Part shown: in pieces, positions 1 to 64,000 of the stretch
How positions within the stretch are numbered: position 1 is the stretch's first letter
Layout of the letters: each line of letters starts with the position of its first letter
DNA from: Parietaria judaica
Taxonomy: Eukaryota > Streptophyta > Magnoliopsida > Rosales > Urticaceae
DNA length: 64,000 nucleotides
Direction: 5' to 3'
Assembly: GCA_954871525.1 (NCBI GenBank)
Contig: OX940864.1
Span: 15,432,001-15,496,000 of the forward strand
Program-made: the position numbers and the translations under genes
The notes under the pieces: generated by a model
Seen by the model: the letters and a program-made list of their open reading frames with translations, nothing else
The model's database searches: none
What the model was told of the DNA's origin: nothing

Positions 1-159
1 TTAATAATTCGATCAAAATTTAAAAGGGTTTATAGCAATGCAAAACAACACACATGTATAATCATCACCATCAAACTTACAATCAAATCAATGAAACAAG
101 ATTATAATCATCATCATAATATATATATATATATATACAGTACTGTATATATAGAACAC

Positions 160-318
160 CTGTTGTGGAGAAGCATCGTGATCATCATCGTCTTGAAAGA
201 GATTAACTTCGACATCTTTCCTTGGTGGTGGACGGTTATAAGAGTGGACATTTCCGATGAACAAAACGACGCAGTTTAAGGCCACTAACAATTTCCAAAG
301 CCTCAATTTGGATCCCAT
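160..318 (-). CDS. PAP: Purple acid phosphatase, first coding exon (gene continues beyond left edge)
   Basis: Secreted metallophosphoesterase of the plant PAP18/20/21/22 type; only exon 1 (53 codons) is inside the window. Residues 1-26 form a signal peptide (charged start, then a hydrophobic stretch ending near NVHS). The family-typical YNRPPPRK follows, and the exon ends in SPQQ at a CAG/GTGTT donor (159-158 on the minus strand). The complete PAP at 26138 ends its first exon at exactly the same place (DPQQ, phase 0), which is the main support. Between RPPP and PQQ there is an acidic insert with four consecutive Asp. No exon 2 (VHISLVG-like) is present in positions 1-159, so the intron leaves the window. 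The metal-binding motifs cannot be checked. Confidence 0.75.
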
Positions 319-321
319 TTT

Positions 322-352
322 CTCTTCTTCTTCTTCTTCTTCTTCTTCTTTT
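322..352. repeat. (CTT)n microsatellite in PAP 5' leader
   Basis: About ten uninterrupted CTT units directly upstream of the minus-strand PAP start codon. On the transcript this is a GAA-rich 5' UTR tract. Confidence 0.85.
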
Positions 353-1914
353 GATGATTAATTTTCTGGGTTTTATCGGCAGTTATATTTGGAGAGAAGA
401 AGAGAAGAAAAGAAAAAAAAAAATATTAATAAAAGAGGACTAAATTTGAAATCCTCTTCACATGATTTCTTTCCTTTGGTTTGATATATACACACACAAA
501 CATGAATTGATAGCTGTCGGACTCGGATTATAAACATAAATGTGTGTATATGTGTATATGATCTCATGCATTATCTCGTGGTGAGTGTGTATGGTTATAA
601 CGTTAAAGACATATAGAGCCAGGGGAAACGTGGCTTGTGACCCGTTACGACACGTGTTAATGTGATGTTGGAGGTGGTTATTTGCTCAATTGCTTGCTTG
701 TATAGTATCAATCTTTTATTCGGTATTAATTTAAGGATAATTTAAGGAAAAAAAAAAGTATTACAAACGTGAAATTTTTTTATTGAAAATATAATTTATA
801 ACTTGAAATGCATCACGAATCATAAGTTTGATTCGCTTTGGAAACAAGATATATTGACTAATATTAGATTTGAAAGATATATTGACTAATTTTAGTTTCC
901 TAAAAAAGTATGATCTACATTTCAATCCTTGAAAATTGATCACCATATTGAGGATGATATCTACATCATATTGAATTTCCCAAATTTCTATTTTTTCGTT
1001 ACTAGGCATTTAATGCCTAACTGTTGTCGGGGACGACCTAGCTCCGCACACAAGACAAAACACAAAACATAGACGGGTACTACTCGAAGTAGATGCGATT
1101 GGAACGAGCACTAATGAATTTGGATTCAATTTACGTAAACACGATTAAATAGTAGTTGAACATGATACGAACACGGTAATATTCAATTAGTTATGATTTC
1201 ATAAACATTTTATGTATTTTATTGTGTCATAAACAATTTTAAAATTGATTATATGTTAAATTTTATGTTATTTATATTTATGAATTATATTGCGCAATTA
1301 ATGTCATATATATAATATTGTGAAATAATTTTAATTTATTAATTAAAAACACCCTAATTTTAATTCATCAGAAAAATTTGTTGAAGCTGCTACTCATTCT
1401 TCATAGAGCTTTTAAATTTATATATTTTCCGAGACTCGCACTTCTGAGAGAAAGAGAGAGTATTTGGCAATCTCTTTGAACACCCGTTCGAAAAGTCAGT
1501 CCGCCCACGAGTTGTGGGCCGATCTTCCTAAACTATAAGGGGCTGAGTGGTCGATTCCGTGAGGCGGTTTAGGAAATAACTGGGATGGACTTGATTGAAA
1601 AACATGTCCAATTAGAGAGGATCCAAAAGCTTGGTTATTCTAGTACGCATTAATTCTTTTATCCAGAGAGAATTATATGTGAATAAAATAAATAAATAAA
1701 TAAATAAATAAAAAGGTTAAATTAGGTTTTCTCATTGACATGTGAAACTCAAGACTACACGAAACCTCAATTTGTTTCCCCAAAGCTACTTTCTCATAGC
1801 TGAATTCTGTTTTTTTAAAAAGAAATATAATACACAGTATATACACAAGAATACTATACTATAAGGTTAAACAACACCACCTTTAGATTGACCCTAAATT
1901 ATATAATTTTTAAA

Positions 1915-1945
<31 letters not shown>

Positions 1946-2145
1946 TGTAGAAGTTCTGTAATTAACTTCTCCTAAAGAATTTGACTTAGAATATAAGTAC
2001 CCATACTTCTAAAAAATTCATCATTGTTGATTGAAAAAAAATATGCAATCATAAACTATTTTTTTAAGCTTCATGTAACGAAAGATGAACTTTATAAGCT
2101 TGTCTAATTTAATTTGGAAATGGATAAGTGACAAAAGACTTCATC
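353..2145. other. PAP upstream region and AT-rich intergenic DNA
   Basis: No gene recognised. A TATA-like TATATATC (483-490 read on the minus strand) and a G-box CACGTG (651-656) lie 5' of the minus-strand PAP and could be promoter parts. An (AAAT)n tract near 1685-1710 and an (AT)n tract near 1919-1945 are simple repeats. A slightly GC-richer patch near 1490-1600 has no recognisable coding content. Confidence 0.5.
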
Positions 2146-2150
2146 ATTAT

Positions 2151-2927
2151 TGTATATGGCGATTTTCACCACCCCTTTCCAGTCATAAAGATAATCACCA
2201 AATAACAAATAAACAACAATAATTGATGAATATCTCTGTTTTATTATATTTTCCGAAAATGAGCTCGGTTTTCTTCCGTTGAATAGCTGGACAGATGAAG
2301 GATCATGAACCTCAACTCTCTCTATTTCCTTAGCCTTTTTTATTACAAGATTTCTTTCTCTCTTTTCGGGCCTTTTTTCTCCATTTTTTCCGAACCTTTA
2401 CAAATGAGGCTTATCTTGTCTTTTATAGAGTTTACAATGCCTTCCCCTCGCATCCTTCCCGCCTTTTTCTCTTTAATCATTCACTCTCTGGCGTGATTTG
2501 AGGGCAGCATGGTTAATCTTTGCTTTATGTCACTTCCGAGCAGGCTGCCGTTATGGGTAGGTGCGTCTCATTAAATGCGCATCTCGTCAGCTGTCATTCG
2601 GCTCTGCGAGCCTCGTCGCTGGTGTTCTCCTCGAGTGAGTAGGTCGGCTTCATTAAATGCACATCTCGTCAATGGTCATTTGACCCTGCACAATCATCAT
2701 GACGAAATTCCTCGTCGGGTGTGATGGGACGCTTCGTCGCAACTTGCTCTCGCGTGGCTGCGTCTCCTCGTGGATGAACCTCCTCGGGGGTATTCTTCAT
2801 CGGGGATGTTCCTCCTCGGGGATAATCCCCCTCGGGTGACGAACTTCCTCGCCTCCCCTCATGTCGTTTATAGACCAAACGACACGAGTTGTGTTGAGGA
2901 CGGATTTGACCAAATCCGACCTTAACA
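2151..2927 (-). repeat. 3' LTR of the 2151-11482 element
   Basis: 777 bp with TG...CA termini on both strands. It contains a minus-strand TATA box (CTCTATAAAAG, complement of about 2420-2430). The short ORFs inside it recur in the other LTR and are not genes. Confidence 0.92.
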
Positions 2928-2938
2928 GTTAGTCCCCC

Positions 2939-2968
2939 ATTTTATCAAGTGTATACACTTGGTAAAAT
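2939..2968. repeat. 30-bp palindrome beside the polypurine tract
   Basis: Two abutting 15-bp arms (2939-2953 and 2954-2968) are inverted copies with a single mismatch. They lie just inside the element's 3' LTR, next to the polypurine tract. Function unknown. Confidence 0.8.
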
Positions 2969-3604
2969 AAAGTATAACTATTTCGGAGATCGGCCCCAGC
3001 CGGCACTAGTTGGTTCCTGGTCGGCGATTGCTTCTTCGGCTCCTCGCGTGGTTATATTGCTAAGCCGCTTCCTTCCCTCGCAAAGCCTTCTTTACTTCCC
3101 TCCTTGTTGCGAGCCGGGTCCCTCGTCCGCGAAGGCTACCGTGACCTAAACGTCGTTGGCATCTTTGTCGAGAACCCTCCCTACTTACCTAAATTCTGTA
3201 AAAATACCGAAATATACGACTCGGAGGCAAAAGATGTAAACGTAAACATGCACTTTGTAAGTATAAAAATATAACTTTCCCGAAGAGACTCCTAGCGATG
3301 AAGATTTCTCAACGACGCTGAACGAGGAGTTCTCGCGAAGGTCCTTGTTAACGATCGAGGAAGCCCAACCCTCTTGCTTCTCCGGCCGTTGCTTGGTTCT
3401 GGGCCCCACCTCGGTTTGCTTTCCCAAAACTTGTCAGCCTCGAATCTCTCGCACGTCCCTTCATCATTGAATGCCCACCTCCTTTCGTATTCGAGTACTT
3501 GCAGGGATTTATAACGGGCCCTTGATACGAGCCGTCGATGAGTTAGCCAGCTTTAAATTTGGGCCGTTAGATCAAGACGCGCCTATCTATGCTTCTCCTC
3601 TTTC

Positions 3605-3611
3605 TATAAAT
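3605..3611 (+). promoter_or_regulatory. TATA box candidate for the antisense gene
   Basis: CTATAAATT lies about 130 bp upstream of the ATG at 3739 and is followed by a CT-rich leader. This arrangement looks like an ordinary plant core promoter and would give the antisense gene a start site independent of the LTRs. Sequence inspection only. Confidence 0.45.
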
Positions 3612-3738
3612 TCGAAGTTCATACCCACTTTCCCAAACGTTTTTCGTATTTTCAAGAACTCTCTCAAAGCTTCTTTTCCGTTGTTACCCTTATTCCCTCA
3701 TCTCCAAGCTTCTTCTCCCTTCTCCCTCAGACGCCCCG

Positions 3739-6700
3739 ATGGCTCCTTCCCGCTCCGGCCCGGTCTTTAAGACCCGAAGCCCCCCTTCCGTCATGACGGA
3801 AGAGGGTTTGAAGTTTATCGTCGACAACCATTCTGACTCAGAGCTCTGTTTTGCACGTCTCCCCCTCGAGGGTGAATTCGCCGACGAGCCTCAGAGCGAC
3901 TTCGTCTGCGTATACGAGTCGTTCTTCCGCGTCGTTGGTCTCCGCTTCCCGATGCCGCTCCTGGTCGTGGCGTTTCTCTACGCCTTTGGGGTTCCGATCG
4001 CTCAGGTGAGCCCCAACACCCTTCGCCTTCTCCTCTGCACACTCGCAATTGCATGTGAGCAGAAAGTGGAGCTTACGCTCGAGGACTTAATGCGCCTCTT
4101 CAAGGTCTCCTGTAATCCGAAGAATCTGGGTCGCTTTGCCATCTCTCATCGCGTCCGGCCGCACATTCTTCTGAACACGCCGTCGAACGAGTCTGGTTGG
4201 GAGAATAAGTATTTCTTCGTCCGCGTGGACAACTCCAACTTCGGTCCCCACCATGCTTTCCTACCGAGAGATTTGGTGCTCGAGGGAGTGGACCTCCCTC
4301 GATTTAAGCCCGAGGGGAATGAAGAGGCCAAGGCGCGGTTCAAAGACATCCATGCTGCTCTCCTTGCCAACCCCATGCGCGATTGGAGTAAGGACTTCGG
4401 GAATTTGCGGCTCGAGAAATCTGGGGTCTATCAGCTGGCCCGAATCAACGGGGCGCCCCCAGATACTCTCCTCCCGGAAGGTTTTCTTCGCGCTCCTGCT
4501 CCGGAGGGATCTCCCGTGGAGCGGAAGAAACCCGTTTCAAGGCCGAAGAAGAAAACTGAGGATAAAGTCATTGCCGCTAGGGACAACGGTCCCGTCGATC
4601 GGGATCGGGAGGCGCATAGACCGTCGAGGTCTCGAGCAGGATCCGACGCCCCTCGCTACATGGGGATCACCCCCCGAGAGGGCGGCTTCTCGAGTAAACG
4701 CCCTGTCGAGAATACTTGCGACGAGCGGCGAACAAGAACGAGGACGGAGTCCGTTGCCCGTTCCTCGCCAGATGCTTCCGGTTCCTCGAGGAGATCTCCT
4801 CGAGAAGAAGGCTCTTCGGGCAAGCGCCCCGCCGAGGAGGTGTGTGATGCTCCCTCCGCGAAGAAAGCGAAGGTTCCCGATTCGACCCCTGAGCTCGAAG
4901 CTGCTGGTCCGTCTCGAGGAACAGCGGAGGGAGCTCCGGGCACCGCGTCCGTCGATGGCACAGTGGGGAGGACGGGACTGGCGGCGGACGGGCGTGCGCG
5001 CCCCGCCGTGAAACCGCGGGAGAGACTGGAGTTTAACGACATCGAGCGTCTGGTCGTCGCGCCGAATGCTCCTCCTCCGCCCCCTTTGGGGGTTGAAAAT
5101 TCCATTCCTCCTTCCGCTCCGGGGGTCGCGACCCGGTTCTCCCCGTCACCGCCTCGAGGAATCCCCGGCGAAGCGACGCGGGACTTGGTCGCGGCCTCTA
5201 TGCCTCCGACTCAAACTTTGGTCAAAGAGACCCATGCTTCGAACGAGGGAGATACGGGGCCTGTTGGCGAGGAGGACGCCTCAGAGCAGATCCTCTTCGG
5301 GCCCGAGGAGGAGCAGTCCGGGGTGCACCCCGAGGTGAATCTCCCTGGCCCGAAGCTTCTTCCTGACGCGCCTGGTATCAAGGCCCTCGAGGGCTCATTG
5401 GTCCGGCCTTCTCCCGATTTTACCGGCGTCTCCGACTCGCAGGTACCTCTTATCATTCCTTCTAGAGTGTCGCTCAGATCAACGGGTGACTCGGCGCAGC
5501 CTTTACCCCGAGAGGGACCCCGATGAGGCACCTACCGGGTCGCCACGGGCCCAAGCCAGCCTCCCGGCCTTGCCGCCTCCGGGAGCACTTCCCGTGGCCG
5601 AAGCCTCTCACGGGCTCGTCGATCCTTCCAGCGATTCCGTGGACAGTTGTCGGCAGAGCTCACGTTAGTCCGGGGACAGTTTGAGGCTTCCGCCTGTGAC
5701 GGGCAGAGCTCACGTTAGTCCGGGGACAATTTGAGCAGTGAGTTGTCGGCAGAGCTCACGTTAGTCCGGGGACAGTTTAAGGCTTCCGCCCGTGACGGGC
5801 AGAAGTCCCAGGAGCAGGCTGAGAAGCTTTCCTCGGAGCTCGACGAAGCCACGTCTGCTTTGAAGTTGGAAATTTCGTTGCGCCGGGCCGCCGAGGCTGG
5901 GCTCGACGAAATCAAGTCCGCCTTGGAGTCGGAAAGCGCGTTGCGTCGGGCCGCAGAGGCTGAGCTCAACGAGACCAAGTCCACCTTGGAGTCGGAAGTC
6001 TCGTTGTGCCGGGCCGCTGAGGCTGAATTCGCGGAACAGCGAAACTCTTGCGTTGTTAAGGAGGCGGGCCTCTCCGATAAGCTCCGGCTTCAGGCTGAGT
6101 GCCTCGCTCAAATTGGCGAAGCCGTCGGCGTCTCGCCCGAACAGGAAGACCATCTGGCATCTCGAGTCGACGCCGTCCTGAGGAAGTTCGCCGAGGACTT
6201 AGAGGCCGCGCGAGCTGAGGCAGTTGAGGAACGTCACGGCCGAGAGCGCTTGTTCGAGGAGGCCCAAGCCAAGCTGGAGCGCCTCTCGGTGAAGTATGAT
6301 CTTCTCAATGAATCAATCAACGCTCACCGCTTGGCCGCCGCGTACCACGCCAACATTGTCTTGGTCGAGACAATCCCCCTGGCGGCAAAAGCCGAGGGCC
6401 TCGATACCCGCTTGCCCTCGTGGCGCAAAATCCGCGATAAGCACCGGGCCGTGGTAGAAGAGTTGGACAAGAAATCCGCCCGGAACCCTGACTCTCCACC
6501 GCTCTCCCCCTGCAAGCCGGCAGTCTCGGACTTTCGGAGACTTGAAAGCCTCGCCTCGGAGGGGGCCGTCCTTGGGTCTGCATCGCGCGATGGATCCGGC
6601 TCAAGCACCGAAACCCCGGCGCTCCCAGAGCCCACGGTATATGACGTTTTCTTGGAGCTTCCCTTTCAATTTCCCTCTCTTTTATTGTAAATTCCTCATT

Positions 6701-7950
6701 TTGTGGCTTTTTTCTGTAATCCAAGCATTTAAGCGAATTATCATATGAAATAAAGAAATCTTTCTCGGGTTACCTTTTCCTTTCGTCGTCAAGCTTTTTC
6801 CTACTACCGCCCTCGTATACTTGTCTCTCCCTTATCTCTCTTCTTGTCGGGCTTGCTTATTGTTTCTTCCGTATCTCCATTCTCTTTTTCCCTTCGCAGG
6901 CCGGAGGTGGTGCCGTTGCTCTTTGCCCCGACGCCTCTTCTCCCGGTGATGGAGGAGGTGAGGAGGGGGCCGGGGAACCTGGGCTTGCTCTTGCTCCGGC
7001 GAGGACTATATCGGGAAGCGACGATATTCCCCCCAAGACTACAGGGGCTAAGCTCGCCGAGTGTAGGGCGGAGCGTGATGAATATAGACGTCTCCTCGCT
7101 ATCGCCGAAGAGTCCCTCCTTGAGGAGCGACAGCGTTATCAGCGGTGCGAGGACACTCTCTCGGCGCAGCTCCGGCAAAAGAATGAGTATTTCAATCGAA
7201 TCGCCGATGCCATAAACTTGTCGCCCGGTCGGGAGGAGCAAATCTCCTTCCACGTCAAGACCGTGCTAAGGAAACTCGCCAAGGACCGTGATGCAGCCAG
7301 GAGCTGGGCAATAGAGGAGGAATTTTCCCGCTTACGCCTCTATCACCAAGCGGTTGACAAGCTAAAGCACGCCTCCGAGAGATTTGGTGCACTTGAAGGG
7401 ATTGCTCGTGTTCAGCGCCTGCTGGGCGGTGTGCTCTCGAACATCAAACTCGTCGAGGGATTACCTTCCCGCTCGACTGTTGGTGAGCTTCGAGCCAAAC
7501 TGCCAAGGTGGCGCAAGTTGGAGCAGGAATACCTGGCCGATTTGGCCAAGCTGGAGAGGAAAATCTCCGGTGCTACAAACTCTCCTCCGCTTTCCCCCTG
7601 TCTCCTTCCGAGTGTCGCTAGAGCGCGCTCGCCTGGTTTTGAGGTTCTTCCTTCCTCGTCGAGTACAGTATGAGGTAGCTTAGTTTAAATAATTTGTAGT
7701 TTTACCTCCTTTTGAGATCGGTCCCTCACTCTTGGCTCCTTCCTTGCAGGCTGACAGTGGAGTCAATGCGAGCCTCGCGGGTGCTTCTTCGAGTAAGCCC
7801 CCGGAGCTCCCCGCTGACCATCCTGCTTGCTTAATTGTGGACGACATCCTTCGTCGCGTCTGTGATACCATCATCGAGGAATGTGCCGACGCAGTCCTGG
7901 GTCAATATCCCATCGACGGTGCCGCTAGGCGAGAGGATCGGCCCCTGTGA
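3739..7950 (+). CDS. Antisense retroelement gene: gypsy-type transposon domain plus long coiled coil, spliced
   Basis: Multi-exon gene antisense to its host retroelement. Likely exons are 3739-5442 (ends CAG/GTACCT), about 5743-6636, 6900-7667 and 7750-7950. All junctions are phase 0 with GT/AG borders, giving roughly 1,190 aa. Residues about 25-230 resemble the plant 'putative gypsy type transposon' domain (Pfam PF04195 type). A Pro/Ser/Arg-rich linker with basic NLS-like clusters follows (KKPVSRPKKK, SAKKAKV). Exon 2 encodes a coiled coil with three 21-residue repeats (RRAAEA cores). Exons 2 and 3 then share a related module, from VSPEQED/LSPGREEQ to NPDSPPLSP/TNSPPLSP. The exon 2 acceptor is uncertain: 5647-5780 holds an imperfect 96-bp tandem duplication with an in-frame TAG at 5716-5718, and exon 1 read through hits TGA at 5524. 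The model needs splicing past both. Molecular role unknown. Confidence 0.6.
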
Positions 7951-8087
7951 GAGTTTATAATAGGTGTTTGCACTTGGGGTGTGAACGATGAATTATAAAC
8001 GATGATACCCTGCATTTCGTACTTTTGAAAATGAGCATATGATGATTTTCTTTTAAGAGTTTGCTCACAGTCTTTGAATTCATACGG

Positions 8088-8857
8088 GCTTGCTCGTCGC
8101 CCTTAGTCGTAAAAATATAATTTTTCTTTGCTCGGCACTCTCGCCGGCTCGGGCTTGCTCGGCGCCCTTAGCCGTAAAAATATAATTTTTCTTTGCTCGG
8201 CACTCTCGCCGGCTCGGGCTTGCTCGGTGCCCTTAGCCGTAAAGATATAATTTTTCTTTGCTCGGCGCTCTCGCCGTACCTCTTTTCCTTGGCACTTTCG
8301 CCGTAATTGTCTCTTGCGGGTATCACTATGTTTCATCGGGTACGAGCCGACTAATTCCCAGGACCCCATAGGCACTCTCGCCTTAGTTGTCTCTTGTGGG
8401 TATCGCTAGGTTTCGTTGGGTACGAGCCGACTAATTCCCAGGATCCCATAGGCACTCTCGCCTTGATTATCCCTTCCTCGGCACTCTTGCCGGCCCGGGC
8501 TTGCTCGGCGCCCTTAGCCGTATATGAATCTCGACATGTCTTGTCGGACCGGGTTTGCTCGGCACCCTTAGCCGTATATATGGATCTCGACATGTTTTGC
8601 CGGACCGGGTTTGCTTGGCACCCTTAGCCGTATATATGGATCTCGACATGTCTTGTCGGACCGGGTTTGCTCGGCACCCTTAGCCGTATATATGGATCTC
8701 GACATGTTTTGTCGGACCGGGTTTGCTTGGCACCCTTAGCCGTATATATGGATCTCGACATGTTTTGCCGGACCGGGTTTGCTCGGCACCCTTAGCCGTA
8801 TATATGGATCTCGACATGTTTTGCCGGACCGGGTTTGCTCGGCACCCTTAACCGTAT
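8088..8857. repeat. Three adjacent minisatellite blocks
   Basis: Block A (about 8090-8275) has three copies of a 65-bp unit containing GCCGTAAAAATATAATTT. Block B (about 8280-8460) has two copies of a unit of about 80 bp containing GAGCCGACTAATTCCCAGGA. Block C (about 8480-8857) has six copies of a 56-bp unit containing ATGGATCTCGACATG; its register marks fall at 8525, 8581, 8637, 8693, 8749 and 8805. All share CTCGG and CCCTTAGCCGTA elements, so they probably derive from one ancestral unit. They sit between the 3' ends of the two convergent cargo genes and do not look coding. Confidence 0.9.
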
Positions 8858-9181
8858 AATTAGTATATATTTTATTTATCACTATACTATATGCACATAT
8901 ATATGCTACTATATATACATTTTTTTTATGAATATCACGAAGATACTTTCCATCCTATTTGATACTATCGCTGAGCAGAGTTGCATACACACTTTGCCAA
9001 CTTTATAAACTTGCTCGCTCCTTAATAAACAAAAGAAAGACATACACACATGGACATTAAAAGAAAAAAAAAAACAAACCCAAACAAACTTCTACCACCT
9101 ATTATAATCTACTAACGGTTAAAAAGGTAGCCATCCCAATCCTCCCCTCGCGCCGAGCAGCGTATGAGCCTTACTCCGGGC

Positions 9182-10183
9182 TCACTCCTCTTCGACGATC
9201 AAGCAGGCTGACGACGCAATTTTCTCCATAGAGCTCCAGCTGGGGCGACCGAAGTTACATTCCGGGCAGAGGTCAGTGTACCACGTGGTACCGAGGATGT
9301 AGCACGACCTGCAAAAACCGCAAGCACGCCCATTTCGGCGTCGTCCAAAACACGGCGGGCGGACGGAGTCTCCTGCTTGAGTCCTCGTTGGCTTCTCGTA
9401 GACCAGGACATTCTTGTCGCACCGCCTGCAGAACTCCGTGTCGAGCAGACGACCGCGTGGGGCAGGCGCCTGCTGCTCGGGATAGTCGGCTGGATTCCCT
9501 GCCGCGAGCAGTGGGGGAAGGTCCTCAAGTTTGACCCTGGTTCCCTCCACGAGCCTGGGAAATAACCGGTTGACCCTCAAAAATTTTATCCCATGCTCGA
9601 TGGTGGATAAGTTGCTGACCACGTCGTCTAAGGTGATTCGGTGGCAGCGTGGCAGACATAGCTTTACGAGCATCGGGTTGCCCCGCATGATTGTCTCCAC
9701 CGCGGCATTGGTGACCTCTTCGCACTCGTACAGAGTCAAAGTTTCCATCTTCTCTTGAGACCTCCTTGCCAGCCTCAGGAGATCCTCGTCTATGATCCGC
9801 TCGTTCAACGGGCTGTAGATGCTGAGGTTGCACCACAGAAGGTTGTTTCCTCTAACCTCGTCGCGTAACGAGGTGCACACCATCTCCACTGCGAGGAGTT
9901 CCTGGGGCATAAGATACGGCTGGACCAGTTCCAACGCGGGGTGTGGTTCACCTGGGATCCTCGAATCCTCCTGATCCCGTTGGCTCTCTGTGGCGTCCTC
10001 CTCCATTGGACATGGCTCCCTGCTTTCCGGCCATTCCTCGTGCTTCCAGAAGTCCGCCATTTCGTGATCATCTCCTCCTCGTGCCCCCGTTGCGTCCCCC
10101 TTGGGCCATCCCCAGCCTTCATCCACGATCATTTCCGACCCGTCTGTGTGGCTTTGGCCAGCACCTCCTTCTCTGAGCGCCAT
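9182..10183 (-). CDS. SKIP14-like F-box protein carried inside the LTR element
   Basis: An intact intronless 333-aa ORF. F-box proteins act as substrate adaptors of SCF E3 ubiquitin ligases by binding SKP1. Here an F-box-like segment spans residues about 82-125 (HPALELVQPYLMPQELLAVE, then CTSLRDEV and LLWCNL). Leucine-rich-repeat-like strands cover about 128-205 (EKMETLTLYECEEVTNAAVE). A Cys-rich tail covers about 251-310 with paired Cys (FCRRC, CGFCRSC, LCPEC). This order, and segments such as LRDEVRGNNLLW and CDKNVLVYEKP, match what I know of plant SKIP14. The N-terminal ~80 residues are acidic and not conserved, and the ORF is shorter than a typical SKIP14 of about 450 aa. The start codon has good context (AAGATGGCG). 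The ORF reads in the element's sense direction and is the first ORF after the primer-binding site, where gag would normally be. I judge it a captured host gene; whether it is functional is unknown. Confidence 0.75.
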   Translation of the reverse strand: MALREGGAGQSHTDGSEMIVDEGWGWPKGDATGARGGDDHEMADFWKHEEWPESREPCPMEEDATESQRDQEDSRIPGEPHPALELVQPYLMPQELLAVEMVCTSLRDEVRGNNLLWCNLSIYSPLNERIIDEDLLRLARRSQEKMETLTLYECEEVTNAAVETIMRGNPMLVKLCLPRCHRITLDDVVSNLSTIEHGIKFLRVNRLFPRLVEGTRVKLEDLPPLLAAGNPADYPEQQAPAPRGRLLDTEFCRRCDKNVLVYEKPTRTQAGDSVRPPCFGRRRNGRACGFCRSCYILGTTWYTDLCPECNFGRPSWSSMEKIASSACLIVEEE

Positions 10184-10685
10184 CTTCTCCTCGTGTACTT
10201 TCTCGGCCTGTATCGCGAAAATACTAGCGAATGCTGGTTTCGGAGTAAGAAAGGAACTTTTACTTTCTGGGTCGAGAGAATGGTACTTATCTGGGAGTTA
10301 ACCGAGTTGGTTTCTATTTCCGCAGACTTGTTCTTGCTGATCCTCTCCAAACTTCCCATTTTATAACCGTTGATTGCCTCGCACGCAACTCTTCGTATTC
10401 TCTGTTTCGCTGTCACCTCACAACGCTTCGGGAGTTGCTCCGATTCATTGATATGCGTGCACTCCTTTTTCTGATTAACCGTCTATCAATCGGCTTCTCT
10501 TAAATGCAAGGAGTCCGTACGTCTCCCCTTCTTACGTCACTCATGCCCCTTGAGTTGCCTCCTTATGCTCTGCTCGCTATTTTCGCGCGCTCAGCCATCA
10601 CCTCAAGCACGTCGCTGACGACGGCGTCGTTTGATAACGTCATGCTCCTCCAAATTCTTGGCTGTGAGTTAGAAAGAAAACAAAG
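10184..10685 (-). other. Leader between primer-binding site and F-box ORF
   Basis: About 500 bp with no ORF of its own. It contains a TATA-like TTATAAAAT on the minus strand (10358-10366), about 175 bp upstream of the F-box ATG. That could be a captured host core promoter or chance. Confidence 0.5.
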
Positions 10686-10703
10686 CCCCTCGGTGGGCGC
10701 CAA
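10686..10703 (-). other. Primer-binding site
   Basis: Read on the minus strand, TTGGCGCCCACCGAGGGG begins two bases after the 5' LTR end. TGGCGCC matches the 3' end of tRNAs ending GGCGCCA and is the PBS type seen in Tat-like Ty3/gypsy elements. It fixes the orientation of the element. Confidence 0.8.
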
Positions 10704-10705
10704 AC

Positions 10706-11482
10706 TGTAGAGGGCGATTTTCACCACCCCTTTCCAGTCACAAAGATAATCACCAAATAACAAATAAACAACAATAATTGATGAATATCTCTGTTTTATT
10801 ATATTTTCCGAAAATGAGCTCGGTTTTCTTCCGTTGAATAGCTGGACAGATGAAGGATCATGAACCTCAACTCTCTCTATTTCCTTAGCCTTTTTTATTA
10901 CAAGATTTCTTTCTCTCTTTTCGGGCCTTTTTTCTCCCTTTTTTCCGAACCTTTACAAATGAGGCTTATCTTGCCTTTTATAGAGTTTACAATGCCTTCC
11001 CCTCGCATCCTTCCCGCCTTTTTCTCTTTAATCATTCACTCTCTGGCGTGATTTGAGGGCAGCATGGTTAATCTTTGCTTTATGTCACTTCCGAGCAGGC
11101 TGCCGTTATGGGTAGGTGCGCCTCATTAAATGCGCATCTCGTCAGCTGTCATTCGGCTCTGCGAGCCTCGTCGCTGGTGTTCTCCTCGAGTGAGTAGGTC
11201 GGCTTCATTAAATGCACATCTCGTCAATGGTCATTCGACCCTGCACAATCATCATGACGAAATTCCTCGTCGGGTGTGATGGGACGCTTCGTCGCAACTT
11301 GCTCTCGCGTGGCTGCGTCTCCTTGTGGATGAACCTCCTCGGGGGTATTCTTCCTCGGGGATGTTCCTCCTCGGGGATAATCCCCCTCGGGTGACGAACT
11401 TCCTCGCCTCCCCTCATGTCGTTTATGGATCAAACGACACGAGTTGTGTTGAGGACGGATTTGACCAAATCCGACCTTAACA
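10706..11482 (-). repeat. 5' LTR of the 2151-11482 element
   Basis: 777 bp, about 98-99% identical by eye to 2151-2927. A minus-strand TATA box (complement of 10976-10982, TATAAAA) would start the element transcript and so drive the F-box ORF. Confidence 0.92.
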
Positions 11483-11487
11483 ATTAT

Positions 11488-12275
11488 CATGAAGAATCTA
11501 TATTAAACTATAAGTAAGATTTTCAACTCCCTACTAATATATATATATATATCTAAGGTCAACTCATTATTCAAAACAACAAAAGGACAAACTTAGAAAT
11601 TATGGAACAATAAAATACTAGTTCTTATTTCTGGTTGGACCATATAGAAATGATATTAATGTTAGATTCCTGGGAGCTTTAGAAAGCATATTTCATGCAT
11701 ATAGCACCCACAAGATTGCTTCTACATTCATCTACTAAGATTAATACTTTTATAAGCATTATATTAATTTGAGATATTTGCGGACACGAGTACAAATTTA
11801 TCAAATTTGACAGTATAATTTTTTGTTTTGGCGAGGTAAATGTACCTTATAATAGTTAATATTTGATTACGTACTTGCTAAGTTTTTTTTTTTTTTACTT
11901 TATAACGCTTCATATGCAGAATTTTCACATTGTTTTTGTGGCAAATAACGGGAAAAATTTAACCAATACGCATTTGTAGTACTTATTAAGAAATGGACAC
12001 TATATTATCATTGAGTATATTTTTTTTTCCTTAAAAAATACGATTATATCTTGTTTGATTTGATCAATATAGGTACTTAATTATCAAAATTATGATACGC
12101 TTATACAAAGATTTAAATTAATGAAATCATCTTCTAAACATTATTCAACTTCTCATATGCAAATGTGTTCTTATACGACAAGTTAGAATTTACAAGTTAA
12201 TGGAATTATAATAGATCATTCGACCAATCATTAATATCGGTGGCGAAAGAGATAAGATAATTATAAGAGAAATTG
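11488..12275. other. AT-rich intergenic DNA
   Basis: No gene or clear repeat boundary seen. An (AT)n tract lies near 11538-11552. Confidence 0.6.
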
Positions 12276-14400
12276 CACCTAATAGTCAATTTGAAATGTT
12301 TATTTTGCATTATAGCCATCATTTGCATTCTCTTTGTCAAATAGCCATTTTTAATGACATGGCATTTTGAACACACATTTTATTCTAATATTGCCCTTCT
12401 GATTTATTAATTGAATAATCTATATTTTTCATATAAAATTCGTGTAAGTTATTGTTCAAATTAAGGTAATCAGCCATGGTCAAAAGTATTAAACTGTTTG
12501 CTATTAATTAATGAAAATTATTTTCTCTCTCCAGATCCATCCATTGAGCTATGTCGCGCCCTGCACAAGGCGATGGTCCACTCGAAAAAGATGTCGGCGA
12601 CGACAGAGAGCGGCCGAAGCTCGCGAACGACATAGGTGAATGCGGGACGAAGCATGGTGGAGGCGCGGATAAGGTGGATGACGACAAGGTAAGGGAGGGA
12701 TTCCGAAGGAAGACCTCCATTGAAGCTCCAGAACGAAATCTCACGGATTCTGACGGATGATGTGGGCGAGAGCGAGGGAGGGGATGATGTGGCCTTGCGC
12801 CATGAATGTGAAAATCACCACGTGCTTGTTGGCGATGGGCTGATCTAGTTCTGCCATTGTTGAAGAGCTTGAGAGCGAATGAGAAAGGCTTCCTCCAATT
12901 TCCTCGTATGCTCGAAGATGTTCAACTCCTTAGGTAATCAATTCGATTCTTCATTTTCAATCCGACGTTACGTTCGATCGATTTCAGAGAGTTTGGTTTT
13001 GAAATTAGACAGAGAGAATGTTTTGACATCTTCATGCAAACCTTCATAATCCCCGGAACCGTATTAAAGTCGCTTCTCGCCGGTTTGATTTTTCAGCGAC
13101 ATCAAGGGCGTGGCGCTCGGATCTTCAACTCCATCACTATGATTGTTGGCGAATGGAGCCACGACGATAGTTAATGCGGTTCACCGGAACCAGAGCACGT
13201 GAAATCTCAGATCTCCACCAGACGTTGTTTGTTAATTCATTCTGATTCGTGTTATATCTTGTTAATACAATATAAATTTACGTTAATTGTTTGTTAATTT
13301 ATGTTGATTTGTGCTAATGTTTTGTTAATTCGTGTTAGTTCAACGTAAATTTACGTTAATTGTTTGCTAATTCGTGTTAGTCTTCAATTTAATTCACTGT
13401 ATATTTTTTGTTAATTCATCTTACTTCGTGTTAATGTTCGATTTAATACACTTTAGATTTGTGTTAATTCGTGTTTATAGTCGAAGGATGCGGAGATGAA
13501 GCTCCGACGAGGAGCAACTATTCTCGGTAGCTAGAGACGAAGAGGAAGGCTCGTGACAGAGCCATGGCTGCTCGTAGGGAAAGAAGATTAGGTTTATTGT
13601 TTTTGAAATTTTGTGACCTATTTTGTAGTCTAATTATTTTGAATTGTTATTGTGATTAATTTAAATAAAGAATTTGTGTTAATGTTTTGTTAATATGATT
13701 TTATTCTAGTATATTTTACTTAACAATGTATATTTTTGCTTCAGTAAAAAAACTCGTCTATATTAACATATATGTCATGTTGACAAATATTGACCATGTT
13801 TATTAATACATAATAACATATGTTAACCACCCATATTAACATTTATTAACATAAGTGCTAACGGAATTTTTTTACTCTTAAAATAAACAAAAATGATGGA
13901 ATATGATCAATATTATAATAAAAATATAATTTTATCAATTAAAGAGTTCACAAGTCTCACTAATTTTCCTTTAAATTTTTTAATTTTTTTCAAAATACTT
14001 TAATTTAAACGTGTATTTATGATATTAATTTTAACAATAAATTTTCAAAATTTGACCCTAAAAACGTGGATTTGATAGCTTCCATGATAATAACAATCTG
14101 TTATTATTAATTGTAAAAGATGAGTGTTTTAAAAAAAATAAAAAATTGAACTGCATGTTTTTAGGTTAATATTATGGTAATTAATGACCAAATAAAAGTA
14201 GATATCAACCATTAAATTCGCAGCTAACCTTGAAATTAGCTCAAATTTTCGAAATTAATAATTAATTAATTTAATTATAAGGGTAATAAGGACTTTTGTG
14301 GTTAAAAAATGTGCTTAATTGGCTATTTCTTAAATATTAAGATAAAATTGGCTATTTGGCAAAATGATTTTGGCTATTTGGCTATTTTGCTATAAAATTC
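12276..14400. mobile_element. Probable degenerate TIR element (Pack-MULE-like) with captured gene pieces
   Basis: The two ends are imperfect inverted copies over roughly 130 bp. The left end carries CAAATAGCCATTTTTAATG and then ACACATTTTATTC. The complement of the right end carries CAAATAGCCAATTTTAT and then GCACATTTTTTAAC. Inside, 12543-12857 is a glycosyltransferase fragment. 13230-13470 is a degenerate array of GTTAATTCGTGTTA-like units. 12918-12933 joined to 13097 onward could be a second captured exon pair on the plus strand. I could not find a matching 9-bp target duplication, so the Mutator assignment is tentative. Confidence 0.45.
12543..12857 (-). pseudogene. UDP-glycosyltransferase N-terminal fragment
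   Basis: On the minus strand an ATG at 12857 opens a frame reading MAELDQPIANKHVVIFTFMA then QGHIIPSLALAH. This is the N-terminal sugar-acceptor strand and helix of plant family-1 UDP-glycosyltransferases (UGT92-like FMAQGHIIP). A stop follows at the codon after IIRQNP. The next frame resumes UGT-like sequence (GGLPSESLPYLVVIHLIRAS, later SVVADIFFEWT). A deletion plus frameshift has therefore joined the pieces. No C-terminal PSPG box is present, so it cannot encode an active enzyme. Most likely it was captured by the surrounding TIR element. Confidence 0.7.
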
Positions 14401-14510
14401 AAATAAAATTAATCTGATTAATTTTATATTCTTTTCCATAATAATTTGGGCATATGCATCGCTTTTTTTGGCTTGCTTTCAGCATTGGAATTGTACATAT
14501 ACAATAATTA

Positions 14511-15623
14511 TGTCACACCCTAAAATCCTTAGAGATGATCCGTGCCCGGGGAAGCACGGGAAGGAGGCCCAACAAGCCTCCCGGGCGCTAGACAGGTGAT
14601 TATACGTGCCCGAAGAAGTCTTGGTGTGCCAAGCAAAAGTCTCGGTGGGCCGAGCACACTTGCGGGAGTCTTACGCAGGTAACTTGACGGATGGAAACTC
14701 ACCATAGGTGCACGACGGATACCCGGGCCACGAGAGAGGCCTAGGCGTGCACAAGGCAAACGAAGAAATCAAGGGAACGCTAGATGATGGCGCAAGGGAA
14801 CGTTGGATAACGCGCCAAGGAAGTGGGCCAAGCGAATGGGCTGCCAGGCCCATGCGCATGGCGAGAAGACACGCGACTCGGGCAGCGACACGCGACTTGG
14901 GCAGCCAGCGCACGCGGGCAGCGATACGCGCACTCGGGCAGGGGAAGTCGCGCGCGACCGAGGCAGCGTCACCCACGCGAGATCAGCGAGCCTCACCCAC
15001 GCTCAATCAGCGAGCCTCACCCACGCGCAACCAGCGAGAGTCACCTACGCGGAAGGCTTGCATCACCCACACGTTTTGGGAGGCCTTGACACGGATTGCC
15101 CACGAAGATTGAGGATCAAGAAAGGAAAAGACGCGTGAAGAAGATAGCGGCCAAAAGGGGAAACGCGTGCTAAAGATCAAGCTTGAAGATAGGATAAAGC
15201 TTCAAGATAGGATCGCGTCTAGAGTTGGATTTCGACTAGGATTAGGATTATCTTAACCTTGCCTATTTAAAGAGCCACGTTGGCCGAGTTTAGTCATTCC
15301 ATTCATTCGTTTATTCTCTAGCATTAGTTTAGGCTTAGAGTTAAGTCTTTCTAGAGATAAGTCTTATATATTCGAGTACGGGCCGTGCACGAGTTAAAGT
15401 GCCGAGTCAGCAGAGTCTGTAATCCTTTTAAGTATTAATAAAAGCTTAAGGTTGAGGTGTGCCTCGTATATGATTGTCTTGAGTGATTAAAATACTTAGT
15501 GAGAGTGAGTGAATCCAATTGAGGAAGGGCCTCGGTTGTTAAGGCTGGTCGGATTCAGGGGAATTTGACGCCGCATAGGGAATTTTGTTAAGAAAAGATA
15601 ACGGAAGAATTAACCCTGTGACA
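14511..15623 (+). repeat. 5' LTR of the chromovirus
   Basis: 1113 bp, from TGTCACACCC to CCCTGTGACA. It is longer than its partner mainly because of an extra copy of a short repeat (AGCGAGCCTCACCCACGC, near 14985-15020) and a 35-bp piece near 15375-15410. A TATA-like segment occurs in CCTATTTAAAGAG near 15265. Confidence 0.92.
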
Positions 15624-15625
15624 AG

Positions 15626-15637
15626 TGGTATCAGAGC
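15626..15637 (+). other. Primer-binding site (initiator tRNA-Met)
   Basis: TGGTATCAGAGC, two bases after the LTR end; the standard PBS of many plant LTR elements. Confidence 0.93.
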
Positions 15638-15655
15638 TTATATTTGTCTTCAAGA

Positions 15656-17668
15656 ATGGTGAAGACAAAGGGGAATAACCCCGATCTGGTGGAACGAGTG
15701 ACGACGTTGGAGGCGCTGGTTAGTGTACCCGCCAATGACGGAAAGTCCTTAGACGAATAGGTGCTCGCGCATTCAGCGGAGATCAAGGAACTCAAGAAGA
15801 TGATCTTAGAAGCTCAGAAGGAGATGATCGCCCAGAGCGAAGTTATACTCGATCGACTTACGGAGGTTACTGCATAGTTATCGGAAAGAGTTACAGATTT
15901 GGAGACCGATGTTAGAGTTATTAAGCGAGCGACGGACAGCTTGCCAAGCGAAGTTAACAAAGGTGCTGGTCCGAGATTCAAGGTTCCCGAGCCGAAACCC
16001 TTCAGTCGGGTGCGAGACACAAAGGAGCTAGAGAATTTTCTATGGGACATGGAGCTATACTTCAAAGCGGCTCACGTGGATTCCGACGACAAGGTAACAA
16101 TCACAAGTATGTACATGCGGGGAGATGCTAAGCTGTGGTGGAGAACCCGGCTTACCGAAGGAGTCGGCCCAGAGGGGGAAAGCACCAAGACTTGGGACGA
16201 TCTGAAGACGGAGCTAAAGACTCAGTTCCTGCCCGTGAACGCGGAATGGATTGCGAGAGACGCACTAAAGAGGCTAAGGCAAACCGGATCTATTCGCGAT
16301 TACGTGAAGGAGTTTAGCTCGTTAATGCTAGATATCCGTAACATGTCCGAGGAGGACAAGCTATTTAATTTCCTTTCAGGATTACAGCCTTCGGCTCAGA
16401 CGGAATTGAGGCGAAGAAACGTTCGTGACCTACAAACTGCAATGGCGACAGCAGACGGATTAGTCGACTACGAGTTCAACCACACCCCGGCGCGGACAGA
16501 TCGGAGAGAGAACTCAGACGGGAGCAATAAAAGCCAAGATGGACTTCCAAGACGGGACAGAAGGCAAGAATATGGATCGACCAAGGGAAGGACGGACCGA
16601 AGCGGCTATAGAGGGGGCCTACGGTGCTTCCTTTGTGACGGTCCCCATATTGCAAGAGAGTGCCCGACGACGATGAAGTTAACGGCCATGGCTGCCCGAG
16701 ACGAAACACCCGAACAACCTGAGGAGGTTTCTGCTAGGATGGGCTGCCTGCAGTCGCTCAATGCCATATGGGTGGTGAGTCTCGAGAGAAAGCGAGCCAC
16801 ACCCATGGAAGTGACAACCGGCAGTGAGCAAGAGTCCGAAGACGCGAACGTTATTCCACACTGCGGTAGTGTGAAGTGTCCGCTACCCACCCTTGGGATA
16901 CCCGACGGGAATGAGAGACAGGAGCCTACAGTGCCCTTGGCAGCTAGAGATGATGCCAGCCAAGAAACGGGTAAGGTGACATTAGCTTTTGTTGAGACAG
17001 GGTACCCGGCTAATGCACTAGGAGAGGAACCCGTGGAGAGGAGCAAGGCCCCTTCCCCGAGGAAGCACAAGCACGAGTTCAGAACGAGACCGACGACTCG
17101 AGTCCCACATGTGAAGACGCCAATAGAGATGGTGTAGAAAAGGGTGAAGCGTAAAGGGGACAAGAAAAGATGGTGTAGACAGTTCGAGAGAGGCGACAAG
17201 GTGTTGCTAAAACTAACACCGCAAATGAGAACGAAGCTACCGGACGAGCTTCAAACGACCGAGTTACTTAGGTATCAAGGTCCCTTCGATGTGTCGAAGA
17301 AGGTCGGGGATGAGATGTACCGCCTTGAATTGCCGGCAGAGATGAAGAACCTCCATTCAACCGTCCATGGAAGCTTCTTGAGGCCGTATCACGAGGATTC
17401 GGAACAGAAGAGGTTTCAAGAGAAGAGAGCAGAGTACAGAGCTAGATCGGGAAAGAGAGTCCATCAGATTCTAGACAGTCGGACGAGCTTGAAGAATGGC
17501 AGAGACGAGCTCTTGGTTCATTGGGAAGGGAGTAAAACGTGCGATGCTACGTGGGAGCGTGACGATGCCCTTTGCCGATTCAAAAGCAAAGAGATGAAGA
17601 CATGCTCAGAAGAAAACTCGACGAGGACGTCGGTTCAATCCGGCGGGGGAGAGTTTTTCACACCCTAA
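15656..17668 (+). pseudogene. Chromoviral gag fused to integrase C-terminus and chromodomain, three amber stops
   Basis: One reading frame (ATG at 15656) is interrupted by TAG at 15758, 15875 and 17135. The middle ORF (15899-17137) is gag: a capsid segment around the LWW, TWDDLK, FLP and LFNFLSGL signatures, then a zinc knuckle CFLCDGPHIARECP. After the third stop, 17144-17668 encodes the integrase tail (RGDKVLLKL, LLRYQGPFDV, YRLELP, FLRPYHED). It ends in a chromodomain (VHQILDSR, ELLVHWEG, DATWERDDAL), which in this group targets integration to heterochromatin. Everything between the gag zinc-knuckle region and the integrase tail is deleted. Not functional as it stands. Confidence 0.9.
17643..17654 (+). 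other. Polypurine tract of the chromovirus
   Basis: GCGGGGGAGAGT immediately precedes the 3' LTR and is the usual plus-strand priming site. Confidence 0.8.
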
Positions 17669-18723
17669 AATCCTTAGAGAGGATCCGTGCCCGGGGAAGC
17701 AAGGGAAGGAGGCCCAACAAGCCTCCCGGGCGCTAGACATGTGATTATACGTGCCCGAAGAAGTCTTGGTGTGCCAAGCAAAAGTCTCGGTGGGCCGAGC
17801 ACACTTGCGGGAGTCTTACGCAGGTAACTTGACGGATGGAAACTCACCATAGGTGCACGACGGATACCCGGGCCACGAGAGAGGACTAGGCGTGCACAAG
17901 GCAAACGAAGAAATCAAGGGAACGCTAGATGATGGCGCAAGGGAATGTTGGATAACGCGCCAAGGAAGTGGGCCAAGCGAATGGGCTGCCAGGCCCATGC
18001 ACATGGCGAGAAGACACGCGACTCGGGCAGCGACACGCGACTTGGGCAGCCAGCGCACGCGGGCAGCGATACGCGCACTCGGGCAGGGGAAGTCGCGCGC
18101 GACCGAGGCAGCGTCACCCACGCGGGATCAGCGAACCTCACCCACGCGCAACCAGCGAGCGTCACCTACGCGGAAGGCTTGCATCACCCACACATTTTGG
18201 GAGGACTTCACACGGATTGCCCACGAAGATTAAGGATCAAGAAAGGGAAAAACGCGTGAAGAAGATAGCGGCCAAAAGGGGAAACGCGTGCTAAAGATCA
18301 AACTTGAAGATAGGATAAAGCTTCAAGATAGGATCGCGTCTAGAGTTGGATTTCGACTAGGATTAGGATTATCTTAACCTTGCCTATTTAAAGAGCCATG
18401 TTGGCCGAGTTTAGTCATTCCATTCATTTGTTTATTCTCTAGCATTAGTTTAGGCTTAGAGTTAAGTCTTTCTAGGGATAAGTCTTATAGATTCGAGTCA
18501 GCCGAGTCAGCAGAGTCTGTAATCCTTTTAAGTATTAATAAAAGCTTAAGGTTGAGGTGTGCCTCGTATATGATTGTCTTGAGTGATTAAAATACTTAGT
18601 GAGAGTGAGTGAATCCAATTGAGGAAGGGCCTCGGTTGTTAAGGCTGGTCGGATTCAGAGGAATTCGACGCCGCATAGGGAATTTCGTTAAGAAAAGATA
18701 ACGGAAGAATTAACCCTGTGACA
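17656..18723 (+). repeat. 3' LTR of the chromovirus
   Basis: 1068 bp. It starts TTTCACACCC (first G mutated compared with the 5' LTR) and ends CCCTGTGACA. Confidence 0.92.
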
Positions 18724-18825
18724 AATTATATATTAGATATATTGGATGCGAAAATTTATCAGATTTTCGAGTTTTTACACTTTCATATTTATCTTAAAAA
18801 ATTGACTGCAAAAACTAGTATCGTC

Positions 18826-19792
18826 AAACTGTGGCTAATGTACCCAATGTTTGTTTTTCTGCGGATTATGTACCCAATGTTTATTTTCGACGGTTAATGT
18901 ACCCAAACTTTATTCCGATAGATTTTTTTCGTGTTTTCCGTCGCTTGACCGTCAGCGAGTGATATGTACACTTTTTGTATTTTTGACATAACTCACTCAA
19001 TTTTTGTCCAAATTTTATGCATGAACTACGGTTGGAAAGATAATAGATAGATCTACAACTTTTGTCTTTTAAGTTTTGTAAAAAAAGTTTATTATTATTC
19101 CAATATTTCAATTACAACGTAAAATTGGACATTAGTTTAATACAAATTTTTTGTTTCGAGCAAATTATAATATACTTAATGACTTTTTATGATGAAATGT
19201 TAAACAAAAAAGTTGTAGATAAATCTTTTATCTTTCCAACGGTAGTTTATTTATAAATTTTGGACAAAAACAAGAGTGAGTTATGCCAAAAATATGAAAG
19301 ATGTAATGTGAAAAAAAACTTTCATATTTTTGGTATAACTTACTCATTTTTTATCCAAAATTTATAAATAAACTACCGTTGGAAAGATAAAATATTTATC
19401 TACAACATTTTAGTTTTACGTTTTATCATAAAAAATCATAATGTGTATTAAAATTAGCTCGAAACAAATATTTTGTATTAAACTAATGTTCAGTTTTACG
19501 TTGTAATTGAAATTTCGTATTTTTTCAAAACTTTTTTTACAAAACTTAAAACACCAAAGTTGTAGATCTATCTCTTATCTTTCCAACCGTAGGTCATGCA
19601 TAAAATTTGGACAAAAAAATGAGTGAGTTATATCAAAAATACGAAAAGTGTACATATCACTCGCTGACGGTCAAGTGACGGAAAACACGAAAAAATCTAA
19701 CGGAATAAAGTTTGGGTACATTAGCCGTCGAAAATAAACATTGGGTAGATAATCCGTAGAAAAATAAACATTGGGTACATTAGCCGCAGTTT
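18826..19792. mobile_element. Foldback element, ~970-bp palindrome
   Basis: The left arm (18826-about 19305) is an inverted, closely similar copy of the right arm (about 19315-19792); only a few bases separate them near 19307. Paired landmarks are AAACTGTGGCTAATGTACCC and its complement at the right end, the TGACCGTCAGCGAGTGATA block (left 18945-18965, right 19655-19675), and ACTACGGTTGGAAAGATAA. There is no coding potential. This is the structure of a foldback or very long-TIR non-autonomous DNA element. Terminal TSD not resolved. Confidence 0.85.
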
Positions 19793-19877
19793 ACCCTATT
19801 CATTATAATGATTTGTTGTATATATTAATAGAATGGTTTGATGAGTGTCACGTGACATGCTGCTTGGTTTTAGGAAT

Positions 19878-20633
19878 TGTTAATGCCTAAAAATCGATTA
19901 ACTTGAATGAGGCCCAAGTTTTGATTTTGAGCCGGGCCCGATGTTCGCATGACGGTCGAAACGGGCTTTGAAGCTTGATCCTCGGTCTTGATGGGCCAAA
20001 AATCTTCCCTGTATGACATGCCTCCGTTCCTGTAAAAAGAGTGGAAAACGTGAACTCTATGGGGGAGGGTCCTTTGTCGCTTGCTCCGACGCTCAACATT
20101 AGTCGAGTATTTGAGTCAGAAATTATGAATGAACGGGAAACAGAGGTTTTTTGGCTTCGGGATTGCTTGCCAACCGTGGCAGGGGTGCCCTCGTATTTAT
20201 AGAGGGTGAGAAGTTTGAATTCATGCATTCGGGGGGCGCAGCGACCCCCGAAGGCATATTTCTTAGACGGATCATACTCGTCTTTTACCGGGTCAGACTG
20301 TTGACTTTCTCGGTTGACTTTTGTGTTTGGCCCATTGACTTTTTGTTGACTTTTTTTGTTGACTTTTCAGGTCGAGCTTCCGACTTTTTGTTGATTTTTC
20401 GGGTTGGCCCATTGACTTTATTGGTTGACTTTTCCGTGTAGAGTCTGTTGACTTTTTCGGGTCGAGTCTGTTGACTTTTTGAATTGGACCTAATTGACTT
20501 TTTAGACAAGCTCGGGTTGACTTTTTCAGAGCGGGTCAAAGTCGATTTAGTGAGCCTTATTTGTCTTGGGCCTCTTGGGTGCTTTTTTGGTTTGGGCCTT
20601 AATTTTTCTACACTCCGAAAAATACGCATAACA
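19878..20633 (-). mobile_element. Probable solo LTR with W-box-rich U3
   Basis: Read on the minus strand it starts TGTTATGCG and ends GCATTAACA, so the termini are a TGTTA/TAACA inverted repeat. Flanks are GGAAT and AGAAT, a one-mismatch 5-bp TSD. A minus-strand TATA box (CTCTATAAATACGAGG, complement of about 20192-20205) sits where an LTR promoter should be. No partner LTR or internal region adjoins it. Confidence 0.65.
20301..20539. promoter_or_regulatory. W-box array
   Basis: Eleven TTGACT motifs on the plus strand and one TTGACC on the minus strand occur in about 240 bp. TTGAC[C/T] is the core site bound by plant WRKY factors. The array lies 95-340 bp upstream of the LTR's minus-strand TATA box, i.e. 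in U3. Binding is inferred from motif density only. Confidence 0.7.
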
Positions 20634-21584
20634 AGAATATTAACAGCAAAAACTTGTAAATTTATCGAGTTTTAATTGCACTTAAATACTTATGTTAAAA
20701 AATCGATAGATATTAAAGTATAACTTAACGGTCCATTCTATTTTCTTATAACAATTTTTGTCGATAATGTAAGGGCAGACGTACGTGACTAACATCTCAA
20801 GATTTATGATGTGCTTTGTATGCACTTTCTTCTTCTTCTTCTTTATGGAGCTTTGTGCGCACTTGACAACCCATTTCCTAACGATGCAACATTTCGTTAA
20901 CATCAATAGATTTTGCGGTCAATTTTAACATATGCTATTTGAGTACCAAAACTCGATAAATTTATAGATTTTTGCCGCCAATCTCTTAAAAGTACAATTT
21001 CCTATTGATGTTAATATCAATACACTTTCCTTTGTATTTTTTTCTTCGTTTAATCAGACTTCAACTGTCTACACAAAATCTATTGATGTTAACGAAAGTG
21101 ATTTTCTGATTAATCGAAGAAAAAAAAAATACAAAGGAAGAGTTACCAAAAAAATAAACACTAACACTAGTATTTAAAGGGGAACAAAAAACGCTTAACC
21201 CTAGCAAAAACTTCCTAAAATAAACTCAATCAAATCTTCTACATTTACATAACAGACTCAGGAAACCAAATTGAATCCACAAACTTGCTCCTCAAGTTTG
21301 GCACCTTCCTGGAATAGCTTCCAGTTGACTTCTCGCGCATCCCCAACAGAGCTGCTAGGGTACACTGCCAATTCTGCTCAGGAGAATCCTGCTAGGGAGC
21401 ATTTCTGCTCGGGCCCATTTCTCCTAAGGCTCATTTCTAGTGGGGAGCTTTTGGTGAGGGACAATCCCGGTGGGGAGTTTTCTGGTGGGGGACATTTCTA
21501 CTAGGAGTTGTTGAGCCAAGTTCTTGGATTAAAGTTAAAGAAGTATTAGAGACCGCTCATGGTTTTGCGCCTTAACAGAAGCAA
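20634..21584. other. Intergenic, AT-rich
   Basis: No recognisable gene. A short inverted pair lies near 21005-21150 (CAAAGGAA...TTCCTTTG with adjoining sequence). 21271-21504 is open but low-complexity with repeated GGGGAG/CTCGGG phrases, and I do not call it a gene. Confidence 0.5.
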
Positions 21585-22397
21585 ATGAAAAATCATTATG
21601 ACTATCTGAAAGACAAATATCAAGCTTGGTTACCAATAACTATGAAAACAGGAAATGTTTATGATCCTACAACTAATGGCATTCCAATTTCAACTACAGA
21701 ATGGGATGAGTATATAAAGGTAATTTATATCCATCTAGTATTAATATTTATTGTTCTTAACATTTAAGTTCTTGATTAATTTCTTATGTATTTTTGCATT
21801 TGGTTATAGGCACATCCAAGGGCTAAATCATTGAAAAGCTCGCCTCTACCATTTCCAGATCTTTATAGAGCGCTTTTTTATGGTATTACTGCAACAGGAG
21901 TTTATGGTTGGAATCCTAGTTGCAAGAACCCTAGGCCTCGGATATCTTCGTCATCTCGAGTTATTGACCTAGATGTTTCTCTTGAAGAAAATGGGTCTGT
22001 TGGTGAAAATGATGACATTTCTAACATTTCTCAATCTCAATTTTCCAATCCTTTAGGCGGACAGAAAATGAGAAAGAAAATAAAAGTGTCACATCAAAAT
22101 GAAATTGATGATCAGATGCGTTCAGTATTGAAGATACTGACTCAAAATGATGGTTGCCCTACTTATGAAGCATGCAAGGCAAAATTAGAAGAACTTGGAT
22201 GTGAGGAGCCTTTATACTTTGGAACTGCTCTTGTTTTTTGTGAGGGAGCGATTTATCGAAAGGCATGGATGAGCTTCAAGGAGGTTAATACTTTGGAGAT
22301 TGGGCGAAAGCTGCAGGGAAGAAGTTCGGATTTTTCTAATTTAGTATTTTTGATGTATCTTTTTGTCGTGAAGATGTACTTTGTGTTGGTGTCATGA
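21585..22397 (+). pseudogene. MYB/SANT-like (L10-interacting MYB type) gene fragment
   Basis: Two exons join in frame: 21585-21719 (ends AAG/GTAATT) and 21810-22397 (after TTATAG). The product reads KNHYDYLKDKYQAW, then DPTTNGIPISTTEWDEYIK, then HPRAKSLKSSPLPF and LYRALFYGITATGVYGW. This is the C-terminal half of the Myb/SANT-like domain found in plant L10-interacting-MYB-like proteins and in PIF/Harbinger-associated ORFs. An in-frame TAA lies just 5' of the first ATG and the N-terminal half of the domain is missing. A truncated copy is therefore more likely than a live gene. Confidence 0.6.
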
Positions 22398-23148
22398 ACA
22401 AATATTATAATGTATTTTCTTATCGTTAACTAATATTTTAATGTATTTTTTTGTCATGAACATGTGTTTTGTGTCATGACCAAAGGTGTTTGATGGATTT
22501 TAATTACGAAAAAAGTTTTTTAATGATTTAAATATTTATTTTATGATATGTATAGTGCTAATTTATAATAAAAATAATTAATTTTTACTTAATATTATGT
22601 AATAAAATGTAATTAAAGAATAAAATTACATTTAGATATGCATTCAGATTTTAAAAAATAAACAGGCTTAATTTTTAAGCATTCAGATCCAGATGTAAGA
22701 TCTTAATATTCAAACGTGTATTCAGATTCAGACGTCTGAATCTTAATGCAAACAAACACACCCTTAAACTCACATCAGTTTATGTCTTTATGTTTCCACA
22801 TATACCGGATTGAACTTTTTTAGAGAAATTTCGGGACTCCATGTTTTACTAAAAAGAAAAAAAAAATTATACCATCTGAAAATCGAAGCCAATCAATTCA
22901 TGATGTGGTAATATAATGAGCATACATGCAACGTTTGTAGCACATAGAATATTTTCAAAACAAAGTCTTCTTTTGAGCAACAAAATTTTGTACTATTTGA
23001 CCTAACGTCTTGTTTGTAGTACCATATTATATACATCGCGAAGTATATTCCAAGGATATTCTTCATATTATGGGACCAACACATTAAGTTTGTCAAATAT
23101 GTATATGTATATATGTTGGGCTAAACTATATTCACACGCATCGTTAAA
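22398..23148. other. AT-rich intergenic DNA
   Basis: Nothing recognisable beyond low-complexity AT sequence. Confidence 0.6.
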
Positions 23149-24287
23149 TTAGGTGGCAAACAGTATATCCCTCGCCATTTTCGCCGATATCGGGAATCTG
23201 TCCCGTTGATTCTTCCACCACTTTATGACATCGAACTCGCCTGAATCGTCCTCGAACCGTAGGCCGTAGTATCGCTTAACTTCTGCCGGTGCGGCTTCCG
23301 GTATGTCCGCCCGTGCCGGTCCCGTGCTGGATTCTCCTGCTTCCCCGCGATCTATCCGTTGCCTGAGTCTCCGGCTAAACGCTAGTCCCGTCTTCGTTGG
23401 GCTCTCCATCACTGTCCTTTGCTCTTCCTGTGCGTTGAACTGTGGGAACCGGGTGTCGTATTCACTGTACAATGCAAAAAAGGCTTCGTTAACAACGTTA
23501 ATATAATTCTGGTAATCCACCCCGAGGTTTTCCCCGCAGGCTAACATTAATAATTCAAGTGATTATTATTGAATAATTATTAATAATTAAAAATTAATTA
23601 TTATTTATTAATTATTATTTATTACTTATTACTTATTAATTATTAATAATTAATTATTACTAAGTACTAACTTATTAATTAATAAATATTAATAATTAAT
23701 GAAATAAAAAAATGAATAAAGGTTATTACCCGGTTGAAGGACGTCGAGCACGTCGAGGACGGGCAACGGAGGCTTCACCGCTATCTTGATTGGAAGGTAG
23801 AGAAGAACCGCGGTTGTAAACCCCAACATTTGAACCATGGACCGAGGGCGGCGTTTGAAAGTCGTCGGGATCGGCATCGTGGGGACGTTGAGTTTCGTCG
23901 GGATCGGCATCTTCGGGGCGTTGAGTTTCGTCGGGATCGCACCTTCGGGACGTTGAGATTCGTAATCGGCGTGCCGTTCAAACATGAGATTGAAAAAAGG
24001 ATCGTTATTTCCCCCCTAGATTGAGCCACCGCGTCGACCAATTCTCGGGACACACGTTCGGGATTGGCTTGGTGGTGGGCCAACGCCCGGACTAGACTAG
24101 GTCTTAGAGACCGTACTGTATCGTCGGGATAATTTGGATTGGGAGGGGAAGGGAATATTTATGCGGGTAGCATAACGGGAATGTAGTCGTCGGGACAAGG
24201 CTGCGATGTTCCCCCTTGTAGAAATTGGGGTTGCAAATTCCTGGCCGCCCTTCGACCCCCGGAACTACCGCCGCTTCTTCGAGACAT
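23149..24287 (-). pseudogene. hAT transposase remnant
   Basis: The downstream part (23149-23547) encodes ...EFDVIKWWKNQRDRFPISAK then MARDILFAT. This is the start of the hAT C-terminal dimerisation region (family pattern FDVLxWWKxxxxxFPxLSxMARD). It stops where the conserved continuation should follow. The upstream part opens with an ATG at 24287 (MSRRSGGSSGGRR) and stops after 42 codons. The region between (23690-24085) holds overlapping out-of-frame ORFs with repeated RSRRNST/IPTKLN segments. Core catalytic residues are absent, so this is a decayed or internally deleted hAT element. Confidence 0.6.
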
Positions 24288-24428
24288 ATTAATGAGAGAA
24301 CTTTAGAAATTGAGAAATTTAGAACTTTGGAACTTTAGAGCTTGAGAGTGGAAAAAACTTAGAGAATTGAGAGAATTTGAGAGAGAGTTGAGAGATTGTT
24401 GGTGAAGAAATGAGGGAGGAAGAGGTGG

Positions 24429-24438
24429 TATTTATAAG
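24429..24438 (-). promoter_or_regulatory. TATA box candidate of the hAT remnant
   Basis: Minus-strand CTTATAAATA about 145 bp upstream of the ATG at 24287. Confidence 0.45.
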
Positions 24439-26029
24439 GTTTGAGGAGAGAGTGGGGTGGGTGAATAATTATTGTGGTGGGTATTTGAAAAAATATTGAA
24501 ATTTGAAATTTTAGGGTTGAAATTCGAGTAAAGTGGGTAATAATTGTGGTTGAGTAATAAATTTCGGGTAAAAAGTGTGTTATTTATGCCACAAAAAGAC
24601 AAAATGACGCGGATCTTGAATGTGAGCCGTTGATGGGCTTCACTCGGATCCCCATCACGCTAATTTTTTTCTTTCTTTCTTTCTCAAACTACAACTATAT
24701 ATCCTAATCCTTTGTTGAAACTGCAACTGACACATTTGTTGTTGCTATTGATGACCAATGGGCCCGATTCAGTAACGACAATTTGGTCCGTCCTAAAAAA
24801 AGGCGATAATTTGGTCCGTAGCATGATAATTATCGTAGGATATAGTGATGTGTTTTGAATCTTAAATTTATTTTATTATTATTATTATTATTTAGCGAGA
24901 CTCTAACCTTATTTCTTTCTTAACAACAAAATTTAACTTCTCAATAAATTTTAAGATACAAGTTTAAATCTCCGACAATTGATTGTGACAAAGAAATTTA
25001 GGAATTCTAATCTACTTAGTTTGTAGAATATGACAGTACTACTTTAGAGATATGGACACATTTCTAATTTTTGATCGTTCTAATATCCAAAAAAATAAAT
25101 TATATTAACTCGTTAACGCTTATTGTTAAAGACAATCGTAAACACTAAGAATATGTACCGTAAACGTGATTACTTATTTCCATTTACATATAACAAATGT
25201 GAAATATAATTTACATATAAGAATCTTTAATAAATTTTATTTACAAAAATGTGTTACATACTTGGCCTTGTGTGAAAAACAGTTTTTTTTTTTTTTTTTT
25301 TTTTTCGTGTGTCATATGGTCTTGACTCTTGATCATCAATTACATGATAAAACGGTGGTGTTATTTCATTCAGGTTTTTACGGATTGAAGGCATAAAGTT
25401 GACAAATTGACAATGTTTGATAATCATATTAAGGAATAATTGTGGCAGAGGTACCTAATTTTAGTCAATTTTTGGGGGCATATTCGAGTTCTATTTGTTA
25501 CGGAAAGCACACAAGTTCATTAAAACATTAATAGTTATGTCTGATTTTTAAAATAATAATATTAATAAAAAAAACGTTGATATGTTCTGCCATTAAGAGA
25601 TGTGGAACAGTCAATTAACGTTTTTTTTTTTTTACATAAATTGGACGGAGCTATACCAATTTTTCCCACCACAAAAAATAAAAAATAAAAAAACCGGATA
25701 CTCACCTACACAATTAATAACACTTTGAGTACTTAAACCGTTACTATCCCTTATCTCCAATAATATCCTCTTATATATCTACTTCCGAAACACACATATA
25801 TGATCTGACCATCATTAATTATTGAAGAAAAGTATTTATATAAATAAATAATGGACCATCAAAACCGATGATAAATTGCAAAGATAATGCTATTTCATGA
25901 GTTGATCACTTTGATAATTATATTGAGAAAATGGTCAATGTTCTTGCTGTAAGCATAAGCCAAACATACGCAAGACAAAATAGAGGGAATGTTTGAAATG
26001 CATTACTTCACGCCATTGCAAGCACATTC
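24439..26029. other. Intergenic DNA upstream of the PAP gene
   Basis: AT-rich with poly-T runs (near 25280-25305 and 25620-25635) and an (ATT)n tract near 24872-24892. No gene seen, and no clear P1BS phosphate-response site (GNATATNC) noticed by eye. Confidence 0.5.
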
Positions 26030-26037
26030 TATATAAA
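26030..26037 (+). promoter_or_regulatory. TATA box of the PAP gene
   Basis: TATATAAA about 100 bp 5' of the ATG at 26138. Confidence 0.65.
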
Positions 26038-26137
26038 TTTGTAAGCTCTCTATCTATATATATATTTTTCATTATCTATCATACAATACACTCCTATTTA
26101 TACTAAGAGATCAAGCGAAAGTACATCATATAATAAT

Positions 26138-29100
26138 ATGCTAATGAATAGATTAAAACTAGCTTCACTTTTCCATGCCATCATGGCAACAATCTTTCTC
26201 TCAATCCTGCGAGCCTCGTATGCGACAAACGAGCAAGACTTCGTCCGGCCACCGCCGGGAAAACTCGTGTTTCATCCCCACAACCGATCAGAATCTGACC
26301 CTCAACAGGTGATTATATAAACCTATAATGAATGGTTTTGGTTCTAATTTCATGATCAAGATTGACATTTGACATTAATATATATTATATGATTATATAT
26401 ATTTTTCAGGTACATATATCCCTCGTAGGAAAAGACCACATGAGGGTTTCGTGGGTTACGGAACACGGCCATGCAAAATCTATGGTGGAATACGGGACGT
26501 CGCCGGGGAAATACAATGGCGTCGTGACAGGAAACCATACATGGTACCAATATTTTTTCTATAAATCCGGGAAGATCCACCACGCCACCATCGGGCCGTT
26601 AAAATCAAGCAAGACATACTACTACCGGTGTGGAGGGTCCGGTCCCGAATTCTCCTTCCGGACACCGCCTTCGACGTTCCCCCTCGAATTTGTGGTGGTT
26701 GGTAAGTAAAACTATTTACTTATTTTTGCTAGGAATAATTAGGGTTTCCCTCGAGAATTCGAGTGTAATATTTAGAACATTATTTTATTTTTTATAATAT
26801 TGGCTTGGTTTTTTTTATTAAAAAAATAGCTTAACTGGTTAATTAGTTGCTATATTTTGTTATTGCTTTAAGCCTAAGCGACAAGGGATTATAGCAACTA
26901 AGTTCAGGAGTGTAAACTACGTGGTGGTGGGGATTGTTGTTACTTTCATATTGGATATATTTATATTATTTTCTCACTTTTTCAATGACATTTATTTCTT
27001 TTTTTTTTCAACTTTTTTAATGGATAATGGTCAAATTATCAGCTAGAATGGGCCACCACGAGGTTGTTTAGAGACTTCAAAATAGAACGCAACGTTTGAA
27101 CCAGAAAAGTAGCCACGTCATTATTCAGCGTTGAGTAATATCAGTGTTTTAAAACCCGCAATGCAAATTGAATTTACGGGTATACTAAAGGCGGGAGTCG
27201 GGAGGAGTATATCAATAGGTTTTCTTGAGAGTTTTAAAAATTAATATTGATTGTGTCAATTCGATTCTATGGATATGTAGAAAAATCCAATTTGATTTTA
27301 TGGATATATAGAAAAATCGATGGGCATCCAAATGACATTTTTTTATTCACGGCCTAATTTTTTCAATGTAATTCGCAATTTGTCACGGCCGTAGTTTCTA
27401 ATGTTCACTATTTTGTTTCTTTTGCAAATCGTCGACTGTTTTAATTGAGTTAACAAAATTTTAGATGTATTGTTAAGCTTTCGACACATTTCAATTTTGG
27501 GAGAGAAAATTTATTAATAGCGTATTCAAAATTCTTTTAAATTAATTAAAAAAGTAGACAAAGTTTTGGTGAAAGAAAAATAAAGATTACGAACTTTGAT
27601 CTTGTAAAAAAAATAGACTTATACAATAAAAAATTTAAAACATGAATATGTAAAATATAAATTCTATAGAAGATTTGTACCACCATCAAGCAGTGACAGA
27701 TAATTTATGTGTCAATTATTCTTGTCAATTAAGTTTTTATTGTTACATTTTGTTGGTCTTAAATTTGGATATTGCATCACTGAAGGTGACTTAGGGCAAA
27801 CAGACTGGACAGAATCGACCCTACGCCACGTGGACAACAGAGATTACGACGTGTTCTTGATCCCCGGTGACCTCTCCTACGCTGACGGCCACCAGCCTCT
27901 CTGGGACTCCTTTGGCCGCCTGGTCGAGCCATACGCTAGCCGTCGGCCTTGGATGGCCGGTACTGGCAATCATGAGGTCGAGGCTATCCCGATCATCGCC
28001 AGCGAGGCCTTCAAGGCATTCAATTCCCGGTGGCTGATGCCCCATAGGGAGAGTGGCTCTCCCTCCAACCTATACTACTCCTTTGACGTTGCAGGAGCTC
28101 ATGTTGTGGTGCTCGGTTCCTACACCGACTACGGGGTCGGGTCCGAGCAATACCGGTGGTTGCAGTCGGATCTTGAGGCGGTGGATCGTGGGAGGACTCC
28201 GTGGGTGTTTGTATTGGTGCATGCGCCATGGTACAGCACCAACTTGGCGCACCAGGGCGAGGGCGACGCCATGAGGAAGGCGATGGAGGAGCTCCTCTAC
28301 GCGGCTAGGGTTGACGTTGTTTTCGCCGGCCACGTCCACGCCTATGAACGCTTTGTGAGTAGTTCAAATAATAAAACGTTAAAAATTTCATATTAACAAA
28401 ATTAAATGAGTATAACAAGATTTATAAAATTATTAATTCTTCGATATAATTAGTTTTAATATGAAACTTCATCATAATATTTAACAAGATATTTGAGCTT
28501 TATATAAGCTCGAATATCAACGTATCACAATTAACAAACCATCTTAACTTTGTTTATAATCGACATAAATATATAATAGTTTAAATTTTATGAGGCCTAA
28601 ACTAATTTTTCACAGTCATATTCTTCGTGTCTACTTACTATTTACAAATTTAAAAATTTATAAAAATGACATGCACCTAAGACTTACAGCACATCCAAAC
28701 TTTTGTAAAATCAATAAAAAGAAGCAAAACAGGATACACTTGGGATCTTTGACCATAAAAAAATAGTTTATAACAAAAAAAAAAAAAAAGAAGATATCAA
28801 GTATTTATGTTCCTATTAATCCTATCAATTATAATGTCTATGTATTTGATTTTATGAAATATTAAATTGTTGTCCAAATAAAAATAGTATTAGTACAATA
28901 ACAAAAAAAAAATGTATAGTGTGCATCGAAGAAAAGTTGCTTAAATAATTTTGAAAAATAAGTGCAGAAATTAAACGAGTAAATAGAGTAGATATTTTGC
29001 AAAAGACTGCATTAATACTAATAGTATACGCGTATTTTTAGTGTTGAAATAAGTGTGAGTCGTGACTCATGACAATTGATATGTATTTGGTGGTGAATTA

Positions 29101-30232
29101 TATATCGTGATTAATAATAAGGATTGTGATGTGTTAGACAAGAATTTACGAGGAGAAAGGTGAGTCATGTGGTCCGATCTATGTCACTATCGGCGATGGA
29201 GGCAACAGAGAGGGACTTGCTTTGACGTAAGTACTGCTATTTTACCTATAAAATAATGCGTCACTTTTGTATGAGGCCGGTTCGAAATCCTGGCGGTAAC
29301 CGACGGTTTTCCACTCGTATATGCTGGATAATTGAGAAAATCTAAGCCGTTTTAAATTCGGCCGCATTGTCATATAATTATATTATAAACTACTATAACT
29401 TAGGAAAAATTATTTTTATTTTCAGAAAAATATACCATATAGTTTTCTGAAAATAACCATAATGTATCTCCTCTTAATATATGACTTGATGTTACTTCTT
29501 TCTATGTTTCAACTTTTTCTTTTATTAATTCCCTTAAAAAATAAAAAATAAAAATGGACGATTAATAATAATTTGAGTTTATTGATAATATATATTATAT
29601 TTTTGTCAAAACTGAATTAGAGAGTGTACAAAATAGGATTTGCAAGGGTATGAAAATGAAACTAAAATAAACTTTGAGGGTGTATTGACAAATTACTAAA
29701 ATAAATATCAATCTGTTTAAATAGGGATTCAATAAAACTTAATTCATAAAAAAGAGATAAATATGAAATTTTCAGTTCAGGTAAATATTGGAAGCAAAAA
29801 ATCTAATTATTATTATTATTATAAATCAGTTTTATTAATATAGACCATCGGATAACTTGATCTTCAAACTAAACATAATAGAATCTCCTCAAAAAACAAA
29901 ATCCAAAATCGCGATTCTAAGCTAACTAGAAATTGGATACATATATCTATTCCGTTTTTCGGTATATAGCGTATTTTTTGTATCCTACATTAAACATGAT
30001 CTGTATATCATGTATATATTTATATAGGTTCAAAAGCCACCCATCTGCGCTATCAATATTCAGAGAGGCAAGCTTCGGGCATGGAAGGCTGAGAATTGAG
30101 AACGAGACGCGTGCACATTGGTCGTGGCATCGCAACAACGATGCAGATTCGGTCGAGGCAGATCATTTGTGGCTCCAAAGTTTGAGTAGCAATGCTAATT
30201 GCTGGCAAAAAAAATCCAACGATGAACTATGA
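26138..30232 (+). CDS. PAP: Purple acid phosphatase, complete, five exons
   Basis: Secreted binuclear-metal acid phosphatase of the PAP18/20/21/22 group, hydrolysing phosphomonoesters, typically in phosphate scavenging. Exons: 26138-26308, 26410-26701, 27786-28354, 29138-29226 and 30028-30232, all with GT/AG borders. They give 1326 bp, i.e. 441 aa, the usual length for the group. A signal peptide covers about residues 1-30. [20 protein letters not shown] precedes the N-terminal fibronectin-like domain. The five metal-ligand motifs are all present: GDLG (D156), GDLSY (D183, Y186), GNHE (N216, H217), VLVHAPWY (H300) and GHVHAYER (H337, H339). The C-terminus keeps REASFGHG and HWSWHRN. Intron 2 (1084 bp) and intron 4 contain repeat-like sequence. 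No damage seen; likely functional. A paralogous first exon lies at 160-318 on the other strand. Confidence 0.95.
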
Positions 30233-31579
30233 TCACCTCTCTAATATTTCATGGTGTAGGAGATGAAAATAACCGTAATTGAAAAATTCCATAAACCAAG
30301 AAACAGAAATTGAAACCGAGTGTGTTTGTTTTTTTGTTTTTTTGTAGTAAGCTTTTGGAATTATTGTTGTACGGTTTTGGCCTTCAAATAGGTTTTGGTA
30401 CGGTTGGTCGTGTTTTGTTTGTGATATGTAAGGCTGCTCTTTTTGTTGTGAATTATTGTTGAAGTGTTATACAACCCGGAGGGAAACATGTCTTTTGTCG
30501 AGCTATTATTTGGGGTCGAATGTCGCGCAAACCGGGTCTTTATCGGGCTACGGTTCTATGTTAAATTTGAATTAGGTATCGGCCCGAGTTATCAGGCATT
30601 TTGTCCTAATAAGGCAACTAGACAAAGATCAAAATCTTTCCGATTGGCAACGTTATGTGAGTTGATGATGCGATCGTTCGTAGTTTGATACAATCTCATT
30701 TTGGCTTCTAAATTTAATAGATCCCTCCGGGATCTATAGGCGCAAGGGAGGGGCAAACCGATCTTTCGAGCTGATTTATATTTCCGCTTATATGCCAAAT
30801 TAGTTATTTTTAAGTAAAGTTGGTCTAAATAAAGAAACATTAGCACATTTCTCTTTTTGTTAGTGGTTGCCTTATAGTAAGGCTCCTAGGGATAAGAGTT
30901 TAACTTTACGGTTAATTTGTCTTCTGTATTATCGAACACTGTTGCGGAGACTGGAAAAAGCCTTCATCGCTCTCGAAAGATTAACCGAGTGTATTTTACT
31001 ATTCCGTAACGATAAACAATTCGTGTCATCCATTCGTGAAGTGATTTCATCTTGTTAAGCGGGAACTATGTGTCTCTAACGACCTTCAAAGCCATAAAAA
31101 AACTAGCAACTTTAACCGACAAGTCGTTTCTGAAAACCTACGACACATAAGCTTCAAGCCGGAATCAAATGTCGTTATCTCCGACCAAAACGACATGCAA
31201 CAGAAAGCTGCCGTTTAGGTAAACGACAAAACAGTATCTCGCTCCCGCACCTCTCAGGATAAGTACAGCGTCCCTTTCACCACTAAACGACGTAGTTCCA
31301 CGCGTCATCCAAATCGGTATTTAATTAATTAAATTAAATTAAATTAAATCCACTGAATTTCAGAAATTTCAATCTCAACTAAACACAAATACTTTTCATT
31401 TTTCTTTTGAATTTAATAATAACCCATTTATACAAAAGCGAATCATTCCCATACAAACACCCTTGTTTTTTTCATTCTTTCTTCTTCAATAATTATTGGC
31501 GAGATAATTATAGAAAATCAAATAAGAAAAAGAAACCGACATTGCCTGGCTCGATCTCGGCCGTTGGATTATGCTGGCG
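30233..31579. other. PAP 3' flank and unassigned sequence
   Basis: 30450-31080 is less AT-rich and contains several medium ORFs on both strands, but none resembles a protein I know. It could be an old repeat. The 3' part (31240-31579) is the 3' flank and UTR of the minus-strand A20/AN1 gene. Confidence 0.4.
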
Positions 31580-32107
31580 TCAGATCTTGTCGAGCTTCTC
31601 GGCCTTGACGAGCGGGTTGGCCCGGGCGATCTCCTCCTTCCCGACCCGCTTGAAGTCGAACGAGCAGTCGTGCTTCTCCGGGTACCGGTGGGTCCCGCAG
31701 AACGTGGTCCCGCACCGGCACTTGAACCCGGTCAACCCGACCCGTTTCCGACACACCAGGCACCGGTTCAGCCCCGAAACGACGCCGCTCGCCACCGCCG
31801 GAGCCGGAGCCGAAATCTCTCTGGCTTCCACCGCCGCCGACGACGCCTTCGGAGCCGGCGAGATAGCGCCGATCGAGCCGACCTCCGGCTTCGGAACCGG
31901 AGCGAGCGACGGAGACGAGGAGGACGAGGACGGCATGAGCGAAGTCTCGACGCTGGATTTGATGGAGGCCTGCTGTTGCTCGTTGAGGCAGAGGTCTCTG
32001 TAGCACTTGGAGCAGAAGTTCATGGTCGTCGGACTCCCGAAGAAGCCGCAGTTGTTCGCGCAGAGCCGGTGGCCCTCCGGCGACTGAAACCTGTGCTCCT
32101 CCGCCAT
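31580..32107 (-). CDS. A20/AN1 zinc-finger stress-associated protein (SAP)
   Basis: Complete 175-aa single-exon CDS. Plant SAPs respond to drought, salt and cold; several bind ubiquitin and some act as E3 ligases. The A20 finger has C16, C20, C32 and C35 (CANNC...CSKC). The AN1 finger has C116, C119, C130, C132, C137, H140, H146 and C148 (CLVC...CRC...FCGTH...HDC). Between them is a Ser/Pro/Ala-rich linker. Length, finger order and spacing match the common A20-AN1 SAP type. The coding region is intronless, as usual for the family. The leader contains two small introns (separate entry). Confidence 0.96.
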   Translation of the reverse strand: MAEEHRFQSPEGHRLCANNCGFFGSPTTMNFCSKCYRDLCLNEQQQASIKSSVETSLMPSSSSSSPSLAPVPKPEVGSIGAISPAPKASSAAVEAREISAPAPAVASGVVSGLNRCLVCRKRVGLTGFKCRCGTTFCGTHRYPEKHDCSFDFKRVGKEEIARANPLVKAEKLDKI

Positions 32108-32530
32108 GGCTCACCTCTCTGATCAACCGGACACGGATCTGCAAAATTCAACCTCGTCGCACGCCGGATCTGACGGAAAAAACACAGAATCCGCAGCGAA
32201 ATCGAACGAATTCTCACCTGACGCGATCGAAGATGACAATCTCTGGAATCGGAGATGATCGGACGCAGATCTGCAGAATCAAACCGGTCACACGCCAGAT
32301 CCGAGCAAAAAAAAAAACCAAAATTCGCGAAGATTTATAGCTAATTTTCTACGGATTTCGATGAAATCAAAGGAGCGTGTTACCTGAGGAGATCGGAGAT
32401 TGGAGATTTGCTCGAAGAGAGATTCGATTGGGAGGAGGATAAGAGCGAGAAAGGGAAGAGGATTGAGGAATCTTTAGGAGGAAGGAAAGTTTTGAAGGTT
32501 TGCGAAGGAATACTAAAGAGAGAGAGAAGA
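32108..32530 (-). other. SAP 5' UTR with two duplicated mini-introns
   Basis: Read on the minus strand, intron 1 is 32383-32271 (CAG/GTAAC to TCTGCAG) and intron 2 is 32217-32139 (CAG/GTGAGA to TTTTGCAG). They are separated by a 53-bp untranslated exon. The 3' ends of both introns and the starts of the following exons are alike (GGCGTG(T/C)GAC... then ATC(T/C)G(C/T)GTCCG), so one intron-exon unit has been duplicated. 5' UTR introns are common in plant SAP genes. Confidence 0.65.
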
Positions 32531-34135
32531 AGGATCGGCGAAAGGGGACAAAAATGAAATTAACGGTAGTTTATTTATTTATTTAAATTAAAAGGAGTTT
32601 GATTCAGTCATTCATAATTGGGTGGGCTACTTTTCTTGATATGTTTGTGGAAATGGCAACACTGGTCCTCGAATTATACTTTTTTGACGTTTAAATACCT
32701 ATGTTACTCAAAATAATTACAGAGATTAAAAATTAATAATCTGATCCATCTGTGACGCGGCTGGCCGGTGGCATGCTACGAAGGGAAGATCGTAGCCTAG
32801 GTGAGCGAGGAGATGAAATATGTTAGAAAGTTAATGATATAAAAGCTATGAGTCGGTTTTTTCGTCTAATGATAAAAAAGCAAAAAGAATATGTGAAAGA
32901 GTAAGTCGTAAAAAAAATTTAAAAAAAAAAACACACACACACACAAAATTTTACGCCGTGGGCTTGTCAACGAGGATAGTTGCCTACGGTGCAACCGAAT
33001 TCTCGGGGATGCACTTTGAGAATATTGATATAAATAAAAAATAAAAAATTATATGATTCATTTGTTCTTTGTAACATTTCATTGAAGCTACGACTTCTTT
33101 TGTGAATGATATTAAAATATTATTAAGGTTCCAAAATCACATAGATTCCCAAAGTTTAAGGACTTCAAATGGTAATAACTTTAACAAAATAATAACTATA
33201 GGAAAATAAGACAGCCTGGTCGGGGCTCTCCAAAATGGAATTTCCATCGTCCAATTCATTGCTTTAATAGTTGCCTACCAAATCATATTAAATATTAATC
33301 TTTACAAGTCCCAATTGAAAATGTCTTTTTCATCATTTATTCTATTGGTATGTATATTACTAAATTTAATACTAAGAAGTTGAATATACAATTTGATTTT
33401 ATTCAATAGGAATCTCTTGGAAAAAAAATATTAACTTTGTAGTGTGAGTATCGATTTTTTAATAACAACCACCATTTGATCTGAATTGTCGTCTAACTGT
33501 TCATATTAAAGAGTCGTTATTAGATTAGTAAACAAAAAATTTAATTTTTTTTTCGTGAATCTTGTTATTAGAAATCCGAATATTGGCTTTCAATTGACTT
33601 GAAACGGGAATTTCAAATCAAATTTTACAAAATTAAAAATTTTGATTTTCAAACTCCCATGTTTACAAGATTAAGAATATTAAATATAAAAAAATTGCAT
33701 GTTGTTGTTTATCAAATTTAACTACCATCTTAAAAAAAATCTATAGTAAAAGCACATTAAAATAAAATAACTATAATTTAGTGTTCAATAAAAAAAAAAT
33801 CAAAGTAAAACAGCTCAATCCGTCAAAGGGGAAAGCTAATGTATAAAATAAAATTACGACATGGGTGAGAATAATATAATATATTCTAAAAATTATTGGA
33901 ATTGCTTTGATATTTTTTTTTATAATAGGAAAGAAAATATGACGTGGCATCCATGTTGGTCGCGGAATTGGTCTGTCATACACGTGGCGTGAGATGAGTG
34001 GCTGTCGATGTTGACGAAGCGAAATGGTTCTGCTTCCTGAAGTTAGGCGTGTCATTACTCATTTCATTTCATTGTTTCAAAAAAAAAAAAAACAAAAGGC
34101 GTGTCATTTCATATAATGTTTATGTAATAATAATA
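32531..34135. other. Intergenic DNA
   Basis: SAP promoter side followed by AT-rich sequence. An (AC)n tract near 32930-32945. No gene seen. Confidence 0.55.
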
Positions 34136-34606
34136 AGGGTTAATGACGGCAAAAATATCCAATGTTTGGTCAAAGAACCCCTCGTGTACCCAAAGTTTAA
34201 AAGTGGTGGCAAAAATACCCAAAGTTACATTTGAGGAGTTGACCACTCCATTCTCGTAACACCGTTAACTTACATGTTAATTCTGGCCACGTGGACAAAC
34301 CTGTTTTGTTAAGTGTAATCATTAGGGGTTCAATTAGTTGTGTTGAATAGTATTAATTAGGGGTTTAATTCCTTGTTTTGTCGTAAACGAGGCCAATGTG
34401 GGCTCGTTTACGTGGCAAAAATTATTATGTCAGCAACTCACGTTTGTCCACGTGGCCAAAGTTAACGGATAAGTTAACGGCATTACGAGAATGGAGTGGT
34501 CAACTCCCCAAATGCGACTTTGGGTATTTTTGCCACCACTTTTAAACTTTGGGTACAGGAGGAGTTCTTTGACCAAACTTTGGGTATTTTTGCCGTCATT
34601 AACCCT
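34136..34606. mobile_element. Foldback element, ~470 bp
   Basis: Starts AGGGTTAATGACGGCAAAAA and ends with its complement. Inner blocks are also paired: TTTAAAAGTGGTGGCAAAAA, GTTGACCACTCC and GTCCACGTGG, each with its complement. It is flanked on both sides by AATAATAATA, so any TSD is masked by a microsatellite. No coding capacity. Confidence 0.8.
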
Positions 34607-34689
34607 AATAATAATAAATGTCGTGTCGTTTTCCATTTGCTCGTTCTATACGCTTTTTCTTCTATTTTTTTCTTTGGAATTAGTTGTAC

Positions 34690-35747
34690 CAAGGTTCGCA
34701 TTTTCGACGATAATCGTCGATAATCTCCGATTTTCGGTAGTTACCGGTAAGTTGCCGGCTCTAATACTTATCGTTTTATATACTTTTCGACGATTATCGA
34801 GCTTTTCAATAAAACATTTTCCAACCGATTTTCGACAAAATGCGTGTAAAAAATAGGTACTTTTCGGTTAAATGAAAAAAAAATTCGCGGCAAAAATACC
34901 AATTAAACTTTCGGCAAAAATAATTATACTCACACAAGAGCACCTCACCCCGTCACGTCCGACCGGACGGACGGCGGCGGCGGCGCGCGCGTGTGGTGGT
35001 GTAACATTTGTGTGAGTCCTCCCCCATCCACAAAATCCTATGACCCAAAGGGCCCAAGCCTTTGTCCCTAATATTTGGTATATAAACATCACCAAACTCT
35101 TGTCATCTATCAATGTGGGACTTTTTGTTATTCAACTAATATCACACATTCACACTTAACATACACATACACATACACTTCACCTAATAATTTAACTTAA
35201 TATTACACACTTCAAATAATATTATACACTTAACATACATATTAACTTCACTAACATACATATACATTTAATATGTATATTCATTTAATATTATACACTT
35301 CAACTAATATTAAATTTGTTAACATACATATACAATTAACATGCATATTCACTTAATATTACACACTTAATTAACATACATATTCACTTCACATAATAAT
35401 TTGACTTAATATTATACACTTAAACTAATAAAGTGACTTAATATTATACACTTAAACTAATAAAGTGACTTAATATTAGTGTTTTAGATTTGAGACTAGT
35501 GATGGAATTATATGTGTGTATGACTTTATTTACATATGTTTTGTGGTATGATATTATAAAAATATTTTGTAAGTTTTCCATCGAAAAGTATCGAAAAGTG
35601 TCGATAATCTGTCGATAATCTTCGAAAAGTATCGGTAATCGGTAAGCTACAATATTATAAGTTTTCCGTCGGTTAATCGGTAAGCTATCGATTAATCCGT
35701 TGAAAACGGTAACCGATTTATCGACAATCTCGGTAAGTTGAACCTTG
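34690..35747. mobile_element. hAT-like non-autonomous element, copy A
   Basis: Ends CAAGGTTCGC and GAACCTTG (inverted). Flanked by AGTTGTAC (34682-34689) and AGCTGTAC (35748-35755), an 8-bp TSD with one mismatch, as expected for hAT transposition. Subterminal DNA is rich in TCGATAATCG / CGGTAATCGGTAAGC motifs. No transposase. Confidence 0.75.
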
Positions 35748-35878
35748 AGCTGTACTTTATGGATTATTTATTAAAATAATTTAGCATACATTACATACAA
35801 TAAAGATTTCATTAAAAAAATTCCCACAAATTATTTTTTAGTATCTCGGAAATTAGAAAAACTCTTGGATAGAGATAC

Positions 35879-37276
35879 CAGGGTTCGACTTTTCGTCGAT
35901 AATCGTCGATTATCGCTGATAATCGGTCTTACCGATGTTTACCGATAAGTTACCGCCTATTATAGTTACCGTTTTATAAGCTTTTCAACGATAATCGATC
36001 TTATCGATAAAACCTTCTCCAATCTATTATCGGAAATTACAGTGTAAAAATAAGGGTCTTTTCGGTGATAATTGTTTATATGGCAAAAGTTTGCAAAGTT
36101 TTGTTTTAAGCATTTTCCACCGAATTTCTCCAAAAAATTTCAAACTTTTGGGTATATTTAGGAGTTATAATCATAGATCTACATGTTTCTTGCAATTTTT
36201 CTTTCATATTTACTGATTTCTCACGATTTTGATATGATTTGCGTAAGTTACAAAAACAAAGAGTTAGTTGTGAATTGTGAAGTAATCTATTCATTTTTTT
36301 GGGGTTTTTTCGTTTATCAAATATTTTTTGAAATATTAATCTGATTTTTTGTTGTAGTTTATTTGCAGATTTGACGATAATTCGGTTTTCCTTATAACTA
36401 CGGCAAAAGTATTGCAAGTTTATCTTTCGTGTTTTGTGAGGTAATCTACTCATTTTTTGGGTGTTTTCCTTTATTAAATATTTTTTGAAATATTAATGTA
36501 ATTTTTTGGTGTAGTTTATTTGCAGATTTGAAGGTATTTCGGTTTTCGTCATAGTTGCGGCGAAAGTGTTTGAAGTTTATCTTTCGTGATTTTTTAGGTA
36601 ATGTACTCATTTTTTTGGGTCTTTTCGTTTATAAATATTTTTTTAAATCTTAATCTGATTTTTTGGGGTAATTTATTTGCAGATTTGACAATAGTTCGGT
36701 TTTCGTCATAATTGCGGCAAAAGTCTTCAAGTTTATCTGCTCGTGATTTCTCGGTAATCTACTGATTTTTCTTGCTGCCAGCTTTCATAAAATATTTATT
36801 CCTACAATAATGTGGGATTTTGGTGGAATTTAATTTGTTTTTGAGGAAAAATTGGTTTTTTGCGGTAAAAGTACTTATTTTTGCGATTTGACTGTTGAGT
36901 ATTATTTCTATTCATTATATTTCTTTCTATTATGTGTTTGAGTTTGAGATATTACTATATTAGACTATGTATTTGATAGTTGAGACTTGTTAGACTATGT
37001 TATTAGTCTTTTAGATTTGAGCTTTTTGATGGAATTGTATGTGTGTGTATGACTTTACGTATCTACATATGTTTTGAATTTGAGGTATGATATTATAAAA
37101 ATATTTTATACGATTTTCGTCGAATAGTATCGATAATCCGTCGATAATCATCGAAAAGTATCGGTAATCGGTAAGCTATAGTATTATAGGTTTTCCGTCG
37201 GTTAATCGGTAAGCTATCGATTAATCCGTCGAAAACGGTAACCGATTTATCGACAAGTTCGGTAAGTTGAACCTTG
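35879..37276. mobile_element. hAT-like non-autonomous element, copy B
   Basis: Ends CAGGGTTCGA and GAACCTTG, with a perfect 8-bp TSD AGAGATAC (35871-35878 and 37277-37284). Both subterminal regions are close relatives of copy A. Its middle (about 36200-36800) is a degenerate tandem array of 150-170-bp units, each with a TTTGCAGATTTGA landmark (36365, 36532, 36679). Confidence 0.85.
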
Positions 37277-37396
37277 AGAGATACACTTACACGGCCTAAT
37301 CATTAAAAAGTATGAGAGTGGGAAATAAATAAGAAATGGACAAATAATTCGGAAGTTTGTATCTTTCTCCTTGTAAAATCTTTACTTTGCATAATA

Positions 37397-38048
37397 CAAT
37401 AGAACCTCAATAAATTAATACTCGATAAATTAATAGTCGCGATTAAATAATATTTTTGTCCGGTCCCGACTCGGGCCTAACTAGCTAAATTAATAATTCG
37501 CTAAATTTATAAGATAATAATTTTTTTAGTAAGTATATAGGTCACAAGTGATATATAAATTAATAATTCAATATAAAAAATTACTTAAATAATTATAAAA
37601 TCACTATAAAAAAATTATAAATAACTATGAAATCACATTAAATATAAAGATAAAAATACATCACTAATTATGTAGTCTTCTTAAAATATGATTCTATAGT
37701 AATTATTACAGCTTTAATTATCATATACTCTAAGAAGTTGTTGTCATTCCTCTTTAATATCATTGGGCTGTTTAATATTTCTGACATTGGTACTATGATA
37801 CAATCTTTTGAAATCATAATAATAGTCTCTCTTGATATTCTTAATATTAATACTTTAATATTCTCGATATAATAAATTGAAATAGTTTTTTGTTAGTAAA
37901 GATGTTATATATATATATATAGCTGACTAATATTTTTTCTTCATTAATGTATAAATTAATAAATTATTAATTTATATGTTAATTAATAATCCGATAAGAT
38001 AATATTTGTTGCCGGTCCCAACAATATTAATTTATAGAGGTTCTACTG
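37397..38048. mobile_element. Emigrant-like Tc1/mariner MITE
   Basis: 652 bp. Left end CAATAGAACCTCAATAAATT, right end the complement of CAGTAGAACCTCTATAAATT, flanked by TA. These are the terminal repeats and target site of the Arabidopsis Emigrant/pogo-like family. AT-rich and non-coding. Confidence 0.85.
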
Positions 38049-39557
38049 TAATTCTTATCCCTACGAGCTAAGAACATAACCCTATAACTTGAATTTTTGA
38101 ATAAGATTCTTAAGTATGGCACTCCGAGGTTTGAATACGATTCATCGGATCCGGTTTACATGGCACTCCGAGGTTTGAAGGACGAGGAAAGTCAGAACAA
38201 GGTTAGCCTCGAGTTTGAGTAACCTATAACTCGATAAACTCGGTAAACTTGAGGAAAGTCAGAATGAGGTTAGCCTCGAGTTTGGGTACATAATGCATTA
38301 ACTTAGAAAGTCAGAACGAGGTTAGCCTCATGGTTACTCAAACTTGGATTATAAAAATATATTTAATTTTTTTAATAATTATTTTTCCCTTTTAATGGAA
38401 TTTTTCTCTTGTTTAGACAGATTTATCTTCTTACTATGTTTAGTATTTTTTCTAAGTTAATGCATTAACTTTACTTGAAAATTTAGTATTAAAATCTGGA
38501 TTTGGATTTCAGTTTTAAATCTATTTAAACTCGAATTTAGAATCCAAATTTTAAACATGTAAAGCTGAATCTGTCGGGTTTTTATTTACCAACACTTGGA
38601 ATTACGAATGAATAAGGATTTGGGAAAAAACCGAATATCAAACATGCTTTCACATTTACACTATATCATAATGTTATAGAGTATTTTAGGTTCACTAAAA
38701 ATATGGCCCCCTGGACGATAGTCAAAGCCCATCGACGAAGTCAAGGCCCATTAGCCCAACTCCAAGCTCATTTGGCCAAACCCGGAAGACCGGGCCCGAA
38801 GACGAAGCCTAAAGGCCAAAAGGACATCCCTAAGAGCTGGTCGAGGCGACCAACTAAGTGATGACAACCCATGAGGCCACCGACGACAATGTAGCAAGAT
38901 CTTGACGACCCAAGAAAGTTGTGACAACCCTAGGTGCGGCCGACAACCTTTCCCTCGTGTTAGGGCCGAGAAGAGGCTTGCGGAGGCAATGTACCTAGGC
39001 GACGAAAAGCGCCACAGTAACGACGACCACTACGCCTGGGAAGGGAGCATGACAACCCATCTCCAGAAAAGGCTAGACGCCATCACCCAAGGGCATAAAG
39101 GGAATACTGACTCCTCCCATTTCCTATAAATAGGAGGTTCCTCCTCCTCATTTGGACACTTTTTCCACAATTCGAACTCTTTCTCTAAAATGAGATTTTC
39201 TTTCTCTAGAATTCTTTTTTTTCCTACGAGTCGGGATTCAGACACTCTACTCATTAAGATCTTGTCTATCTTCGCTCGTGAGGAACAATGATGATATTCG
39301 AGCCCTGTCTATACTCGACCCATGTCGACATTCGACCCCTATCGATACTCGACCCTTGTCGACATTTGATCCATGTCGATCGTCGGCCGTTGCCGACCTT
39401 CGACCCCCTGTCAACACTCGATCTTTGCCAAAACTTGGTTCTTGGATGCCAAGGATCTTTGGTATCGATGCCCGACCTTAGAAGTCATCATTGTGGCGAC
39501 TTGGTCCACCAGCCAGACATGTCGCCTCGACGCCTCCTAGCCATGACACCTAGTTGA
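38049..39557 (+). other. Intergenic DNA and LTR-like sequence (left part)
   Basis: From about 38700 the sequence becomes GC-richer and LTR-like. A TATA box CCTATAAATAGG (about 39124-39135) is followed by a leader and CGACCC-rich repeats (TACTCGACCC/CATTCGACCC, 39300-39420). It is interrupted at 39558 by the solo LTR and seems to continue at 42304. No coding region recognised and outer boundaries not found. Confidence 0.45.
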
Positions 39558-42303
39558 TGTTGGGAAGTTTATTACGTTTCCCGATAATATTATCACGATT
39601 TATGCCGTCAAGCCGTCCGGGTAACATTTAAAAATATTTAAAGCGGTAAACTTGTTACCCGTACAACGATTTGAACATCGGATAATAATCAAAATCAAGA
39701 TCTGATAAATTATTACTAATTTAACTTTTCATAAATTCACTATTAATAATCTAGTCTATAGGAAATAAATAAATTGTAAATAAAGGTTTGCATTTATTGA
39801 CCCAACGCATAAGGCCGTACCTCAGGTGATGACGATTCCGGCTGCGCGTTCTGAATTGGGCAAGGCTTCGCCGATGCTGAGGGAAACTCCCGTGATCTTC
39901 CGGGATATTCTCCTGGACTCCTCGTACCGAAGCGTGGGCTTTGCCGGCAGAACTTCGTCACAAAACATTAACTGAAGGTTCTTTTAAAGCTTTCGGAGAA
40001 CAACGTCTCAATAAGCCGAACCAGAAAAGAGAGGTCAGAGGCTAAGAAATTCGCAGACTCTAGAGAGAGAGAGAGATCGAATTCTTGCTCTGGGGAGAAG
40101 TGTGTGAAATGTGTAGAATGAGCCTTGTATTTATAGGCTTATGGAAAAGCCAATAAGGGAAGCTTTCATGCATGAATTTCGAATTCTATAATAGGCAAAT
40201 GTAATTAATCATTCCAAACCAATGGCCAAGATTGAATCACCAAGGATCCATTGGTTAGGATTAATTAGAGATTAAACCAAATAGGGAAACCATGAATAAA
40301 TCAAATATCCATTCACTTCCTTACATATTAGAATTCGAATTCCTTATGCATGCATATGGAAATTTCGAAATCAATAAGCTTGAACCAATGGTTGGAATTA
40401 ATTCCATAACCAATCTAATGGACCAAATTGATTTAGGACAAAGTCAACTCTCTAAACTTGATTACCAAGTAATAGAATTCGACCTCCATCATATTAAACT
40501 CGAATTTTTCATTTCCATATATACCATTAATTAATTTGCAATTCAATGGTTAAGATTAAATCGTAAACATATCCAATGGATATAATTAATTAAGCAATTT
40601 TTAAATCCATGCTTGGTCACCTAGTCATTCTCGAATTTAGCTTTCCAAATTAATTATCATGATCCAACGGTTAAGATTAAACTTGACCGATCTAATGAAC
40701 CAAATTAATTTCAAGGTTTTTCCATTAATACCTAAACATAGGTAATTATGCCGCATTTTTGGAAAGTCCAAATCCAAGCAAATTCGCGTAAGCTCAACTC
40801 ACATATTTACTTGGGCCGCATCATTTCTACATATTCATATATATATATATATATTCCAAATATATATTTAGTTTAAATAACATATGAATTATTAATAAGA
40901 ATATTAATAATTAAATCCAAATAATTATATTATTATATTAACCTCTGATATCAATATCACACATTAAATGTCGTGGTGCATCACGGCCATTTAAATTCGT
41001 GAAATGTGATTAAATTTCTCATATTTACGAAAACGATCGCAAACTTAAAAATTCTCTAAATCACAAACCGTATGTCGAAACGACTCGGTTCCGAAAGAAA
41101 AGTCTCTTAGAATTTAATTTCCAACAACTTTCCAGTTGATAAAAAATCCAAATTCAACTTTCTTTTATCAGTTAAATTTCCAATACCAAACTTTGGTACT
41201 TTTGCCACATCAAAAATAAAACTTCCAAAATCTGACACAGACTTTAGTTTTATGAATCCTGACAAATGATAAAAAAAATATCAAATGTTTAAATCACGTA
41301 CGTATCATCTGTTCTGGAGCTATCATGGGGACGATGGACCCGTATCACTGAAGCTCCAACGAACTGCTAGTGGTTCGTCAAACCTCGGTGTTATTCCACT
41401 ATAAACCCGAGGCTGCACTCTCTAGTGATACAGTATATATTATTCCCTTTATAGCAAGGTGTCCATTGATACAATCAAATTCGGGTTATTGATCTTTCAC
41501 TTGATGATCCAAACACGAGCAGGCGAATTTTCCGTTTTGCCTTTCATTGCATTTTCATTCTCAATTCAGTTAGTAATATTGTGAGTAAACCACTTATGGT
41601 TTCGATTCATAAGTTGCGCACGGGTACCTCTCACTTCTCACCACTAACAATCAAGGGAATCATCTTGACTCTGAAGAGAGCTATGTGATGTCTGTTTCTA
41701 TGACCAAGCTACCCTTATCTGTTGACTATCATGTTCCCAAAATAGCAGCATTGGGAACGACAGTAAATATGTTATTTAACAGTTAAATCAAAGAACAATC
41801 AAGTCAACATTCCAGGCTCGAGGTCACTCAGGACTTAGATCGAATATCCATTTTATCATTTACTAGTGACTCAACTCCAAGTTGTTAGTTACGGTCTTAT
41901 ATAACAACTTCCGGAGTTTAAGTCAGGTCCAGTCCAGTATGAAGCCGCTTCATACTTAATGCAATTCTAGTGAGTGTGACACACATACTTAATCTAGAAT
42001 AAGATTACATCACTTAGTCACATTAATGACTTTATCCGGTTAATGAGTTCTCACTCACTTAATCAAGTCACAGACATTTTAAGTTCATTTATTATGATTA
42101 TCAGTTCTTCCTCATATTGACTCGGTTGTGATGATAATAACATAATTGCATCCTTGATGAACTATGGAACAAACATTCTATTTCACTCTACCAGAAACTA
42201 TAATAAGATTGACATAATAAGTAACATCTTTTATTCAACGACTTTGGTCAAAATCTTTTACAATTAGGGAAAAGACAGCTTGTTTAAGGACACATGTCCA
42301 ACA
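39558..42303 (-). mobile_element. Long solo LTR (2746 bp), TSD GTTGA
   Basis: On the minus strand it starts TGTTGGACATGTGTCC and ends CTTCCCAACA, so the ends pair as TGTTGG/CCAACA. GTTGA flanks it on both sides (39553-39557 and 42304-42308). A minus-strand TATA box (CCTATAAATACAAGG, complement of about 40125-40138) and CT-rich leader are the expected LTR promoter. It contains no coding domains and no second LTR. The terminal pattern suggests Ty1/copia. The short ORFs inside are not genes. Confidence 0.8.
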
Positions 42304-42308
42304 GTTGA

Positions 42309-42986
42309 TGCAACTAGCGTCATCATCTAGCTACATCGACAGAGACCCCCGTCTCTGCAATAAGCTTCCGGCTTGCCCAGGCAAGCTCAGGTACGTACTC
42401 CATATCCCTCCACTTTGAACTATGTGATGACATGATCCCTTTAAAGGGTACGCGGGCAGCCTTTCGTAAGGTTCGGCAGCAAATATTTTCACCCCTTATC
42501 ATTTCTCCGTTTTTAAGCATATTCAATGACAAGCGACATTGAGGCGTCAGAGGTTCTACCATCCGATTCTCCTAGACGTGTTTTACATGTGCAGGTTACA
42601 GGGACATCTCGCCATTAATGACGTTGCCACCAAGGCTGACGACCTTCAGCCTAGGGCTCGTCGACATAGACCCAATTCTGTGATGATTTCCTTACACAGA
42701 GGTTCGTCGGAGACGACTACTTCAAGCCAATGACCATCAGGACAGCTCATGCCTCGCTGGAAACGACTATTCGCCTTCATCTAAGTTGAGACATTAGTCA
42801 ACCCTCGTTGACTCCACCTTTAATCGTCCACGCAACCACCGGGTCTGGCTCGCGGCTCAAACAGTGGATCAGGTTTACTGTTAATCCATTTTTACGCATT
42901 AATACATAATAATCACATTTTTATTTTCATGTAACCCTTTATTTTGATTTGTTCCCCCAATATTTATATAAGCTAGAAAGTGATAT
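42309..42986 (+). other. LTR-like sequence (right part) and flank
   Basis: GC-richer, non-coding continuation of the sequence interrupted at 39558, fading into AT-rich DNA near 42900. Confidence 0.4.
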
Positions 42987-43003
42987 GAATCTTATAATAA
43001 TTT

Positions 43004-43098
43004 TTTTTTGAAGGCAGCTTTGCTGCTGTGGGGATCGAACCCACGACTTCCACTTTGGAGGTAGTGTGAAATTACCACTAGGGTATCCTAGCAACCAC
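43004..43098 (-). mobile_element. tRNA-derived SINE, 17-bp TSD
   Basis: On the minus strand it shows an A-box (CTAGTGGTAATTTC) and a B-box (GGGTTCGATCCCC) at tRNA-like spacing, then a short body ending AGCTGCCTTC and an A-run. It is flanked by a perfect 17-bp direct repeat, GAATCTTATAATAATTT (42987-43003 and 43099-43115). The poly-A end and long TSD show LINE-type integration. It is not a tRNA gene: the anticodon arm and acceptor stem do not pair properly. Confidence 0.85.
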
Positions 43099-43115
43099 GA
43101 ATCTTATAATAATTT

Positions 43116-44497
43116 ATAAAGTAAAAAAATCACGTAAAGATAAAAATCAGAGAAATACATGGCCATAGAAAAAGGTTGTATAATACTATAATGTTACGAG
43201 TAAGTAAGTGGGTATTAACGAAAAGAAATATAATTCACTTCTTAATATAAAAGAAAAAGAAATAATAACTGTTCATTATAGTTATCTCCATTTTTTTGGG
43301 TTCATAATAAAATACCTACAAAAGTAGTGTCCTATAAAGTTACATGCATGCGAACAATAGTTGGTGCTTGGTTGGTTATATTTATATATATATATTAGGA
43401 ATGCTTGGTTATATTCATTGAATCCGAGTCTCGTGGCTCATTATTTTTACGAGTTAAGTATATTCAAGACTTAAAATAATATTTAGCTATAATAAATGCA
43501 AGTTTCAAGAACTAAGCCTTGCTGCCTTAGCATCGTCCATATCTACAGGAGACCAGAAATAATAATAATAATATCACTTATTAACTTATATTATATAATG
43601 TATATAAAATATAATTTAACGAAAAACAAGCATAAAAATTAGGGTGAAAGCGCTGGCCCGAGCCTGGGTCTGGCTGCCACCGTTCCGCAAACCGTAGTTT
43701 TTGTATATAAAAAAAAAATTAGGGGTGGAGATAGTTCCGAGGCTTTTAAGAATCGGTTTGGTTTGGCTTAAGTATTTTATTTTTATTTTTAATTACTTTA
43801 TTATAATTTTAATATTAACTCATGTATTATTTAAAGTTAAATATGAATTTTTTATTTCATTTGAAATGATTTTTTATAGTTATTAATATTTATTGGTTAA
43901 GGTGTGTATTGAAAACTAATAGTTAAAAATGTTGTACCTTTTTTTTGTTCATAGATAATTAACTAGACTATGCTAGTTATGTTTCGAACGCTAGAGATAG
44001 TCACCGAGTATAAAAAATAAAAATTCTTCAAAACGGAAACTAAAACAAAACAGATTTTGGAAGGTCTAAAATACCAAAATAAGGTCGGAAAACGCCAAAA
44101 GCCGTCCCGTTTCTGTCCAAAAATAGCTTGATTCATGCATAAAATATAAACCCAAATTTGCACCTAGAGATATTTATTCAAGTTGGTATTATCTTTAGCA
44201 TCTTTGATTGTGTGACAAAGACTAATCTACTTGCAAGCAAAGACTTAATTTGCAATATTGTAAAGTAACTCGATAGGAACCTGGTTCTATTCTTTCTACG
44301 TGGACCGTTTTACTCGTAAATAAATTAAATAAATTATTTTTTAAAAAATAATAAAATAATATTTTTGGTGGCCCCTCCAATATTCCAACAAGTTTTGTAT
44401 GCCATAAATAATGTCCCTCGTCGGCAACACATATATATTTATATTAACCGGATAAATATCAATATATACTACTATAAAGGTCCCCCATGGGGCAGTA

Positions 44498-44542
<45 letters not shown>

Positions 44543-44611
44543 GTTGAGTAGTTGGCGCACACGTATATATATTATCTTAGCGTGATCAATTATCCTCTTA
44601 AATTCTAAAAA
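43116..44611. other. AT-rich intergenic DNA with (AT)n
   Basis: No gene. An (AT)n tract of about 35 bp lies at 44500-44536; ORFs there are artefacts of the repeat. Confidence 0.6.
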
Positions 44612-44745
44612 TGAATTTTGTACGAAATGCCCATTTTTGTGTCAAACCTTTTAAGAAATGCCCATTTGCGAGAGTAAAAAATACACACAATGGGTAGTTT
44701 TTAAAAATGTTTAACACAAAATGGGCATTTTGTTCATTTACCCTT
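44612..44745. mobile_element. Small foldback/MITE-like inverted repeat
   Basis: GAAATGCCCATTTTTGTGTC on the left is matched by an inverted GACAC/TTAACACAAAATGGGCATTT-type block on the right. About 130 bp, non-coding. Confidence 0.55.
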
Positions 44746-44830
44746 TTAAAAATAACAATATGTCAATAACAATGAAAAATAACGGCATCAATATCTAATA
44801 AGTCTTTTAAAGTTACGCACATATTCTCAA

Positions 44831-45240
44831 AATTTAGAAGTGCCAACAAAAATACTTATAGTATTAAAATTTAAAATATATTAGTTCCTCTTTTATGTCG
44901 TCACTGCTCAAACATTAAATAACATGTGTAGCGTTGATGAGGCCACATCATTATCCTATTTCAGCCAAATTTTCACATTTTGCCAACCTGTATCACCATT
45001 TCAGCAAATTTTCACGTTTGGAATTATTGCAGATTGTGAAGGAAAAAATAGTGGTGCATGTTGGCAAAACTTTGAATTTTTACTAAAACGGGATAATGAC
45101 ATGGCATTATCAACGTTAAACATGTCATTTAACATCTGGAAATTGACGACATGAAAGAGGAACCAACAGATTTTTTAATTTTTTAATACTTTAGGTATTT
45201 TTGTCACTACTTTTAAGTTTTGGTAATATGCATGTAACTT
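44831..45240. mobile_element. Foldback element, ~400 bp
   Basis: Arms of about 130 bp. The left block GGTTCCTCT-like to ATGTCGTCA (44883-44905), followed by AACATTAAATAACATGT and GCGTTGATGAGGCCACATCA, has inverted counterparts at 45085-45170 (GACGACATGAAAGAGGAACC and neighbours). No coding capacity. Confidence 0.6.
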
Positions 45241-45712
45241 TTGATGACTCAAACGTATTTATGTTGTTGTTTTCTCAAGTAACAATTACCCATAGTATCT
45301 GTAAAGCTATTAAAAATTTGACAATATTAAAGGCAAAGTTCAATTAATAGTGACAATAATGCACAATTTTTAGTCAATAGGGGTTGCATGCACCGAAACT
45401 TTGAAAGTGTCGGCAAAAATCCCCAACATGCGTTGAGTAGGGGCTTCATCTCTTTACTGTTAAGGCTGTCAAATGATGTCTACGTGATAATTACTATTGA
45501 CGTGTAGCTTGCTAATGTGTCGTTGTTTTGCTGAAGTGGCATTGCTTATTGCCATGTGTACACTTAATTGTCCAAAATTTATCTCACAAAGATTTGAACT
45601 CAAGATCTCTGGTACAACACACCACGCTTTAACACTACACTACATTATGCATATGCTCTATTTTTTCAACAATAACAATTTATATATAAAAAATCTAACA
45701 ATCTATGGAACA

Positions 45713-45714
<2 letters not shown>

Positions 45715-45780
<66 letters not shown>
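45715..45780. repeat. (TTA)n microsatellite, about 22 units
   Basis: A perfect run of ATT/TTA triplets. The preceding sequence (45580-45640) has a minus-strand B-box-like GAGTTCAAATC, so the run could be the tail of an old SINE, but this is weak. Confidence 0.9.
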
Positions 45781-45789
45781 GCGACTTTT

Positions 45790-47049
45790 CAAGGCCATGC
45801 TCAAGTTGAATTTTTTGGACTGGGGCCAAATTGACATTTCTCGGGCCGGCGTCGGGTTGAATTTAAAGGATCATGTCATCACGTAGTTCAGGGTTAGATG
45901 ATGTGATGTGGGGAGACAAAGGTCTCTTACTAGGGTGTGAATCGTCGCTTCTAGTGGGCCTCGGAGGAAATGGTCGTCCAGAATTAAGTCTATGTCGAGC
46001 GCTAACTCGAGGGTCTAGCGAGCCTCGAATGAAATGAATCGTCAAGAACTAATTAAGTTTGTGACGAGCGCTAACTCGAAACTAATTGGCCCGATGAGGT
46101 CCTTAACGGCCAGGGTCCCTGACTTCCCATAGTACAGGGGATGGCGAATTTTAGAGGGGAGAGAGAAGCGGAGAGCTCGATTGCTAGAGAGAGAAAGTCT
46201 AGAAAGAGGAGCTCTGGTTCTGAGATGAGAGAATGTGTAGAAAATGGTGAAATAAGGTCTTATTTATAGGTGTAGAGGTTGGATCTTTTCGTTAATTGTG
46301 GGTTGATTTACGAATAATTCTCCATTAAATGGCACTATTTAAGGGGGGGGGGGGGGGGGGGGGGGTTACCCTTCGCCGAGCTCCTTGGTCAGTCGTCAGG
46401 CAATCTTCATCGCTCATCGTTGTAGTGCCTTTTCGGAGGTTTCGTGAGTTCGTGTGTCGGGACCTAAGGCGTCTTTAGTGTCCCGACAAACTCTTTTCGT
46501 ATCGTTGCTTGATGTTGTTAAGAGATTTTGCATTGTCGAGTTTGTAGACAAGGTATTGCGCGTTGTCAAGGAGAGGTTTCCTTGGTGAGGGCATCGTCGT
46601 CGACAAAGTCAATGACAAATCGTCGTTGCTCGAAGAGTTTGCCTTGGCGAGGACGTTGTCGTTTGACTAGTTCAAAGAGAGATCGTCGTTGTCCGAAGAG
46701 CTTGCCTTAGTGAAGACGTCATCGTTGACCAGGTCAAATAGAGGTTGTCAATCTTCCAAGGTCACTGCCTAAGGTCGTAAGGTTGTCGTTGCCTCATTGA
46801 GATCCTTCTAAGGTCGCTCTTGCCACATTGGGTAGTTGGGAACCTTTAAGGTTATCGTAACCTTGACGGGTCGCCTAAACCAGCTTCTCGGATGTGGTCT
46901 TTGACCATCAATCTTCATCTTTTGGGTCTTCGTCCCCGGTGACCCGCCTAATATGCTTGAAATTGGGCCGATGAACCTTTTGGGTCAAAGGTTCTTGACT
47001 TTTACCTTTGATGCCCATATTTTTAATAATCTGAAAAATACGCATTACA
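45790..47049 (-). mobile_element. LTR-like segment
   Basis: On the minus strand it starts TGTAATGCGTATTTTTC, very like the start of the 19878-20633 LTR (TGTTATGCGTATTTTTC). It contains a TATA box CCTATAAATAAG (complement of about 46258-46268) followed by a CT-rich leader. The other end and a TSD could not be fixed. Repeated CGTCGTTG(C/T)(T/C)CGAAGAG phrases occur at 46620-46705. No coding domains. Confidence 0.45.
46343..46365 (+). repeat. Homopolymer of 23 G
   Basis: An uninterrupted G run in an otherwise AT-rich region, inside the LTR-like segment. It could form a G-quadruplex on the plus strand, or its length could be an assembly artefact. Confidence 0.9.
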
Positions 47050-47646
47050 ACTATATTTTGCAACATACAATCGGTATACAACAAATTAAATGGTCATGTG
47101 TAACATTTCACAAATGCTCCATAGTGCTCCATAGATATTGACATTTTCCAAAACATACCTATTGCATTTCATTATATAATTCAAAAAATAGTTAATCAAA
47201 CGAAAATGATTTGTCGAAATTAAATATAGCAATACACTGTCTAATAAATTGTGCATTGTTTGATTTGGCATCAAATTTACTATACCATATACATGTTGCT
47301 ATATTTATATTTTGAGTAAGTCATTACCGTTTGATTAGCTATATTTTGGATCACACAATGCGACAATAAAATCCCACTCTTTCAGTGGAGAAATACACTT
47401 GTCGGGTGCTTTGCTCTAACGGTTCTTCTTATAACTTCACAGCAACACATTTCCCACACTTAAGGAATCATAAAACGTGGTCGTCTATAACTATTTGACA
47501 TTAAGAATGGTAGATAAGGCGTGAAGATCCACACAAATACAAATATAATATAGTAACATACAATTTGACCCATCTCTCTCACCAAGTTGAAATATCTTCT
47601 GAATCTTGAAGTAACAAATCAAAGCTTCATTTTTTTTCTTCTTAAT
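47050..47646. other. Upstream region of the SLC35F gene
   Basis: AT-rich, no clear TATA box chosen. The ORF starting at 47587 is an upstream in-frame extension of exon 1; the ATG at 47647 fits the family start better. Confidence 0.5.
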
Positions 47647-50600
47647 ATGAATTACGAGTGGTTCTTGAGATGGTGGAGAGAGCACTGGACTCTGAGAACG
47701 CTCTACTTGCTCGTTCTGGGTCAACTCGTTTCCTTTGTCTTGGCTCTCATGAGCTTCACTTCCTCACTCATTGCCTCTCTCGGTGATCCTTCTTTTGCTC
47801 TGATCATCGCAACCCATTTCAGATTTCTATGATGCTTGATTGTAATGGCTTTCATTCTCGCAAATGATGGAGATTTTCGGGTGTTAATGGATCAATTTGC
47901 AGGCGTTGACGCTCCTCTCAGTCAGTCTCTCTTCTTCTACTTGAGCTTGGGCGTGGTCTATGGGAGTGTCCTGCTTTATAGGCGCCAGCAACTTCGGGTA
48001 TGTCCGTTTTTTTCTTCGAACTTGAGTCCGCTAACGGTTTCCGAAACAAAATGTTATTATATTATTAATTTCTCTTAAAGTTAACTATGGTTAGTTAATC
48101 TTAATCATTATAAAAACTAACTATTTTTTTTTGAAAGCGAAAAAAAACTAACTATTATTTAAAGTATAAATAATTGAAACAAAATGTTATTATATTATTA
48201 ATTTCTCTTAAAGTTAACTATGGTTAGTTAATCTTAATCATTATTAAAACTAAATATTATTTAAAGTATAAATAATTGGCATCAGTATCCCCTAACTTTG
48301 TGTACTGTTGCAGATAGCTCCCTAGCTTTGAAAATAGAAGCCAAGTGTATTGGCATCTCTTTCATTTTTGCTTAAAATTTAATAGAAAATTAATGTCCTG
48401 TTAATCACAAGGTAAATCTAATCATTTGTTTATATACCTACTCAACTTTGAGTTATCGGTGTTCATACCCCTCAACTTTAATTAATTAGCACTTGTACTC
48501 CGGAAGTTTGAAAATGATACAAATATACTTGTAAATGTTAAATTTTGGCTATATTAAATATTTTAAAAAAATACATTTAAATCAAAATTTTATTAATAAT
48601 TATAGATTTTATAGACAAAAAAATTTACTATTTAATTTCATACTTAATTAAACATATAGATCATGAAAAGACATTATAGAACCAAGAACCAACAGCTACA
48701 AAATAATAAGACCTTCCTGATATTTATATTAACCTTGTGATTTGAATGGTTTTTGCAGATCTCTTGGTATTGGTACCTCCTTTTGGGGACTGTCGATGTT
48801 ATAGGGAACTACTTTGGTAAGAGACAATCTTTCTTTTATTAGTCAAACTATAGAGTCAATGTTCTAAAACCCGCTACGAACGCGGAATTTAGAAGAGGGT
48901 GGGTTTTCGAATTGGGCCCAATCCCGTGTTTTCGGGCACTAGGCCCTTAATCTTCATCAAATATGCTCTTGACGACTGACTAGTCTTCTAATTAGTCTTC
49001 CATATTTCTCTTTAGATGGTGTAAATTGAGGATGAGACTCACGCTTAAGGACCAAAAATTTGTGACATGTTTACAACACTAACCATTCAGTGTTATGGGT
49101 AATTTGGTAATTAACTTCGTAAGTAAATGATTATCTTGTACAGTGAACAAAGCGTATCAATTCTCGTCAATCACGAGCGTGACGCTATTGGACTGTTGCA
49201 CCGTCGCGTGGGCCATCGTCTTGACGCGTATATGCCTCGGTACGCGCTACTCGTTGGGCCAAATTTTTGGCACCGTCTTGTGCGTGGCCGGCCTTGGTCT
49301 GGTGCTCCTCTCTGACGCCGGTGTCTCTGGAGACGGTTGGTCTCTCTCTTCCCATATCATTCCGAAGAACTATGGTCACATAGGGCCCGGCCCAGCCCGA
49401 CCAAACTTATATGCCTGTCTTCTTGCGGCACATAGGCTCGACGTCACTTTGAATCCTCTTGTTGATCTTTTCAGGCGGCTCAAAGCCTATCCTCGGCGAC
49501 TTGCTTGTGATCTTCGGGACCGTTTTCTTCGCGATGAGCAACGTCGGCGAGGTTGGTTATATATATGTCGTTATTACATGTTCTTTGACGTCGTTAATTA
49601 ACAAGTATAATTGTAAAAAAAAAATGGCTGAAATTGAATCTAACGTGTATAATGGTTCCAATATGACAAAAAAGAAAAGACCATACATTTTATATAATCT
49701 TAGGTTACTTTTTTTTTTTGTTAATTAGATTCATAATTCATTTCCAAATAAAATGCAGGAATTTTGCGTCAAGAAAAAGGACCGCGTCGAAGTGGTTTGC
49801 ATGATCGGCGTATTCGGATCTCTGGTCACCGCTTGCCTAATGTATCCTCGTATTTACGGAAGTTCAATTTCGTTTTTCAAATTTATTGTCCTTTCTTGAT
49901 TCTCTCGTACTTAGACCCGTCATTGAGCTCAAGAGCTTGGAGTCAATAACATGGAGCGTCGACATTGTAGGCCATATTCATATTTTCTCTTTTCCTTTAA
50001 TTTTAGATTGCTTGAGCTGCAAGAAATCTCTGCTTCCTTTAAATCTGATCTTTGATTTTCTCTTTCAGGGTTTGGCCTTCGCCGGTTTCGGTCTCTCCGG
50101 GTTTATGTTCTACACCATCGCTCCTTATGTTCTCAAGGTCCGTCTCTTACTTCAATCACAGAGAGGTCATTTATTGCGAGTGAAACCGTGACTGGTGTTG
50201 TTTTGAGGTCTACGTTTTTCAAAATCAATTCTGCTATCGATTTCGTAAAAAAATGGCTATCTAGATAACCGGTTATTGTTACCGCAACCATAAATTTGGT
50301 ATTATGCCGATTTTGAAAAGAAAAAAAATCAGTTTTCACCAATCTTGAACAGTTAGTTCGGTAACGCAAAAAAATCAGTATTTACCGGTTTTGAACTAAA
50401 AAATAAAAAATATTAATAAATATTCCAAGATCACCAAAAAAAATTCAATATTTTTATACCAATCCTAATTCTTAAAATTTTAATATGTACTATCGGTTTT
50501 TATCCGCTAATCAACATCCAAACCGGTAACCACAAATCAACTCTTTGACTGTCCTTTTTCAATTACAAAAGGCTTGTTTATCTTGTGCTCTTGAACGCAT

Positions 50601-51373
50601 TGTCCTTTTAACACTGCTCTAACTTGCAGCTCGGAGGGGCGACGATATTCAACCTCTCGCTTCTCACGGCTGACATGTGGGCTGTTGTTTTTCGAGTCTG
50701 TTTCTACCGTCAAGTGGTGAGTTGGCTTGAAACGCTTCGTCGTTCTATCTTATATTTCGTTTTCTTTTTAAATAATTCGTATTATCAACTTCGATTTCGC
50801 AGGTCGATTGGCTGTATTTTGTGTCGTTCGCTATAGTCGTCGTTGGACTTGTTATTTACTCAACTACGTATGCCCTAATCTTCTTCCGTTAGCCTTTAAA
50901 TTCTCTTTAAACTTTTAATAATAATTGATAAATATTTAAACGTTATTTTAATTTAAGAGAGCAAAGAAAAAAATACCATCTAAAAAGATTTATTGTTTAT
51001 TGTCATAGAATATTAAAACCCATTCAAAACTAGGTAATAAATTGTTGTAGATAGTTAATCATCAATTATTTCGTCAATCAATTTTGGTCCTCTTTCATAA
51101 CTGAAGAAGGTAATGAAATTGTTGTACTAGATACTTAATCAATAACTTAAAATAGTTTCAAATTTCTACGTTTTAAATTTTAAATGTGTATTTTATTGAG
51201 CACTATTTTTTTCAAGTTTAGTTGTTCGTTATAATCAAATCGTTTTTATTGATTTTAGCGAAAGGAAGCCGAGTATCGAACCGTCGTTAGAAAATGGAAA
51301 CTCGGACGTGCCTTATCAGCTACTTGGCGATGATAGCGTTGCGTCGGAGAGCGTGATTCTGACGGCTTCATGA
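47647..51373 (+). CDS. SLC35F-type (DUF914) membrane transporter, 11 exons
   Basis: Polytopic membrane protein of the drug/metabolite transporter superfamily. Plant members resemble solute carrier 35 F1/F2/F6 and their substrates are largely unknown. Exons: 47647-47782, 47903-47997, 48759-48816, 49144-49335, 49475-49551, 49759-49841, 49915-49966, 50069-50137, 50630-50716, 50803-50867 and 51259-51373. All are GT/AG and in frame, giving 1029 bp, i.e. 342 aa, family length. Diagnostic stretches: LYLLVLGQLVSFVLALMSF, GVDAPLSQSL, NKAYQFSSITSVTLLDC, LGLVLLSDAG, GDLLVIFGTVFFAMSNVGE followed by EFCVKKKDRVEV, GGATIFNLSLLTADMWAVV and VDWLYFVSFAIVVVGLVIYS. The hydrophobic exons give roughly ten membrane segments, with a hydrophilic tail (ERKPSIEPSLENG). 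No defects seen. Confidence 0.93.
48043..48275. repeat. 133-bp tandem duplication in intron 2 of the transporter
   Basis: GAAACAAAATGTTATTAT begins unit 1 at 48043 and unit 2 at 48176. The units are nearly identical except for an AT/poly-A insertion in unit 1. Confidence 0.85.
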
Positions 51374-52283
51374 GGAGCAGAGAATCGCAATTTACATTAC
51401 CTTAATTTTTTTTTTCTTTCTAATATTGAGGGCAATTTTTAAGCCTCCATTTAATGATATTTATTTCTTGCTCATTGATATTTAACTCTTTTGATTATTT
51501 TAAGGAGTCAATTAGGTTGAATTAATTACGAAGCTTCTAAATTCAATCGGCAATTGATTGTTACAATTTATTTTAGAAGAGGTATTAAATACAATGCCTC
51601 ATTTGAGAGGATATTGTATCTGATTTATTTTATTGCTACCTTTTTTTTTTTTAATATACCATTAAAATTAGAGATATTTGCGGCAAAATACCTAAAAATC
51701 AAAATATAAGTCAATGTGTTGGCATATATGATTTTTTTTTTCCCTGTTGTGAATTCCTAATATTGTCAAAGACGAAGTATAATTTAAGTATAGAAATAGG
51801 ATTAAGGGCATCTCCAACACGGTTTTAATACTCAAGAGCAATTTTTGCATTATTTTTACTCTAAAGAACGTGCTTCAAATAAAGTTAAAAAAAAAAATAG
51901 TGATATATTACTATTTACTATTTATATTAATAGCGATATAATTATTTAACTTTTTTTTAACCAATTATTTAACTTTTTATTTGTAGCGATATAATTTTTT
52001 TTTTTAGTATCTACCTTTTCAACTGATTTTTAACAAAAATATAGATGTACCTTTTAGTTTTAGACACGAGTAATTTTTAAAAAATTTCTACCATTGTTTC
52101 GGTACCCGGACGTAAACAACAAGTCTATGAGTTTTAGACAAAAGTAATATAGTAAGTAATACTGAGAATTTAGCTTTTTTGTTTTTGTTTTTTTGAGTCG
52201 TAACATTATAAAATCAAAAGTTTAGACACTTATGCCGTAATAAATCTAAATAAAATTAATAGGACACACAAATTTCGACTTAG
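51374..52283. other. Intergenic DNA
   Basis: Transporter 3' UTR followed by AT-rich sequence. Nothing coding recognised. Confidence 0.6.
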
Positions 52284-52291
52284 TATAAATA
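52284..52291 (+). promoter_or_regulatory. TATA box of TAF12
   Basis: TATAAATA 47 bp upstream of the ATG. That implies a very short leader, unless an unseen start site is used. Confidence 0.55.
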
Positions 52292-52337
52292 CCGACAAAG
52301 ATCACAGCTTACTCTTTTCCCATTTCCCTCCCAATCA

Positions 52338-55300
52338 ATGGACCCACCAAACCCCAGCCCCAATCCCTCTCCGGTCGCCGGAGCCGCCACTTCCTCCCCC
52401 GCTCCGGCGGCTCCCAAGCCTCCCTCTCCGTCGCCGCAGCGACCGCCGGCGCCTCCCTCGACCTCCGCTGCATCGACTCCGAGCTCGAACCCTAACCCTA
52501 GGCCGGCGCTTCCGCCGCCGGCATTGCCCCGGCCGTGGCAGCAACCTCCTTCCTCGGCGGCGTCTTCCTCTCCGGCGCCGCCGCCGAGGAGCGGCGTCGC
52601 CATCGGAGTCCCCGCGCATCCGCCGAGCCCGACGCCGCCGCCTCAGGCGTCGTCGTTTTCGCCGTCGTACGGTCACTTCGGCGGGTTAGGTCGCAGCGGA
52701 GTCGGCCTGCCTGAATCGCCGGGGAACTCCATTGCTTCTCAGGTATGGACTCTTGCTAGTTCTTCAATCGAAGGTGCTGATTTTGTAGTGAGATTCTAGG
52801 TTTCTCTCATCGAACTCGGAGTGTGAAGTGATTTTCTGGCGATTTTGTTGTTCGACGTTGCTTATATAAGTTAATAGGCTTAGGCTGTTGTGGACTTTCT
52901 AGGTGAGACCTTCCATGGCCGGAATGCCGGGTATCGGAATGTTGGGGTCGCTCGGTTCCGGTGCACAAATGCGGCCCGGTGGTATTCCGGCACATCTTCA
53001 ACAGAGGCCGGTTGGTTCTTCTCTGAGGCCGGTGCCTTCTCCGGGTAGCCAGATTCCTTCTTCTCAAGTAAGTGGGTTCATCCTTTCTGGGTTTGATTGG
53101 GACTTTGAAAACGCGAGGGAAATGAAATGCGAAAAAAAAAAAAAAAAAGTCGAAGAAAATTTGAAGGAAAATTTCGTTGCCTCGAAGAATATAAATTCCA
53201 TATGTCCTTGTTACTATGCTTTTGGCTTGACTTGCGATCTTTTTGCTAGAATTACCATGGGCACGGCCTTCTCAGAATGCCCTCAGCAGGATCTCCAGGC
53301 GGACCGTCACCAACCACATCTCAGAATATTCAGTCCATTAACCAGCCGTGGCTCGCTTCTGGCTCACAAGGGAAGCCTCCGTTACCGTCTCCTTCGTACA
53401 GACAGCCTCCAAATCCACAGTCTCTCCAGCTAAGACCGAACAGTCAGCCGCAAACTCAACCACAAATGCAGCCTCAGCCACAACCACCACACACGCTTTC
53501 GAATATCCCAGCGAGCTCACAGCAGCAACCACCTTCACCATCACCGTCACAGCAAGCTCCCCCGTCTCGGGTTCCCCAAGCTTTGTACCATCAGCAACAG
53601 ATGGCAGCAAGAGGACAGGTGCCTGCGAGCCAGAGGCCTTCTGCTCAGACCTCTGTACAATCATTACAGACTAACGTAGCTCAGGCGGGACCATTGAGTG
53701 CTGCGAGAGGACAGGTGTCTGCGAGCCAGAGGCCTTCTGCTCAGACTTCTGTACAATTATTACAGACAAACGTAGCTCAGCCGGGAATGTTGAGTAAGGT
53801 GACTCTGCCTAATACGGAACCTGATGAATCTTCTCATCGGATTCTCGGCAAAAGAAGCATCCATGAGCTTGTCAACCAGGTTTGTCTTATATTGGGCACT
53901 TAACTTTATAGAGCTTAATCGAAGATACCAAGAGACATTGAGTTTGATCGACGATAGAGAAGAGTTACAAGAACTACTCGTAAGAGACACAACAAAAAGA
54001 CCAAAAGACTTAATTGCCCTTACCTAGTCCTAAACTAAGATCCAAGCCCATATTTTCCTTTTATCTTGCTTACACTTTGGAAGGTCTTAATGTTTATCTC
54101 ACATCTAAAATCATTCGGGTTATCGGAACTCTTAAAACTAAACTGTTTATAACAAAACGAATGGTTCTTTATAATGTTGACCTTTTATTTTATTTTATAA
54201 ATATTTTGTATATGTTTTCCCTTTAATCTAAATGCAACTGCCATTCGCTTTTTCTAATTGCACAGATTGATCCAACTGAAAAGTTAGATTCTGAAGTTGA
54301 AGGGATCCTTATGGATATTGCTGAGGATTTTGTCGAGTCCGTAAGTAATCTTATATAAATATTTTCTAAAAATTAGTTTTCTCAACAAGTATCTTATTGA
54401 AAAAAGAAAAAATTCATCTGCAATTTTTTTTCCTTCTATTTAATCCTGAATTTAGTTATTCTCATGTTGGTTAGATTACAACATTTGGTTGCTCGCTCGC
54501 CAAGCATCGGAAATCAAATACACTCGAAGCAAAGGACATACTTCTGCATCTCGGTTAGTTTATGACAAAAAGAAAAAAAAAATATTCACATCATTTTCAT
54601 CCGGAAAATGAAACCGTGCTTTTGTTTATTAATGCAGAACGGAATTGGAATATAACTCTCCCTGGATTTTCCGGTGACGAGATTAAGACCTACCGAAAGC
54701 CAGTAAGATCCGTCATACCTTAAATTTTCCTTTTGTGGCGATTTTGAGCGTAGTTCATCGATTTTCATGTTCATGTTCATGATTGTTTCTTGATTACCTT
54801 GCAGCCCGTAAATGATGTCCACAAGGAACGCCTAGCAGTTGTAAGCTGTTTTTTCTGTAGATGTGTTATCTTTTTGGCTTTGTTATTGGTGAATAAAAAA
54901 TTCCGTGATTTTTATTCCATAGTAGGTTAAATATATTGTTCGGTCCCGAGTTGTGGATCTATCACGAGTCTAGAATCACTGAATTTTTGTTTCTTATTCG
55001 GTCTTCCCAAAACTCTAGAGAGAAATCTAAGGTAATTTGCTGAACTAATTTAGGGCTCTTTTAAAGAAGCCAAACATTACACTTTACTCGAATTATATTA
55101 GGACAAGAAATAACGTAAATACCCTTAATGCATTAATTAACCCGACATAATTCATTAATTCATTAACCCGACATAATTATTCAAAAGCTGTTTCGGTTAC
55201 ATATACATAGAAACTGGATATCAAAATTATCTAAGATAAATAATCAAAATAAGTTGTATAAAAAAGGAACTATCTATATACATGACTAAATAACTACTTT

Positions 55301-55511
55301 ACATCTTAATTTCCTATAATTCTATATGTAATTTATATTTATACCTTCTAGAAACGATATCCTCTGTTATATAATGCAGATAAGGAAGTCTATGCTAACG
55401 AATGAAACGCCAGCTACTCGAAACATTGCCAGTCAAGCAGCTGCTAACGCAAAGGGTAGCATGGTAAAAACACCAGCCAATGTCATTGGCTCTCCAAATT
55501 TCAAAACATAG
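52338..55511 (+). CDS. TAF12: TAF12, TBP-associated factor with histone fold, 8 exons
   Basis: Subunit of the general transcription factor TFIID (and SAGA), pairing with TAF4 (or ADA1) through a histone fold; the Arabidopsis relative TAF12b/EER4 modulates ethylene and cytokinin responses. Exons: 52338-52742, 52903-53067, 53250-53879, 54266-54340, 54475-54553, 54638-54702, 54805-54840 and 55380-55511, giving 528 aa. Residues 1-400 are Pro/Ser/Gln-rich and disordered, with plant-conserved islands ([39 protein letters not shown]). The histone fold spans about 390-460 ([49 protein letters not shown]). The tail [16 protein letters not shown] then KERLAVIRKS is conserved. A likely 3' UTR intron lies at 55540-55904 (AAG/GTATGT to TTGCAG). 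Exon 3 carries a 96-bp in-frame tandem duplication. Confidence 0.95.
53604..53795 (+). repeat. In-frame 32-codon tandem duplication in TAF12
   Basis: Units 53604-53699 and 53700-53795 encode AARGQ(V)[12 protein letters not shown]... twice with six amino-acid differences. They lie in the disordered N-terminal region just before the histone fold. Confidence 0.93.
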
Positions 55512-58500
55512 TCTTTGAGGACATAGCTTCTTGCCCAAGGTATGTAAAGGTTGCTTGTTAATTTCAAATTTTATCTAGAGTAATTAGCTGCTGTGGTCCT
55601 TGATCTTATTTATTACATTAAAAAAATGGTAATTACCCAAGGTCGTGAAATTTGCATTTTCGATTGATTCCGTCCCATGTGTCTCCGTCAATATTAAGTT
55701 TTCTACACGAGTACAACTCAAATTAGCACTTAATTGTTTTCTTCATGTTTTTGAGATCTCTCATGTTAAATACTTCAATTTGAGACGATAAGTCATAAGT
55801 ATAAATTTCACAGCTTTTGGTATTTAACTAGCGGCATTAAGAAAGTTTAGAAAATGTGGTGCTATTTTGAAAAATAAAATAAAATTTGATTCTTTTGCAT
55901 TGCAGGGGCCAAATTTTGCAGAACTGAAATCCTGAGGGGTGCAATTTGGATTATTGCTCTTTGTTTCACATACATTAATTAACCAATGTCACATTCTTTA
56001 ATTTCAATGTATATATGGTGTAAATTTTGATCACTTTTTGCCCAGCAGGGTGAAACATGAAATCTCTAGTAAATTAAGGGGGGTTTTACTGTAAACTAGT
56101 CTCACTTCTCTAATCATTGTCTTTTTTTTTTATAATTTATTTTATTATTCGGTATGCCCATGTGTGCACATGCAATTGTGTATGCATATTATTATTATGA
56201 TTATGCTCAATAATTTTGGGTATTTAATATCACAAGTTGGACCGACATCCACTTGCCCATTTTTCACCTAATATTTTTTCCTTTTTAAAAGAATAAAGGT
56301 TGCTTTATGCCATTTATTTAATCTCTTAATGACTAAGAAACCATGCTTTATTTTGAATATTAATTTTTTAATATTATATTAAATTCTAGAAACTAAAACA
56401 ACCCAATGACAATTATAAATTCTATACGAATATAATAGGCTCGTAAGCATTACACTAAATTTGTGATGATCAAGTATTTCACCGGACCCTATTTACCTAA
56501 TTTTTAAACATATTTGCTAAGAAGGAAAAAGCACAATATTTTCTTGTGAAAGCAGGTCTAAAATCCGGATTTTCTCCAAACTCGGAACCCGAGCCCAGAT
56601 TTCGAGTTGAAAATCTGGATTTTAAATGTTTAAAACTCGGAGTTTTGATGTGGGTTTAAACCTGAATTATTTAATAATTAAAAAAACCTCATTTTTATTA
56701 TAAAAAAATAAATTTTTATGTTAAATCTTTAACTAAAATGTATGTATTAAATTAAGCTATAAAAATAAATAAAAAATAGCATGAGAAGATTAAACAATAT
56801 TAAGATGAGAAAAGTTCATTAAAAAAAGAGGAAAAAAAATACTAAAATAATTATAAACTAAAATATATTGAAAAGCGAGTTTGAATAACCTATAATCCGG
56901 ATTCTGGGGGGTTTTAACCCCTAAACCAAAACCCAGGGCCGGTTTTAACCCGGATGTTGTTTTTAATAAACCAATTATGGTTTAACGCAATTTAATAAAG
57001 TTATAATTTTTTAAAAAGCGGTTCAGATGCAGTTTAAAACCCGTATTTTTCTTACAACTAACACTTCTTTTTTTTTTTATGTTTTCTTCGTATTTTTAGT
57101 TATTATCTTTTTTTTTTCTTGGACAATCTACTTAAATAGATTTTGTTAGTTGTACAAAATATTAGTATTCTTGGAGGTTACAATTATTGCTCTTTGAAAC
57201 ATATTCTCTATACTTTTAGGCCGGACACGACTACTTACGACACAATGTAAATAATTTTAGGTTGATCATAAATAGATTTAGGTCTAACCGTGTTGAATGG
57301 GCTTAGCACGATTAAATAACGGGTTAACACGACATGAAAATAATTTGACATCACTCACTCTCGTTTACCGGTAACAGATTTTGACATCACTCACTCGTTT
57401 TATGTTAACTTGTGTTGTTAAGATGAAACAAATATGTATAAAGTAGTAGTAAAAATAACAGTGCTCTGAAATTTAGACCATATGTAAGTTGGAATTCAAA
57501 GTCGATTTACCCTAAGAGGTACTAGTTGAATTTTCCCTTTGACTACTAGCAAAAGCCATCTTTAATTTTCTTCTAATTATTAGACCGTAACGTAGTCCTT
57601 TAGGGAAAGTTTCAATTTTGGTGTTCTATTATTATCACGTTTGCGAACACATGCATGCAGTGAATAAGGTATTTTGCCAATACTAGTTAACAAAACAATA
57701 ATGTTGTTTTATTGCAATAAACAAATATTAACTATGATAGTAGTGCAATCATTTGATGTATCACTAGTTTATCTTCTCATTTCAAGCACAAGGAACACGC
57801 GCTAATCGTAGGAATATTAGTATTTTTATTACCTTTTATTATATTTTATTATAAGACATAAACCATATACTAAATAGTTATTGAAATTATAGGTATGCGG
57901 TATGCTAATATCATAGGTTCATGGTATTTTCGAGGAAAAACAAAGTGGAAAAGAGTTGAATTTCAAGGTAGCTTCTTAATTTGAGTTTCGGGTGGTCAAA
58001 ATTAAGGTGTAAAATATTGGGAAAAGTCGTTGAAAATATGTCGAATAATCACTAATCTTAAGTTATCGACAATTTTTTTTAATTAACCATTGTCATTATT
58101 ATTTAATAAATTTTTCATTGCAAACGGCTGACGGGTCGAGGATTAATAAAAAACACAATTCGGGAATAGTTCAGGGTTTTTGTTGCCCGCAGCCTTGCTT
58201 CTTCAAGGGGAACTCCAGGTTTAACTCTAATTTTATATTTGTAAAAACAAGACTCATTTCATAAATATTAATATCCGTCCGTGTCCGACTAATTTGTAAA
58301 ATCAGATTGGTAAACTATATGTTGAGAAATCTATAAAATTAGTATTTAAATAACTTGTCAAAATATACTTCTTGATTTGATCGTTTAAACTTAAAATTAA
58401 ATCCTTTAGCCTACTTTGACATTTTATAATTCAAAAGTCAAAACTATATCCACTACTTAAGAAACAACAACATATACAAATAAAAAAATAAATTAGTGTG

Positions 58501-59754
58501 TGGCATCGCATGCTTCGGAAAGTACTAAACTACTCTTTGTAAAACTCACCTAAAACAAATTAAGAAAGCAATTGAATTGACACATTGCCTCATCAAACAA
58601 CAACTTCAAATAATGATAGTGATCATCTATATTGTTAATTAGCCAAATTATTCGAAAAACACCCACAAAATCGGCTCTGCGTTTGTCGCGTTTTGTTGGA
58701 ACCCTAGCCTATTAAAATTTTAGGGCCTTTAAGTATTTAAAAATTATTTTTTATATTTAATTAAGTATAAAATAATATATATATATATAGTCAAGGCTGG
58801 CCTTGATAACAACATACCACTCTTAATTATTTTTTTATTGTGTTCCTATTGGATACTTCTGCTAGAGTTTGTTTGTTTTTAATGGAGAGTTTTTTTTTAG
58901 TCGGCTCGTAAGGATTTTTATTTCAATAATTACGAGACAAAAGTAACAGATTTTTCCTTCTATTTAGCTTTTTACTTTGCAAAAGTGTGGCTTAAGAACT
59001 GAAAATCAAAAACCGCCTCGTGGTGTTATTTTACGAGTATATCCATAATTGAGGGGGGCTTTTGAAATATTTAAAAAATGACAAATGATTGTGTCAATCA
59101 AAATATATGTAAGTACATATATATACTCCTTTTTACTTATATATAGTTATAAGTATACTAAGTTGAACTTTTAAAAAATTATTTCAGCAAGGCAATACCC
59201 AAGAATAAGTGATTGTTAATATCGATGACTATTTTGTAAGTATACATAGCTCTACCGATTATTATCGATGACTAATTGAAATTGAAGATTTAAGTGTCAT
59301 ATTTGATTCGATAAGGCTTTTTTATTTGGTTGTTAAAACTTAAATAAAATCCTTTACAGACTTTGACATTTAACCATTCCAAATAATATTTATCTACTAA
59401 AAAAACAACGAACAAATAAAAATAATAGAAAAAAAGAATTAGCATGTAGCATGTTCTCTAAAATACTAAATTATTCCTTAGAATACTCCCATAAAATAAA
59501 ACTAATTAAGAAAGTGGATTACACATTGCCTCATCAACAACTTCATATAATGATAGTGATTATCTGTATTAAATAGGGAAATTATTCTATAGCTCGTCGA
59601 CCTTTTATTTTGTTCTTAAATAATCACTCACTTCGTTTATTAAATTCTGTTAGTTTAATGGTCATTTATAGCCAGTTTGTTTAAGATCAAATTACAATGT
59701 AATGATAATTTTAGAAAGTTTATATAGAAAAGAGGGTATTTAGAGGCACAAATA
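55512..59754. other. Gene-free AT-rich interval
   Basis: After the TAF12 3' UTR there is no gene. 56550-57060 has repeated AATCCGGATTNTNN and GGTTTTAACCC phrases typical of decayed hAT-type repeats. 57220-57350 has CGTGTTGAATGGGC/GGGTTAACACGAC phrases also common in plant repeats. Boundaries not resolved. Confidence 0.5.
58373..59580. repeat. Diverged direct duplication (two ~270-bp copies)
   Basis: 58373-58640 and about 59320-59580 share AACTT(A)AA(A)TAAAATCCTTTA, ACTTTGACATTT and ACACATTGCCTCATCA, then AATGATAGTGAT, in the same order and orientation, with many substitutions and small indels. Confidence 0.7.
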
Positions 59755-60476
59755 TGTTGATGTACGATTTCGTCTATGACAATTTACATTGTTACGACTA
59801 AATTTATCTCCGTCGTTTAGTGATTTGGGCCTCATCCGTCAAAGGCCCAATACCCACACAAGCCCAGTTGACTAAGTCAAAAGGGATCATATTTAGTCTA
59901 GCGACGAAGATCCTCAGCGATGGGGAACGTGCCGCGACGATCCTCGTCAATGAACTTTCAGTGACATGCATCATCGCGGACCTACAACAAGAGCGATGAC
60001 CAAGTCAGCGACGAGGCGCATCATTACCGACGAGGTTTATAGTTCCTTCCAATGACAAAGACCGAAGGCGTAATTGAAGCAATCAGCATGGCGCAAGCGA
60101 CACTCTAGCCAATTGACGACGACAGTTACGCCCACGATTACAGCCATGCAATTATGGTCATTATGAGGGAATCGAACGCAATTGTAACAGCCCAATTATG
60201 AGGACTGATTTGAATCTTTTAGCGGATTATAAATAGAGGGCTAAGGCCCATGTACAGAGGATGACACATTTTTGCACCATCAATACACACGCGAAAAAGG
60301 GTGTCTCATCGAGGCACAATCACTCAACAAACAACCCGACTCATTCTCACAAAGCACTCATCTCTTTCAACGTGATCTAGTTTTAACAGAAAGACCCGAG
60401 CTCTAAGGAAATCTAAACTCGGGATTACACCACCCGTAATTCCGTGACTGCAGAGGCCGATTTTTCGACCTCAACA
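59755..60476 (+). mobile_element. Probable solo LTR
   Basis: 722 bp from TGTTGATGTACG to GACCTCAACA (TGTTGA/TCAACA ends). Flanks are AAATA and AAGTA, a one-mismatch TSD. TATA box TATAAATA at 60228-60235 followed by a leader. No internal domains and no second LTR. Confidence 0.7.
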
Positions 60477-61137
60477 AAGTACACCATGTTTGATTTTTTG
60501 GCATATGTTGACTTTTTATGGCAAAAGTTTTCAATATCCACTATTTTACTTCTCTTTAAAATTTTGACCCTTCTTTTTGATCGAATCAAAAAATTTTAAA
60601 TGCGTTTTAAGTCTCACACACATGTAACTTTTAAAAAACTTCAAATATATATATATATATATATTTTATACTAATTGTACTTTAACAACAAAAATGTATA
60701 ATTTTTTTGGAATAAGTATATAGTAGATATTAAAAAAATTGATTGTAAAAAAGATTAAAAAAATATGCTATAAAAAAAATTAAGATATTAGATACTGAGC
60801 TGAGGTCGCTATTAATTATGTAATCATTCCATTAAAAATCTTAATTTCCCTTTTTAATTAACATTATCTTCTTTTACATCGTGACATCCGCCCGGGTGGG
60901 CAATTCACAATTATATCGAAAAGGATAATTAAAAACCCACTACTTGAGAAATTCCACGTTGCACCTTCCCATTGGCCGAAAAATCACATCGATAAAAACT
61001 AAATATAAATTATTTACACAAAGACCCTCCGACTTTCGTATATTTAGCCGATCAGCCCCTCTCGCTCTGTGGCAGCTCAGCTCTTTGTCAGCCTTTAACG
61101 ACTCTTCCGAACAAGACAAAGTACCAAACCCTCACGC

Positions 61138-61174
<37 letters not shown>

Positions 61175-61275
61175 CACTACATGCGGTGTATTGCATATCG
61201 GTAGAGCTCTCAATCGTAACGCCATTGAATCGATTCATTGTCTGTCGGCGATTAAATAGTCGGAGGTCTGCGACG
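60477..61275. other. Upstream region and leader of the nucleoside hydrolase gene
   Basis: AT-rich with (AT)n near 60648-60663 and 61140-61171. No other gene. Confidence 0.5.
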
Positions 61276-63642
61276 ATGCCGTGCAATGGCGTTTTGGCGT
61301 CGCGAGCTACGCCTGAGAAGGTCATCATCGACACCGATCCGGGAATCGGTGAGTTCTTACGCTTGTGATTGATTGATTTCAATTGGGAGATTTTTGGTTT
61401 ACTGCGATAATTCCGGTATATATTTCATATATATATATATATATATTTTATTTTTCTGTTTTCTCGGATTTTCTCGGGAGCCAAACAAGAGTTGAGAGCT
61501 TTTTCTACTTAGCACGTGAGATTCAGATGTGGAATCGTGGTTGAATTTGGAAGCTTTGTGAAAATAAAATAAAGTTGAAAAACGGATGTTCTTGAAGCTT
61601 GTTGCTTTCTGGGAAAGTTTGAAAAGTTAGCTTCTTTTGCCGATAGTGATATTCCATGGAATCAATTGGGATTGTACATGCTCTTTTTGTCTACAATGTT
61701 ATAAGTGATGTGTGATAATCTATATCCTACTATTATCAGATGATAGCATGGCTATTTTCATGGCGTTTGGAACTCCGGGGTTGGAGATTTTGGGCTTAAC
61801 GACGGTTTTCGGTAACGTTACTACGAAAGATGCCACCAACAACGCTTTGCTTCTGGTATAAATCTATGAGATTTTGATGTTAATTCGTCGTGTTATTGTG
61901 ATGCATGTGTGATTGATTACTTTTATGTTTTTCAAAAGGATAGTGTGAGATCGCAGGGCGTCCTGATTTGCCTGTGGCCGAGGGCAGTTCCGAGCCTCTG
62001 AAGGTAATCGTGCTCGGCTTGCTGTTCAATTTTTCACACCAAGCTGTTGTTCTGTTTATCATTAATTATAAACTATTCTTGATCATACACTTATTTTGTT
62101 TTATTTTATGTTATGTTGTTGAAAAAGGGAGGAGAAGTGCGCGTTGCGGATTTTGTGCATGGTTCTGACGGTCTGGGAGATATATTCCTTCCCGCTCCTA
62201 TAGCCCAAAAGATTGAGAAGAGCGCCGCTGAATTCTTGGTTGATAAAGTATTGGAATATCCCGATGAAGTATCAATTCTCGCACTTGGACCTCTGACGAA
62301 CGTAGCGTTGGTAAGCTCAGTTTCAGTTGCTAACTCGTAAATTTACGGTTGAAAGTCCTCTAAACTCACGTTTGTTGCAATAATTTTAATCAGGCGATCA
62401 AAAGGGATTCTTCCTTTGCGAAAAAAGTCAAGAAAATAGTCGTGCTTGGCGGTGCTTTCTTCTCTCTGGGAAACGTGAACCCTGCCGCCGAAGCAAATGT
62501 AAGTGTTCTTCATTCCTTCTATGCCTCTTCAAATCCGTTTTTCACGTCGGAAGCGCATTGAAATCCTTGGCAAATATCTCATCTTTGTTACAAAACATGT
62601 GATTCAGCTCATAGAACCACTTTCAAACAAGTTTCTGATGATGAGGATCATGTTCAACTTGCAGATTTACGGGGACCCAGAAGCTGCAGATGTTGTATTC
62701 ACATCCGGGGCAAACATTGTTGTTGTCGGGATAAACATCACGACCCAAGTTGCATTCACAGGTACAATTTCCGGCATATTTCATTCTAAGACTAGCTTCT
62801 GTTTTTAGTTTAAAGACTGTCAATTCTGAAACCCGGGGCTTCGTCTTTTAAATTTGGAGGTATCAATTGGCCGGTTTGGTCTCATCTGAAAACCCGTGGA
62901 AAGTGATGCCAAATGAGCTTTGTGAGTTTTGGGGTGGCCTAGGCCAGACAATGGAACACCTCATCTGTTGTCCGTATTTGGCTCCTGACTTTTAAGTGTA
63001 AAACCGAAACATGCGAAATATGTTAGGGTCATATCCAAAATTACTAAAATACAAATTTTTGTTACAAGTAACTTTCACAAGTTCTGTTGTACGATTTAGT
63101 CGCTTTCTAGTATGACGGTCAAATAGAGATAAAAATATGAAGTCAGTAGCCCATGAAACTTATAGTCCTTACTTTCCAATGTTTCGTTCGTTTTCAGATG
63201 CGGACCTCTTTGATCTGAAGCAATCAAACGGAAAATATGCAAAAATCATATGCGACATGTGCAAATTCTACAGAGATTGGCATTTGAAGTCCGATGGTGT
63301 CCACGGAATCTTCCTCCACGATCCAGTTAGTTTCGTCGCTTTGGTTCGTCCCGATCTCTTTACGTACAAGGAAGGCGTTGTGAGAGTCGAAACGCAGGGC
63401 ATATGTATAGGTCATACATTAATGGATCAAGGACTCAAGAAGTAAGCCTAAAATAGCATATGAATTGCTTTTCTTTCTATTTACGTTTTTTCAACTATAT
63501 ATCGTAATTGTATTTTACGTCTTCTTTTTTCAGATGGAATTCGAGTAACCCGTGGTCGGACTACTCCCCGGTCTCCGTTGCGTGGACGGTGGACGTGGAG
63601 AAAGTCGTGAGTTACATCAAAAGTCAACTCATGACCCCTTGA
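61276..63642 (+). CDS. URH1: Uridine/inosine nucleoside hydrolase, 8 exons
   Basis: Ca2+-dependent N-ribohydrolase that splits ribonucleosides (chiefly uridine in plant URH1, also inosine/xanthosine) into base and ribose for nucleoside salvage and catabolism, normally cytosolic. Exons: 61276-61348, 61740-61855, 61944-62003, 62128-62310, 62394-62498, 62665-62761, 63198-63441 and 63534-63642, giving 987 bp, i.e. 328 aa, close to the usual ~335. The calcium/active-site motif DTDPGIDD is split by intron 1 (DTDPGI/DD). Other family stretches: TTVFGNV, HGSDGLGD, LALGPLTNVAL, VVLGGAFFSLGNVNPAAEAN, IYGDPEAADVVF and LHDPVSFVAL. No signal peptide and no defect seen. URH1 is preferred over URH2 from general resemblance only. 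Confidence 0.93.
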
Positions 63643-64000
63643 AATACATTGACCTTTGTGTTCTCCTTATCAAAAGCTAACCAGTGAATCATCTTTTTAC
63701 TTATTCGAACTTGTAAAGAGAGGAGACATTTGGACATTTATGTTTAATTTTATAATAATAATGAATGAATTTAATGCTTTACATGCACAATCCTTTCTTA
63801 TGTTACATAGCTCTCGAATCGAATTAATATTGTTAATCTCCGGTTTCACAATGTCGATGCCATAAAATGCCGATGGTCTGATTTACGGATATGCCAAACG
63901 TGTAAATTGTAGGTTTTTAAAGGCTGAGGCCCGTCTGTCGATTGGATTTAACGGGTATTTTATAAAATGTTAATGTTTATAAATATTAATAGTCTATAAC
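63643..64000. other. 3' flank of the nucleoside hydrolase
   Basis: 3' UTR and AT-rich flank; nothing else recognised. Confidence 0.6.

What the first reader, a model, noticed from the sequence alone, without database searches (positions are those of the whole stretch)
2151..11482. Retroelement carrying an intact F-box gene where gag-pol should be
Seen: matched LTRs, TSD, PBS and PPT place the element on the minus strand. The first ORF after the PBS is a clean 333-aa F-box/Cys-rich protein, and no gag or pol remains. Known: plant LTR elements occasionally capture host transcripts, and SKIP14 is a plant F-box family. Inference: an RNA-mediated capture replaced gag-pol with a ubiquitin-ligase adaptor, and the LTR promoter could express it. 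The near-identical LTRs suggest the insertion is young, so the intact ORF may reflect only short exposure to mutation.
Basis: partly seen in the sequence, partly recalled or inferred. Interest (0 to 1): 0.9.

Follow-up and report, generated by a model that had tools for sequence, protein, structure and literature searches.

The report
Retrotransposons that kept a stolen F-box gene
A plant LTR retrotransposon family carries, in the place where relatives with near-identical LTRs have their gag gene, an F-box gene that matches a host gene minus an intron; across 50 copies it shows far fewer protein-changing than silent differences, so it likely helps an element that would be copied by its relatives' enzymes.

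Summary
2151-11482 (minus strand) is a 9,332-bp LTR retrotransposon with 777-bp LTRs, TSD, PBS and PPT, no detectable gag or pol, and an intact 333-codon F-box/LRR-like ORF. A genome search that answered late found at least 121 copies of the ORF. In the 50 I read, the LTR lies upstream in 50, the flanks differ in all 50, and dN/dS is 0.31 (other frames, in the 20 lowest-ranked, 0.90 and 1.15; five neutral simulations of the same sampling 0.65-1.04). The genome holds a SKIP14-type gene (name recalled) with an intron that the ORF lacks exactly, so capture likely went through spliced RNA. Elements with LTRs 95-98% identical carry gag after the same PBS, one of them also RNase H and integrase: likely helpers. 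Best reading: a non-autonomous Tat/Retand-type family that has a host-derived F-box gene in the gag-pol position and keeps it by selection, so the protein likely serves the element. Its target and expression are unknown. New variant of a known kind, of high interest.

The parts
2151..2927 (-). 3' LTR of the element, 777 bp
   Evidence: 766 of 777 identical to the other LTR; TG...CA ends
10706..11482 (-). 5' LTR, 777 bp; TATA box at 10975-10982
2146..2150 (.). target-site duplication ATTAT, left copy (right copy 11483-11487)
10685..10702 (-). primer-binding-site-like sequence, 3 nt inside the 5' LTR
   Evidence: primer tRNA not identified
2928..2943 (-). polypurine tract at the 3' LTR
10613..10705 (-). 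first 90-93 nt after the 5' LTR, shared with gag-bearing same-LTR elements; homology ends here, so this is the upstream edge of the replaced block
   Evidence: 84-88% identical in L059, L060, L061, L064
9182..10183 (-). intact 333-codon F-box/LRR/Cys-rich ORF in the gag-pol position
10184..10705 (-). 522-nt leader with upstream ATGs
   Evidence: matched in 50 of 50 copies
3739..5442 (+). predicted exon 1 of the antisense gene, 568 codons; Transposase_28-like at 3907-4107
   Evidence: PF04195 E=0.15 (0.053 on the first 254 aa), below cut-off; present in 4 of 4 copies followed
5818..6636 (+). predicted exon 2 of the antisense gene
6900..7667 (+). predicted exon 3, 35% identical to exon 2 over 185 aa
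7750..7950 (+). predicted exon 4 and stop codon
   Evidence: found within 1.5 kb of the F-box ORF in 32 of 50 copies
8085..8279 (.). 65-bp tandem array, 3 copies
8487..8858 (.). 56-bp tandem array, 6.7 copies; unit found in 48 of 50 copies and in gag-bearing L059
2928..3110 (-). last 183 nt before the 3' LTR, shared with gag-pol-bearing L059 (94.0%)

Best explanation
This is one copy of a multicopy, 9.3-kb LTR retrotransposon family in which no gag or pol was found and whose sense gene is an F-box/LRR/Cys-rich ORF, likely captured from a spliced host SKIP14-type transcript into the gag-pol position of a Tat-clade (Retand-type) element and, by its dN/dS of 0.31, kept by purifying selection; it would be copied in trans by same-LTR relatives that carry gag and pol. 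How it would work: the LTR promoter makes one RNA (inferred) whose first long ORF encodes the F-box protein (translation inferred); Gag and Pol of same-LTR relatives package and copy that RNA (inferred from shared LTRs, PBS and 3' end); the F-box protein, as part of an SCF ubiquitin ligase (predicted), changes the fate of some host or element protein in a way that raises the number of copies (inferred from selection; target unknown). A second gene on the opposite strand (predicted, four exons, Transposase_28-like) is kept as well.
For: Copies: 121 scored matches of 683 candidates, all spanning at least residues 4-321. Of 50 read (the 30 best and the 20 lowest of the 121 listed), 50 have the LTR upstream (49 over at least 700 bp), 50 have distinct 20-bp flanks, 50 the leader, 49 the start codon; the eight cysteines of the C-terminal cluster are kept in at least 47 of 50. 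Selection: dN/dS 0.308 over 1,225 pairs, dN below dS in 1,223; 0.298 within the top 30, 0.315 within the bottom 20, 0.310 between them; other frames 0.94 and 1.12 in the top 30, 0.90 and 1.15 in the bottom 20; 0.39 to 0.25 from the closest to the deepest quarter of pairs in the top 30; transversions only 0.40; neutral simulations with the same picking 0.65-1.04 in 5 runs. Capture: host exons align (41% over 111 aa, 2.4e-21; 25% over 122 aa, 3e-4) and the host intron (...LVK | GT...AG | LSVPG...) has no counterpart in the ORF (...LVK-LCLPR...). Helpers: of 6 elements with paired LTRs 95-98% identical to the query, 4 have gag-type ORFs after the PBS (3 above the Pfam cut-off, one by sequence likeness only) and 2 the F-box ORF; L059 has two RNase H domains and integrase. 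Four F-box copies followed to the 3' LTR: matching TSDs 4 of 4, antisense exon 1 in 4 of 4, ORF-to-3'LTR 6,146-6,419 bp (6,254 here), so no room for gag-pol.
Against: The 121 copies were ranked by protein similarity, which lowers dN; the simulations suggest this alone gives 0.65 or more, but they rest on an assumed tree. The two F-box copies met through LTR DNA alone both have a broken frame near residues 254-275, and 16 of 50 copies hold a stop. Pairs are not independent. Six upstream ATGs, counted from an assumed start 32 nt after the TATA box, one uORF overlapping the ORF start, argue against efficient translation. No expression data. Only one host gene was compared, found with a motif recalled for SKIP14, so another F-box/LRR gene could be closer. 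RT itself was not found in the pieces of same-LTR relatives read.
Confidence: 0.88

Rival explanations
1. Passenger: the F-box ORF hitchhikes without function; low dN/dS reflects the host gene's past or the choice of similar copies.
For: Gene capture by plant LTR elements is common (672 genes in rice, 1,343 in sorghum; PMC3726574, passages). Copies were ranked by protein similarity. 16 of 50 have a stop, and both copies found by LTR DNA are broken.
Against: Differences among copies arose after capture, so host history cannot make dN/dS 0.31 among them; the ratio falls with depth; neutral sampling simulations give 0.65-1.04.
Confidence: 0.08
2. The protein serves the host, not the element: a domesticated F-box gene carried along in many copies.
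For: Host relative exists.
Against: Selection is seen across many scattered insertions with distinct flanks, not in one fixed locus; a host function would preserve one copy.
Confidence: 0.03
3. The selection acts on RNA or DNA overlapping the ORF (packaging signal, antisense transcript), not on the protein.
For: The ORF lies in the 5' part, where packaging signals are common (recalled).
Against: Such constraint would not follow codon positions; other frames give 0.90-1.15 and codon position 3 differs nearly twice as often as 1 and 2 (0.090 against 0.051 and 0.047).
Confidence: 0.02
4. Capture happened at the DNA level and the intron was lost later.
For: The parental transcript was not seen; only one intron was compared.
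Against: Exact removal of the intron in frame is what splicing gives.
Confidence: 0.1

Closest known systems
Retand lineage of Ty3/gypsy (Tat clade), PMC11963269 and PMC7264820
   Same: Antisense Transposase_28-type gene next to the 3' LTR, tandem repeats, LTR and internal lengths in range; a same-LTR relative has two RNase H domains, as in the Tat clade
   Different: No gag-pol in this family; a host-derived F-box gene in its place. That survey used RT as bait, so such elements were out of its reach
Tat/Ogre-type orchid elements with an AlkB demethylase (PMC9289625)
   Same: Tat-clade element that acquired and kept a cellular domain
   Different: There the extra ORF adds to an element that keeps its RT; here it stands instead of gag-pol. 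F-box is not among the domains named in the section I read
maize Bs1 and other LTR-captured genes (PMC13317346, PMC3726574; passages)
   Same: Host sequence carried by an LTR element
   Different: Bs1 holds gene fragments; here one ORF is shared by many copies with dN/dS 0.31
LARD-type non-autonomous LTR elements (recalled)
   Same: LTRs, PBS, PPT, no gag-pol
   Different: Two conserved coding genes inside
SKIP14-type F-box/LRR host gene, locus L067
   Same: F-box, LRR and paired-cysteine region; 41% identity over 111 aa
   Different: Host gene has an intron and a long N-terminal part not matched by the element's ORF
Polerovirus P0 and crinivirus p22 F-box-like silencing suppressors (PMC6593998, PMC6784205; search listing with abstract starts only)
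   Same: F-box-like proteins encoded by genetic parasites of plants
   Different: No target or activity is known here, and no sequence relation was tested

Membership tests
LTR retrotransposon | two LTRs with TG...CA ends and a target-site duplication | tested here: met
   TSDs also match in 4 of 4 further copies
LTR retrotransposon | PBS and PPT at the LTR edges | tested here: met
   primer tRNA not identified
Autonomous LTR retrotransposon | gag and pol | tested here: not met
   0 of 28 long stop-free runs in the window copy; no room in 4 of 4 further copies
Tat clade | additional RNase H domain in pol | tested here: inconclusive
   absent here with pol; a relative with 98% identical LTRs (L059) has RT_RNaseH and RVT_3 before integrase; the feature is stated in PMC6317226 (passages)
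Retand lineage | RT phylogeny | not testable with these tools
   no RT in the element or in the relatives' pieces read
Retand lineage | antisense Transposase_28 ORF next to the 3' LTR | tested here: inconclusive
   full-profile match in 4 of 4 copies scanned, E=0.025-0.053 on the N-terminal piece, all below the cut-off; 5 of 6 published conserved positions, 133 of 20,000 shuffles as good
Retand lineage | LTR 315-1,194 bp, interior 7,380-12,869 bp, tandem repeats in about half of clusters | tested here: met
   777 bp; 7,778 bp; arrays of 65 and 56 bp
F-box proteins | F-box domain | tested here: met
   above Pfam's cut-off in 4 of 8 family copies, below it in the other 4 and in the window copy
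F-box proteins | binding to SKP1 in an SCF ligase | not testable with these tools
   bench assay needed
SKIP14 family | homology to the host SKIP14-type gene across F-box, LRR and Cys region | tested here: met
   2.4e-21 and 3e-4 against L067; that L067 is SKIP14 rests on recall

The most novel reading that the evidence does not exclude
A retrotransposon family traded gag-pol for its own ubiquitin-ligase adaptor taken from the host: the F-box protein steers a host silencing or restriction factor to degradation, a retrotransposon counterpart of viral F-box suppressors, so that a gutted element earns its keep by disarming defence while same-LTR cousins supply the copying machinery.
Probability: 0.3. 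Interest if true: 0.93.

Novelty: new variant of a known kind. Interest (0 to 1): 0.82.

Why it matters
Elements without gag-pol are usually seen as decaying parasites of parasites. This family keeps two genes with the mark of selection, one taken from the host's ubiquitin system. That makes a long-standing question, whether plant retrotransposons fight host silencing with captured host genes, directly testable. Two broad surveys of extra domains found their elements through the reverse transcriptase (PMC11963269; PMC9289625) and could not have seen such families, so more may exist.

Tried and rejected
Rejected: chance ORF. Rejected: a retrogene inserted later into this copy (no long poly(A), longest sense A run 8 nt; no direct repeat of 7 bp or more between 10184-10300 and 9060-9181), and the same arrangement is found in many copies. 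Rejected: codon usage as a clock of capture, since host genes in the window are GC3-rich too, 0.60-0.88. Led nowhere: protein searches of both genes in the 5.8-billion set, no hit at 0.001; viral and bacterial contig scans; plasmids; AlphaFold2 on single sequences, mean pLDDT 36 and 39.5, too low to use, no fold search run; PBS text search, one bean microRNA paper, not opened. Literature searches for an F-box inside an LTR element showed no such report, but several were capped lists (for instance 20 of 904 papers), figures and subscription papers are not held; two listed papers that hold the words were opened at their passages and are irrelevant. Of 8 genome hits to the recalled SKIP14 motif, 7 did not match the F-box ORF at E up to 1; the backward control pattern had 4.
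Full report
What is there. On the minus strand, 2151-11482 is an LTR retrotransposon of 9,332 bp: LTRs of 777 bp with 11 differences, TSD ATTAT, PBS-like sequence and purine tract at the LTR edges. With usual plant rates (recalled, 6.5e-9 to 1.3e-8) the insertion is 0.55-1.1 My old. Nothing in the flanks of the 64-kb window matches it.

The window's own genome (538.7 Mb, 87 contigs) could not be searched until after my first attempt to file; one search then answered. The odds for a selected family component rose and those for a passenger fell because of it. Before that, one copy alone said nothing about selection: 7 mutations expected since insertion, P=0.75 of no new stop under neutrality.

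The F-box ORF is a family gene. The search scored 121 copies of 683 candidates (lower bound), at 82-92% protein identity to the window copy, which is itself among the 121, all spanning at least residues 4-321. I read 50: the 30 best (L001-L030, including the window copy) and the 20 lowest listed (L031-L050). The LTR lies upstream in 50 of 50 (49 over at least 700 bp), the 20-bp flanks are all different, the leader is found in 50, the 56-bp repeat in 48, antisense exon 4 within 1.5 kb in 32. Stop-free: 17 of 30 top and 17 of 20 bottom copies. The start codon is kept in 49 of 50 and the C-terminal cysteines 252, 255, 278, 288, 291, 294, 306 and 309 in at least 47 of 50. Residue 118 is Cys in the window copy but Arg in 46 of 50. 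The F-box match, sub-threshold in the window copy, passes Pfam's cut-off in 4 of 8 copies scanned. PDB matches to F-box/LRR proteins rest on several weak repeats together; no stretch is significant alone.

Selection. NG86 dN/dS over 1,225 pairs is 0.308, with dN below dS in 1,223; 0.298 within the top, 0.315 within the bottom and 0.310 between them. Other reading frames give 0.94 and 1.12 (top) and 0.90 and 1.15 (bottom). In the top 30 the ratio falls from 0.39 in the closest to 0.25 in the deepest quarter of pairs, as expected if new insertions drift while the copying lineages are constrained. Transversions alone give 0.40, so C-to-T decay is not the cause. Because copies were ranked by protein similarity I simulated neutral families sampled in the same way: 0.67, 0.90, 0.71, 1.04, 0.65, with 0.7-2.4 stops per copy against 0.42 observed. 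Mean dS is 0.20, several million years of family history at the recalled rates. Against this, the two F-box copies met through LTR DNA alone are both frame-broken near residues 254-275.

Origin. A degenerate pattern for a motif that I recalled from SKIP14 had 8 hits in the genome (backward control 4). One, L067, is a gene with F-box, LRR and paired cysteines. The ORF matches it at 41% over 111 residues (2.4e-21) and again downstream (3e-4); the copy L050, among the most diverged read, gives 44% (4.7e-23). The host gene reads ...LVK, then an intron with GT...AG ends (L067 972-1215), then LSVPGSTRLS...; the element reads ...MLVKLCLPRCHRIT... without a break. Exact intron absence points to a spliced RNA. 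The host protein has a long N-terminal part, recalled as typical of SKIP14, that the element's ORF does not match.

Relatives with the same LTR. The LTR as DNA query gave 3,052 candidates, 40 scored. I read the start of the interior of eight (for L059 the whole interior): six with LTRs paired at element distance and two unpaired. Of the six, four have gag-type ORFs (L059, L060 and L064 above the Pfam gag cut-off; L061 by sequence likeness only) and two have the F-box ORF (L062, L063); the two unpaired showed neither. L059, whose LTRs are 98% identical to the query, also encodes two RNase H-like domains and integrase; no RT core was found in the runs scanned, so it is itself incomplete. The gag-type elements share with the window copy only the first 90-93 nt after the LTR, and L059 also repeat units and the last 183 nt before the 3' LTR. 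So the block between was exchanged.

The opposite strand. 3739-7950 (+) holds a predicted four-exon gene (3739-5442, 5818-6636, 6900-7667, 7750-7950), 1,163 codons, all introns in phase 0. In a simple splice matrix that I wrote from recall only one of its six splice sites passed, so the model is a prediction; two in-frame stops (5524, 5716) fall in the first intron. Exons 2 and 3 are diverged duplicates, 35% over 185 aa, E=4e-30. Exon 1 matches Transposase_28 below the cut-off, E=0.15 whole and 0.053 for 254 residues, and 0.025-0.028 in three other copies. Five of six conserved positions listed in PMC11963269 occur at exact spacing; 133 of 20,000 shuffles do as well. Between four copies its N-terminal 253 codons show dN/dS 0.06-0.36 over six pairs.

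Geometry of other copies. Each has antisense exon 1, matching TSDs, and 6,146-6,419 bp from ORF to 3' LTR (6,254 here), leaving no room for gag-pol. LTR K2P is 0.005-0.030, so several insertions are young.

Lineage. PMC11963269 (abstract, Methods, Results, Discussion) reports antisense Transposase_28 ORFs in all but two of 63 Retand clusters, tandem arrays in 32, LTRs of 315-1,194 bp and interiors of 7,380-12,869 bp; here 777 and 7,778 bp. PMC6317226 (passages) found the domain in only 23% of Retand elements. Membership cannot be proved without RT.

How it would work. The LTR has a TATA box (10975-10982). From an assumed start 32 nt on, the leader is about 767 nt with six upstream ATGs, the last opening a 76-codon uORF past the F-box start; efficient translation is therefore open. 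Copying in trans is inferred from the shared LTR, PBS and 3' end. That selection keeps an F-box protein encoded by an element without its own enzymes implies that the protein raises that element's success, for which SCF-driven removal of a host factor is the natural guess. Nothing here names the target.

Novelty. Extra domains in gypsy elements and captured genes are known (PMC9289625 section 12; PMC13317346 and PMC3726574, passages). The word F-box has zero occurrences in PMC9289625, PMC11963269 and PMC7264820 (search listing) and in the main texts of PMC13317346 and PMC3726574. PMC7264820 was read in parts 1 and 2 of 3. PMC12062965 (passages) concerns nematode F-box genes that took a transposase domain, the reverse direction. 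I call it a new variant of a known kind.

Limits. Copy counts are lower bounds. The antisense-exon genome search did not complete. No expression, protein or phenotype data.

Noticed in passing
14513-18724: Second non-autonomous element: repeats 14513-15624 and 17658-18724 (93.9% identical) flank a gag run (15878-17134, Retrotrans_gag 2e-19) followed after one stop codon by an SH3/chromodomain run (17138-17665); nothing of the RT-RNase H-integrase core lies between them.
   Followed up: partly
10184-10705: Leader with upstream ATGs, one 76-codon uORF overlapping the F-box start, and a donor-like GTAAG; a leader intron is possible.
   Followed up: partly
L059 (1-4262): Same-LTR relative (98%) with gag, two RNase H-like domains and integrase but no RT core found in the runs scanned: itself internally reduced.
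   Followed up: partly
L062, L063: The two F-box copies found by LTR DNA alone both have a frame break near residues 254-275; whether this is one shared break was not checked.
   Followed up: no
5652-5803: A roughly 50-bp unit repeated about three times inside the first predicted intron of the antisense gene, containing the in-frame stop at 5716.
   Followed up: no
5836-6026: 63-bp in-frame tandem repeat (21 residues, 3 copies) at the start of predicted exon 2.
   Followed up: no
23152-23562: hAT transposase C-terminal dimerisation fragment on the minus strand, Pfam E=1.3e-7.
   Followed up: no
26356-28393: Purple acid phosphatase exons; also an A20/AN1 zinc-finger gene at 31583-32110 (-) and an SLC35F-like exon at 49131-49598.
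   Followed up: no
35474-37278: AT-rich stretch with a tandem repeat of period about 160 bp (36270-36835) bracketed by a 288-bp repeat pair, 84.7% alike.
   Followed up: no
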